NCBI GenBank assembly: GCA_027030245.1
Contig: JALVFE010000022.1
Span: 39,148 to 91,815, forward strand
Direction: 5' to 3'
Source of the DNA: Melioribacteraceae bacterium
Lineage (GTDB): Bacteria > Bacteroidota > Ignavibacteria > Ignavibacteriales > Melioribacteraceae
DNA: 52,668 nucleotides
Below the pieces are notes generated by a model that saw only the letters and a list, made by a program, of their open reading frames with translations, was not told the DNA's origin and made no database searches. A program made the position numbers and the translations under genes. Below are positions 1 to 52,668 of the stretch, piece by piece (position 1 is the first letter of the stretch; each line of letters begins with the position of its first letter).

Positions 1-464
1 TTTGTGACATTCGTATCAAAAAATTCGCATAAAGTCGGAATCCCGTTTTCAATTGCCATGCTTGCCGGACCTTTCGCCGGATCGATTCCCAAAACTTTAA
101 TATTTTTTTTCGCAAAATACTTAAGCATGTAACCGTCGTTACTTGCAATTTCTATTACAAAACTGTTCTCATTCAATCTTCTGTTTTCTATTATTTGTCG
201 TGCGCTCGCTGCAAAATGATTTAACAACGTTTGGGAAACGGATGAATAATACGGATAGTCTTCTACATAAAGCTTTTCGGGATCGACTTCATCCTTAAGT
301 TGTAAAAGTTTGCAGTCGTTACAAAAAACAAGATCGAGCGGATATTTTTCTTGGTAAGTGTTAAGCTGTGTTTCTTTTAATAACACATCGGCTAAAGGGA
401 TTTCACCGAACGAAAAAATCAGTTCGAGATTTTCACTACCACAAGAACGGCAGTGTGGAGCCAT
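1..464 (-). CDS. Sugar C-methyltransferase, SAM-dependent (partial, 3' end outside window)
   Basis: About 154 N-terminal residues are visible; the frame is open at the window edge. It begins with a zinc-ribbon-like Cys cluster (HCRSCG near residues 4-9, then CNDC further on), followed by a Rossmann SAM-binding segment reading VIEIASNDGYML and later VLGIDPAKG. This order (N-terminal zinc-binding domain, then methyltransferase) is that of the C-methyltransferases acting on NDP-4-keto-6-deoxyhexoses (TylC3/NovU type). The ATG at 462-464 is preceded by AAAGGG, a usable ribosome site. It lies 16 bases after the deacetylase gene and on the same strand as a sugar nucleotidyltransferase, so a role in making a branched or methylated surface sugar is inferred. 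The exact substrate cannot be read from the sequence. Confidence 0.85.
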   Translation of the reverse strand, partial: MAPHCRSCGSENLELIFSFGEIPLADVLLKETQLNTYQEKYPLDLVFCNDCKLLQLKDEVDPEKLYVEDYPYYSSVSQTLLNHFAASARQIIENRRLNENSFVIEIASNDGYMLKYFAKKNIKVLGIDPAKGPASMAIENGIPTLCEFFDTNVT

Positions 465-480
465 GGCTTATTCCCTTTTT

Positions 481-1131
481 TTAGATAGTTAATTTTCTTA
501 CGTAAAACGCTTCGGCATATTTTTCCGGAGCATTAGATTCAACACCTCTTATTCTCATGATGGATTTAAAAGTATCTTCCCCGAACCAAGGTTTGTTTTG
601 TTGGGAAACAAACATTCCGGTTATCAAATTTATTTTTTTGTCAACATAATTTTCTGACAAATGAACAAAAAAATTCGGCTGACCCAAATCTCCGTCGTAT
701 TTTACTATTTCATATTCCAAAATCAAATGATCTCGGAAAGTATTCCACGTCAATTCCGAAATTAATCTGTGATCTTGATGATAATCGTTTTTGTAATGAG
801 TAAAAATTATATCCGGTGAGAAATTTAATTTCAATTGCTCGAAATAGTTTTTAATTTCCCCACCGTTGTAAGGTAAAAATCCGTCTTTGAACGATAAGAT
901 ATCGACTTCGTGTTTGCCTGCACCGGTTAAGAATTGTTCCGCGCTTTGCCTGGCTTCTCTTTCCCGGACTTCTCCGGAACTGAAAACAACCCACTTGAAT
1001 TCCAAACCGGAATACGACTCGATTAATCTGAGAATTGTTCCTCCGCAGCCGATTTCTATATCGTCGGCATGCGCCCCGAGACAAAGAATCTTCAATCCGC
1101 TATCTTTTTTGTCGAAATTAATTTTCAGCAT
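481..1131 (-). CDS. PIG-L/LmbE family N-deacetylase
   Basis: 216 residues. The family's zinc-binding motif is present as HADD (residues 21-24, usually HPDD) after a hydrophobic strand, and the C-terminal HxDH motif is seen as HQDH. The family removes acetyl groups from N-acetylglucosamine-type sugars (mycothiol, GPI and antibiotic pathways, and bacterial surface sugars). It lies between a cytidylyltransferase gene and a sugar methyltransferase gene on the same strand with 14-16 base gaps, so they are probably one operon for nucleotide-sugar or polysaccharide modification. A cytoplasmic location is likely because there is no signal peptide. The family is certain; the substrate is inferred from neighbours only. 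Confidence 0.88.
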   Translation of the reverse strand: MLKINFDKKDSGLKILCLGAHADDIEIGCGGTILRLIESYSGLEFKWVVFSSGEVREREARQSAEQFLTGAGKHEVDILSFKDGFLPYNGGEIKNYFEQLKLNFSPDIIFTHYKNDYHQDHRLISELTWNTFRDHLILEYEIVKYDGDLGQPNFFVHLSENYVDKKINLITGMFVSQQNKPWFGEDTFKSIMRIRGVESNAPEKYAEAFYVRKLTI

Positions 1132-1145
1132 AAGTAAACTTATTT

Positions 1146-1925
1146 TTATTCATTATTCCAGACTTCCCACGGCTGCTCTCCCCTTGCATACATATCATCA
1201 AGAATTTGTTTGTCCTTAAACGTATCCATACATCTCCAAAATCCGTTGTACTTGTAACAGCCCAATTTGTTTTCTTTAATTAATCTTTGAAAAGGTTCAT
1301 TTATCAGTTCTTCGCCTTCGTGTAAATATTTGAAAATTTCGTTTCTGAAAATGAAAAAACCTCCGTTTATTCTGATTCCGGACTGTTCAATGTGTTTTAT
1401 TTCCTTAACGGAGTTATCCTTCGATACTTTCACAACGTGAAAACTGTATGTCGGTTTGATACATAAGAAATCAGCGACGTTTTTACTTTTCTTGAATTCG
1501 TTGATCATTTTATCTAAAGGTAAGTCGGATAAACCGTCGCTGTAATTAGCCATAAAAATTTTTTCGTCTTTCAGATATTTTTCCACCGCTTTTAATCTTT
1601 GCCCTATTGTCGTATGTAGTCCGGTATCGACAAAAGTAATTTTCCAATCGCTAATATCAGAGTGTAACAACTTTAATTTTTTTCCTCCTTCCGAAAAAAT
1701 AAAATCGTTCGTCATATACTCTTGATAATTCAGGAAATAATTTTTTATTGCATCGGCTTTGTAACCCAGACATAAAATAAAATCTTTGTGCCCAAAATGT
1801 GCATAATATTTCATTATGTACCATAAAATCGGTTTATTACCGACCGGAATCATCGGTTTGGGCAGGCTCTCGGAATATTCTTTTAATCTCATTCCCAATC
1901 CGCCGCAAAACAAAACTACTTTCAT
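1146..1925 (-). CDS. rfbF: Glucose-1-phosphate cytidylyltransferase-like sugar nucleotidyltransferase
   Basis: 259 residues, the usual length for RfbF. The nucleotide-binding loop GGLGMRL lies at residues 8-14, followed by the LPKPMIPVG and KPILWYIMK segments and a GYKADAIKNYF stretch, which match RfbF more closely than RmlA. RfbF joins CTP and glucose-1-phosphate to give CDP-glucose, the entry to CDP-dideoxyhexoses of O-antigens. It is the first gene of the minus-strand surface-sugar group, with a 209-base divergent spacer upstream. The middle of the protein is less typical, so another hexose-1-phosphate or CTP/UTP preference is possible. No dehydratase (rfbG) is visible in the window. Confidence 0.82.
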   Translation of the reverse strand: MKVVLFCGGLGMRLKEYSESLPKPMIPVGNKPILWYIMKYYAHFGHKDFILCLGYKADAIKNYFLNYQEYMTNDFIFSEGGKKLKLLHSDISDWKITFVDTGLHTTIGQRLKAVEKYLKDEKIFMANYSDGLSDLPLDKMINEFKKSKNVADFLCIKPTYSFHVVKVSKDNSVKEIKHIEQSGIRINGGFFIFRNEIFKYLHEGEELINEPFQRLIKENKLGCYKYNGFWRCMDTFKDKQILDDMYARGEQPWEVWNNE

Positions 1926-2134
1926 TTACAAAACCCGGTTTATTAACGATTATTAATTTGCGGTTGATTACAAACAACTGTCAAACAAAAAATTAAGAGA
2001 AGATTTATAGTCAAAATTAAAGTTGTTCACCTTATAAAATGAAACATATAAAATAATTTTCAAACTAACATCATTTTATATTATTTTTCCAAAAGTTTTA
2101 TAAATTGATACAGGTCAATTAATTATCAGTTTTT

Positions 2135-3028
2135 ATGCCAAACACGTTAGCACATATTGTAATAAACGGACCAAGCACCAAAGCCTTGGTAAACAAACCC
2201 GATTGGAAATGGATTTTATTGGGAACAATTATTCCCGATATACCTTGGATGCTTCAAAGGGTAATGAAATTAATTTACCCCGGAATTAACGGTTACGATT
2301 TGAGATTATATGTCATTGTTCAAGCAACGCTCTTTTTTAGTTTAATTCTCAGCTTTTGGTTTGCACAGTTTTCCGAATACCGGACAAAAACGTTTATCAT
2401 TCTCGGCGGCGGATCTTTGCTGCATTTATTGTTGGATGCCACGCAAAGAAAATGGGGAAACGGGGTTCATCTTTTTGCCCCGTTTGATTGGAATCTGTTG
2501 AACTTCGGATTTTATTGGCCGGAAAGTATTATAACTTATTTAATAACTATTCTGGGTTTGGTTATTGTCTTTGTATATAGAAAAGAAATATTTACGCTGA
2601 AAAGCGACGCAAAGCTAAACGGAATAAAATATCATTTAATCTTTCTGCCGGTTTTGTTGGTTTACTATTTTCTTCCGTTCTATTTTATGAGCAGTGCGGA
2701 AAATGCAGACAACCATTTCGTAAAGACGTTACGGAATTATGAAAACAGAACCGGCAAACACATCGAATTTGACCGGAGAAATGTTTTTAACGAAAAAGGA
2801 AATCTTTACATAGAAACTTTTGCCGACGAAAATATTAAACTTGATACGGATAGCAGATTAAGTGACGGAACTTATTCAATTAAAGGCTATTTCGAAAATC
2901 CCGGAACAATTAAGGTAACGGAATTTCATAAACACAACCCGTTATTTCGAGACGGAGCATCTTATTTAGGCTTGCTCCTTGTATTGCTGGCGTGGATATA
3001 TCCCGTAGCACGAAGGAAAATCAGTTAG
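2135..3028 (+). CDS. Membrane protein, YdjM-like putative metal-dependent hydrolase
   Basis: 297 residues. The N-terminus carries NTLAHIV and IIPDIPW, and then LLHLLLDATQ with HLFAPFDW. These conserved His/Asp positions next to membrane helices are typical of the YdjM/DUF457 family of inner-membrane putative hydrolases. About four to six hydrophobic helices are visible, plus a C-terminal helix near residues 275-292. Between them, residues about 190-275 form a hydrophilic, probably periplasmic, segment. The start at 2135 lacks a clear Shine-Dalgarno. The gene stands alone on the plus strand, divergent from the rfbF group. Its biochemical role is unknown; the family call rests on motif pattern only. 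Confidence 0.65.
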   Translation: MPNTLAHIVINGPSTKALVNKPDWKWILLGTIIPDIPWMLQRVMKLIYPGINGYDLRLYVIVQATLFFSLILSFWFAQFSEYRTKTFIILGGGSLLHLLLDATQRKWGNGVHLFAPFDWNLLNFGFYWPESIITYLITILGLVIVFVYRKEIFTLKSDAKLNGIKYHLIFLPVLLVYYFLPFYFMSSAENADNHFVKTLRNYENRTGKHIEFDRRNVFNEKGNLYIETFADENIKLDTDSRLSDGTYSIKGYFENPGTIKVTEFHKHNPLFRDGASYLGLLLVLLAWIYPVARRKIS

Positions 3029-3257
3029 CTCCGTTATTACGCTCGTTTATTTCTTCCACCATCATCATTTCCATTAGAAAATTTTGGAGCATCATTTCTT
3101 GCTTGGAATCAAGAGTTCTTATCATTACCACTTCTTGAAATTTTCTCGAAAAACTACCCTTTTTCTCTTTTTTATCCGATTTTCCAAAATTAATTTTAGT
3201 ATTTATTTCAGATAATAAAATAAATGCAGATGCTTCGGGTTCGTAATAAATTTTCAT
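3021..3257 (-). CDS. Small hypothetical protein
   Basis: A 78-residue frame, Lys/Glu/Met-rich, with no membrane segment and no motif I recognise. It overlaps the convergent membrane-protein gene by 8 bases. Its upstream sequence has only a weak purine stretch (GAG about nine bases before the ATG). It is kept because it fills most of the space between two genes and its composition is protein-like, with an acidic/Met-rich C-terminus. It may still be a chance frame. Conservation in relatives would decide it. Confidence 0.35.
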   Translation of the reverse strand: MKIYYEPEASAFILLSEINTKINFGKSDKKEKKGSFSRKFQEVVMIRTLDSKQEMMLQNFLMEMMMVEEINERNNGAN

Positions 3258-3430
3258 TTTCTACTCATTTTATTTCAAAATCACAGCTATTATCGGTATC
3301 ACGAAAAATTCTTTAAGAAAATTTTTTTTTCATGTGATTTATATTACAACATTCCTTATATTTGGGTTGTAAATTAAAGTGAAGGAATTACAGAATCTTT
3401 TTCCTTTAGATTTGTTTCCTTCTTACCAAA

Positions 3431-3465
3431 AAAGCCTTAAGACAAACGTCTTAAGGCTTTCTTTT
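3431..3465. terminator. Intrinsic terminator, probably bidirectional, after pepD
   Basis: A perfect 13-base stem (3431-3443 with 3448-3460) closes a 4-base loop AAAC. Read on the minus strand it ends GGCTTTTTT, a strong U-run about 60 bases after the pepD stop. Read on the plus strand it is followed by CTTTTT, so it can also end a plus-strand transcript. No annotated gene ends on the plus-strand side, which raises the question of a small RNA there. Confidence 0.85.
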
Positions 3466-3522
3466 TATGCTAAATTTGATGTTATAGCCATATAGTAATA
3501 TTTAGCTATAGTTTATATTTCT

Positions 3523-4983
3523 TTATTTTTTCGCCAATTTTTTCAGTAATCCTTTCAACAAATCATAAAATTTAGCAACATCTTTTATATTCACTTTTTC
3601 GTCCGGCGAATGTGCACCGAGAATTGTGGGACCGAAAGAAATCATATCCAAACCCGGATATTTTGAACCGAGCAATCCGGTTTCCAATCCGGCATGGATT
3701 GCTTTGATTTCCGGTTCTTTCTTAAATAATTTTTTATAAACTTCCTTGGAAAGTTTGAGTAACGGCGAATCCATATTCGGTTTCCAACCAGGATATCCGT
3801 CGCCAATTGATACTTTTGCTCCAGCTAATTTAAAGATTGCCGAAACGCTTGCAGAGATGTTGTCTTTCGCGCTTTCAATGGAACTTCTTTGACTTGTTCC
3901 AACCGTAAGCTTTTTACCGTCCATTGAAACCGTCGCAAGATTTGTGGAAGTTTCAACCAAATCGGGAATATCCGCGCTCATTGCAATCACACCGTGCGGT
4001 AATGCAACGATAGTATCAATTACTTTTTTCTCAAAATCATTTTTAAATGCTTTTGAAAACTTGTCGTTCAATTTTTTGACTTTAATTTCCAAACCCGGAT
4101 CGGCTTTCCCGAATTCGAGCAAAGAATTTTTCACAAATTCCTTAACTTGTTTTCTCAGTTTATTAATATCATTGGGATTAACAAGCAAAACGGCTTCCGC
4201 TTCGCGGGGAATTGCGTTTCTTAAAGAGCCGCCTGTAATTTGTGCAATCTGGAACGGGAATTCCAATTTGTTCAAAAGATAACCGAGCAATTTAATTGCG
4301 TTTGCACGACCTTGATGAATATCGAGTCCCGAATGCCCGCCTTTTAATCCTGTTACCAAAACTTCAACCGGTTGATTTCCGCTTTTTGCTCTCGTCCATT
4401 GGATATCGAAAATGCCAACAGTGTCCTGACCGCCCGAGCATCCGACGTAGAAAACACCGTCTTCTTCGGAATCCATGTTCAACAATATTTTTCCGCTTAT
4501 AAAATTCTTTTTAAGAGCGCTTACTCCCGTCATTCCGGTTTCTTCGTCAACGGTTAACAACAATTCAAGCGGACCATGAACGGCTTTCGGGTCTAATGCC
4601 GCAGCCATACCGGCAGCAACACCAATTCCATTATCGGCGCCCAGGGTTGTTCCTTCCGCCGTAATCCAGCCGTTTTCCCTTTTTATTTTTATTGGATCGT
4701 TTTCAAAATCGTGTTTGGTACCTTTGTTTTTCTCGCATACCATATCCAGATGCCCTTGCAGAACGACAACCGGACTTTTCTCGTATCCTTTCGTTGCGGG
4801 AACAGAAATAACGAAATTTCCCGCTTTATCTTCTTTATATTTGAAACCGTGTTTTTTTGCCCATTCCCTAACCCACGCTCTAATTTTCTCTTCTTTTTTC
4901 GAAGGACGCGGAATTTGGGTGATTTCGTAAAAATGTTCCCAAACAAGTTTGGGTTCCAAACCTTTAATTGCTTCTTTTGACAT
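3523..4983 (-). CDS. pepD: Aminoacyl-histidine dipeptidase (Xaa-His, beta-Ala-His dipeptidase)
   Basis: 486 residues, full length for the PepD branch of peptidase family M20/M28. Metal-site motifs are visible: GHLDMV (His78, Asp80), GADNG (Asp117), DEETG (Glu147-Glu148) and a late AHSPDE. The inserted dimerisation/lid domain contains the GGHSG motif. The enzyme splits dipeptides, including Xaa-His, in the cytoplasm and supplies amino acids from peptides. The ATG is preceded by AAGGAG with good spacing. It is 40 bases downstream of the YchF-like gene on the same strand and is followed by a strong terminator, so it is probably the last gene of that transcript. Confidence 0.95.
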   Translation of the reverse strand: MSKEAIKGLEPKLVWEHFYEITQIPRPSKKEEKIRAWVREWAKKHGFKYKEDKAGNFVISVPATKGYEKSPVVVLQGHLDMVCEKNKGTKHDFENDPIKIKRENGWITAEGTTLGADNGIGVAAGMAAALDPKAVHGPLELLLTVDEETGMTGVSALKKNFISGKILLNMDSEEDGVFYVGCSGGQDTVGIFDIQWTRAKSGNQPVEVLVTGLKGGHSGLDIHQGRANAIKLLGYLLNKLEFPFQIAQITGGSLRNAIPREAEAVLLVNPNDINKLRKQVKEFVKNSLLEFGKADPGLEIKVKKLNDKFSKAFKNDFEKKVIDTIVALPHGVIAMSADIPDLVETSTNLATVSMDGKKLTVGTSQRSSIESAKDNISASVSAIFKLAGAKVSIGDGYPGWKPNMDSPLLKLSKEVYKKLFKKEPEIKAIHAGLETGLLGSKYPGLDMISFGPTILGAHSPDEKVNIKDVAKFYDLLKGLLKKLAKK

Positions 4984-5023
4984 GACTTCTCCTTGGGTTG
5001 TGTAAAAATTATTTTATAAATTA

Positions 5024-6103
5024 TTAACTGTGTCTGATGTTCAGAATATCTCCGTCTTGAACAATGTAATCTTTCCCCTCCAGCCTCCAAACTCCCGCTT
5101 CTTTACATTTCGCAAACGATTTATATTTCATAAAATCATCGTAATGAACTACTTCGGCGCGGATAAATTTATTATAAAAATCGGTATGGATAACACCGGC
5201 AGCCTGTTGTGCCGTGTAATTTTTCTTTATCGTCCAAGCTCTCGTTTCGTCTTCACCAACGGTGAAAAATGATTGGAGTCCCAACACTTTGTAAGACGTT
5301 CTTAAAATCTTAGTGAGCGCCGATTCTTTTATTCCGTATTCTTCCATAAAAACCGCCTGATCGTCTTCATCTAATTTTGAAAGTTCGTATTCTATTTCGG
5401 CAGAGAAAGGAATGATTTCAAGATCATCGTAATTCAATTTTTTCTTTATCTCATCAATTATTTCACCGGAATTCTTTATCGCATTTTCATCCAAATTTAC
5501 GGCAACCGCAAGTGGTTTCAGCGTTAATAATTGATACCCCGAAAGCAATTTTTTTTCGTTCTCATCCAAATCCAACGAACGCAAAGGTTTTTCTTCGTTC
5601 ACATGAGCAAAGCATTTTTCGATTACAGCTAATTCCTTTACAAGTTTATCTTCTTTTCTTTTCTGAATATCTTTTTTCAATTTCTCAATCCGGTTTTCAA
5701 GGAAAGACATATCGGAAAAGAGAAATTCGGTTTCCAGAAATTCAATATCGCCGGCGGGATCGATACGGTTCAACGGATGCGGTACAGCAGCGTTTTCAAA
5801 CTGACGAATCACATAAAAAAGCGCATCGTTATTTTTTACATTATTCAAAAAAGCCGAAGTAATTCTTACTTTTCCGTCATCGGCAAGTCCGACACCCGGA
5901 ATGTCAAAAATTTCAATTGTTGCATTCACTTGTTTTTTAGGATTAAAAATTTGAGTAAGGTTATCCAATCTTTCATCGGGAACTTTTACGACTTCAACGC
6001 GTGCTTCTTCCCTGTATGTATGTTCGTCTTCTTGAATTTTGGCGAGTGTATTAAAAAGGAGTGTTTTCCCGGACGCTTGTAATCCTACTAATCCCAGTTG
6101 CAT
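5024..6103 (-). CDS. ychF: YchF/OLA1-like P-loop NTPase (DUF933/TGS domain)
   Basis: 359 residues, near the family's usual 363. It has Walker A GLQASGKT (residues 7-14), a DIPG G3 motif (67-70) and an NLDE motif (203-206). The last is the NxxE form that marks the ATP-preferring YchF/OLA1 group. A coiled-coil insert follows residue 130. The C-terminus has the YchF TGS domain, with the RAWTIKK, AAGVIHTDF and GKDYIVQDGD segments. Canonical YchF has NVGKS in Walker A; here it is ASGKT and the following switch region is also altered. It may therefore be a divergent paralogue rather than the ribosome-binding housekeeping copy. It lies upstream of pepD. Confidence 0.85.
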   Translation of the reverse strand: MQLGLVGLQASGKTLLFNTLAKIQEDEHTYREEARVEVVKVPDERLDNLTQIFNPKKQVNATIEIFDIPGVGLADDGKVRITSAFLNNVKNNDALFYVIRQFENAAVPHPLNRIDPAGDIEFLETEFLFSDMSFLENRIEKLKKDIQKRKEDKLVKELAVIEKCFAHVNEEKPLRSLDLDENEKKLLSGYQLLTLKPLAVAVNLDENAIKNSGEIIDEIKKKLNYDDLEIIPFSAEIEYELSKLDEDDQAVFMEEYGIKESALTKILRTSYKVLGLQSFFTVGEDETRAWTIKKNYTAQQAAGVIHTDFYNKFIRAEVVHYDDFMKYKSFAKCKEAGVWRLEGKDYIVQDGDILNIRHS

Positions 6104-6180
6104 AACAGACCACTTAGTTTGTAAATATTTGAATTGAAAATATAATTAAAATTTGAGGATTTTGGAGAGCCGTTGTTCCT

Positions 6181-6504
6181 TTATTCGAAATCCGTTATTA
6201 TTTGTGTATGCAGAGCTATTTCTTCCAATACAGACGAGACTCTGAGACATTCTGTTAATTCACCGCTAAAGACAACGGCTTTTCCTTTTGTATGAACTTC
6301 GAAAGCAAGGTTCCTTGCTTTTTCGAAACTGCAATGAATTGCCTTGATAAGCTGATTAATCACTTCGTCGAAAGTATGCCAATCATCATTAAATAAAATT
6401 ACTCTTGCCGCAAGACCGGTGGTAGTTTCGGTTTCCGATTCCGGTTTAACAAACCCGTCCGGCAAGTCTTCCGCAAATAAAACAGATTTCCGTATCATAT
6501 CCAT
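6181..6504 (-). CDS. clpS: ATP-dependent Clp protease adaptor ClpS
   Basis: 107 residues. It has a flexible N-terminal tail of about 33 residues, then VILFNDDWHTFDEVI containing the ClpS signature NDD (residues 39-41). Further on come the helix with AxxxAFEVHTKGKAVV and a C-terminal strand. ClpS binds the N-domain of ClpA/ClpC and delivers proteins with destabilising N-terminal residues (N-end rule). No clpA/clpC or clpP gene is next to it in this window. It is divergent from the bifunctional nuclease gene, sharing an 86-base AT-rich promoter region. The sequence is somewhat divergent but the fold-defining motifs are in place. Confidence 0.9.
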   Translation of the reverse strand: MDMIRKSVLFAEDLPDGFVKPESETETTTGLAARVILFNDDWHTFDEVINQLIKAIHCSFEKARNLAFEVHTKGKAVVFSGELTECLRVSSVLEEIALHTQIITDFE

Positions 6505-6590
6505 AACTTATAGTTGCAATTAAAAATAATTTTTTGATTATATTATACTCTAAATAAAAATAAATTTTTTTAAAAAATTTACATAAAGAA

Positions 6591-7199
6591 GTGGAAAAAG
6601 TACAAGTAGAAATATTAGGATTGTCGTCAAGCCCATCGGCCGGCGGAGCGTATGCGTTATTATTGAAAGAAACATACGGCATAAGAAGATTGCCGATAAT
6701 TATCGGTTCTTTCGAAGCCCAATCGATTGCGTTGGAAATAGAAGGAATTAAACCTCCGCGACCGTTAACGCACGATTTAATGAAAAACTTAATAGATAAT
6801 TTGGGCGGTACTGTTAACGAAATAATAATAGACGAACTGAAAGAAAATACATTTTACGCAAAGATTGTCATTGAAATGTCCGGAATAACCAACGAAATAG
6901 ATGCCCGACCGAGCGACGCGATTGCATTGGCGGTAAGAACAAACGCAACTATATTCGTTGCCGAAGATGTAATGAAAGCGGCGGCGTTTGTCCCTTCGGG
7001 AGAAGAAGCCGAAGGAGAAATGGAAGAATCGTTTGATATTTCACCCGAAGAAAATGAAATTTCATCCCAACCGAAATCCAAAGAGACTAAAATTGCTTCG
7101 TTGATGAGCAAACTAAGAGAAGCGGTGGAAAAAGAAGATTATGAAAGAGCCGCGAAATTAAGAGACGAGATTAACAGACTAAAAGGCAGTACCAACTAG
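6591..7199 (+). CDS. Bifunctional nuclease (BFN/DUF151) with C-terminal UVR motif
   Basis: 202 residues from a GTG start. Residues 1 to about 140 are a BFN domain, with the LPIIIGSFEAQSIA and RPLTHDL segments followed by RPSDAIALAVR, all typical of DUF151. After an acidic linker (140-165), residues about 170-200 form a UvrB/UvrC-type coiled motif (LREAVEKEDYERAAKLRDEI). BFN proteins have RNase/DNase activity in plants and are widespread but poorly characterised in bacteria. The UVR motif suggests a protein-binding surface like that used between UvrB and UvrC or on McsA/Clp proteins. It ends exactly where the convergent DUF2851 gene ends, with no bases between the stops. Confidence 0.9.
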   Translation: MEKVQVEILGLSSSPSAGGAYALLLKETYGIRRLPIIIGSFEAQSIALEIEGIKPPRPLTHDLMKNLIDNLGGTVNEIIIDELKENTFYAKIVIEMSGITNEIDARPSDAIALAVRTNATIFVAEDVMKAAAFVPSGEEAEGEMEESFDISPEENEISSQPKSKETKIASLMSKLREAVEKEDYERAAKLRDEINRLKGSTN

Positions 7200-8684
7200 T
7201 TACTCGAAAACAATTTTCCCGATTTCACATTCAAGGCATTTATCTTTTGAACAGTAACTTCTGAAAAGCTCAATCATACCTTGAGCAAAAATGGTTCTTT
7301 TTTTGTAACCGTCTAAACCTATTGCTTCGGAAACGTCTCTCACAATTTTGTTATCAGATTTTTGAGTATATAATTGGTAAATTTTCAATGTCCGTTTTGC
7401 CAAATCCGCTTTCCCGAAAACTTCAAAATATACATATAAGAAAGGTAGAACGATATTCACAACAATTTCGTCCGCGCGTGAAGCTCCGATAAAATATTTA
7501 ATTTTCTCTTTTGCGGGTTTTGAAAAGATAAAATGTTCCGACCAATAACCCTCGGATTTCACAATAAATAACGAGCGCACCGAATTTATCAATACGCGGT
7601 CGCTTCTTATTTCCTCGAATTTCTTAATTAATTTGGGGATTAAGTCTTCATAAAGCAAAGCGTATAACAACCTTGCCCCGCCCGCAATTCTGATAGTAGG
7701 GAAATTCTGTGGCCGGTTATTAAGAAAATGCCATTGTGTTTCGCTTAAAGTTTCACTATCGTAAAATTCTTTAATCTTTGCCCACTTCTCCGAAAGTTCT
7801 TTTTCATACTCGTCAGTTTCATTTTCCGGTAATTTATCTACATCGTGTAACAAACCCGCTACATTGAACAAAACCGATTCATACAATTTTATTTTATCTT
7901 CTTCCCCGGCATCAATCTTTTTTATGAACTTAATATTTACGTATTTAGATAGTTTAAGCATCGGGGATTTATTTTTCGAGTAACCCAAAGCCTCGAACAT
8001 CAACTCGTAAAACATTTGTTGCCAGACGTCAGCGGTTTTGAAATCGTTATATGTGAATTCCCTTTCTCTGAATTGTTTGGAAAGCTCATAACGAATAACA
8101 GGTTCGGCAATTTGGTTTTCTTCAAGAAAAACCAATTCTTTCAGCCTGTCGAAGATTCTTTTGCTTTTTTTATTAAACCTTTCGATCCCCAGTTTAACTA
8201 CAAAATCTTTTTTCGTTTTAAATCGTACCTCGTTGCTAAGCGAAGCGCATTTGATACTTTTAATTCCGGTCGGTTTAATATTCTTAACATTCTCGAACAG
8301 TTCTTTGGCTACAGCCGGATCCACAAAATTCTTAACACTTAAATTCGGCACTTTTCTGCCGGCTTTGGTAAAAACGTAATGCTGCTTTTGATTATTGGTA
8401 AAAGAAACATGCAGAATCACTTTATTATACTTACTGTCGATATTGTGTCCGTGTCTTTTCCAATCGTGATAATCCAAATCAATCTCAACATCGCCCACAT
8501 AGGTTAATTCTCCGATTTTCAATCTGCAATGTTGAAAATCCGGACCGGCGCTGTTTTCATTGTAAACCCCGGGGTCAAGAACGGTAATTGAATTATGATC
8601 GTATGTTCTCAGAGGTTTTATAAAAGATTGGTTTTTCCAAATTTCGTGAAGGTATTTTTCATAAAGCTTTCCGGATGGTTCCAT
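7200..8684 (-). CDS. DUF2851 family protein
   Basis: 494 residues, the usual size for this Bacteroidota/Chlorobi family of unknown function. Family-typical segments near the N-terminus include YLHEIWKNQSF, NSAGPDFQHC, VGDVEIDLDYHDWKRHGH and an ILHVSF strand. The C-terminal part is helical and ends with a Cys cluster (CSKDKCLECEIG), a possible metal site. It is soluble, with no signal peptide. It lies 122 bases downstream of pyrF on the same strand and may be read from the same transcript or from its own promoter. The function is unknown; the N-terminal Asp/His pattern could be a nuclease-like metal site, but that is only a guess. Confidence 0.85.
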   Translation of the reverse strand: MEPSGKLYEKYLHEIWKNQSFIKPLRTYDHNSITVLDPGVYNENSAGPDFQHCRLKIGELTYVGDVEIDLDYHDWKRHGHNIDSKYNKVILHVSFTNNQKQHYVFTKAGRKVPNLSVKNFVDPAVAKELFENVKNIKPTGIKSIKCASLSNEVRFKTKKDFVVKLGIERFNKKSKRIFDRLKELVFLEENQIAEPVIRYELSKQFREREFTYNDFKTADVWQQMFYELMFEALGYSKNKSPMLKLSKYVNIKFIKKIDAGEEDKIKLYESVLFNVAGLLHDVDKLPENETDEYEKELSEKWAKIKEFYDSETLSETQWHFLNNRPQNFPTIRIAGGARLLYALLYEDLIPKLIKKFEEIRSDRVLINSVRSLFIVKSEGYWSEHFIFSKPAKEKIKYFIGASRADEIVVNIVLPFLYVYFEVFGKADLAKRTLKIYQLYTQKSDNKIVRDVSEAIGLDGYKKRTIFAQGMIELFRSYCSKDKCLECEIGKIVFE

Positions 8685-8806
8685 CTTCTGCCTCTTGCTT
8701 CTTTCTGATAAACGAATTTACAGTACCATCAGAAGCGTAAAACTTTAATAAACTCAGGTTATATTCCTAAATTAATTTTTTTAAGATAAAAATCCTAATA
8801 AAATTT

Positions 8807-9616
8807 TTAGCTTAAAATATTCGACACGATGTCGTTATATCCGCTTAGCCTTTTTCGTGTAACCTCGCCGAAATTTTCCGAGTTACCGGCATAAATTAAT
8901 GAACGACTGATATTTATTAAAAATTTATTGTATTTGCGTGAATTAAATAATTTGACAATTTCGCTTAAGCTTCCGCCTTGTGCACCAACCCCGGGAAGCA
9001 AAGCGTATAAATTTTCCATCATCTTTAAATCTTCACTTAATTGTTCGAGTTTTGTTGCGCCGAATACAACACCGCAATTACGGGCGGAATTCCACTCGCT
9101 AATTTTTCCGAGAACTTCTTGATATAAAAATTTTCCGGAATCTAATTTTTTCATCTCAAAATTGTCTGCGCTTTTATTTGATGTTAACCCGAGAACAAAA
9201 GTAATTTTACCGGTGAATTCCAAAAACGGTTCGACGGAATCATAACCCATATACGGATTAACCGTGACCGCATCAAAATTAAAATAATTAAACACCGATT
9301 CGGCATACATTTTTGCAGTATTACCGATATCCCCCCTTTTGGCATCGGCAATAGTTAAAACATCTTGCGGAATCAATTCCATGGTTTTTTCAATATTCCT
9401 AAAACCTTCGGCTCCGTCTTTTTCGTAAAAAGCAAAGTTAATTTTATATGCCGCGGCAATATCTTTCGTATTCTCAATAATAATTTTATTGAATTCCAAA
9501 ACGGGATTTTCCATGCTTAATAAAAACCCGGGAATTTTGTTTATGTCGGTATCCAAACCGACGCATATATGAAGATTCTTTTTCGTTTTGTTTTTGATTT
9601 TTTGTTGTGCGTTCAC
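8807..9616 (-). CDS. pyrF: Orotidine 5'-phosphate decarboxylase (subfamily 2)
   Basis: 269 residues from a GTG start. The catalytic motif DAKRGDIG is at residues 91-98 (Asp91, Lys93, Asp96), with the ICVGLDTD strand near residue 17 and a YKINFAFYE segment carrying Lys58. The length and the FLEF/VTVNPYMG context fit the longer subfamily-2 enzymes found in Bacteroidota and Actinobacteria. It makes UMP, the last step of pyrimidine synthesis. The start codon lies one base after the rodA stop (TAA-A-GTG), so translation is probably coupled to the cell-shape genes. UMP made here feeds CTP (pyrG, same run) and UDP-sugars for peptidoglycan. Confidence 0.95.
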   Translation of the reverse strand: MNAQQKIKNKTKKNLHICVGLDTDINKIPGFLLSMENPVLEFNKIIIENTKDIAAAYKINFAFYEKDGAEGFRNIEKTMELIPQDVLTIADAKRGDIGNTAKMYAESVFNYFNFDAVTVNPYMGYDSVEPFLEFTGKITFVLGLTSNKSADNFEMKKLDSGKFLYQEVLGKISEWNSARNCGVVFGATKLEQLSEDLKMMENLYALLPGVGAQGGSLSEIVKLFNSRKYNKFLINISRSLIYAGNSENFGEVTRKRLSGYNDIVSNILS

Positions 9617-9617
9617 T

Positions 9618-10841
9618 TTAAGTATATAATCTTCTGTTTTTGTAAATGTTCATCAAGACTCCCATTAAAGACATATTAACAATCAACGAGCTTCCGCCGT
9701 AACTTATAAAGGGCAAAGGCAATCCGATAACGGGAGTGATACCTAAATTCATTCCAATATTTATTCCGAAATGCACGAAAAGCAAAGTTAAAATTCCAAC
9801 TAAAACCAAACGGCTGTATTCGTCTTTAACGGAAGGTAAAATATTTATAATTCTCAAAAATATTATGAAGAAAAGCGATAAAGTAACTATACTTCCCCAA
9901 AAACCGAATTCTTCGCCGATTACACAAAAAATGAAGTCTGTCCATTGTTCGGGAATAAATCTTAATTGCGTCTGACTGCCTTGCATAAAGCCTTTCCCGA
10001 ACAATCCGCCCGAACCGATGGCTACTTTCGCTTGAAGTGCATTGTATCCCGCACCCAAAGGATCTGCGGAAGGGTTTACAAACGTTTCGATACGTTTTTG
10101 TTGATGCGGCTTCAGATATTTAACAAGATAATTAAATACAAGAGCGCTCGCCAAATTAATCACAAATATGGTGATGCTCGTAAACAGATCGCGTTTGAAA
10201 AAGAATAAAGCTAAAATTATTAGAATTAAAGTTATTATTAATGCGGAAACTCCAAACAAAGAAACAAAAACAACGACCGCCGGCGATACAACCACAAAGA
10301 ATGCAAATAAATTAAGTCCCGCCCAAAAAATCATTACGAAAGTAATTAATGCGAATACAATTGCAGTACCTAAATCCGGTTGCATTAAAATCAAAGCCAC
10401 GGGCACCAATCCAATTAATAATGCAACTCCCACATCTTTCAGATTATTAATATTTCTTCTCTTGTAAGAAAGCCAATATGCAAGAAAAAAAATCAAACCG
10501 ATTTTAGCGAATTCGGAAGGTTGAAATCCTACCGGACCTAAGCTCACCCAGCTTTTTGAACCGGAAACTACTTTTCCGAAAAGAATAACCGAAACTAATA
10601 GTAATAAAGAAAAGGCATAAAAATAAACGGACAAATAACGAAAAGATTTATGAGGAAGAAAATAGAAAAAGAAAAATGAGATCATCGAGAAAAGTGCCCA
10701 ATAAACTTGTTTATCGAAGTTACCTTTGGCTGTAGGATGATTATAGGTAGAACTGTAAATAGCAATCAATCCGATACCGATAAGTAACATTACGGCAATA
10801 AAAATTGAAAAATCGAATCTGTCTTGAAGTTTTTGAAACAT
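9618..10841 (-). CDS. rodA: RodA, SEDS peptidoglycan polymerase of the elongasome
   Basis: 407 residues with about ten hydrophobic helices. SEDS signatures are visible, including the GSKSWVSLGPVGFQPSEFAKI segment, the loop with PDLGTAIVF, and near the C-terminus the GLPLPFISYGGSS motif. RodA polymerises glycan strands from lipid II in the inner membrane and works with PBP2, whose gene (mrdA) lies 9 bases upstream. A poorly conserved hydrophobic stretch near residues 180-235 gives extra helices compared with the E. coli protein (370 residues). Order and strand match the classic mreBCD-mrdA-rodA cluster. Confidence 0.96.
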   Translation of the reverse strand: MFQKLQDRFDFSIFIAVMLLIGIGLIAIYSSTYNHPTAKGNFDKQVYWALFSMISFFFFYFLPHKSFRYLSVYFYAFSLLLLVSVILFGKVVSGSKSWVSLGPVGFQPSEFAKIGLIFFLAYWLSYKRRNINNLKDVGVALLIGLVPVALILMQPDLGTAIVFALITFVMIFWAGLNLFAFFVVVSPAVVVFVSLFGVSALIITLILIILALFFFKRDLFTSITIFVINLASALVFNYLVKYLKPHQQKRIETFVNPSADPLGAGYNALQAKVAIGSGGLFGKGFMQGSQTQLRFIPEQWTDFIFCVIGEEFGFWGSIVTLSLFFIIFLRIINILPSVKDEYSRLVLVGILTLLFVHFGINIGMNLGITPVIGLPLPFISYGGSSLIVNMSLMGVLMNIYKNRRLYT

Positions 10842-10850
10842 ATACCGGTT

Positions 10851-12641
10851 TTATCTTAACGTTAACGATTCGTTAATTAGATTTTCCTTTTGAGATTTCA
10901 AATATGTTTGAATTATTTTTTGAGCAATCGGAGCTGCATGTGAACTTCCGAAACCGACATTTTCTACCATAACGGCAACCACTATTTGCGGATTTTCATA
11001 CGGTGCGAAAGCCACGAATAAAGCATGGTCTTTCCCGTGTGGATTCTGAGAAGTTCCGGTCTTTCCCGCAATTTTAATATCCGGGAGCTTAATATTGGTC
11101 GCCGTTCCATTTCCGTTTACTACTTTATACATTCCCCGTTTAATAATATTAAGATTTTCTTGTTTTATATTTACTGAAACATCTTTAAACTCAAAAGGAA
11201 TTAATTCTTGAGTATCGGGAGTAAGATAACCGCGAACAACATGCGGTTGAACCGTTTTCCCGTTATTCGCAATTAAAGCAATATATTGAGCCAATTGTAA
11301 CGTTGTTACGCTTAATTCTCCTTGTCCGATACCCAAACTTAACAAATTACCCCTGCTCCATTTATGTTCGCCATAAATTTTATTGTAATACTTACTGTCG
11401 GGAACAATTCCTCTTGATTCTTCGCTCAAATCAACACCCGTTTTTTCACCGAACCCGAACTGTTTGAAAACATTTGCATATCTATCCAAACCGATATCAA
11501 GAATCAATTTGTAAAAGAAAGTATTACACGATTGTTCTATTGCTTTTTCAATATTCGTAACACCGTGAACGCCGTGGCATTTAAAAAACCTGTTACCGTA
11601 TTGATATCCGCCTTTACAGTTAACAGTGGAATAACGGTTTATAACTCCGCTCTCCAATCCTATCAATCCTACCAACATTTTAATAGTTGAGCCGGGCGGA
11701 TAAATAGCACTCGTCGCTCTGTTGAATAAAGGTTTACTCGGATCGTTAATTAAGCTCTTAACAAATTTTTTACTTGTAACTGAAGAAAATTTTGAAAGGC
11801 TGTACTGAGGCGCGCTAATAAAAGCAAGTATTTCCCCGTTTTTTGGATTTAACGCGACAAGCGAACCGGTTTTATTCTTAAACAATTGTTCCGCTTTTCT
11901 CTGTGTTTGCCAGTCAATCGAAAGTACCAAATCATATCCTTTCCGGGGCAATTTGTCTTTACGTCCATTTTCAAAACTCCCGATTATTTTTTGTTGGGAG
12001 TTAACAATAACCAGTCTGTAACCTTTTTCCCCTCTTAGATAATCTTCGTAAGTTTTCTCAATTCCTTTTATTCCGATATAATCACCGAGTGAATATATCC
12101 CTTTATATTTTTTAAGCTGTTCCCTATTGATTTCTCTGGTATATCCGAAAATATGAGCTCCGTTTACTCCGAAGGAATAGTCCCGCTGCATTTCAACAAC
12201 GTATTCAACACCCGGTAAGAAAGATTTATTTTCCTCAATCCAAGCCACTATATTAAAATCGATTCCCCTTTTTATTCTCCGCGGCAAATATCTTGAATAG
12301 CCTGCTCTTTTTTTCAATTCCTTTTCGATAAATCCAGGTTCCACACCAAGTACTTTTTCCAGCATTGGCGTTATGGAATAATTGTAATTCGCAGGAATAA
12401 TTTGCAAGGAGTATGAAGGTTTGTTACTCACCAAAATTTGAAAATTTCTATCGAAAAAAATACCGCGCGGCGGTTTTAAAGTAATTTTCCTAACGCTGTT
12501 TTCACTTGATTTTTCAACATAAGTAACTTGTTCGAGAATTTGCATCTTGAATAATTGGAAAACGGAAACGGCAAAGAATATTAGAATGACTGAGAAAATA
12601 ATTTTCCTTCTATCCACATTATGGAAACTTTGCTCAGGCAT
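10851..12641 (-). CDS. mrdA: Penicillin-binding protein 2, peptidoglycan DD-transpeptidase
   Basis: 596 residues. There is one N-terminal membrane helix (about 13-32), then the pedestal/dimerisation domain with PPRGIFFDRN, and a C-terminal transpeptidase domain. Active-site motifs are complete: STIK (Ser318-Lys321), SCN (371-373) and KTGTS (527-531). It cross-links new peptidoglycan on the periplasmic side and pairs with RodA for side-wall growth. The ATG overlaps the mreD stop by 8 bases (GCATGCCTGA), indicating translational coupling. Class B PBP2 is also the usual target of mecillinam; this is family knowledge, not something read here. Confidence 0.96.
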   Translation of the reverse strand: MPEQSFHNVDRRKIIFSVILIFFAVSVFQLFKMQILEQVTYVEKSSENSVRKITLKPPRGIFFDRNFQILVSNKPSYSLQIIPANYNYSITPMLEKVLGVEPGFIEKELKKRAGYSRYLPRRIKRGIDFNIVAWIEENKSFLPGVEYVVEMQRDYSFGVNGAHIFGYTREINREQLKKYKGIYSLGDYIGIKGIEKTYEDYLRGEKGYRLVIVNSQQKIIGSFENGRKDKLPRKGYDLVLSIDWQTQRKAEQLFKNKTGSLVALNPKNGEILAFISAPQYSLSKFSSVTSKKFVKSLINDPSKPLFNRATSAIYPPGSTIKMLVGLIGLESGVINRYSTVNCKGGYQYGNRFFKCHGVHGVTNIEKAIEQSCNTFFYKLILDIGLDRYANVFKQFGFGEKTGVDLSEESRGIVPDSKYYNKIYGEHKWSRGNLLSLGIGQGELSVTTLQLAQYIALIANNGKTVQPHVVRGYLTPDTQELIPFEFKDVSVNIKQENLNIIKRGMYKVVNGNGTATNIKLPDIKIAGKTGTSQNPHGKDHALFVAFAPYENPQIVVAVMVENVGFGSSHAAPIAQKIIQTYLKSQKENLINESLTLR

Positions 12642-13128
12642 GCGCTTCCCTTTTGGGTTTGAAGATAATCCAAATCAAACTAATAATTGACGTATATGCA
12701 GCCGGTAAAATACTCTGTTTAAAAAATAACACCGGGAAATTAATCTCAATATTTTTACTAATAAGAATTTGATAAAACATAGAATCCAAAGCACCGCAAA
12801 ACAAAACGATTAAAACAAATAAATAGGAATTCAGGTTATATTGAACTTTATTCTCATTAAAAAAATATCCAGCCGTAAACCCTGCCAACGTTTTGCTGAA
12901 CATTGCAGCGCCTAACATCCCGCCGGTGAAAATATCGAAGAAAAAACCTATGACAAAACCCGAAACCGTACCGAACACTTGTCCTTTCCTCAAAGACAAG
13001 TAAACCAAAAATATAATTAACAAATCGGGATAAATACCGTTAACCGTTATAAACGGTACAATAGCCGCTTGCACGATTAAAATAATTAAAAATACTACTC
13101 CGAATAATATGATTTCTTTGATATTTAT
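12634..13128 (-). CDS. mreD: Rod shape-determining protein MreD, probable AUA start
   Basis: A small integral membrane protein with about five helices, placed between mreC and mrdA. The first conventional start is GTG at 13072-13074 (146 residues), but this would cut the first membrane helix in half. The frame continues upstream for 18 more codons, encoding INIKEIILFGVVFLIILI directly before VQAAIVPF, which completes a normal first MreD helix. An ATA codon at 13126-13128 lies 7 bases after GAGG (13136-13139) and one base after the mreC stop. I therefore place the start at this AUA codon, giving 164 residues. MreD anchors the MreBC complex in the membrane. Family identity is strong from position and length; the start is inferred. 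Confidence 0.8.
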   Translation of the reverse strand: MNIKEIILFGVVFLIILIVQAAIVPFITVNGIYPDLLIIFLVYLSLRKGQVFGTVSGFVIGFFFDIFTGGMLGAAMFSKTLAGFTAGYFFNENKVQYNLNSYLFVLIVLFCGALDSMFYQILISKNIEINFPVLFFKQSILPAAYTSIISLIWIIFKPKREAHA

Positions 13129-13129
13129 T

Positions 13130-13960
13130 TTACTGCCTCAAAAGGTTTAGTTCCAGATTATTCAATTCTTTGCTTTTTACGATTTTAAGTACGGCGCAAT
13201 TTCTAACTTTTTCAAAATCCACAAACGGATAAACTTCAATATCGGTTAATAAACCTGTAATGGATATCTGCTTTTGTGCAACGAGTCCAACCGGAATGGA
13301 GGGCGGTACAATCGTACTTACAAGTGAAGTAACTATTCTGTCACCGATTCTAAAATCATAGGTAGTAGGAACATTTTTAATCAACAACATATTATTTTCG
13401 AAACTCAAAATTCCGTTCACTCCGCTCCGTTCGTCTCTAACGGCAATTTTGGAATCGGGGCTGAGCAAAGTTTTAACAAACGCAAAATTATCCGTGGTTT
13501 CGGTTACTACTCCAATCAGACCTCGATCATTAATGACAGGCATACTTTTTTCGACCCCTTCTTTTAATCCGGCGTTAATAATAAAATATCCGGGTAAACT
13601 GGGAATCATCTTAGATACAATCGTAACGGGCAAAATGGGATAATCGGTAGTATCTTTTAACCCTATTAACCTTTTCAATTCTTGATTCTCAATTCCGTAT
13701 TCCCTGAGTTTATTTACTTTCAACATTAATTCTGCGTTAAGTTGTTCTAATTTTTTAATTTCATTTTTCAGAGTGAATAATTGATTGATAGAAGAGAAAA
13801 CGGAATTAATAACGGCAACGTTACCAAACGCAAACGCGCGTATTTTTTTCAGTTGATTGTTTTGGTTAAACGATAAAACGATTAGACTAATTAGTAAAAG
13901 GAGAATAAGAACAATGTATTCTTTAAAACTCTCTAAATACCTTCTAAGAATCTTAAACAT
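13130..13960 (-). CDS. mreC: Rod shape-determining protein MreC
   Basis: 276 residues. It has one N-terminal membrane helix (about 15-31), then a periplasmic coiled coil (about 60-95, with KNEIKKLEQLNAELMLKV), followed by the two beta-barrel lobes typical of MreC. The latter include the VIVNxGxxxGVxxxMPVIND-like stretch seen here as INAGLKEGVEKSMPVIND. MreC links cytoplasmic MreB to PBP2/RodA in the periplasm. Its ATG overlaps the mreB stop by one base (TAATG), and the mreD frame follows its stop by one base. The gene is complete. Confidence 0.95.
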   Translation of the reverse strand: MFKILRRYLESFKEYIVLILLLLISLIVLSFNQNNQLKKIRAFAFGNVAVINSVFSSINQLFTLKNEIKKLEQLNAELMLKVNKLREYGIENQELKRLIGLKDTTDYPILPVTIVSKMIPSLPGYFIINAGLKEGVEKSMPVINDRGLIGVVTETTDNFAFVKTLLSPDSKIAVRDERSGVNGILSFENNMLLIKNVPTTYDFRIGDRIVTSLVSTIVPPSIPVGLVAQKQISITGLLTDIEVYPFVDFEKVRNCAVLKIVKSKELNNLELNLLRQ

Positions 13961-14985
13961 TAGAAACTTCTTTTACGGATAAATACCTTTGAGTACTTGT
14001 TCATATTTTCCATAGCTTTGCCGGCGCCTTTCACCACGGCGGTTAAAGGATCTTCGGCAACGTGAACCGGTAGGTTTGTCTCCATTCTAATTCTTTGATC
14101 CAATCCTTTCAACAAAGCGCCTCCTCCAACAATGATTACTCCTCTATCCAAAATATCCGCGGAGAGTTCGGGCGGAGTTCTTTCAAGCGTTTGCTTAACG
14201 CCCTCAACAATTTGAGTAACGTTCGCATTCAATGCTTCACGGATTTCAACGGAACTTACTTCCGCTGTTTTTGGGATTCCGGCGACCAAATCCCGGCCTT
14301 TAACCTGGATTGTAATTTCTTCTTTCAACGGCACGGCAGAACCAATTTCACATTTAATGGCTTCCCCTGTTCTTTCACCTATTAACAAATTATAATTTTT
14401 CTTGAAAAATTGGATTATGGCATTATTCATTTCATCGCCGGCAATCCTCAAAGATTCTTCGTTTACAATTCCGGATAATGCGATAACGGCAATTTCCGTT
14501 GTACCGCCACCGATATCGAGAATCATATTTCCAACGGGGGCTTCAACGTCTATTCCCACTCCAATTGCCGCAGCCATTGGTTCGGCAATCAAATGAACTT
14601 CTTTGGCGCCCGCGTGCTCGGCACTATCCCTTACAGCTCTTTTTTCCACTTCTGTAACACCGCTGGGCACGGCTACAACCACTCTCCGGCTGGAGAACAG
14701 ACCGGTATTAACTTTTTTGATAAAAGCGCGTATCATTCCTTCGGCAATTTCAAAATCGGCTATCACTCCGTCGCGCATCGGTCGATACACCCGTAATTGC
14801 CGATGTTCCCTTCCTTGCATTTCTTTGGCTTTATTACCGAGGGCAATAATCTTTTTGGTATTTCTATCGAATGCAACTATAGAAGGTTCATTTAATACTA
14901 TTCCCTTTCCTCTTACATAAATAAGAGTATTTGCAGTACCAAGATCTATTGCGATATCCGTTGAAAAAAAGTCTAAAATTCCCAT
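13960..14985 (-). CDS. mreB: Rod shape-determining actin homologue MreB
   Basis: 341 residues, the family's usual length. The actin-fold phosphate loops are clear: DLGTANTLIYVRGKG near residue 16 and LDIGGGTTEIAV near 165. The adenosine motif appears as IIVGGGALLKGLD near 286. The N-terminal MGILDFFSTDIAID is a short amphipathic/hydrophobic lead that can touch the membrane. MreB filaments organise lateral wall synthesis through MreC/MreD, PBP2 and RodA, all encoded directly downstream. The upstream gap to purH is only 9 bases, so mreB probably has no promoter of its own in that gap and is co-transcribed with the purine genes. Confidence 0.97.
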   Translation of the reverse strand: MGILDFFSTDIAIDLGTANTLIYVRGKGIVLNEPSIVAFDRNTKKIIALGNKAKEMQGREHRQLRVYRPMRDGVIADFEIAEGMIRAFIKKVNTGLFSSRRVVVAVPSGVTEVEKRAVRDSAEHAGAKEVHLIAEPMAAAIGVGIDVEAPVGNMILDIGGGTTEIAVIALSGIVNEESLRIAGDEMNNAIIQFFKKNYNLLIGERTGEAIKCEIGSAVPLKEEITIQVKGRDLVAGIPKTAEVSSVEIREALNANVTQIVEGVKQTLERTPPELSADILDRGVIIVGGGALLKGLDQRIRMETNLPVHVAEDPLTAVVKGAGKAMENMNKYSKVFIRKRSF

Positions 14986-14994
14986 AGTATTCTC

Positions 14995-16515
14995 TTAATG
15001 CTTAAAATTTCTGATTCCGGTAAATACCATTGATATATTAAGTTTGTTTGCCGCATCAATAACTTCTTCATCTCTTATGGAACCGCCGGGTTGGATTACG
15101 GAAGTTATTCCATACGATGACATTTCTTCAATTCCATCGGGAAACGGGAAAAATGCATCGGAAGCGGCAACAGCGCCGGCTAAATCGTGTCCGTGTTCCT
15201 TTGCCCTGTTTGCAGCAAGTTTTACGCTGTCAATTCGAGACATTTGTCCCGCACCAACACCTATTGCCATTTTATTCTTAACAAAAACTATTGCGTTAGA
15301 TTTTGTATGCTTACAAATTTTCCATGCGAACTTTAAGTTTTCCAGTTCTTCATCCGTACATTTTCGCTCGGTTACATTTTTAATCATATCATCGGTAATA
15401 ACAGATTTATCTTTATCTTGCACCAAAATTCCGCCCGGTATACTTTTAACTATCGAGTTAATATCTTCAAAATTACTTAAAATTTTTACAAGTCTCCTGT
15501 TTTTCTTCTTTTTCAATATTTCCAGCGCCGCGCCGGAAAAATCCGGTGCAATTATTATTTCGAGAAAAATTTCATTTAATTTGTGAGCTGTTTTTTCATC
15601 GACCTTTGAGTTAAATGCAACTATGCCGCCAAAAGCCGATACGGGATCGCAAGCAAGGGCATTCACATAAGAATTGAAAGTATCTCCGCTGCTCGCCGCT
15701 CCGCATGCGTTTGTGTGTTTAATTATTGCGCAAGAATATGGTTCCAATTCGCTTACTATTTCAACAGCCGCAACCAAATCAACAATATTATTATAAGACA
15801 ATTCCTTGCCGTGCAAAACCTCGAAATATTTATCAAAATCACCATACAGAAAAGCTTCTTGATGGGGATTTTCCCCGTAACGTAATTTACGGTTTAATTT
15901 TAAATTCAATCTGTAATGATTGGGTTCTTTAAGCAATTCCCGTTCGAAATAGTCGGCTATAAACGAATCATACTCGGTGGTTAAAGAAAATGCTTCCGCG
16001 GCAAGTTTTTTTCTGTATTCGATATCAACTTTTCCTTCGGCTAACGCTTCTGCAAAATTTTCGTACTGCGACGGCGATGTAAGAACACTTACCGATTCGT
16101 AATTCTTTGCAGCTGCCCGGATTAAACTGGGTCCGCCAATATCGATATTTTCTATTTTATCTTTCGTGGTTGAATCCGGGGAATCGACAACTTGCTTGAA
16201 AGGATAAAGGTTTACGCACACAATGTCAATTTGTTCGATATTATTAACTTCACTCTCTTTCACATCATTAACATTATCTCTTCTCATTAAGATTCCGCCG
16301 AAAATTTTAGGATGAAGAGTTTTGACACGACCGTCAAATATTTCGGGGAACCCGGTAAAATCACTCACGTTAATTAAATCTATTCCGTTTTCACCAAGCA
16401 ATTTTGCCGTATTTCCCGTAGCTAAAATTTGATACCCGAAAGATTTCAAATTTTCGGCAAATTGAACTATTCCGGTTTTATCCGAAACGCTGATAAGGGC
16501 AATTTTGTTTTGCAA
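14995..16515 (-). CDS. purH: Bifunctional AICAR transformylase / IMP cyclohydrolase
   Basis: 506 residues. The N-terminal IMP cyclohydrolase (MGS-like) domain has ISVSDKTGIVQFA, GRVKTLHPKIFGGIL and VNLYPF. The C-terminal transformylase domain has KLRYGENPHQEA, ACGAASG-like ACGAASSGD, and the KHTKSNAIVF and GAGQMSRIDS motifs. It catalyses the last two steps to IMP, using 10-formyl-tetrahydrofolate. The only start after the upstream in-frame stop is TTG at 16513-16515, giving MQNKIALISVSDKTG, a normal PurH N-terminus. It is 12 bases after purN, which supplies an earlier formylation step of the same pathway. Confidence 0.96.
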   Translation of the reverse strand: MQNKIALISVSDKTGIVQFAENLKSFGYQILATGNTAKLLGENGIDLINVSDFTGFPEIFDGRVKTLHPKIFGGILMRRDNVNDVKESEVNNIEQIDIVCVNLYPFKQVVDSPDSTTKDKIENIDIGGPSLIRAAAKNYESVSVLTSPSQYENFAEALAEGKVDIEYRKKLAAEAFSLTTEYDSFIADYFERELLKEPNHYRLNLKLNRKLRYGENPHQEAFLYGDFDKYFEVLHGKELSYNNIVDLVAAVEIVSELEPYSCAIIKHTNACGAASSGDTFNSYVNALACDPVSAFGGIVAFNSKVDEKTAHKLNEIFLEIIIAPDFSGAALEILKKKKNRRLVKILSNFEDINSIVKSIPGGILVQDKDKSVITDDMIKNVTERKCTDEELENLKFAWKICKHTKSNAIVFVKNKMAIGVGAGQMSRIDSVKLAANRAKEHGHDLAGAVAASDAFFPFPDGIEEMSSYGITSVIQPGGSIRDEEVIDAANKLNISMVFTGIRNFKH

Positions 16516-16527
16516 TTTATATCGTTA

Positions 16528-17142
16528 TTAAATTATATAAACTTTGCTATTATCTATTTTTACTTTACTTTCCGCAAATTTTCCAATTAATTCCGGTAAT
16601 AATTTGTGTTCTTGCCGCAATACTAAACCTGCTATTTCTTCCGGTGAACGGGCATTTGAAATATCGACGCATTTTTGAGCTATAATTTTACCGTGATCGT
16701 AAATCTTATCGACAAAATGAATGGTAACGCCGCTTACTTTCATACCGCTGTTATATACCGCTTTGTGAACATTCATTCCGTACATTCCTTTTCCGCCGAA
16801 TAAAGGAAGAAGCGCGGGATGAATGTTGATAATTCTTTCGGGAAACGCATCGATAAAATTATCGGGAATCTTTTTCAGAAATCCGGCTAATACAATCAGA
16901 TCGATTTTATTCGTTTTAAATTCGCCAATTAAGTCATCATACGTTAAAAATCCATTCCTTGCTTTCCCGCTGACGGAAACTGTTTTTATTCCTTTCCCCT
17001 CCGCAAATTCAAGAGCGCCGCATTCCGTTTTATCGCTGACAACACAGTATATTTCAATATCCAAAGAACTACTATTTACATACTCCCAGACTGCTTTTAA
17101 GTTTGAACCCCTTCCGGAAGCAAATACACAAATTTTATACAT
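16528..17142 (-). CDS. purN: Phosphoribosylglycinamide formyltransferase
   Basis: 204 residues. The N-terminus has FASGRGSNLKAV, the phosphate-binding loop. The catalytic region has INIHPALLPLFGGKGMYG, with the conserved Asn-His pair, and SGVTIHFVDKIYDHGKIIAQ supplies the catalytic Asp in a slightly varied form of the usual HxVDxxxDxG. It transfers a formyl group from 10-formyl-THF to GAR, the third step of purine synthesis. ATG start; it is followed 12 bases later by purH. The 80-base AT-rich gap upstream separates it from the TPR gene and may hold a promoter, though I cannot pick one out. Confidence 0.95.
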   Translation of the reverse strand: MYKICVFASGRGSNLKAVWEYVNSSSLDIEIYCVVSDKTECGALEFAEGKGIKTVSVSGKARNGFLTYDDLIGEFKTNKIDLIVLAGFLKKIPDNFIDAFPERIINIHPALLPLFGGKGMYGMNVHKAVYNSGMKVSGVTIHFVDKIYDHGKIIAQKCVDISNARSPEEIAGLVLRQEHKLLPELIGKFAESKVKIDNSKVYII

Positions 17143-17222
17143 AATTGAATTCTATTATTTTATAAAGTTATTGAATAAAGAAATATAAATCAATATTTTA
17201 CCGGAAATTAGAAGTATGCGGA

Positions 17223-20407
<3,185 letters not shown>

Positions 20408-20472
20408 TTATTGTTTTTTTTTAATACCACTTTATTTATACTAATTTTGAATATAAAAATTTAATAATTAAT

Positions 20473-23400
20473 TTATTTTGTATCCAAAACTTTTACAAGA
20501 CCGGAATACTTTTTCTCAATCTTAAATCCGAATCTGTAAAAATATTCCGGGCGGAAAAAGCCCGTTGTAACATATTTAACTTTTTCAACGATTAATCTGT
20601 TGAAAAATTCGTTCATTAAACCTTCGCTTATACCTTTACGGCGATACGGGTTGGCTACCACAATTTTTTCCATATGTACCGTATCTTCGTTTTTTTGAAC
20701 GTAGAACAAACCGCCAATCAAATATCCTCTTTCAGAAAGCGCAACAAGGAATTGATGCTCGGGTCTGAAATGGACTTGCAAATTCGCATCAAGAAATAAA
20801 TTGTGCAAACGTGAAATTTCTTTTGGGGATATCGGTTTTCTTATTATGTAAGGATTTCCGTCGTAATCTTCCAACTGCACCACCAAATCGGCTGTTTGTG
20901 AACCTTCTTCTTTGATTTTAAGCAGTTTTGCGGAATCGGACGGCTTTAGGTACGGATAGCTTAATCTTGTCAAGAAATAAGATTCCTTTTCACTAAGCTT
21001 CAACTCGTTTTGCATTTTGGAAATATCGGTTAATATTTGTTCTTGCGAAGTTTTTCCTTCTTTTTCTTTTTTAATTAATTCCCTTAACATTTTTTTCAAT
21101 TCGTCCGATGAATCGGCAAAACAAGTTTCCAGGAAAAATCTTGCACGTGTTTCAGGATATGACTTCTCCACTTCGGCCAAATTATAAGTATCGTATAATT
21201 CATATAACATACTTGCTTGCGCTTCCAAAGCCGCATCTTTATTTAACTTAAACCACCGGTGAAATCTCTTTATTGCGAAATACAATCGTTTGGGAATATA
21301 ACCGTATTCTTCAACCGTTTTCAGAAAGAGCTGTAATTTTTCCATTACGTTATCCATTTCGGAAGGTATCTTAGTCTTTTTAAGTTCTTCTCCGAATAAT
21401 CCAATTATTTCCAAACCTTCCTTTTCACCTTTTGCATTAATAACGCCGGAGAAAACATAATTCCAAATAGAATCACGGTGAACAAACGGGTAAAGTTTTT
21501 CCGTTTCTTTTACGAACCGGAAATAGAAATTCTTAAAGAAATTTGTGAACGAAGTAAATGTTTTCTTTTCGGATAACGATACAATTCGCGTACCTGTTTG
21601 ATAATCGTGAGACGGAATAATAAAATTATGAATCGTGGGATTTGCAAGTATCAATTTGTTTTCGGTTAACTGCCAAAAATTAACGTATGCTGCCGCAGCG
21701 TTCCAAACGAAATACGGCCAAAGATGATATAACCTTTCTTCGCTCGCTTTTTCATGTCTTCTGAGTTCACGTTCCATAATTTTTGCAACGGTATTACCGG
21801 GGAGATATTTTTGAGTCCACAAATCATACATTTTATAATAACCGCCGAAATCTTCGACGAGTTCGTTAGCATAATGTTTGGTGCCAGCAATGATTAGCCA
21901 ACGGACTTCTTTTTTAACTTCCGATGGCGTTAACCCCTTATTCAAAGTCAACAACAATTCGAATGAACCGTGAAGCCTTGTTTGGATTGTTACTCTGAAA
22001 GTGGCTTTAATTTCATTGTTAGAAATCATGCTTACCCAAATACCGCCGGGAAGAATATTGTCCAGGCGGATAACAATTCCTTGGGTAAAATGAAAAACCG
22101 CTTCGCGCAAAACGGGACATTCGGTGATTCCGGATACAATTCTTTTTTTCAAATCTTCGGGTATTGATTCTTCCAAGATAATCACATCTTTCCATTCGTA
22201 TTCTTCGCCGGTTTCAATGTCAATCGCTACGGATTCGTTTCGACCAAGCCAACTTCTGAATCCTTTTTTCAACTTATTTCGTGAACGCGCTGCCAGTCCG
22301 GCTAACTTATTAAAATCTTTATGAATCTCAATGCTGGCAAGTAACCTTCTAATTTCACTGTAACGTGCGGGATGTCGAATTCCGTATTTCGTAATTAAAT
22401 CGAACAAAGCTTCAATAGACGGTTTAATAACATTCTGTTTGCGGCATTTTTCTACTTCTTCGAAAATTATTTTTTCGAGAGTTTCGAGATTTTCTTTCCC
22501 CTTGCTTTCGGCAATAATTGATTCGTTAAGTGCAGGATCAAGGAAGTCCGGATCGTAATCAATATGTAATCTGAGTAATCTGTAAAATGTTTCGGTTTTA
22601 ATTTTCGGAATCGCTTTCTTAAATAATTCCCTCCGGCATTCCAAATTACTTACGAGAAACGGTAATTCGATGAAATGCAAAGCGATTTTAAAAAGTTTAT
22701 CCGTTTCGTCTTCAAGAAGATATGAAAAATAGTCCAGCCCTTTTTGAGCAACCTGATTGTCATTACTCCTCAAATGCAGAATCGCATAATGTATTCCTTC
22801 CAAGGATTTTTCGTTGCCAGTAAAGATTGCTTGCAAATGTCTTTTTGTTTCTTCATCCAAGTCATCTATTGCTTCCGAAGAGTAAATGGTTATGCTATTT
22901 TCCGGAATATACTGTCTTTGCCATTGGATTATATTTTCGCCGGCGAATTCAAACAAATTACGGTTTCCGCACCAATATAAAGGATTGGTAAGCAATTCTT
23001 GTAATTCTATCTTATGCGAATCAATTTTATAATCATCATCCCCAATTCTGAAAATTTTATGTTGATCCTCAATCCTAAACACATTCAAGTGTTGATTTAA
23101 TTTCGGTATGGCAATTCCTCTTTCATCGGCAATGATATCCGTACTCAAACAACCTTTTTCTCTCAGGAACCAATTAGGCACACGGATCTCGATGTTATCG
23201 ACAAAAATCGATGTATGATTTTTAGTGTACATCGACTCGATAATTTCTTCGAAGTTTTTTTCAATGACCCGCCTTTTGTAAGTTCCTTTTGGGGTAAGTT
23301 CGCCGTAGTCGGCTGAAAACATTCTATCGATAATACGGAAATCCACTATTCTCTCAAAAGGCGCTAAAAATTTATTCACCGAAACTATAGCCGAAGCGAA

Positions 23401-25281
23401 ATAATCTTTAAGCTCTTGTTCTGTCATTTTTTTCAACATGGAATCCTTAATTTCATAATCGGGATATATTAATACCGTATTGAAAGGCCTATGATCACCG
23501 ACAAGAAAAACTTGTTTAATGTTTTCAAAATCTCTAAAGTAATTTTCGATTCTTTGCGGGGCAATGGTTTCGCCTTTAATATTCTTGTATATCTCTTTTT
23601 TTCTATCGATAATTTCGATAAAACCGTTTTCGTCCTCTTTCATTATATCGCCAGTGGGGAACCAGCCGTCTTTATCGAACGGACTTTCCGCATTATAATA
23701 TCCCATCATCACATAAGGACCTCTGATAAGCAACTCACCGTCGTCGGCAATTTTAATTTCGATACCGGGCAAGGCTTTACCTAAAGAGTCGGGCACGTAT
23801 TCTCCGGGCGGTGTCATCGTAATACCTCCGGTAGCTTCGGTCATTCCGAACCCGCTCATCAATTCGATTCCGTTTTTTTGGAAAAACTGAAAAATTTCGG
23901 CCGGCAAATAACCTGCGGCTGAAAGTCCCCATCTTAAACTTCCGCCTGTCGTTTCTTCCACGGTTTTTCTGATTATTGATTCGTCGTCCAATTCTATATT
24001 AACTTTGCTACCAACATATTCATAAAGCTGAATCCATTTTTTCGGAATGCTGATAAAAATCGTAGGACGTACCATCTGCATATTTTCCAGCATTGTCTCG
24101 AGTGAAGGATTTTCCATAAAAGAATACGATGCTCCCCAAAAAATACTTCCCATCATTTCCAACCATCTACCGAAGGTGTGATAAAGCGGAAGATATGATA
24201 AGAATCTGTCCTGGTCGCCTATTTCCGGAAGCGCCATCGCTCTACAAAATCTTTTGTATACGATGTTCATTTGCGAAAACATTATTCCTTTCGGTTCCCC
24301 CGTAGTTCCCGAAGTATACATAATAGTTGCTAATGAAGAAGTATCTACGGCGTCGACCAAATCTTTCTCCGTTTTTTCATCATAATGTTTTGCAAATTCC
24401 AAAAACTCATTAAACGTAATCACCCACTTTTCCGCACTGGAACCTTCTATCAAAACTACTTTTTTGAGATTCGGGACATCGTTCTTTATTGATTTAATTT
24501 TCGAGAGTTGTTTCTCATTGGATACAAAAGCTATTTCCGCTCCCGTTTGCTTTAGAATAAATTCTATATGTTGGGGCACCGAATTTGCAGGTATCATTAT
24601 ATTCACGATACCGGTTGTTAAGCATGTCAAATCCAGCTCAACCATTACAAGGCTGTTTTCCATAAGAAAAGCAACTTTGGGTTCTTCCGGTTCCAATTCC
24701 GAAATTAAACCGACCAATGCTTTTTTGTACGTATTTATTTTTTCGTCAATTTCCTTCCAAGTATATTGGGTTTTAACTTTTCCGCGTAGGACATTAAATA
24801 AAGTTTTGTTTTCATAATCGGAAAGTCTCTGGCGGAAAAGCTCGCGCACGTTAAAATTGCTTGATTTTATTAACTCATATATTAATTTATCCCACTTTCT
24901 ATCGTTATAGATTTTCTTAAGAAATGATGGAGTTCGAAATAAATTTAAGTATTGATGTATTAAATTCAAATTTATTTGACTTTCATCAGATTCATTTAAT
25001 TTGAGAAGATTATCTCCGAGTTCAAAATAAATTTGCGGATCGACATTCGCCATCATTTCTCCGGCAAGTTGGCTTGGAACCGTAGCGGAGAAAATTTCAA
25101 ATAAATTTTTTCGAATTTCTTCATTACCGGCAATATCCGGCTTCTCAAGAAATTCACGAAGAACATCATTAAATTCTACGCCTATCTTTTTTAATTGATC
25201 TTCGTCAAGTGCCGATTTGCCCGCAAGAATCCGGTTTTTCAAATCGGTTAATTGAAAGCTTATATTGTCTCCGGTATTCAT
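20473..25281 (-). CDS. Giant AMP-dependent acyl-CoA synthetase-like / GNAT acetyltransferase fusion protein
   Basis: 1602 residues. Residues 1-140 are helical and unrecognised. Residues about 145-690 are an ANL-superfamily adenylation domain of long-chain acyl-CoA synthetase type: P-loop TSGTTGEPKG (323-332), GFGMTEATGG (477-486), TGDI with Asp545, and the A10-like PKGTYKRR lysine near 665. Residues about 690-1400 are a long, partly alpha-solenoid, partly mixed region that I cannot assign; it includes a GGYYKMYDLW stretch near 1145. The last 130 residues form a GNAT domain with VANPYRRKGISEG as the acetyl-CoA loop. The likely chemistry is activation of a carboxylic acid plus an acyl transfer, but the substrate is unknown. 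No membrane helix is seen. It stands alone between pyrG and gltA. Confidence 0.8.
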   Translation of the reverse strand: MNTGDNISFQLTDLKNRILAGKSALDEDQLKKIGVEFNDVLREFLEKPDIAGNEEIRKNLFEIFSATVPSQLAGEMMANVDPQIYFELGDNLLKLNESDESQINLNLIHQYLNLFRTPSFLKKIYNDRKWDKLIYELIKSSNFNVRELFRQRLSDYENKTLFNVLRGKVKTQYTWKEIDEKINTYKKALVGLISELEPEEPKVAFLMENSLVMVELDLTCLTTGIVNIMIPANSVPQHIEFILKQTGAEIAFVSNEKQLSKIKSIKNDVPNLKKVVLIEGSSAEKWVITFNEFLEFAKHYDEKTEKDLVDAVDTSSLATIMYTSGTTGEPKGIMFSQMNIVYKRFCRAMALPEIGDQDRFLSYLPLYHTFGRWLEMMGSIFWGASYSFMENPSLETMLENMQMVRPTIFISIPKKWIQLYEYVGSKVNIELDDESIIRKTVEETTGGSLRWGLSAAGYLPAEIFQFFQKNGIELMSGFGMTEATGGITMTPPGEYVPDSLGKALPGIEIKIADDGELLIRGPYVMMGYYNAESPFDKDGWFPTGDIMKEDENGFIEIIDRKKEIYKNIKGETIAPQRIENYFRDFENIKQVFLVGDHRPFNTVLIYPDYEIKDSMLKKMTEQELKDYFASAIVSVNKFLAPFERIVDFRIIDRMFSADYGELTPKGTYKRRVIEKNFEEIIESMYTKNHTSIFVDNIEIRVPNWFLREKGCLSTDIIADERGIAIPKLNQHLNVFRIEDQHKIFRIGDDDYKIDSHKIELQELLTNPLYWCGNRNLFEFAGENIIQWQRQYIPENSITIYSSEAIDDLDEETKRHLQAIFTGNEKSLEGIHYAILHLRSNDNQVAQKGLDYFSYLLEDETDKLFKIALHFIELPFLVSNLECRRELFKKAIPKIKTETFYRLLRLHIDYDPDFLDPALNESIIAESKGKENLETLEKIIFEEVEKCRKQNVIKPSIEALFDLITKYGIRHPARYSEIRRLLASIEIHKDFNKLAGLAARSRNKLKKGFRSWLGRNESVAIDIETGEEYEWKDVIILEESIPEDLKKRIVSGITECPVLREAVFHFTQGIVIRLDNILPGGIWVSMISNNEIKATFRVTIQTRLHGSFELLLTLNKGLTPSEVKKEVRWLIIAGTKHYANELVEDFGGYYKMYDLWTQKYLPGNTVAKIMERELRRHEKASEERLYHLWPYFVWNAAAAYVNFWQLTENKLILANPTIHNFIIPSHDYQTGTRIVSLSEKKTFTSFTNFFKNFYFRFVKETEKLYPFVHRDSIWNYVFSGVINAKGEKEGLEIIGLFGEELKKTKIPSEMDNVMEKLQLFLKTVEEYGYIPKRLYFAIKRFHRWFKLNKDAALEAQASMLYELYDTYNLAEVEKSYPETRARFFLETCFADSSDELKKMLRELIKKEKEGKTSQEQILTDISKMQNELKLSEKESYFLTRLSYPYLKPSDSAKLLKIKEEGSQTADLVVQLEDYDGNPYIIRKPISPKEISRLHNLFLDANLQVHFRPEHQFLVALSERGYLIGGLFYVQKNEDTVHMEKIVVANPYRRKGISEGLMNEFFNRLIVEKVKYVTTGFFRPEYFYRFGFKIEKKYSGLVKVLDTK

Positions 25282-25344
25282 TTTATATTATAAATTTTTA
25301 TGGTGATATTTGTTTACTGAAAGATATAAATTTGCGGGACAAAT

Positions 25345-25367
25345 AAAAAAGGGGCATTAAGCCCCTT
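25345..25367 (-). terminator. Intrinsic terminator of citrate synthase gene
   Basis: On the minus strand the sequence reads AAGGGGC-TTAAT-GCCCCTT and runs into TTTTTT. The 7-base stem pairs 25349-25355 with 25361-25367, about 27 bases after the gltA stop. It separates gltA from the downstream ligase gene, so gltA is probably a single-gene transcript. Confidence 0.88.
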
Positions 25368-25393
25368 CATCATAAATTACCGTGAAATTAAAT

Positions 25394-26698
25394 TTATTTT
25401 ATTCCCGCAATCTCTTCCATCATTGCCGTGGTAATGGATTTGGGACGTTCGATCGGATATCCCAAAGCCCTGTCCCAAATTATGTTGGCACAAACACCAA
25501 GCGCCCTACCGACACCAAACAGTACGGTGTAATAATCATATTCCTTCAAACCGTAATGCCATTGGATAACGCCGGATTGTGCATCGACATTAGGCCACGG
25601 ATTTTTTGCTTTACCGTGTTCTTTCAAAATAGGAGGAACAACTTTGTAAAGTACATCGACGTATTTGAAGATAGGATCATCCGGGAGATGTTTCAAACAG
25701 AATTCCCTTTGCGCCATATAACGCGGATCCGTTTTACGCAAAACGGCGTGACCAAATCCCGGTATAACCTGACCTGAATTAAGAGTATCCCAAACAAATT
25801 TTTTCATTTCCTCTTCGGAAGGAACTTTGTCGCCCATTTTTTTCATTATACCTTGAATCCAACGTAAAACTTCTTGATTTGCCAAACCATGCAGAGGACC
25901 TGCCAATCCGTCTAGCATTGCGGAAATGGAATAATAAACATCTGAAAGGGCGCTTGCAACCAAATGACCTGTATGAGCGCTTACGTTACCACTTTCGTGA
26001 TCGCTGTGCAAAATGAAATACAAACGTGCAACATCATCGTAAGGTTTATCGATTCCCATCATGTGTGCAAAGTTTCCGCCCATATCCAAATGGGGATCGG
26101 GAGGAATAATATCACCGTTTTTATATTTGTGGCGGTAAATAAAAGCGGCAATTTGCGGCAATTTTGCCAAAAGGTTCAACGCATCCTCGTACATCGGGTC
26201 CCAATAATCCATTTTACTCATTCCTTCGTTGTATCTTTTTACAAAAACAGATTCTTTTTCCATCGATACGATAGCGGCAGAAAACATCGCCATAGGATGT
26301 GAATCTTTCGGCATCGCCCTTAAAACATCGAAAACATATTCGGGTACCATTTTACGTTTGTTGAATTCTTCGGCAACCGCATTTACTTCTTCTTCGGTCG
26401 GGATATCCCCGGTTAGTAATAAGTAAAAGAAACCTTCGACGTACGGCATTTCGCCGCCAGGAACTTTAGGCAATTTTTCCAGCACTTCAGGAATTGTATA
26501 ACCTCTAAATCGTATACCTTCGTAAGGGTCGAGGTAAGATATATCGGTAGTTAAGCATTTAACACCCCGCATGCCGCCAATAACTTGAGCGATTGATACA
26601 TCGGAAACTTTTACATCTCCGTATTCCTTTAGCAACCTGGTTGTTCTTGGTCGCCAACCGACAATTTTCTCGTACAATTTTTCTTTTAAGTTTGACAC
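25394..26698 (-). CDS. gltA: Citrate synthase, mitochondrial-type
   Basis: 434 residues. Catalytic segments are GPLHGLANQEVL (active His), PGFGHAVLRKTDPRY (second His) and KNPWPNVDAQSGV (Asp). The stretches around them closely resemble animal mitochondrial citrate synthase rather than the allosteric E. coli GltA. It condenses acetyl-CoA and oxaloacetate at the entry of the TCA cycle. The start is GTG at 26696-26698, supported by a strong AAGGAGG ribosome site; an AT-rich 154-base spacer upstream probably holds the promoter. It ends at its own terminator. Similar eukaryote-like enzymes are known in Geobacter and several FCB bacteria. Confidence 0.96.
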   Translation of the reverse strand: MSNLKEKLYEKIVGWRPRTTRLLKEYGDVKVSDVSIAQVIGGMRGVKCLTTDISYLDPYEGIRFRGYTIPEVLEKLPKVPGGEMPYVEGFFYLLLTGDIPTEEEVNAVAEEFNKRKMVPEYVFDVLRAMPKDSHPMAMFSAAIVSMEKESVFVKRYNEGMSKMDYWDPMYEDALNLLAKLPQIAAFIYRHKYKNGDIIPPDPHLDMGGNFAHMMGIDKPYDDVARLYFILHSDHESGNVSAHTGHLVASALSDVYYSISAMLDGLAGPLHGLANQEVLRWIQGIMKKMGDKVPSEEEMKKFVWDTLNSGQVIPGFGHAVLRKTDPRYMAQREFCLKHLPDDPIFKYVDVLYKVVPPILKEHGKAKNPWPNVDAQSGVIQWHYGLKEYDYYTVLFGVGRALGVCANIIWDRALGYPIERPKSITTAMMEEIAGIK

Positions 26699-26852
26699 GG
26701 CAACCTCCTTTTCTTAAAACTAAAATATAATTCAGCGTTTTTTTACGATCTAAAATATCATATAAAAAGAGCTTTATAACTTATATTGAAATATACAATT
26801 TTGCATGAATTTATCATAGCATAAATTTGCCAACCTAAAATATTTTTATGCT

Positions 26853-28151
26853 CTATTCGCTTTTAATCAACTTTTCAATCTTATCCGCAGCGGTTTTCCC
26901 GCTCTTAACCGCCGATTCTATAGTGGAAGGCAATTTTGTATTTGTCCAATCTCCCGCAAAAACCAAATTTTTGTACGGCGCCTTAACCGAATTTCTCGCA
27001 CGTTCAAATTGTAAAGAAGAAACAAACGTTGCCCGTTTTTCTTTTATAATCAATATATCTTTTACATTCTTTCCGGTGAAATCCGGGAAATATTTAGTCA
27101 ACTCTTCCGTAACCTTCGAACGGATTATTTCTTTAGGCAATTTTATCAATTCCGTTGCATTACTTTTTACAAGTGTGATGTGTTTTTCGTGAACAAACAA
27201 CCAATGAAAAAATGAACCGGTAAACCCGTAAAACTTTTCATTAAATTCATAATTATTTAACCATAAATGTATTGACAGAATCGGTGATACCTCGAATTTT
27301 TCAAGTAGATTCTCATCGAGTCCGTTCTTCCGTATTTGCAAATAATTTGCGACCGGCACCGCCGAAATCACATAGTTGAATCCGGAATACATATTCTTAT
27401 TCGTAATAATTTTTGCTATTCGCCCGTTTTCAATTTCGAAACTTGTCACTCGCTCGTTTAACTTTACAACATTCCCCTTTTCACGTAAAAATTTCTCCGA
27501 AGGTTCGCAATATAAATCGCTCAAGCCGGTCTGAGGAATAATTAATGTGGACGCTTTGTTGCCGCGGAGGAACATCTCTATCAAAATCTCGCGGAAAACC
27601 AACGCAGATGCGCGTTCTGCTGTTGTATTGAAAGCTCCTACAATCAATAAATCCCAAAAATATTTCCTTGCGTTTCCCGTTTGGCGGGTTTTGTTTAACC
27701 ATTCTTCAATACTTAAATCTTTAAGTTTTGCTTCCGGTGTAAAAGGAAGTTTGGCAAAAAAACGGGTTAATGCCATTTTATCTTTTAAATCGAATCGCGG
27801 AAACGAGAACAGTGCATACATAAGATTAAAAGGATATAAAGTGGAATTCCCGCCTAATTTTAATTGCTCGCCACCATTTTCCACAAGGTTCAATTCAAGC
27901 GATTTTTGAAAATAGAGTTTATCCAATGAACCGATTTCGCGTAAATAATTAAGAGTGTACGGATAACATCCCATTAAAATATGTTGACCGTTATCCACAA
28001 AATCGTCATGCTTTTCAACGGGAAACGAATAAGCCCTTCCGCCTAATTTCGGCGAGGATTCGAGTAAGATTACTTTGTGATTTGATTTTGAAAGATAAAC
28101 CGCTGAGGAAAGTCCGGCAAAACCGCCGCCGATTATAACAATTTCGTCCAT
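26853..28151 (-). CDS. hpnE: Hydroxysqualene dehydroxylase / squalene-associated FAD-dependent desaturase
   Basis: 432 residues. The N-terminal FAD-binding dinucleotide fold is IVIIGGGFAGLSSAVYLS followed by the ESSPKLGGRAYSF motif. Near the C-terminus is NLVFAGDWTNTKLPSTIESAVKSG, the second FAD contact typical of amine-oxidase/phytoene-desaturase-like enzymes. In the HpnCDE pathway this enzyme reduces hydroxysqualene to squalene. Its ATG overlaps the hpnD stop by one base (TAATG). As the third gene of hpnC-hpnD-hpnE its role is strongly supported by context. By sequence alone it could be mistaken for a carotenoid desaturase. Confidence 0.92.
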   Translation of the reverse strand: MDEIVIIGGGFAGLSSAVYLSKSNHKVILLESSPKLGGRAYSFPVEKHDDFVDNGQHILMGCYPYTLNYLREIGSLDKLYFQKSLELNLVENGGEQLKLGGNSTLYPFNLMYALFSFPRFDLKDKMALTRFFAKLPFTPEAKLKDLSIEEWLNKTRQTGNARKYFWDLLIVGAFNTTAERASALVFREILIEMFLRGNKASTLIIPQTGLSDLYCEPSEKFLREKGNVVKLNERVTSFEIENGRIAKIITNKNMYSGFNYVISAVPVANYLQIRKNGLDENLLEKFEVSPILSIHLWLNNYEFNEKFYGFTGSFFHWLFVHEKHITLVKSNATELIKLPKEIIRSKVTEELTKYFPDFTGKNVKDILIIKEKRATFVSSLQFERARNSVKAPYKNLVFAGDWTNTKLPSTIESAVKSGKTAADKIEKLIKSE

Positions 28152-28990
28152 TAATAAACTAAACGATATTTAAGCCATACACCCAAAGCAATGAATACTT
28201 TATCGAATTTGGAAACTTTAATTTCTTTCTCAAAGACATTAAAATTTTGAGCTTCAAGTTTTTTCAAAAGTTTATAATAGATATGCTGCATTGCACGCGC
28301 AGGAAACAAAGCGGGTTTATCCGCAACATCCAAACTTTCATCAGCTAAACGGAAGAATTCTTCCGCGCGTTTTGCCTCGAATCTCATAAGTGATACGAAG
28401 TTGGAATTATATACATGATTAAACAACTCTTCTTCGGTGTAATTGAATCTTTCGAGATCTTCTTTCGGCAAATAAATTCTTCCGCGATCGGCATCTACTT
28501 TTACATCGCGCAGAATATTGGTCATTTGTAAAGCCATCCCCAAGTAAACGGCGTAGTCTTTTGTGGATTCTTTTTTATACCCGAAAATTGGGATGCACAT
28601 AAGTCCGACTGTTGATGCAACATGATAACAGTATTTTCTTAAATCTTCGAAATTCAAAAATCTGTTTTGCTGCAAATCCATTTCCATGCCCGCTATCAAA
28701 TCGTAGAAAGGTTCGAGCGGAATATTAAATTGTTTAATCGATTTGGCCAGTTTGTTCAAAATTTGGTATTCTGATTTTCCAACCAAAGCTTTTTCGAGCT
28801 CTTTCCGCCATTTCCGCAATTTTTCATATTTCAAGTCATCGGTCTCGTTTCCGCTATCGATAATATCGTCGGTAGTTCTGCAAAAAGCATAAACGTTATT
28901 CATTGCTTCCCTTTGGGCTGGAGGCAACAGACTGAAAGCATAGTAAAAACTGCTTTTGCTTTTTTTTGCTATTTCTTTGCTTGAGTTCAT
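28151..28990 (-). CDS. hpnD: Presqualene diphosphate synthase
   Basis: 279 residues of the squalene/phytoene synthase fold. The N-terminus KSSFYYAFSLLPPAQREAM is the HpnD form, then the first aspartate-rich motif TTDDIID and the second NILRDVKVD with the GRIYLP tail. HpnD joins two farnesyl diphosphates into presqualene diphosphate. Its start overlaps the hpnC stop by 4 bases (ATGA). It is probably soluble or loosely membrane-bound. A phytoene synthase activity cannot be ruled out by sequence, but the ordered trio with hpnC and hpnE argues for squalene. Confidence 0.92.
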   Translation of the reverse strand: MNSSKEIAKKSKSSFYYAFSLLPPAQREAMNNVYAFCRTTDDIIDSGNETDDLKYEKLRKWRKELEKALVGKSEYQILNKLAKSIKQFNIPLEPFYDLIAGMEMDLQQNRFLNFEDLRKYCYHVASTVGLMCIPIFGYKKESTKDYAVYLGMALQMTNILRDVKVDADRGRIYLPKEDLERFNYTEEELFNHVYNSNFVSLMRFEAKRAEEFFRLADESLDVADKPALFPARAMQHIYYKLLKKLEAQNFNVFEKEIKVSKFDKVFIALGVWLKYRLVY

Positions 28991-29850
28991 TTCACTATGG
29001 TTTTAATTAATAAACCGGCAAAATCCAATTTATTCAACGAAGGTCTTTTTCGCAATACATTATAATCATTTTTTTTTATCTTGTAAAGAATCTTTTTTCC
29101 CCCTAAAATCGTCCAACGAATTTCATGTTTTAACATACCCGGCAGATATTCAATAATTCTTTCTCCTTCTTCGAACATTTTCCGCGCACGCGAAACTTGA
29201 AAAGCCATCAATTCTTTGAATTGCTTGTTGGTTGTTTCGCTCTTAAACAAATCTTCCGTAACGCCGAACCGGCCTAATTCGTCTTGAGGAATGTATATTC
29301 TGCCTTTTGCAAAATCTATAGAAACATCCTGGTAAAAATTAGTAAGCTGCAATGCCGTACAAATTTTATCGGAATAATTTTTTGCTTTTTCACTATCAAT
29401 TTTCCAAAGCTCAAGGATCAGACGGCCAACGGGATTTGCGCTTCTCGAACAATAATCCGACAATTCATTAAAATCAGAATATTTCTTTTTCAAAACATCC
29501 TGTTTGAAAGCAGAAAGTAAATCGAAAAAATATCTGTCCGTCAAATTAAATTCCGTTATAGTATTTTTAAGAGCTGCCCAAAAAGGATCTTTCGGAAGCG
29601 TAGAAAGTGCTAATCGTAATGAGTTTTCATATTCACTTAATTTTCTAAGTCTTTCTTCATCCGGTAAATTCCCTTCATCCGCAATATCATCGGCAATACG
29701 GGCGAATTTATAAATTACCGCAACGTGTTTCCTTAAATGTTTCGGGACTAGGAAAGATGCAACCGGAAAATTTTCATAGTGTCCGGAAGCATAATTTAGA
29801 GCCTGGTTGTATTGTTCAGTCAGCTCATTTGATTTATTTACGATGTTCAT
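28987..29850 (-). CDS. hpnC: Hydroxysqualene synthase HpnC
   Basis: About 287 residues, also of the squalene/phytoene synthase fold. The family-typical opening SGHYENFPVASFLVPKHLR is followed by the first Asp motif FARIADDIADEG. The second motif is NFYQDVSIDFAKGRIYIP. HpnC converts presqualene diphosphate to hydroxysqualene. A TTG lies one codon before the ATG at 29848-29850; the ATG is the better choice. It is the first gene of the trio. A hairpin-like element ending in a T-run lies between it and tRNA-Leu (29875-29945), so it may be read from upstream past that element or from a promoter I cannot define. Confidence 0.92.
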   Translation of the reverse strand: MNIVNKSNELTEQYNQALNYASGHYENFPVASFLVPKHLRKHVAVIYKFARIADDIADEGNLPDEERLRKLSEYENSLRLALSTLPKDPFWAALKNTITEFNLTDRYFFDLLSAFKQDVLKKKYSDFNELSDYCSRSANPVGRLILELWKIDSEKAKNYSDKICTALQLTNFYQDVSIDFAKGRIYIPQDELGRFGVTEDLFKSETTNKQFKELMAFQVSRARKMFEEGERIIEYLPGMLKHEIRWTILGGKKILYKIKKNDYNVLRKRPSLNKLDFAGLLIKTIVK

Positions 29851-29953
29851 CAAGTTTTACCGGTGAAATTAAAAAGGCCGAACCAAAAGTTTATGATAAA
29901 ATTTATACTTCGGTGTGCAGTGAAAACTTACTTTCGAATCGGCCTCGAAGTTG

Positions 29954-30037
29954 TGCCCGGAACAGGACTCGAACCTGCACGGGATTACTCCCACTAGACC
30001 CTGAACCTAGCGTGTCTACCAGTTTCACCATCCGGGC
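29954..30037 (-). tRNA. tRNA-Leu (anticodon CAG)
   Basis: On the minus strand the 84-base sequence folds as a class II tRNA. The acceptor GCCCGGA pairs with TCCGGGC plus discriminator A. The D arm contains GGTGAAACTGGTAGACAC. The anticodon stem CTAGG/TCTAG holds loop TTCAGGG with anticodon CAG. There is a long variable arm (TGGGAGTAATCCCG), and the T arm has GGTTCGAGTCC. The 3' CCA is not encoded (CAA follows), so it must be added by the CCA enzyme. It sits 47 bases after the class A PBP gene on the same strand. Confidence 0.97.
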
Positions 30038-30084
30038 AATTTTACATATTCAAAATTAAGCAGAACAAAAGATTTAACAAAATA

Positions 30085-32394
30085 TCATTCGTCAATTATT
30101 TCTTTCGCTTCATGCGAAAGGCTGTCAGGTTTCCAATATTTGGTAAAGATTTTCACTGCCGTATCCCTTTCCGCACTGAATGTTCGCGGAATATCTTTTA
30201 TGTTAATATAATCTTCAACTATACCCGATTTACAGTCGGGAGAATATAATTTCGGATCTCCTAATTCATATATCGATTCTTTACAAAACTTAACACGAAC
30301 AATGTTCCCGCTTTTCGGTAGCTCGAAATCTTGTTCGGGTAACGCTAAAGAATCATAAACTTCACGCATAAAATTAGACCAAATCGGGTTTGCAGCTTTT
30401 GAACCTTGACCGTATGAACCTGTAAAAGTTATTCTTCTGTCGTCAAATCCCACCCAAACACCTGCGGCAAGTTGTGGAGTAAATCCCATAAACCAAGCAT
30501 CGCCGTAATCTTGGGTTGTACCGGTTTTCCCCGCAGCAGGTCTGTAAAAATGATGGATTACTCTGGTGCGGATTCCCGTTCCTTCATTAATTACGGTTCT
30601 TAGCATATCCGTAATTAAAAATGCGGTTTCTTCCGAAATTGCTTCTTTGGTCTGAGAAAAAAAGTTATCAATTAAAATTCCGTTCTTGTCTTCAATCTGC
30701 AAAATCGAAAGCGGTTTGTTATAAATTCCGTTATTTGCTATTGTAGCATAAACGCTCACCAAATCTAACGGAATTACTTCGGAAGTACCTAGTGCGATTG
30801 AAGGAACAAGATTCAGCTTAGTTGTAATTCCCATTCGTCTGGCATAATCTGCTACTTGCCAAAGCGGAACGTATCCTTCTATTATTAAACGTGCACTAAC
30901 CAAGTTTACTGAATTTTTTAACGCTTCCCTTAACGTTAGAAACCCTCCGGTGGATTTGTCAAAGTTTTTCGGATTCCAATTATCTTGTCCGTACTCAAAT
31001 TCTTGATTAAGAATCGGATATGCCGGGTACAATCCATTATCCAATGCAACCGTGTAAATAATCGGTTTGAACGATGAGCCCGGTTGTCTTTTAATTTGAG
31101 TAACGTGATTTAATCCGTAACTAAATTCTTGATTTCTTCCGCCTACCATTGCTTTAATTTCGCCGGTAGCTACATCTAAAACAACAAAACCTACTTCTAT
31201 TTGTTGTGCAGCTTTTTGTACCGAATCGACAAACGCTACATTTTTCTTCAAGGATTCGTATAGTTCTTTCTTCTTTTCACCTTTTGCTTTTTTATAATCT
31301 TTCCGCGCTTTTATTGCTTTATCCAATAAATCATCGAGAATATCCCGATGTTTACGCCAATTCCAATGTTTATCGAATGTTTTTTGAAATTCATCGAGAT
31401 GCTCCTTTACAACTCTGGCGGCAATCCTTTGCATGCGCGTGTCTAAAGTTGTAGTTATGCTTAATCCGTCCTCGTATAAGTCGTATCCGTATTTTTCCGA
31501 CATTCGGTCGAGTTGTCTTCTTACATATTCAACAAAATGCGGTGCAATTATACTCTGCACACCTCCGGCAAATTTATTTTTTTCCAACTTTATCGGTTGC
31601 TGCTTGAGGGAATCATATTCTTCTTTTGTTAAGTAACCAGTTGTAACCATATTGTACATTACAAGATTCCGTCTTCGTAATGCATTATCGTAGTGCTTTA
31701 TTGGATTGTAGTAAACCGATGACTTGAGTAAGGCAACAAACAAGGCAGCTTCGGGGAGCGTTAAATCCTTTGCCGGTTTATTAAAATATATTTGAGATGC
31801 CATTTCAATTCCATACGCACGATTACCGAAATATGACGTATTGAAATACATTTCCAAAATTTCTTTTTTAGTATATGTTTGCTCAATCTGAACCGCCGTT
31901 ATCCATTCTCTTATTTTCCGGACGATCGTTTCAAACAAAGTTTCCCTAGTTGTTTTAAGTTTATAGAGATTTTTTGCTAATTGTTGAGTGATGGTACTGG
32001 CACCTTCGCGTTTGAAAAGAAAAACGTTTTTGAGCATTGCTTTAATAAATCTTTCGATATCAACGCCCCAATGATCGTAAAATTTTCTGTCTTCCGTAGC
32101 AATAAGTGCTTCGATTACGTAAGGAGGAAGGCTGTCAATATGAACTTCAATCCTATTTTGCCGGAAAAATTGCCCTATTTTTACTCCATCCGAACTGTAA
32201 ACATTTGTAGCTAAACTTTGTTTCGGATTTTCCAATTGTTCAAGTGAAGGTAATCCGCTTATTATATGATGATAAAAAAGGTATCCACCGATAATAAACG
32301 CAACAACTAAAAAACCGGTAATCGACCAAAGAATTTGTTTACCGCTTAGTTTTATTTTCTTATTCGATTTCTTTTCTTTTCCTTCCGAAGGCAT
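30085..32394 (-). CDS. Class A penicillin-binding protein (PBP1A type)
   Basis: 769 residues. A basic N-terminal tail and a membrane helix (about 20-42) are followed by a GT51 glycosyltransferase domain with catalytic EDRKFYDHWG (Glu101) and GASTITQQLAKN (131-142). The transpeptidase domain has SSFK (440-443), SVN (495-497) and KTGTT (623-627). Between them, residues about 335-390 form a Lys-rich coiled insert (KHRDILDDLLDKAIKARKDYKK). The enzyme both polymerises and cross-links peptidoglycan. It starts one base after the LpxH-like gene stop, so the two are co-translated. A second GT51 protein (PbpC) lies 10 kb away. Confidence 0.95.
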   Translation of the reverse strand: MPSEGKEKKSNKKIKLSGKQILWSITGFLVVAFIIGGYLFYHHIISGLPSLEQLENPKQSLATNVYSSDGVKIGQFFRQNRIEVHIDSLPPYVIEALIATEDRKFYDHWGVDIERFIKAMLKNVFLFKREGASTITQQLAKNLYKLKTTRETLFETIVRKIREWITAVQIEQTYTKKEILEMYFNTSYFGNRAYGIEMASQIYFNKPAKDLTLPEAALFVALLKSSVYYNPIKHYDNALRRRNLVMYNMVTTGYLTKEEYDSLKQQPIKLEKNKFAGGVQSIIAPHFVEYVRRQLDRMSEKYGYDLYEDGLSITTTLDTRMQRIAARVVKEHLDEFQKTFDKHWNWRKHRDILDDLLDKAIKARKDYKKAKGEKKKELYESLKKNVAFVDSVQKAAQQIEVGFVVLDVATGEIKAMVGGRNQEFSYGLNHVTQIKRQPGSSFKPIIYTVALDNGLYPAYPILNQEFEYGQDNWNPKNFDKSTGGFLTLREALKNSVNLVSARLIIEGYVPLWQVADYARRMGITTKLNLVPSIALGTSEVIPLDLVSVYATIANNGIYNKPLSILQIEDKNGILIDNFFSQTKEAISEETAFLITDMLRTVINEGTGIRTRVIHHFYRPAAGKTGTTQDYGDAWFMGFTPQLAAGVWVGFDDRRITFTGSYGQGSKAANPIWSNFMREVYDSLALPEQDFELPKSGNIVRVKFCKESIYELGDPKLYSPDCKSGIVEDYINIKDIPRTFSAERDTAVKIFTKYWKPDSLSHEAKEIIDE

Positions 32395-32395
32395 A

Positions 32396-33121
32396 TTATT
32401 CCCATTTAATTATCTCGAATACTTCACCGGAAAATTTTCCGTAAAGAGGTTCAAATAACCAAGCACCTAAGTTAACGTAAAAACCTTGTTTGTATGCAAT
32501 GTATTTGATTCGGTGAGTATGACCGAAAACAACATAATCAAATCCGTTATCAATCAATTCCTTTGCTTTGGAAAAAAGACCGTCTTCTTCGCTATAGTTT
32601 TTCGAACCCGTATATTCTCTACTGGTTTTACTTGTTGAACTTGCCAACCAAATTCCAAGATCGGGATGAATTAATGAATATAATCCTTGTGCAATTTTAC
32701 TTCTTAAAATCTTTTTCAGTATTTTATATCCCAAATCGTTTGCTACGAAGTCATCACCGTGATCTATAAAAAACTTCTTTCCGTTAAATTCCTTTTTCAA
32801 AGTTGAGTAATAGATTTTCAACCCTAATTCCGATTCAAAAAAATCGCGATGCATAAAATCGTGGTTGCCTATTATATAATGAACCGGAATGCCACCGGAA
32901 GTTAATTCTTCTAAAGCAGTAAAAGTTTTATGATATCCCTTTTGAATAACTTTTCGATATTCAAACCAGTAATCGAACAAATCGCCTACAATAACTAACT
33001 CATCGCAATTTGATTTTGCGAAGTTTAAAAACTTAACGAATCTATCCTCTTTTTCCCTCTCTTTTTCCTTCGATTCGAGTCCGAGATGTAAATCCGATAC
33101 AAAAAAAACGGTCTTATTCAA
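32396..33121 (-). CDS. lpxH: UDP-2,3-diacylglucosamine diphosphatase-like metallophosphoesterase
   Basis: 241 residues, the usual LpxH length. Calcineurin-like metal motifs are complete: DLHLG (Asp10, His12), GDLFDYW (Asp47), GNHDF (Asn86-His87), HGDD (121-124) and GHTHR near residue 199. LpxH removes UMP from UDP-2,3-diacylglucosamine to give lipid X in lipid A synthesis. The YWFEY motif after GDLFD is characteristic of the LpxH group. It is upstream of and almost touching the class A PBP gene, linking outer-membrane and wall synthesis. No other lpx gene is in the window. Confidence 0.87.
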   Translation of the reverse strand: MNKTVFFVSDLHLGLESKEKEREKEDRFVKFLNFAKSNCDELVIVGDLFDYWFEYRKVIQKGYHKTFTALEELTSGGIPVHYIIGNHDFMHRDFFESELGLKIYYSTLKKEFNGKKFFIDHGDDFVANDLGYKILKKILRSKIAQGLYSLIHPDLGIWLASSTSKTSREYTGSKNYSEEDGLFSKAKELIDNGFDYVVFGHTHRIKYIAYKQGFYVNLGAWLFEPLYGKFSGEVFEIIKWE

Positions 33122-33212
33122 TACTTTGCTTAAAATTGATTATAAATAACTTATAAATCTAAGAATTTTTATCGAAACTTTTGATATAAGGTTTTCTTAA
33201 TTCGTTTGGTAT

Positions 33213-34919
33213 TCAATCCATTACTTTTTCAAATTTTGCAAGAAGTTGATTTTCCGGATCGAAAATTACATCCATAGGTTTAAATTTTACATCCATATTC
33301 AGAATTTTTATTTTATCCGAGAATATAAAACTTGTATCTGTTTTCTCACCGGAAATTCCTCTAACCCTAAGAACAATAGGAAGTTTATAAACATCATAAC
33401 CGTCTTGTATTTGTTTTAACTTGATTGTAACGGGGAAAATATTTTCACTTACAGAATCCGCTAAAAATTCATATCGAATAACGGGGATTCCCTTTCCCTC
33501 GTAAATCCATTGCTTAAAAAAGTCATCCAATTTTTTACCGGTGACGGTTTCGCAAATATTCTGAAAATCCCGGGTTGATGCATTTTTATACTTAAACTTA
33601 TTATAATAGTTCCGTAATATTTCAAAAAAATTTTCATTTCCCACTTCATAGCGTAACATATGCAAAACCCAAGCTCCTTTGTTATAAACCACTTTATCGA
33701 ATAGGTTTTTACCGGGATCGTATAACTTCTTACCTTCAAACCTGCCGAATTTTTCCATCATAGTTGATATAAGTGCATCACGCCCGGATTTTCTTTCGTA
33801 AAAAAGTGCTTCTGAATAGGTTGCAAAACCCTCGCTTAACCAAATATCTTTCCAAGACTTGACCGTAACAGCATCGCCCCACCATTGATGCGCCAACTCG
33901 TGAACGTAAACGTCATCGAAAAATTGCCTTCCGCTTATAAAGTTTGAACCAATGCCTGTAATCGTTTGGTGTTCTATTGCGCCGAGTTGCCACAAGAATT
34001 CCGCTACTCCGTATTTTTCTTTCAGAAACGGATACTCGCCAAACATTCCGGAAAAAACTTTTAATGCTTCGACATTAACTTGAAAATCTTTTTTTGCTTC
34101 TTCCAGATGTCCGGGAAAGACAAAATATTCCACTTTCATCGAATCGTTCTTTCCGTAAACAAACACATCTTGAAAGTGAACATATTTTGCCGAGTAAACA
34201 GAAATTAGATAAGTTGAAATCGGATAGATAATTTTCCAATGATAAGTTTTTTTGTCCCCGTTTATATTGATCCCCGCCAGCTTTCCATTGGAAACCGAAA
34301 CAAACGAAGAATCGTTTGTAATAAAAACATCTGCTGTAGCTTTATCCGTCGGCAAATCGTTACACGGAAACCAAGTGGAAGCAAATACCGGTTCGCTAAG
34401 CGTGTAAATTACCGGAGATTCTTTATAATTGCCAAAGACAAACGATCCGAAGCCCATGCTTTCCGGTGTGCCGGAATAAACGATGGTGATCATAACCGAA
34501 TCAGAATTCGCACTTCCCTCTATATAAATATGCTTTTCGTCTCTCTCGTAACCGGTTTTTTGCCGGTTTATCAAAACAGAATCTACTTTTAAATTATCAT
34601 AAAAATTCAACGCGATTTTTTCACCTTGAATAACTTTAATTTTAACGGTTGTTTCACCTTTGATTTTTCTTTCTGCGGGAAATAGTTGTAATCGCAACGT
34701 ATAATGCAAAACGTCTATGTTTTTTTGATCATCCGAAAAATAATTATCGAGCACTTTCGTATTATCTATATAAAATTCGATTGTACTTTCGTTTATGTTG
34801 CCGTTTTTCAAAAAATACAAAGCTTTCTCGATTTGCGGACGGAATATAAAAAAAAGGACAAGAGGTAAGCTTATCGAAAAAAATGCCACCATTGCCAACT
34901 TATTTTTCTTGACTTTCAT
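33213..34919 (-). CDS. Membrane-anchored M1 family metallopeptidase
   Basis: 568 residues. An N-terminal membrane anchor or uncleaved signal lies at about 8-27. After the beta-rich N-domain, the exopeptidase motif appears as GAIEH (313-317) in place of GAMEN. The zinc site is HELAHQWW (340-347) with the downstream ligand in WLSEGFATYSE (Glu363). M1 enzymes remove N-terminal residues from peptides; the anchor places this one on the periplasmic side. It lacks the long C-terminal helical domain of PepN and ends about 200 residues after the zinc site, like other short bacterial M1 proteins. It diverges from glgC over a 103-base spacer. Confidence 0.92.
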   Translation of the reverse strand: MKVKKNKLAMVAFFSISLPLVLFFIFRPQIEKALYFLKNGNINESTIEFYIDNTKVLDNYFSDDQKNIDVLHYTLRLQLFPAERKIKGETTVKIKVIQGEKIALNFYDNLKVDSVLINRQKTGYERDEKHIYIEGSANSDSVMITIVYSGTPESMGFGSFVFGNYKESPVIYTLSEPVFASTWFPCNDLPTDKATADVFITNDSSFVSVSNGKLAGININGDKKTYHWKIIYPISTYLISVYSAKYVHFQDVFVYGKNDSMKVEYFVFPGHLEEAKKDFQVNVEALKVFSGMFGEYPFLKEKYGVAEFLWQLGAIEHQTITGIGSNFISGRQFFDDVYVHELAHQWWGDAVTVKSWKDIWLSEGFATYSEALFYERKSGRDALISTMMEKFGRFEGKKLYDPGKNLFDKVVYNKGAWVLHMLRYEVGNENFFEILRNYYNKFKYKNASTRDFQNICETVTGKKLDDFFKQWIYEGKGIPVIRYEFLADSVSENIFPVTIKLKQIQDGYDVYKLPIVLRVRGISGEKTDTSFIFSDKIKILNMDVKFKPMDVIFDPENQLLAKFEKVMD

Positions 34920-35022
34920 ATCTTATATAATTAAATATAGAAAAAGTATTTTGCTCTTTAATTTAGTGAATTTAACATTAATCCAATAACATAAACACGC
35001 TACTAAAAATTAGGGTAAAACA

Positions 35023-36261
35023 ATGGCTTTCATCGGCTCGTCAATTGTTCGCGATACCATTACAATGATTTTAGCCGGCGGTATGGGCGAAAGATTACTT
35101 CCTCTTACTGCTTACCGTACAAAACCTTCCGTTCCTTTCGGGGGGAAATACAGAATTATCGACTTTGCGCTTTCCAATTGTCTGAATTCGGGTTTAAGGA
35201 AAATCTACGTTCTCACCCAATACAAATCCGATTCGCTTAACAAACACATTTACGAAGCGTGGAATATATTTCATCCGGAATTACGGGAATTTATTTATAC
35301 CATTCCGCCTCAGCAAAAGCTGGGCAGTTATTGGTATAAAGGAACCGCCGATGCAATTTACCAAAATTTGAATTTGTTGGAACCGGAGTTTAACAAATGG
35401 GTACTTGTACTTTCCGGCGATCACATTTACAAAATGGACTATTTGAAGATGATCCAATACCATACGGAGAAAAAAGCAGACCTCTCCATTTCGTGTATTG
35501 TTACTGAATCGGAAAAAGCTTCCCGCTTCGGTGTTATTGAAATTGATAAAGATTATAAAGTTTTATCGTTTATTGAAAAACCTGAAAAACCTCCGGAAAT
35601 TCCGAAACGCCCAGGCTACTCATTAATCAACATGGGGATTTACGTTTTTTCAATCGATGTATTGATTTCGGTTTTCGAAAGAATGATCGAGCAAAACGTT
35701 CCTTATGTGGATTTTGGTAAAGACGTGATTCCATTTATGATTAAAGAAGGTTACGATATTTACGGATTCAGATTTGAAGACGAAAACAAAAAAGCCGAAC
35801 CTTATTGGGTCGACGTAGGAACGATAGACAGTTATTATACGGCAAATATGGATTTAATAAGCGTTAATCCGGAATTTAACTTATACGACGTAGATTGGCC
35901 CTTGCGCACCCGCCAATTACAATCACCTCCGGCAAAAACCCTTTCCCATGAAGGAGAACGAATCGGTCGGGCGATTAATTCGCTTATTACTGACGGAACA
36001 ATTATTTCGGGCGGACTTGTTGAACGCTCGATATTAGGACCTAACGTCCGTGTTAATTCTTATACATACATTACGGATTCTATAATTATGGATAATTGCA
36101 ATATCGGAAGACATACACGGATAAGACGCGCGATTATCGATAAGAATGTTGTTGTGCCCGAAGGAATGGAAATAGGTTTTGATCCCGACAAAGACAGGAA
36201 ACTATTTAAAGTTACCGACACCGGAATAGTTGTTGTTCCTAAGAATTATGTGTTTAAGTAA
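35023..36261 (+). CDS. glgC: Glucose-1-phosphate adenylyltransferase
   Basis: 412 residues. The N-terminus has MILAGGMGERLLPLT, then RTKPSVPFGGKYRIIDFALSNCLNSG, the GlgC hallmark. IYKMDY follows the GDH (Gly-Asp-His) motif, and the FIEKPEKP segment contains a conserved substrate contact. The C-terminal third is a left-handed beta-helix of hexapeptide repeats. It makes ADP-glucose from ATP and glucose-1-phosphate for glycogen synthesis. The start codon follows AGGGTAAAACA, a weak ribosome site. No glgA, glgB or glgP is in the window, so it stands alone, divergent from the M1 peptidase gene. Confidence 0.96.
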   Translation: MAFIGSSIVRDTITMILAGGMGERLLPLTAYRTKPSVPFGGKYRIIDFALSNCLNSGLRKIYVLTQYKSDSLNKHIYEAWNIFHPELREFIYTIPPQQKLGSYWYKGTADAIYQNLNLLEPEFNKWVLVLSGDHIYKMDYLKMIQYHTEKKADLSISCIVTESEKASRFGVIEIDKDYKVLSFIEKPEKPPEIPKRPGYSLINMGIYVFSIDVLISVFERMIEQNVPYVDFGKDVIPFMIKEGYDIYGFRFEDENKKAEPYWVDVGTIDSYYTANMDLISVNPEFNLYDVDWPLRTRQLQSPPAKTLSHEGERIGRAINSLITDGTIISGGLVERSILGPNVRVNSYTYITDSIIMDNCNIGRHTRIRRAIIDKNVVVPEGMEIGFDPDKDRKLFKVTDTGIVVVPKNYVFK

Positions 36262-36372
36262 AGTTTGATAACCTTCCACTTTATCATTTAAACAATTTCA
36301 TCTTTGATATATTTATTTGATTTTTTATATTTTTGTTAATACCAATAAATATTTAAAATTTAAGGGTTTTCC

Positions 36373-39300
36373 ATGAAACTAAAAGCTTTATCTTTTTTTG
36401 TATTTACTTTAATATTTTTTTCATGCAGCACACCGAATAAAGTTACGGTAACGTCATTCTCTCCTACAGGGGAAGTTGAGAAATACACAAACTTTACCAT
36501 AAAGTTTGACAAAGAATTAGCACCGGATACGTTAATAGACAAATGGGTCAAAGATGATTTCATTAAGTTCGAACCCGCAATAAACGGCAAATATAAATGG
36601 CTCTCCCCTTCCAAATTATTATTTTCACCCGAAGAACCTTTAGAACCGATGCAAAAATATAAAGCTGTTATAACTGATAAGGTTTTATTCAATAAGAATC
36701 TAAAACCCGATTTTAATACATACGGATTCCATACTCAGGATTTTGCCGTTACGAAAGCTGAATTTTTTTGGGATCATATTCCACATAAAAATTATCAATT
36801 GCAACTTTTCTCAAATCTTTATTTTAATTACAAAGTCAATCCCGATACTATAAAAAACTACATCAAAATAATTTTAAATGGTAAAGAAATAAGTGAGTTT
36901 AAAATCAATAGTCCGACTCCCACAAAAGTATTAGCAATTAACATTGGCACTGTTCAACAAGCGCGCAAGCCCCAGGAAATAAAGATACTCATAAAAAAAG
37001 GATTGAAATCGAGTATTGGCGGTACTCCTCTTTCGACGGATGTTTCGTTCGATGAATCGATTCCACCGATATCCGAACTTGAAATAACCGATGTAAATTC
37101 CGGCTCTGATAATAATAACATGTGGATTAGCATCTCAACCACACAAAAAGTTGATAAAGATAAATTGAAGGATTACATCGAAATAAATCCCGAATGTAAA
37201 GTGAAGTTTGTCGTATTGGACAATAAAATCAGAATCGTTTCCGATTTTAATAATGAACCGACCATAAAAATAAAAATTAAAAAAGGATTACCAGGATTGT
37301 ACGGCGGAAAACTTAGCGAAGACTTTGAACAAAAAGTTACTTTGGTTAATCTTGCCCCGTTTATAGAATTTGCAGACAGAACGGGAATGTATCTGTTGAA
37401 AAACGGTGAAAAAAACTTGACGGTGAAGGTATTAAATATTGATAAAATATCAGTAACCGTTTTCAAAATTTTTCAAAATAACTTAGTTCATTTTTTTAAC
37501 AGCAATAGATATGCGTATGAAGATGAAGATAGTTATTCCGACTATTACAATCTTTATGAAAACGGGAAAAATATTTATCACAAAGAGATCACGGTTAATG
37601 GGAAAAAGAATAAAGAAAAGGATATAATCATTAGTTTGAAAGATTTGCCCGAAGGGAAATTCAAAGGAATATATCTTGTTCGAGTAGATGATTCCGAACA
37701 CAGATGGAGAAACGATTATAAATTAATATCGTCTACCGACTTAGGCATTATAGCGAAACGTTCGAGAAGAAATCTGATGGTATTTGTAAATTCCCTTTCC
37801 ACGGCGGAGCCTGTTGTAAACGCTAAGGTTACGGTTATCAGCACCAATAATCAAAAAATACTTACACAAAAAACAGATGCGGACGGAATAGTAATCTTCA
37901 ACAATTATGTCGATCTTATTAAAGGTTTTTCAGGCAGGTTGGTTTTGGTTGAGCACGAAGACGATTTTAATTTTATTGATTTCAGAAAAAATTACGTGGA
38001 AACTTCCCGCTTTGATGTAAGCGGTAAAAATTCTTACATAAAATACAATGCATTTTTATACTCGGCAAGAAACCTTTACAGACCCGGAGAGAAAGTTTAT
38101 TTATCGGCGATATTACGGGATAATAACATCAACGTAATAAACAAATTACCTCTGAAGTTAAAAATCGTTAAACCTCAAGGCGGTACGCTGGAAACTTTCA
38201 GTCCGAAATTAAACGAACAAGGCTCCTTTGAAATTTCATTCACGCTTCCCGACTATGCTCAAACAGGCACGTATAAAGCAATTTTAAAGATAGCTTCCGG
38301 CGGTCATCTTGCCACATACAATTTTTTCGTGGAAGAATTTGTTCCCGACAAAATGCGTGTTACGGTTGAGAATAATAAAAACCATTACAAACCAGGTGAT
38401 AGTTTAATAACAAAAGTAAATTCGGAATATTTTTTCGGAGCGAAGGCTTCGGGTCTTAAAGTGGAAGAAGAAATTCAATTAAAAGAACAATCTTTTTTCA
38501 GTTTACGTTTTCAGGATTTTAATTTTTCAAATTTTTCATTAAAGGGAAAATCAATATCCAAAACCATTTTAGAAGGCAAAACAAATAAAGACGGTATTGC
38601 CGAAATAAAATATACAATACCCGATTCAATTGTTTCCGGTGGAGTTTATAAAGGAATTCAATTTATAAGCGTGTTCGATCCGACCGGAAGAACGGTAAAT
38701 AAGATTTCGTCTTTTAAAGTATTCCCCCGAAATTATTACCTCGGGATAAGAAACAGTGGATATTACTTAAGTACAAATAGCAATATTCATTATCAGTTTG
38801 TTGCGGTTGATGATCACGATAATCCTATTGATAATTTCAAAGCTACGGTAACCCTTGCAAAATACCGGTGGAATACCGTGCTCAAAAAGAACAGTGAAGG
38901 AAAATTTTATTACGACTCGGAATGGAAACCTCAAATTGTATGGAATAAAAACATAACAATGACAAAATCCCCTTACGATTTTTCGTTTACCGTTGATAAT
39001 ACAGGAGAGTATGAAATCAGAATTTCCAAACAAGGAGAAGAAGGATATGTAAAACATAGATTCTACGCCTACGGCTGGGGTAGCCGTTCGTATTCTTCTT
39101 TCGGAGTAAGCCGGGACGGCAAAATTGAAATGGTGCTTGATAAAAAAAGTTATCAACCCGGGGAAAATTGTAAAATATTATTCAAAACCCCGTTTTCCGG
39201 CAGAATGCTTGTAACTTTGGAAAAGGATTCGATTTATTATTACGGTTTCGTCAATGTTGAAAAGGGTTCGGCTGAATTGACTCTCCCAATAAAAGAAATA

Positions 39301-41751
39301 TATTTACCGAACGTTTACGTTACGGCTACATTATTCAGACCGCATTCCGCTAAAAATATGGCGCCGTTTATTGTTGGTCACGGTTTTCAAAACATTAAAG
39401 TAGAAAAGAAAGAATATCACTTACCAGTTGAAATTATTGCTCCAAAAAAAATTAAGCCGAACAGAACCCAAACCGTTACGGTAAAAACCAGACCGGAACA
39501 AAATATTTACGTTACGTTAGCAGCGGTTGACGAAGGCATATTGCAACTTAAGAATTATCAGACACCCGATCCATATCATTTTATGTATGCAAAGCAAGCT
39601 CTTAAGGTTGCAACTTATGACGTTTACAAATTCCTTTTACCCGAAATTCTGGCGCTTCAAACGTCTCCGGGCGGCGATGCTATGGAAAAACAAATTCAGA
39701 AACGGGCGAACCCGATAAAATCGAAAAGATTTAAACTTTTATCATTGTGGAGCGGAATTAAGAAAACCGATTCAAATGGAGAAGCCAAAATCAATTTGAA
39801 AATCCCGCAATACAACGGTGAACTCCGGTTAATGGCAATTGCATATAAGAATAAAAGTTTTGGAAGCGCTTCCTCTCCAATGAAAATAGCAGATGATTTG
39901 GTAATCGAACCTCAAATTCCGCGGGTTTTAACAATTACCGATAAATTAACAATGCCGGTAACTTTGATAAATAATACCGCTAAAAAAGGGAACGTAAAGG
40001 TTACGGTAAAAGTAAAAGACCCGCTGGTTCTTCTTTCAAAGGAAACGCAAGAAGTATCGATTGAACCGCATAATTCCGCCGTGGCAGAATTTGAAATTTT
40101 AACCAAGCCGAAAATCGGCAATTCCAAAATTACTATTTCTACTTCAGGAATTGCCAAATCAAAAGTGGAAACCGAAATTTCCATCAGACCGAATTTACCC
40201 TTGGTAACAACCAGCGGCACCGGAATTATTAACGGGGGCGATGAAGAAAAAATCGAGTTTCCTACAAATTATGTGAAAGGCACGGTATCAAGCAAATTGA
40301 TCATCAGTAATTTCCCAAGTATTAAATATGCCAAACAATTGAAGGAGCTTGTTCAATACCCTCACGGTTGCGTTGAACAAACCACTTCCAAATTATTTCC
40401 GCAATTATATTTTGACGATTTGGTTAAGCTGGTAGCGCCCGAAATATATGAACAAAACAACCCGACTTATTACATAAAAGCCGGAATTAAAAAACTTGAA
40501 TCGATGCAAATGTATAACGGCGCTATTGCATATTGGCCCGGCGGAAATTATACTTATCCGTGGGGATCGACTTACGCAGCGCATTTTCTGTTCGAAGCTC
40601 AAAGAAAAGGATTTAAAGTAGATAAAACCGTATTGTCAAACCTGATTTCATATCTTTCGAATCTCGTGAAACAAAAAAGCGAAAGGGATTATTATTATTA
40701 CGTAAACGGCAAAAGAATAATTAAAAAGCAAGCAAAAAAGGCGACCATATACGCGCTTTATGTTTTAGCTTTGGCAGGTCACAGCGATATTTCTACAATG
40801 AATTATTATCGCGCCAACCTTCATTTGGTGCCTGACGACATGATTTACATGTTAGCTGCCGCATACGCTTTGTCTAAAAAATGGGCTGCTGCATTCGATT
40901 TAATTCCCAAACAATATAGAATTATACAAGCTCAGCGCGAAACCGGCGGAAGTTTCGATTCGGAAATCCGAACGAACGCTATTGCCCTTAATATGCTGCT
41001 CGAAATCGATCCCTCTCATTCACAAATTCCTTTTATCATCGAATACCTTACAAATAAAGCGATGGATGCATACACAACGCAAGACAGGGCATTTCTGTTT
41101 TTAGCTTTGGGGAAAGCGGCTAAGAATTTGGCTCAGGAAAATTTGGCAATAGATATTTACGACGGCGAAAACCATATAGGTAAATATCATGGTAAAAATT
41201 TAATAATTCCCAACGGTAAGATTTCCGGTAATACTTTAACTTTGAAATCATCGGGAAAAGGCCAAGTTTACTATTACTGGGAACGCGAAGGAATTCCGGT
41301 TAATGTAAAAATAAAAGATGTCGATAAAGGTCTAAAGGTTAGAAGAAAATATTATGACTACAAGACAAATAAAGAAATAACAGACGGAAAATTCCGGCAA
41401 GGTCAATTGGTTTTATGTAAAATTTCCCTAACCGGATTAGATAGATCCGCCGAAAATATAGTAATTACCGATATAATCCCGGCAGGCGCTGAAATAGAAA
41501 ATCCGAGATTAACCGGAACATCACGAGTGCAAATGGACACCAAACAAAAACTACACGTACAATATTCCGATATCCGGGACGACCGTTTGATTCTCTTTAC
41601 AAACTTGAAAGCTAATAAAACAAAAGAATATTGGTATTTGTTACGCTTGGTTAACAAAGGGATTTTTATTGTACCGCCCATTACAGCCGATGCAATGTAT
41701 GCTAAAGAATTTCATTCAATAAACGGGGGTACATTAATTTTCATACAATGA
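36373..41751 (+). CDS. yfhM: Bacterial alpha-2-macroglobulin, lipoprotein, thioester-containing
   Basis: 1792 residues. The signal peptide ends in the lipobox IFFSC, with lipidation at Cys18 followed by Ser-Thr. MG-type beta domains run through the first 1300 residues, including the RPGEKVYLSAILRD and DYAQTGTYKA segments. The thioester motif is intact as GCVEQ (Cys1333, Gln1336) in YPHGCVEQTTSKLFPQ, followed by the helical TED with GGNYTYPWGSTYAAH. Bacterial macroglobulins trap attacking proteases in the periplasm and bind them through the thioester. It overlaps pbpC by 4 bases (ATGA), the classic yfhM-pbpC pairing, thought to couple protease defence to wall repair. Confidence 0.95.
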   Translation: MKLKALSFFVFTLIFFSCSTPNKVTVTSFSPTGEVEKYTNFTIKFDKELAPDTLIDKWVKDDFIKFEPAINGKYKWLSPSKLLFSPEEPLEPMQKYKAVITDKVLFNKNLKPDFNTYGFHTQDFAVTKAEFFWDHIPHKNYQLQLFSNLYFNYKVNPDTIKNYIKIILNGKEISEFKINSPTPTKVLAINIGTVQQARKPQEIKILIKKGLKSSIGGTPLSTDVSFDESIPPISELEITDVNSGSDNNNMWISISTTQKVDKDKLKDYIEINPECKVKFVVLDNKIRIVSDFNNEPTIKIKIKKGLPGLYGGKLSEDFEQKVTLVNLAPFIEFADRTGMYLLKNGEKNLTVKVLNIDKISVTVFKIFQNNLVHFFNSNRYAYEDEDSYSDYYNLYENGKNIYHKEITVNGKKNKEKDIIISLKDLPEGKFKGIYLVRVDDSEHRWRNDYKLISSTDLGIIAKRSRRNLMVFVNSLSTAEPVVNAKVTVISTNNQKILTQKTDADGIVIFNNYVDLIKGFSGRLVLVEHEDDFNFIDFRKNYVETSRFDVSGKNSYIKYNAFLYSARNLYRPGEKVYLSAILRDNNINVINKLPLKLKIVKPQGGTLETFSPKLNEQGSFEISFTLPDYAQTGTYKAILKIASGGHLATYNFFVEEFVPDKMRVTVENNKNHYKPGDSLITKVNSEYFFGAKASGLKVEEEIQLKEQSFFSLRFQDFNFSNFSLKGKSISKTILEGKTNKDGIAEIKYTIPDSIVSGGVYKGIQFISVFDPTGRTVNKISSFKVFPRNYYLGIRNSGYYLSTNSNIHYQFVAVDDHDNPIDNFKATVTLAKYRWNTVLKKNSEGKFYYDSEWKPQIVWNKNITMTKSPYDFSFTVDNTGEYEIRISKQGEEGYVKHRFYAYGWGSRSYSSFGVSRDGKIEMVLDKKSYQPGENCKILFKTPFSGRMLVTLEKDSIYYYGFVNVEKGSAELTLPIKEIYLPNVYVTATLFRPHSAKNMAPFIVGHGFQNIKVEKKEYHLPVEIIAPKKIKPNRTQTVTVKTRPEQNIYVTLAAVDEGILQLKNYQTPDPYHFMYAKQALKVATYDVYKFLLPEILALQTSPGGDAMEKQIQKRANPIKSKRFKLLSLWSGIKKTDSNGEAKINLKIPQYNGELRLMAIAYKNKSFGSASSPMKIADDLVIEPQIPRVLTITDKLTMPVTLINNTAKKGNVKVTVKVKDPLVLLSKETQEVSIEPHNSAVAEFEILTKPKIGNSKITISTSGIAKSKVETEISIRPNLPLVTTSGTGIINGGDEEKIEFPTNYVKGTVSSKLIISNFPSIKYAKQLKELVQYPHGCVEQTTSKLFPQLYFDDLVKLVAPEIYEQNNPTYYIKAGIKKLESMQMYNGAIAYWPGGNYTYPWGSTYAAHFLFEAQRKGFKVDKTVLSNLISYLSNLVKQKSERDYYYYVNGKRIIKKQAKKATIYALYVLALAGHSDISTMNYYRANLHLVPDDMIYMLAAAYALSKKWAAAFDLIPKQYRIIQAQRETGGSFDSEIRTNAIALNMLLEIDPSHSQIPFIIEYLTNKAMDAYTTQDRAFLFLALGKAAKNLAQENLAIDIYDGENHIGKYHGKNLIIPNGKISGNTLTLKSSGKGQVYYYWEREGIPVNVKIKDVDKGLKVRRKYYDYKTNKEITDGKFRQGQLVLCKISLTGLDRSAENIVITDIIPAGAEIENPRLTGTSRVQMDTKQKLHVQYSDIRDDRLILFTNLKANKTKEYWYLLRLVNKGIFIVPPITADAMYAKEFHSINGGTLIFIQ

Positions 41752-44054
41752 TTCAGGTTAATAAAAAAGTCTTGGTTAAAAAAGCCTTTTTTTATGCGGT
41801 TGGGATAATAATCATAATTTTTCTTTTGGATATTATCTTCCCTTTACCAAACCTGAAAAGGTTTTCCAAAGCGGTATATTCGGAAAACGGCGAATTGCTC
41901 TCCGCATATCTTACAAAAGATGACAAGTGGAGATTGGAAACAAATATCGATTCCGTTTCGGAAACCGCGATAAAAGTAATTTTATTCAAAGAAGACAAAT
42001 ATTTTTATTATCATCCGGGTGTAAATCCTTTTGCCGTTGTCCGTGCTTTTATTGGTAATCTAACAGGTGAAGGAAGAATTTCCGGAGCTTCCACTATTAC
42101 GATGCAACTTGTGCGGATTCTTGAGCCACACAAAAGAACATTATTCAACAAAATATTAGAAACGTTTAGAGCCTTTCAATTGGAACTTCACTATTCCAAA
42201 AAAGAAATTTTGAATATGTATCTCAGTTACGCTCCGTATGGCGGAAATATTGAAGGGATTACATCTGCGGCATACATTTATTTTAATAATGCCCCATCCC
42301 GGTTAAGCTTAGCCCAAGCTGCCGAACTTGCGGTAATACCGCAAAATCCGAATAGATACAGACCGGACAAGAATCCCGAACAAACGCTAATAAAACGGAA
42401 TAAACTTTTAAGAAAACTTCTTAAAGCTCATTTGTTTTCGGAGAAAGACATAAATTTGGCACTACAAGAGCCCGTTTCCGGTTATAGATTTCGTTTACCG
42501 GATTTAGCTCAACATTTCAGCAATTATGTAAGCAGACTATCAGAAGAAAATCAATTACTTACAACTTTAAACTTAAAAACACAATTTATTGCCGAGCAAT
42601 TATTACATCAACACATACAAAAACTTTCCCCGGAAGGCATTACAAACGGAGCAATACTTGTAATTAACAATAAAAGTCATCAAATAAAAGCTTATGTAGG
42701 TTCGGCAGATTTTTATGATGATAAAATTTCTGGTCAAGTTAACGGAATTAATGCCATTCGCTCGCCGGGTTCCACACTAAAACCTTTTTTATACGCTCTT
42801 CTTTTCGACAAAGGTTCGTTAACCCCGCAAACAAAAATTCCGGATATACCATTAAATTTCGGCGGATATCAACCGGAAAATTTCAATATGAAATTTCACG
42901 GCTACGTTTCCGCTCAATATGCATTGGCTAATTCATTAAACATTCCTGCGGTTTTACTTTTACAAAAGAGCGGTTTGAAAAATTTTATTACCCTGTTAGA
43001 ACACCTTAAATTCAATTTCATAAAAAAAAGTAAAAGAAAGCTGGGACTTTCCACAATTTTGGGCGGTTGCGGTGTAAGTCTTTTTGAACTGGTTACGGCA
43101 TACACGGTTTTTGCGAATAAGGGTAATTTATATATTCCGCAAATATTACTTAACAACAAAAATGATGCTCATACTACTGTTTTTTCGGAAGAAGCTTGCT
43201 ACTTAATTTCTAATATTTTAAGCTCTAATGAAAGGCCGGACTTGGAAGTCAATTTTTTCCCCGATACGAAATTACCTAAGATTGCTTGGAAGACCGGTAC
43301 CTCGCAAGGGAAACGCGATGCTTGGGCAATAGGTTACAATTCGAATTACACAATCGGTGTTTGGTTGGGGAACTTCGACGGAAAAGGAGCTCCGACATTA
43401 ACCGGCTCGCAAAAAGCCGTGCCGTTGTTAATCGAATTATTTAATTCAATCGATTACGGTTCTTCAAATAACTGGTTCCCCTTTCCAAAAAATTTAGACG
43501 AACGGAAAGTTTGCGCGGAGTCTGGCTTGTTACCAAATCAATATTGTAAAAATTTTACGTACGATTATTTCATTAAAAATGTTACTAATAATAAAAAATG
43601 TGATATTCATAAAGAATTCTACGTTAGTAAAGACGAAAAAATCAGTTACTGCACAGAATGTTTGCCTAAAAAAAATTATATTAAAAAAGTTTACCCGGTT
43701 TACCCGGAAGTTGTATCATATTGGTTTAAGAGCCAAGGTTTACAATCAGACAATCCACCAAAACATAACCCCGGATGCATCGCTTCCTTTAACGATAAAG
43801 GACCAACAATTTTATCACCGCAAAAGGATTTTCAATATTATATTAACAAGGAAAGAAAAGAGAAAATACTTTTACAAGCGGTGACCGACGAAAAAGCCCA
43901 TTTGATTTACTGGTTTGTCAATCAACAAATTAAAACAATTGTTTCCAGCGGCGCAAAGTTTTTTTATTCACCGGAAAGCGATTCGCTTTCACTCGTTTGC
44001 GTTGACGATTTGGGAAGAAAAAGCGAAATGAATGTAAAAATTATTTTCTACTGA
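41748..44054 (+). CDS. pbpC: Penicillin-binding protein 1C
   Basis: 768 residues. After an N-terminal membrane helix (11-31) comes a GT51 domain with EDKYFYYHPG (Glu82) and GASTITMQLVR (113-123). The transpeptidase domain has STLK (342-345), SLN (396-398) and KTGTS (515-519). The C-terminal 130 residues form the PbpC-specific domain (BiPBP_C), with CIASFNDKGPTILSP; a small Cys cluster (CDIHKEF, CTECL) precedes it. It polymerises and possibly cross-links peptidoglycan and works with the alpha-2-macroglobulin encoded directly upstream. The ATG lies inside the end of that gene. Confidence 0.95.
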   Translation: MIQVNKKVLVKKAFFYAVGIIIIIFLLDIIFPLPNLKRFSKAVYSENGELLSAYLTKDDKWRLETNIDSVSETAIKVILFKEDKYFYYHPGVNPFAVVRAFIGNLTGEGRISGASTITMQLVRILEPHKRTLFNKILETFRAFQLELHYSKKEILNMYLSYAPYGGNIEGITSAAYIYFNNAPSRLSLAQAAELAVIPQNPNRYRPDKNPEQTLIKRNKLLRKLLKAHLFSEKDINLALQEPVSGYRFRLPDLAQHFSNYVSRLSEENQLLTTLNLKTQFIAEQLLHQHIQKLSPEGITNGAILVINNKSHQIKAYVGSADFYDDKISGQVNGINAIRSPGSTLKPFLYALLFDKGSLTPQTKIPDIPLNFGGYQPENFNMKFHGYVSAQYALANSLNIPAVLLLQKSGLKNFITLLEHLKFNFIKKSKRKLGLSTILGGCGVSLFELVTAYTVFANKGNLYIPQILLNNKNDAHTTVFSEEACYLISNILSSNERPDLEVNFFPDTKLPKIAWKTGTSQGKRDAWAIGYNSNYTIGVWLGNFDGKGAPTLTGSQKAVPLLIELFNSIDYGSSNNWFPFPKNLDERKVCAESGLLPNQYCKNFTYDYFIKNVTNNKKCDIHKEFYVSKDEKISYCTECLPKKNYIKKVYPVYPEVVSYWFKSQGLQSDNPPKHNPGCIASFNDKGPTILSPQKDFQYYINKERKEKILLQAVTDEKAHLIYWFVNQQIKTIVSSGAKFFYSPESDSLSLVCVDDLGRKSEMNVKIIFY

Positions 44055-44100
44055 ATTTCCCTACTTGATAACATCCACAGAATCCTTTATACTTTGTGTT

Positions 44101-45921
44101 ATGAAACCCGGATTAAAAGAAAAACTGGAAGCAATTCCCGCTTTACCCGGCGTTTATCAATTTCTGGATGCCAAGGGTAAAATTATTTACGTGGGCAAAG
44201 CAAAAGATTTGCGCAGCCGGATACGTTCATATTTTCAAAGCAATTTGGATTCCCCAAAAACCAAAGCGCTTGTATCCAAAATTGCCGATTTGGAAACCAT
44301 TATTACCGATACCGAAATTGAAGCGCTCGTTCTCGAAAATAATTTAATCAAACTGTATAAACCGCGCTATAACGTTAATCTTAAAGACGATAAATCATAT
44401 CCGTATATCCGTGTAACAAAAGAACCTTACCCGCAAATATTTTCCACGCGGCAAATCGTGCGGGACGGGTCTTTATACTTCGGACCGTATACGGATGTTA
44501 AGAACATGAAAGCTTCGCTGCGGATGATTAATCAAACGTTCAAGATAAGAAGCTGCAAATATTACATAGACGACGAAGTAATTAAAAAGAAGAAGATAAA
44601 AGTTTGTTTGGATTATCATATAAAAAAATGCGATGGTCCTTGCGAAGGTCTGGTTTCCGAAGAAGACTACAACAAAATGGTTCAAGAAGTAATTAAGGTG
44701 TTGCGCGGAAAAACAGCTTCCCTAATTGAAGAATTGAAACGGCAAATGGAAGAAGAATCCCGCAAATTAAATTTTGAAAAGGCATCGGAAATTAGAGACA
44801 AACTGAAAAGATTGGAAATATACTCATCGAAACAAAAGGTTGTAAGCAATGATTTCGGAGATCGCGACGTTATCAGTGTAGCCGTGGAAGATAAAGATGT
44901 TGCCGCAACAATCCTTAATATCCGCGACGGGAAGTTGGTCGGGAAAAGACAATTAAAATTATCGACGGGATTGGTAGACAACATTGAAAAAATTTATAAT
45001 TCGGTAATTAAGTTTTATTACGGCGAGTTTGCGGAAATCCCAAAAGAAATTTTGCTGGACGTTGAACCCGAAGATTCTTCCGCTCTGTTAAACTGGCTGA
45101 ATCAAAAATCGGGGAGAAAAACGAAATTTGTTATTCCTAAAAAAAGCAGCAATGCACTTTCTTTATTGAAAATGTGCAAGCAGAACGCTTTGCTTCACTT
45201 AAAAGATATTCAGCTCCAAAGGATGAAACGGGAAGGCACACTTCCCCATGTTTTAAGTTCGTTAAAAAGGGATTTGTTTTTGAAAAACATTCCGAAAAAA
45301 ATAGAATGTTTCGACATCTCGAATATTCAAGGTTCCGATACGGTTGCCAGCATGGTTGTTTTTGAAAATGCAAAACCGAAGAAAAGCAAATACCGTAAAT
45401 TTATTATTAAAAGTGTGGAAGGTCCGGATGACTTTGCAAGCATGCGCGAAGTTATAGAGCGCAGATATTCCAAACTGAAAGAAAACGATGAACCTTTACC
45501 CGATTTGATTATGGTTGACGGCGGGAAGGGACAATTATCAAGTGCCGTCAGCGTTTTAAAAAATTTGGGATTTATAAACTTTGAAATCATCGGACTGGCA
45601 AAGCGTTTGGAAGAAATTTATTTACCGAATTCACCCGAGCCCCAAACAATTCCCAAAACATCATCAAGTTTAAAATTGCTTCAACGAATTAGGGATGAAG
45701 CGCACAGATTCGCAATTACGTTCCACAGACAAAGACGTTCGAAGAGAACCCTGACTTCCGAACTCCTTGAAATTAAAGGTATCGGGGAGAAAATTGCGGA
45801 AAAATTGCTTAAAAATTTCAAAAGCGTAAATGAAATTAAACTTGCTTCACTCGAAGAACTTGAGAAAATTATAGGAAAAGCAAAAGCGGAAACGGTGTAT
45901 AAATTTTATCATCCGGATTAA
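44101..45921 (+). CDS. uvrC: Excinuclease ABC subunit C
   Basis: 606 residues from the ATG at 44101. A TTG at 44065 would add 12 unlikely residues, since LKEKLEAIPALPGVYQF is a normal UvrC start. The N-terminal GIY-YIG nuclease has GVYQF and IIYVGKAKDLRSRI (catalytic Tyr30). The UVR motif is LNFEKASEIRDKLKRLE, followed by the RNase H-like C-terminal nuclease with IECFDISNIQGSDTVASMV and MVDGGKGQLSSA. A helix-hairpin-helix tail ends the protein (LLEIKGIGEKIAEKLLKNF). It makes both cuts in nucleotide excision repair with UvrA and UvrB. It begins 46 bases after pbpC and is probably co-transcribed with it, though not functionally linked. Confidence 0.97.
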   Translation: MKPGLKEKLEAIPALPGVYQFLDAKGKIIYVGKAKDLRSRIRSYFQSNLDSPKTKALVSKIADLETIITDTEIEALVLENNLIKLYKPRYNVNLKDDKSYPYIRVTKEPYPQIFSTRQIVRDGSLYFGPYTDVKNMKASLRMINQTFKIRSCKYYIDDEVIKKKKIKVCLDYHIKKCDGPCEGLVSEEDYNKMVQEVIKVLRGKTASLIEELKRQMEEESRKLNFEKASEIRDKLKRLEIYSSKQKVVSNDFGDRDVISVAVEDKDVAATILNIRDGKLVGKRQLKLSTGLVDNIEKIYNSVIKFYYGEFAEIPKEILLDVEPEDSSALLNWLNQKSGRKTKFVIPKKSSNALSLLKMCKQNALLHLKDIQLQRMKREGTLPHVLSSLKRDLFLKNIPKKIECFDISNIQGSDTVASMVVFENAKPKKSKYRKFIIKSVEGPDDFASMREVIERRYSKLKENDEPLPDLIMVDGGKGQLSSAVSVLKNLGFINFEIIGLAKRLEEIYLPNSPEPQTIPKTSSSLKLLQRIRDEAHRFAITFHRQRRSKRTLTSELLEIKGIGEKIAEKLLKNFKSVNEIKLASLEELEKIIGKAKAETVYKFYHPD

Positions 45922-45971
45922 TGCAAAAAATCTAATCCCTTAAAATCATATATTTTAATATTGTATTTTTA

Positions 45972-47840
45972 TTATGGTACAACTTTTTTGCCGAATATCA
46001 TTAATACACCATATAAAGCCGCAAAAATTATCAGAATTGCAACGAAAGGATTTAATCCGTAAGCGGTAAGAAAATCGCCGAAGAACATACTCACCACTCC
46101 AACTAATATTGCGTAAGGCAATTGGGTTCTTACGTGATCGATATGATTGCATTGCGAAGCCATCGAGCTCAAGATTGTCGTATCGGCAATGGGCGAACAA
46201 TGATCGCCCCAAACCGACCCGGCAAGCACGGAACTGATAACACCATGAATAATAATCGTGGATTCAACTCCGGATAAATTTGCCACATGCGAAACTTCGT
46301 TAGCCAAAGGTATTACGATGGGCATTACTATTGCCATTGTTCCCCAACTTGTTCCGGTGGCAAAACTAATTCCGCCGCAAATAATAAACACAATAACGGG
46401 CAGCAGTTTCGGGTTCAAAGATTCGCTCAGCAACGAGATGATATAATCGGCGGTTTTCAAATCAACGGTAATTTTACTTATTCCCCAAGCAAAAACCAAT
46501 ATGATAACAGCAAACAACATAGTCTGAACACCGTTGTGCCAAGCGTTCATTGAATCGTGCAAGTTTAACAATTTTTGCGAGACCGACATAATAACCGCTA
46601 CAATTCCGGCAAGCAAACTTGCCCAAAGCAATGCTTTGTAAGAATCGGAATGACTGATAATATTTTGCACCGAAAAATCGGTTGCTCCAATAGACTGAAG
46701 GTTGAGCAAGCCCGTGTAAATCAAGCCGCCAACGGTTCCCAATAGAATAATCAGAATTGGGATTGCGCCGTTTAACCAACTTGAATTACTTTTGGCTGCA
46801 ATTCTTGTTTTGTCTAATTCAACGGTTTTCACTTCCGAATCGTCGCTTGTAACTTTTCCTTCTTTTCTCGCGCGGTTCTCGGCTTTCAGCATCGGTCCGA
46901 AATCCCTTTGTAAAAAAGAAGTGAGAAACACAAAAAAGATTGCCGCTATCGGATAAAATCTGTAAGGAATTGTTTTCAGAAAAACATCGTATGCGTTTTC
47001 CGCGGAATTTATGGTTTTAAGACCTTCCGCAATTAAACCCAACTCGTAACCGATCCACGTGCTGATGATAACCAGACTTGCAACCGGCGCTGCGGTGGAA
47101 TCTACGATATAAGCCAATTTCTCGCGGGATATTTTTAACTTGTCGGTTATGGGTCGCATCATGTTCCCGATAATTAAAGAGTTTGCGTAATCATCGAAGA
47201 AAATTACCAAACCCATCAACCAGCTTGCAACCATTCCGCTTTTAGCGCTTTTTGCCAGTTTTGTTATCTGCCTTGCAAGCGCTTCCGTTCCGCCGTTCTG
47301 TGAAATTACGCCAACTACCCCGCCGATGAGAAGAGTGAAAACAATTACATACATGTGATCGGGATTAACTAAAACATTAATAATTAAAGTATCGGCTAAC
47401 CGGAGAAGCGCAGTCAACGGATTAAAATTGTAAATTAAGATTGCGCCGATGTAAATTCCTATAAACAAAGAAACCAACACCTGGCGGATTGCAAGGGCGA
47501 GTAATATCGCAATCAACGGCGGAATAATGCTGAACCAACCGGGTAAAATTCTTATCGCGTAAAACTTATCATCGGTTAAGTTCAATCTCACTTTATAATT
47601 TCCGGCTTCGCTAAAAACGATCGATGTATCTACAACAGAATTGTTAGGAAATAATTTAAAATTTTCCGTCTTCGTGTTTTTAATTAACGTGATATAAACA
47701 AAATCAACAGAGTCGGGTATCTCCGTTATTTTAATATCAGTCTTAATTCCGTTTAACGAAAAACCGGGTAGTATCACTTTTTGAGCAAAAAGCGAGCAGG
47801 AAATAAAAAGAAGAAGTAGAGTTAAAACTTTTCTATTCAA
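45972..47840 (-). CDS. NhaC-family Na+/H+ antiporter with N-terminal secreted domain
   Basis: 622 residues. It opens with a cleavable signal peptide (about 1-19, ending SLFAQ). About 85 residues of beta-rich, probably periplasmic sequence follow, containing EAGNYKVRLNLTD, before the first membrane helix near 105. The rest is an NhaC/ion-transporter-type bundle of about ten to twelve helices, with VVGVISQNGG, WLMGLVIFFDDYANSLIIGNMMRPITD and FATGTSWGTMAIVMPI, plus a WGDHCSPIADTTILSS loop. The family exchanges Na+ for H+ or moves organic anions. Similar proteins can also be malate/lactate antiporters, so the ion is not certain. It converges with uvrC across 50 bases. Confidence 0.88.
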   Translation of the reverse strand: MNRKVLTLLLLFISCSLFAQKVILPGFSLNGIKTDIKITEIPDSVDFVYITLIKNTKTENFKLFPNNSVVDTSIVFSEAGNYKVRLNLTDDKFYAIRILPGWFSIIPPLIAILLALAIRQVLVSLFIGIYIGAILIYNFNPLTALLRLADTLIINVLVNPDHMYVIVFTLLIGGVVGVISQNGGTEALARQITKLAKSAKSGMVASWLMGLVIFFDDYANSLIIGNMMRPITDKLKISREKLAYIVDSTAAPVASLVIISTWIGYELGLIAEGLKTINSAENAYDVFLKTIPYRFYPIAAIFFVFLTSFLQRDFGPMLKAENRARKEGKVTSDDSEVKTVELDKTRIAAKSNSSWLNGAIPILIILLGTVGGLIYTGLLNLQSIGATDFSVQNIISHSDSYKALLWASLLAGIVAVIMSVSQKLLNLHDSMNAWHNGVQTMLFAVIILVFAWGISKITVDLKTADYIISLLSESLNPKLLPVIVFIICGGISFATGTSWGTMAIVMPIVIPLANEVSHVANLSGVESTIIIHGVISSVLAGSVWGDHCSPIADTTILSSMASQCNHIDHVRTQLPYAILVGVVSMFFGDFLTAYGLNPFVAILIIFAALYGVLMIFGKKVVP

Positions 47841-47929
47841 TTCAATCCGGTATTATCTGAAGTTAATTTTTACCAAAAATAAGGAAAATTCGGATTAAAA
47901 GTTAAACTAATAAAGCGGTGGAAAAAAAA

Positions 47930-48019
47930 GCCGGGAACTAACTACCCAAACCGAACGCTTACCGCTGCTTCCTTCCGGACCTGACGGGGTTGGGCGCCGG
48001 CTTGTCAATCAGCCCCGGC
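47930..48019 (-). ncRNA. ffs: Signal recognition particle 4.5S RNA
   Basis: The minus strand carries the near-invariant SRP core, read as GTCAGGTCCGGAAGGAAGCAGC, split here as GTCAGGTCCGG and AAGGAAGCAGC. The 5' GCCGGGG pairs with the 3' CCCGGC to close the rod, and a run of eight T follows directly as a terminator. About 90 bases, the small bacterial form without an Alu domain. It binds Ffh to target membrane proteins. It lies between the antiporter gene and a glycosyltransferase gene on the same strand. Confidence 0.95.
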
Positions 48020-48037
48020 AATCTTAAATAAGGATTC

Positions 48038-48045
48038 CAAATATA
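48038..48045 (-). promoter_or_regulatory. Possible Bacteroidota-type -7 box before the SRP RNA
   Basis: The minus strand has TATATTTG, matching TAnnTTTG, the -7 motif of the Bacteroidota housekeeping sigma factor. It ends 19 bases before the first paired base of the SRP RNA, so the primary transcript would carry a short leader. The same octamer is found upstream of the possible small RNA at 3357-3364. No clear -33 TTTG was identified. Confidence 0.4.
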
Positions 48046-48057
48046 TAAATTATTTTC

Positions 48058-49095
48058 CTAAACTTTTGGATTTAATCTTAATAAAAAACTATCAATTTCT
48101 TCAGCCACTTTTTTTACCGGCATTCCCTTTTCCCCGCCGAAATCACATAGCTTCGGATCGCCCGGGCAAAATGAATCGCAGTAATTTTTATCTGCAAGAA
48201 TAATTTTATTATCATTCCCCTTTGGTCCCCACAACTGCGGTGAAGCCGCGGGCAAAGGACAAAAAACAGAAACCGTTCTTACTTTTAACGCCGCACAAAT
48301 ATGCATCGGTCCGGTGCTGGAAGAAACCAATAAATCCAAAGCTTTAAATATCACAAACCATTCTCGCAATGATAATTTTTTATCCGGATCGGGATAAATC
48401 ACTCCGGGTAAATTTTTCAATTCCGCCGGAACATCCACATCCGTAATGAGTAAACGGTAATCCGGATTCCGAAGTAAAGTGTTGGCAAGTTTAAAATATT
48501 CTACCGGTTTCCAATTTGCCGCAGAGTTTCCGCTTGTTGAATGAATTCCGATTAAATACTTTTTCCCATCCAAATATTTTTTGCGCAATTCCCGTGAACG
48601 CTGCAATTCTTTTTCGGTAAGATGAATTTCCACATCCAGACTTTCCGGTTTAACACCTATTGCCCTTGCCAAGTCCATCGAATAATCCGCTTCGTGACGT
48701 AACGGAATATATTTATTCCGGCTTATTCCTTTTACAAATGTTATTGCCTGATAAAACTTATGTCCAACGCCGTATCTTTTTCTTATACCGGCGAAAAAGA
48801 GAATATAATTTATCCGCTCATCGGGAAGCAGCATTAATGCGTGCGTAAATTTATATGACTTGATTTCTTTAACCTTCCGCCAGAAGTAATTTTTCTCACC
48901 GGGATTAATATCATCTATCAATAAGATTTCATCAACATGCGGATTATTCAAATAAATATCGCGCGTATATTTTCTAACCAGCACCGCGACAAAACTTTCC
49001 GGGAATTGCCGTTTTATCTCACGCGGAATGGGAGTTGATAAAACCACATCTCCGATTCTATCGGGGCGAACAATCAGAATCCTTTTTTGTTTCAT
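48058..49095 (-). CDS. Glycosyltransferase family 9 (ADP-heptose:LPS heptosyltransferase-like)
   Basis: 345 residues. The N-terminus ILIVRPDRIGDVVLSTPIPREI is the GT9 signature loop. The C-domain carries the IGIHSTSGNSAANWKPVEYF nucleotide-sugar region and VSSSTGPMHICAALKVRTVSVF, the conserved GPMHIAAAL-type donor motif. The family adds heptose or related sugars to the LPS core in the cytoplasmic leaflet. A Cys-rich tail (CDSFCPGDPKLCDFGG) is seen near the C-terminus, as in several heptosyltransferases. It follows a GT4 gene by 11 bases on the same strand, suggesting LPS or surface-glycan assembly. The exact acceptor is unknown. Confidence 0.9.
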   Translation of the reverse strand: MKQKRILIVRPDRIGDVVLSTPIPREIKRQFPESFVAVLVRKYTRDIYLNNPHVDEILLIDDINPGEKNYFWRKVKEIKSYKFTHALMLLPDERINYILFFAGIRKRYGVGHKFYQAITFVKGISRNKYIPLRHEADYSMDLARAIGVKPESLDVEIHLTEKELQRSRELRKKYLDGKKYLIGIHSTSGNSAANWKPVEYFKLANTLLRNPDYRLLITDVDVPAELKNLPGVIYPDPDKKLSLREWFVIFKALDLLVSSSTGPMHICAALKVRTVSVFCPLPAASPQLWGPKGNDNKIILADKNYCDSFCPGDPKLCDFGGEKGMPVKKVAEEIDSFLLRLNPKV

Positions 49096-49106
49096 CCGGG
49101 TTTAAC

Positions 49107-50228
49107 TCAAGTAAGAAGTATTTTTTTTACTTTGTCAAATTCTGCCTGCCAGTTTAGTTCTTTCGATGCAAGCGCGCAATTTTTTTTATAATTTTCCAAA
49201 ATCCCGGGAGACTTCTGCCATTTTTTTATGATACGGATAATCTCTTCCGGTTCTTCGTTTGTTATAAATTCCCCTACGCGGTAATTTTCAACCACGGATT
49301 TCATTTGCGGTAAATTGGTTACCAATACCGGCACTTCCACCATTATGTATTCAAATAATTTGTTAGGCAAAGCATAGAAATAACTAAGACTTATATTTTC
49401 AATCAACGCAATTCCCACATCCGCACCGGCGGTATAATTCAAAAGTTTTTCGTGCGCAACCGGTCCGGTGAAAAACACTCTGTTCTTGACTCCCAAATCT
49501 TCGGCTTCTTTTTCAAATTCTTTTCTGTAAATTCCTTCACCGATTATAACGAAAACAACATCCGGTAATTCTTTCAAGGCTTTTAGCATTAAAGGAATTC
49601 CCCTTCCTTTTAGAAGAACACCTTGGTAAAGAACAATCAATTTGTTTTCCGGAATATTATATTTAGCCCTGAAGTCGATTATTTCTTCAGGCTTTTTGTA
49701 AGAAGGAAGATTTCTAAGCAGCAGCGTGTTCGTAATTCCGTAAATATGCGTTAAGTATTCCGCATCCAACTCGCCGGTTACAAGAACATAATCGGGTTTG
49801 TTGATATAAAATTTCTCTACCAGACTAATTAACATCTGTACAGATTTTTTATCTTTCAATCCGCCGATATGAGAATAAAGTTCGCGACTGTTATAATATA
49901 ATTTCGCTTTTCTGTGTTTGGCAAAAAAAGACGTTGTGGGAAGGACGTAAATATCTTCGGCAAAGTAATAATCGGCTTTAATGTTTTTCAATGCTTTAAA
50001 AAGTAAAAATAAAAATTTAATGTAAAACCAAGGCGAGAAAGATTGTTTGGTCAATTTGTAAATTGTCACATCCCCTTTCACGGTAACAAAATCGGGTGTT
50101 TGCCAATCAAACGCAACCACTTTAACCAAAATACCGTTTTGCTTAAGCGAATCGATCAGGTTTACTATTCTGGAATCGAGATAAGGATTACCGAGAAATG
50201 TAATACAAGCGGTTTTTTGATAAGACAT
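49107..50228 (-). CDS. Glycosyltransferase family 4
   Basis: About 373 residues from the ATG at 50226-50228. A TTG at 50243, which directly follows the upstream stop, would add five residues. The first Rossmann half has ITFLGNPYLDSRIVNLIDSL. The second half has KLIVLYQGVLLKGRGIPLMLKAL, then VFVIIGEGIYRKEFEK and the donor-binding EYIMVEVPVLVTNLPQM region. These are GT4 features (GT-B fold, retaining). It is likely to add a hexose to a lipid-linked or LPS acceptor on the cytoplasmic face. Neighbours are the FemAB-like gene upstream and the GT9 gene downstream, all within one operon. Confidence 0.88.
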   Translation of the reverse strand: MSYQKTACITFLGNPYLDSRIVNLIDSLKQNGILVKVVAFDWQTPDFVTVKGDVTIYKLTKQSFSPWFYIKFLFLLFKALKNIKADYYFAEDIYVLPTTSFFAKHRKAKLYYNSRELYSHIGGLKDKKSVQMLISLVEKFYINKPDYVLVTGELDAEYLTHIYGITNTLLLRNLPSYKKPEEIIDFRAKYNIPENKLIVLYQGVLLKGRGIPLMLKALKELPDVVFVIIGEGIYRKEFEKEAEDLGVKNRVFFTGPVAHEKLLNYTAGADVGIALIENISLSYFYALPNKLFEYIMVEVPVLVTNLPQMKSVVENYRVGEFITNEEPEEIIRIIKKWQKSPGILENYKKNCALASKELNWQAEFDKVKKILLT

Positions 50229-50243
50229 AGACACGATTGTCAA

Positions 50244-51209
50244 TTAATACTTGTAATGAAATGTATTGCGCATAATCGATTTGGCATCGAATCGCTCTTT
50301 GAAGTCAATCAAACTGATGCTTGGAGTCATTGGATTATCCGCCGACGTATCTTGCGAAACTCCGATATCCACATAAGCGTAACCGTTTTCCGTTGCATCT
50401 TTTACTACTTCGTACATCACACGTTGAATCGGTTTGTATTGGGCATATTCATACAACAGCATATTATAAAAACAAAGAGCAACGTTTTTATTCGGATAAA
50501 ACATTAACGATCCGCCAATCGGTTTATCTTTATAATAAACCATGAACAACTTTAGCCGGTCGGGTAATAATTCTTTAAGTCTTAACAAATCTTCATACGA
50601 ATGAGTCGGTTTAACGTTATGCCTTGCTTTATTCTTAAGCAATATGGGATAAAACTCATCGTAGCGTTCGTTAACTTCAACTCTAATATCGGGATTTCTG
50701 AAAGTTTTACGTATGTTTCTTCTTATGGTCGGCGAAAATCTCGAGATTATATCCCTGTCCTTTTCCAATTTAATCGCGCTGGAAATATAATGCAATTGAT
50801 ATTTGAACCCTTTCCAAAGCATGGCAAAATCAAGATTTTGATTCGGGTATGTTTCATAAATCATCGGGGCGGAAGTGAGAATAAACTCTTTGATTCCGTT
50901 TTTCTTTCCCCATTCCAACAACGCCGAAACAATTTCGAGAGCTTTCCGGAATTTAATATCCTTAACAACAATGGAACCGTAACTTGCTCCGATCGGGGAT
51001 TCGAAAACAGTTCCGTTTTCCAGAATGCTTCCGGGCAATACGGCAACTATCTTCCCTTTTTCCAAAAATATCAAGTGATTAAAAGTGAACTTACCGGGCT
51101 CATGATAATCGAAAAATCTTTGCATGTGGAACATCGTTCCGTTACTTGAATTTAGAACGAACTCGTCCCACTTATCTTTCCATTCTTCGGTATAGTTGAT
51201 TATTTCCAT
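50244..51209 (-). CDS. FemAB/GNAT-like peptidoglycan or sugar acyl/aminoacyl-transferase
   Basis: 321 residues without a signal peptide. The pattern SNGTMFHMQRFFDYH near residue 22, EKGKIVAVLPGSI near 50, RRNIRKTFRNPDIRVEV and the late YKDKPIGGSLMFYPNKNVALCFYNMLL match the double-GNAT fold of FemAB-like transferases. These are often found in polysaccharide and exosortase-linked loci. Such proteins move amino acids or acyl groups onto cell-surface molecules. Its stop codon directly precedes the GT4 gene, so the three genes are read together. The donor and acceptor are not known. Confidence 0.75.
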   Translation of the reverse strand: MEIINYTEEWKDKWDEFVLNSSNGTMFHMQRFFDYHEPGKFTFNHLIFLEKGKIVAVLPGSILENGTVFESPIGASYGSIVVKDIKFRKALEIVSALLEWGKKNGIKEFILTSAPMIYETYPNQNLDFAMLWKGFKYQLHYISSAIKLEKDRDIISRFSPTIRRNIRKTFRNPDIRVEVNERYDEFYPILLKNKARHNVKPTHSYEDLLRLKELLPDRLKLFMVYYKDKPIGGSLMFYPNKNVALCFYNMLLYEYAQYKPIQRVMYEVVKDATENGYAYVDIGVSQDTSADNPMTPSISLIDFKERFDAKSIMRNTFHYKY

Positions 51210-51587
51210 TAATTTTGCATTCTTTTTAAAAATTATATTCCAAATTACAAAATATTCCTATTGTTATTCCACTAAATTACTAAACTCTTGATATCATATT
51301 GAAAATTTAATATAAATTTTTATTTAACACCTTCTATAAAAAAGTGTGTTTTATGAATCCATTTCAAAAGAGTTATTTTATGTTATTATTGTACCAACAC
51401 TAATACTAACTAAATTCTTTATCAATTATGCTGATATTTTATATTAATTTTTTTTAAATTTAGTAAAAATGATATTGACTTTTTAGATATTATTTTGTAT
51501 AATTATGTTGAAGCACTAATGATAATATCTGCTTTTATTATACATTTTTATATTGAATAAGTATTATATAATTAAAATGGAGGTATT
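51210..51587. other. AT-rich intergenic region, leader of the C-tract lipoprotein gene
   Basis: This 378-base region has no supportable gene on either strand. It is markedly AT-rich, with many T and A runs, compared with the genes to its left. It must hold the minus-strand promoter for the FemAB-like gene; TATAAT and TATTTTG-like strings occur within the 50 bases beside that gene, but I cannot choose between them. On the plus strand it contains the promoter described separately. Confidence 0.6.
51475..51503 (+). promoter_or_regulatory. Sigma70-type promoter of the C-tract lipoprotein gene
   Basis: TTGACT at 51475-51480 and TATAAT at 51498-51503 are separated by exactly 17 bases, close to the ideal spacing. 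Transcription would begin near 51510, giving a leader of about 80 bases before the ATG at 51588. This form differs from the TAnnTTTG motif near the SRP RNA, which may point to an imported gene. Confidence 0.6.
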
Positions 51588-52621
51588 ATGCGTTACCCAA
51601 ATGTCCCCCCCCCGCACGCAGAAAAGTAATTTACTTTTTTCTAATTCTAAATTTCATATTATTAATATTGTTTAGTTTTCAGAGTTGTCAAGAGGCAACT
51701 GCACCAGGAACACACGAAATTTTTAAACCTGCCTCTTCATTCCCCAAAAAAGTAGAACTTACACTAAAAGAAAAAAAAGAATTAAACCTTTTACTAAAAA
51801 ATATAGCGAAAGGTTTAGCAATTCTTTTTATGGAAAAAAGTAATAGACACTTACTTGAAACTGCTATTAGATCGTCAGATAAAAAGGAACAAATACTTGA
51901 AGCTTCTGAATTTTTGAATGAAGTTAATACTATTAAAGTTAACGGTACCAAAAAGAGACTTTCTATTAGAGAAGCAATTACTGATTTTCTTCCCAATGCT
52001 ATTAAGGAAACGTTTAATAAAAAAATACAAAATCTTAAATTTGGATTGATTGATATTTATTTCCCTATAAAAGATTGGAGACTAAATTGGGAAAGCAATA
52101 AAAAATTACAAGTAGCTGCAGTTTGCTGGAATGAGAAATTAAGAAAGAGAGAAGTCTATGCTTATACAAATGATGGGGATGAAAAAACCTTGCCCTTAGA
52201 TATAAAACCAGAGATAGCTACTTTAGTAGTTTATCCAAGTGAAAAACAAGGGAATTATAAACCGAATAAGGATAATTATTACAAATCCCTATCTAAATCA
52301 AATGCACTAGCATCAACAAATAATGAAGCCGGAGGGGGTTATTATACGTATAAGGTAAACAAAGTTACAGTTAATCAAGATTATGATTGGCCTGAAGGTA
52401 CGATGGAAATTTATATAAGATATCGGTATAGACCCAAATATGATTATAGAAATTGGAGCGGTTGGTATAATACAGAGACTGTTGATGTTGTGAAAAAAAC
52501 TGAAACGGATTTTAATCAGGTTTTAAGAAGTTATTATGATATTTTATCTGTACCCCATGTATTGAACAGATTTATAAATAATTTAAGGTGTAATAATATA
52601 CTAAGTTCATTATTCATTTAA
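51588..52621 (+). CDS. Lipoprotein of unknown function, out of frame at a C9 tract and truncated by an IS
   Basis: A strong ribosome site (GGAGG, 51579-51583) precedes ATG at 51588, but with nine C at 51605-51613 that frame stops at 51627. Adding one C joins it to the long frame. The result reads MRYPNVPPPARRK, then the hydrophobic VIYFFLILNFILLILFSFQSC, a complete lipoprotein signal with lipid Cys at 51686-51688. The mature part is hydrophilic, helical near residues 40-120, then beta-like, with DIYFPIKDWRLNW and WPEGTMEIYIRYRYRP segments. I do not recognise the family. The last 24 codons or so (from about 52549) are inside an insertion sequence. Base use is more AT-rich than in neighbouring genes, hinting at transfer. 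It may be phase-variable or simply broken; a tract-length error in the sequence is also possible. Confidence 0.65.
51605..51613 (+). repeat. Homopolymeric C9 tract inside the lipoprotein start region
   Basis: Nine consecutive C lie 15 bases after the ATG in otherwise AT-rich DNA. This is the longest C or G run I noticed in the window. Ten C (or seven) puts the ATG in frame with the 317-codon body; nine stops it after 13 codons. This is the usual arrangement of a slipped-strand phase-variation switch. Confidence 0.85.
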
Positions 52622-52668
52622 AGTACACCTCTGCTGGTGTTTTATAATTTAATGATTGATGAATCCGC
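52549..52668 (-). mobile_element. End of an IS3-like insertion sequence (continues beyond window)
   Basis: The transposase frame at 52614-52667 marks one end of an element. The likely outer end is at 52549, where the plus strand reads TGTACCCCATGTATTGAACA. This starts with TG and resembles the TGTAxxxxCCC...TTGxACAG type of terminal inverted repeat of IS3-family elements. The stop codon would then lie about 65 bases from the IS end, normal for that family. The other end and the target duplication are outside the window, so the boundary is inferred. Confidence 0.55.
52614..52667 (-). CDS. IS3-family transposase, C-terminal 17 residues (partial)
   Basis: Read on the minus strand from the window edge, the frame gives RIHQSLNYKTPAEVYFK and then TGA. 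The HQSLxYxTPAEVYF pattern is the well-known C-terminal end of DDE (rve) transposases of IS3-type elements. Only this tail is visible; the catalytic residues lie beyond the window. It overlaps the end of the convergent lipoprotein frame by 8 bases. Confidence 0.8.
   Translation of the reverse strand, partial: RIHQSLNYKTPAEVYFK

Follow-up and report, generated by a model that had tools for sequence, protein, structure and literature searches.

Bacterial lysine acetyltransferases already include chains in which a GNAT domain is joined to a larger module. In the part of PMC6456759 used here, class I-alpha enzymes combine an NDP-forming synthetase domain with a GNAT domain, and class I-beta enzymes combine a regulatory domain with a GNAT domain. 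The part of PMC8556138 used here describes the NDP-forming domain of type I and type II enzymes as inactive yet able to bind acetyl-CoA. Outside this scheme, long-chain acyl-CoA synthetases of the FadD11/FadD15/ACSL type carry the AMP-binding and AMP-binding_C_3 domains, and Aas fusions combine activation and transfer in one chain. The acyltransferase of Aas is of the PlsC, or phospholipid, type; the NDP-forming module of Pat belongs to a superfamily other than that of the AMP-forming synthetases; and GNATs mostly use acetyl-CoA.

The protein analyzed here is encoded in a window of 52,668 nucleotides (the whole stretch of DNA that was analyzed) from a Melioribacteraceae bacterium. Like the class I-alpha enzymes Pat, YfiQ and PatZ (PMC6456759 and PMC8556138, in the parts used here), it combines an acyl-CoA-synthetase-type module with a terminal GNAT in one large chain. 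The module of Pat is an inactive NDP-forming one (PMC8556138, same part), whereas the module here is AMP-forming with conserved active-site motifs; a predicted HEAT-like and kinase-like centre is a further addition of the fusion family. No NDP-forming synthetase module was found: PF00501 matches 19/19 members, and no other synthetase family is among the eight listed at E <= 0.01. Because this defining module is absent, the fusion is not a class I-alpha member. Class I-beta enzymes (cAMP-, ACT- or NADP-domain GNATs) likewise have a regulatory module fused to a GNAT (PMC6456759, class definitions), but theirs are regulatory modules of 300-400 aa (PMC8556138, in the part used here) and of other kinds, with no synthetase.

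The protein shares the domain pair of the FadD11/FadD15/ACSL-type synthetases, but it is fused, falls well below the cut-offs of its best-scoring NCBIfam models and has an altered C-terminal lysine motif. It resembles the Aas fusions in its one-chain arrangement, the NCBIfam models PRK06814 and PRK08633 matching the synthetase part, but the transferase here is a GNAT. Similarity to GCN5 and a conserved acid make it a candidate for membership of the bacterial lysine acetyltransferases. A single chain that unites an AMP-forming ligase with a GNAT is absent from the parts of PMC6456759, PMC8556138 and PMC4053389 used here, and no description of the fusion family appeared among the open-licence PMC papers listed, as judged by titles and the openings of abstracts.

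Table 1. Features of the fusion gene and its upstream flank, in window coordinates.
Feature	Position	Strand	Basis
Whole ORF, 1602 aa (P0001)	20473..25281	-	open frame and full-length relatives
N-terminal region, residues 1-150, weakly conserved	24832..25281	-	near-clade mean identity 30%
AMP-binding (adenylate-forming) core, residues 155-529	23695..24819	-	PF00501 E 9.9e-62
MYTSGTTGEPKG phosphate-loop motif, residues 321-332	24286..24321	-	conserved residues, 35 members
AMP-binding C-terminal subdomain (AMP-binding_C_3), residues 568-688	23218..23580	-	PF23562 E 2.9e-13
K665, altered C-terminal (A10-like) motif LTPKGTYKR	23287..23289	-	35/35 K; paralogue alignment
Beta-rich module, residues 688-800	22882..23220	-	AlphaFold2 block pLDDT 80-88 (688-777), then 73, 53
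HEAT/TOG-like helical solenoid (predicted), residues 805-1014	22240..22869	-	AlphaFold2 model and VIA
Degenerate protein-kinase-like region (probable), residues 1034-1330	21292..22182	-	hhalign, Foldseek; low-confidence model
Helical region, residues 1331-1460	20902..21291	-	block pLDDT 60-80 to about 1437, then under 50
GNAT domain, residues 1481-1600	20482..20841	-	Pfam and profile matches
E1538, candidate general base	20668..20670	-	acid at 1538 in 32/35, at 1536 in the other 3
RRKG, residues 1547-1550, acetyl-CoA pyrophosphate loop	20632..20643	-	R1547 33/35, G1550 35/35
Promoter-like site just upstream of the ORF	25287..25316	-	consensus scan
Terminator-like hairpin between citrate synthase and ORF	25348..25368	-	8 pairs, 5 GC, T run
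Citrate-synthase-like neighbour, 434 aa, upstream (presumed product)	25394..26698	-	cluster c1, 15/35 loci

The 1602 codons at 20473-25281 form a single open frame on the minus strand, and the plus-strand translation of this interval is riddled with stops; an earlier note on this DNA had given the interval correctly, and the gene lies on the minus strand. Chance is ruled out as the origin of the frame, since relatives 84 to 27% identical to the window's protein align over the full length (n = 19). Matches to PF00501, PF23562 and PF00583 bear out that note's description of an adenylate-forming domain and a C-terminal GNAT in one 1602-residue chain. The stretch between the domains, which it had left unplaced at about 700 residues, did prove unplaced, but its length is nearer 790 (690-1480).

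PF00501 matches the window's protein at 209.4 bits against a curated cut-off of 29.9, and PF23562 (AMP-binding_C_3) at 50.7 bits; the AMP-binding, AMP-binding_C_3 and two GNAT models match 19/19 members scanned. The PF00501 score above cut-off, with matches in all 19 members, places the protein in the ANL superfamily. The 35 members aligned vary little or not at all in the motif residues of TSGTTGxPKG, GFGMTE, TGD and DRxK: T323, S324, G325, T327, G328 and K331 of the phosphate loop are each 35/35, and the ANL core positions S324, G325, T327, G328, T481, E482, D545 and R560 are likewise all 35/35. The complete core motifs reported earlier thus stand for these four, near-invariant in 35 members, and not for the C-terminal lysine motif, which is altered.

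At that motif, the two long-chain-type enzymes of the same genome read TPTLKLKR and TPSLKIRR, and the usual form in the 35 fusion members is TPKG(T/S)xKR. At position 667, which is Lys in both paralogues and where we place the catalytic lysine of long-chain synthetases, all 35 members have Thr or Ser. K665 and R670 are kept in 35/35, and position 669 is Lys in 27/35, Asn in seven and Arg in one. Adenylation may be impaired, given Thr or Ser at 667 throughout, K665 lying two residues off and a Lys at 669 in only 27/35. The Asn or Arg replacements at 669 occur in the distant members L041, L042, L073, L074 and L079-L082, and two of these, L042 and L073, have also lost Arg1547 of the GNAT loop. 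The changes at Lys669 and Arg1547 suggest a possibly altered chemistry in the distant clade.

The best NCBIfam models for the synthetase are FadD11 (216 of 950 bits) and the long-chain ligase PRK06187 (210 of 476), both well under their cut-offs, and a same-genome paralogue shares 39% identity with it over residues 423-687 and 28% over 145-433. By these matches the synthetase resembles the long-chain enzymes. Elsewhere in the same genome, G000:C21:334843-385005 holds giant frames (2131-3433 aa) with weak AMP-binding matches, perhaps an NRPS-type cluster.

The altered lysine motif bears on one alternative, a self-regulated acyl-CoA synthetase in which the GNAT would acetylate the protein's own K665 or K669 and shut the ligase off when acyl-CoA is plentiful. 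GNATs acetylate AMP-forming ligases in trans and so halt adenylation (PMC4053389, in the part used here), and the action of Pat and AcuA in trans on AMP-forming synthetases provides a precedent. The joining of ligase and GNAT in one chain in 35/35 aligned members and the invariance of K665 would fit it as well. Position 669, however, is Asn or Arg in 8/35 members, while the GNAT glycine and acid are kept in 35/35, and 669 therefore cannot be a general target; a caveat is that L042 and L073, which lack R1547, are among those eight. Self-regulation also gives the large centre no role, and we consider it unlikely.

The C-terminal domain matches Acetyltransf_1 (PF00583) over residues 1499-1566 at 24.5 bits against a cut-off of 20.7, and this score together with an R/QxxGxG/A loop assigns it to the GNAT superfamily; the third position of the loop is Ser in 23/35 members and Gly or Ala in 12/35. 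An acid stands on one GNAT strand in 35/35 members, at 1538 or 1536. A 35-row GNAT profile found 42 PDB sequences at E <= 0.01, with four Tetrahymena GCN5 sequences on top (E 5e-11), followed by a predicted acetyltransferase (1.6e-6) and human KAT2A (2e-5), so that GCN5 leads the next match by more than four orders of magnitude. The GCN5 strand EVAF, whose Glu we take to be the GCN5 catalytic base, aligns with residues 1536-1539 of the window's protein. In the part of PMC8556138 used here, GNAT and MYST enzymes employ a catalytic glutamate as base, and this glutamate is neither present in nor needed by every bacterial GNAT.

The NCBIfam matches of the GNAT are mixed: PRK07757 (N-acetyltransferase) in 33/35, RimI in 32/35 and amino-acid N-acetyltransferase in 32/35, all far under cut-off for the window's own protein. 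By its matches, the domain resembles acetyltransferases of amines or protein lysines more than those that act on lipids, and protein-directed transfer is favoured as a probable function. This is a preference rather than a demonstration, given the mixed NCBIfam matches and a glutamate that is not universal in bacterial GNATs.

A second alternative, a small-molecule or lipid N-acyltransferase that would join a fatty acyl-CoA to a soluble amine to form an N-acyl amino acid or amino-lipid, draws on the fatty acid:CoA ligase models among the best synthetase matches, on the same-genome paralogue and on the amino-acid N-acetyltransferase model among the GNAT matches. GNATs are also able to acetylate small molecules, and the commonest NCBIfam matches of the domain, PRK07757 first and then RimI and that last model, weigh against a protein-directed reading. 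Set against these, the closest solved GNATs are GCN5 histone acetyltransferases, no gene set travels along with the fusion and neighbours vary between clades, and the scaffold-like centre would suit a protein substrate better. A small molecule as acceptor thus appears improbable to us.

In 19 members, the centre had no Pfam or NCBIfam match better than E about 0.03, and a HEAT model was absent from its Pfam matches. Structure prediction and fold search of this region, which the earlier note had proposed, yielded a beta module, a HEAT-like solenoid and, at low confidence, a kinase-like stretch. The AlphaFold2 model of residues 688-1480 has a mean pLDDT of 61 and, like a second model of residues 1034-1372, was built on a shallow alignment of four sequences; Foldseek returned nothing at E <= 0.001 for either. 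Within the beta-rich module, W704, W770 and N773 are all 35/35. About 210 residues after it form a HEAT-like helical solenoid in the prediction: residues 810-1007 have block pLDDT values of 69-91, and the kinase-like region is poor in the same model. VIA matched the solenoid to ATR (Z 10.8), CLASP2 TOG1 (Z 10.3) and designed repeats, although helical repeats reach such Z values without kinship. Foldseek with the centre model placed PI3K and mTOR entries in five of the first 50 rows, among solenoid proteins. A HEAT solenoid followed by a kinase is the order found in PI3K/PIKK-type proteins.

Residues 1034-1330 probably have a kinase-derived fold. Judged by eye, the order of elements is kinase-like: strand-strand-strand-helix, a hinge-like ...FGGYY..DLWTQKYLPGNTV, helices and then (D/N)xxP-N-(V/F)-I. 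The 19-row centre profile placed STK4/MST1 first in the PDB, over the hinge, at E 0.27; with a 35-row subregion profile these rows were gone, and YcgR, ribonucleotide reductase and ribosomal proteins appeared at E 0.18 or worse. Profile alignment with hhalign against a local Pkinase set laid hinge on hinge and catalytic loop on catalytic loop. With the first kinase set, the score was 26.6 for 35 rows (residues 1015-1330) and 34.2 for 46 rows (1034-1330); the best of 150 column shuffles reached 30.6, none (0/150) equalling the profile, and none of 14 control families exceeded 25.3. With a second, broader kinase set the score was 25.8 against a best shuffle of 24.8, no better than the best control family (25.3). 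The reversed query scored 16-17. One kinase set gave a profile match at E 5e-4 for a single comparison, and another gave 0.009. Among HMM-HMM comparisons of subsets, the near clade scored about the same with control family c6 (27.2) as with the kinase set (27.7), and the distant members scored lower with the kinase set (21.8) than with one phosphotransferase set (22.1), the best control being 20.3. Local aminoglycoside-phosphotransferase sets scored at control level in HMM-HMM comparison, and these results together speak against the kinase reading.

The model of residues 1034-1372 is of low confidence (pLDDT 52.6). Foldseek placed kinase-fold entries in 43 of its first 50 rows, with a best E of 0.16 and TM of about 0.12-0.18; the rmsd is mostly 15-18, and many rows are MET, Eph receptors and FAK and hence not independent. 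Since a few proteins recur, superposition is bad and kinases are abundant in the PDB, these rows are only supportive. The best VIA rows were a nuclear export factor, a nuclear pore subunit and ribosome hibernation factors (Z <= 5.6). VIA also aligned model residues 4-106 with the N-lobes of CDC7, choline kinase and antibiotic phosphotransferases, and residues 126-243 with the C-lobes of RET, PRPK, CASK and TYK2, both at Z 3.6-4.6; these kinase-lobe rows stand among and below non-kinase rows, the top Z of 5.6 being a non-kinase.

The same region bears on a third alternative, a chain with three activities whose centre would be an active enzyme of kinase fold. The kinase-like element order, the profile match and the retention of Asn1219, at the catalytic-loop Asn position, in 32/35 members would agree with it. 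The catalytic Asp of HxD is not kept, however: in the hhalign register its position is Asp in 9/35 only, and Asn in 13/35, including the window's protein. The position of the DFG Asp, placed by eye at Ser1235, is Ser in 33/35, and no beta-3 Lys was evident by eye in the 35-member alignment. With its kinase catalytic residues degenerate, the stretch is more probably a pseudokinase-like module than a third enzyme. An active kinase in the centre is unlikely on this residue pattern, and a chain with three activities has a very slim chance. The suggestion that the centre may hold a third enzyme accordingly found no support in a HEAT-like solenoid and a kinase-like stretch with lost catalytic residues.

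A centre query found the gene in 16/296 genomes of the phylum, and the 19-row centre profile found it in 33/294 genomes of the class. Among these 33 class carriers, 32 have one open frame of 1515-1638 residues, and in the remaining genome, G325, the centre match is spread over two contigs. In the phylum of one Calditrichota relative, 22/40 genomes have the centre, 18 copies being near full length (1555-1638) and four truncated or divided where a contig ends or close to it; in L159 (genome G550), one of the 18, an in-frame TAA breaks what is otherwise a long frame. Save for copies truncated or divided at or near contig ends or over two contigs, every centre match lies in a long frame. Relatives of the window's protein include one from a Melioribacteraceae MAG (84% identity) and two from Calditrichota MAGs (48-49%). 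The gene is accessory, since relatives of the same family lack it. A scan of viral contigs gave no confirmed relative.

Both end domains were verified in 35 members aligned end to end, and all 35 hold in one chain the synthetase motifs, the putative solenoid and kinase-like centre, and the GNAT CoA loop and acid. On the question raised earlier of whether the fusion is always kept, all parts thus stay together in 35/35. In a tree of 46 members, rooted on f51 by choice, the main Ignavibacteria clade has next to it a clade (support 1.0) made up of 12 of 13 Calditrichota-side sequences; L185 (Calditrichota side) and L040 (f2) branch outside both, and f3/f2, f11 and f51, the distant groups, are more remote still. 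Among the near members (n = 23), mean pairwise identity reaches 69% in the GNAT and 62% in the synthetase, against 42% in the kinase-like region and 28% in the solenoid; when near members are compared with the 12 distant ones, the means are 26% (GNAT), 38% (synthetase), 18% (kinase-like region) and 13% (solenoid). In the near clade, the synthetase and GNAT ends are most constrained and the middle drifts, the pattern to be expected if a scaffold links two enzymes.

No gene accompanies the fusion throughout the family: a citrate synthase is a neighbour in 15/35 loci. Its product is named citrate synthase-like by us from its sequence. Each time the cluster sits upstream of the fusion gene and on its strand, and all 15 loci belong to the near Ignavibacteria clade (families f1 and f2); it is directly adjoining in 12 loci (gaps of 18-390 bp) and further off in three (1176-2971 bp). 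It was found in 0/16 Calditrichota-side and 0/12 distant-clade loci within the available stretches, some of them short; at L009 and L028 the stretch stops just upstream of the fusion gene. Co-transcription of the citrate synthase and fusion genes is doubtful in the window, where a terminator-like hairpin and a promoter-like site separate them; the scan counted 23 promoter-like sites (shuffles, 19.9 +/- 3.9) and 12 terminator-like ones (shuffles, 6.3 +/- 2.6). The gene downstream of the fusion is presumably CTP-synthase-like. In 8/16 Calditrichota-side loci, a neighbour of up to 1549 aa looks by eye like a surface protein with cadherin/Ig-type repeats; it was set aside as giving no clue to the fusion's role.

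Other features of the window were recorded in passing. Three genes upstream of the citrate synthase (26853-29853, minus strand; clusters c2 and c3 each in 12/35 loci) we take to be a squalene/phytoene desaturase and two squalene/phytoene synthase-like genes of the HpnE/HpnC/HpnD type. At 36373-44054 (plus strand), a 1792-aa gene, presumably an alpha-2-macroglobulin-like lipoprotein, overlaps the start of a 768-aa gene that we assume to be PBP1C-like. A tRNA-Leu(CAG) lies at 29954-30037 and a bacterial small SRP RNA at 47925-48020, both on the minus strand.

Taken together, we tentatively propose that the fusion protein may be a self-contained N-acyltransferase, probably protein-directed, whose own AMP-forming ligase would supply the donor. 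The synthetase would convert a free carboxylic acid, ATP and CoA to acyl-CoA; the GNAT would hand the acyl group to an amine, most likely the lysine side chain of a protein; and the HEAT-like and pseudokinase-like centre would bind the target protein or a nucleotide and time the transfer. Such a chain would work in the manner of the bacterial Pat enzymes, with an acyl-CoA-handling module and a C-terminal GNAT, although its synthetase belongs to another superfamily and has the look of an active enzyme. The self-contained acylation enzyme, lipid or protein modifier, envisaged in the earlier note retains its conserved activation and transfer domains in one chain, but the GNAT is less lipid-like. 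The two modules may not share a substrate, the synthetase being long-chain-like and GNATs mostly using acetyl-CoA. A sirtuin was found in 29/31 carriers searched (31 of the 33 class carriers), so that reversal of the acylation is possible; its presence in 25/25 non-carriers makes this non-discriminating. The evidence separates protein acylation only weakly from its two main rivals, in-cis shut-off of the ligase by the GNAT and the small-molecule alternative.

A bolder form of the proposal, which we hold to be rather doubtful, sees the family as a class of its own among bacterial protein acyltransferases, one that generates the donor itself, with an active synthetase, a HEAT solenoid, a pseudokinase and a GCN5-like transferase. 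If protein acylation is the function, this would be a bacterial protein-acylation enzyme with a built-in ligase, in which a free acid could drive modification directly; the acyl mark would then reflect that acid and not the acetyl-CoA pool. The lysine-acetyltransferase scheme would gain a class, and a pseudokinase-like module would be placed in a metabolic acylation enzyme. It would also give a function to a family present in 33/294 genomes of one class and 22/40 of another phylum.
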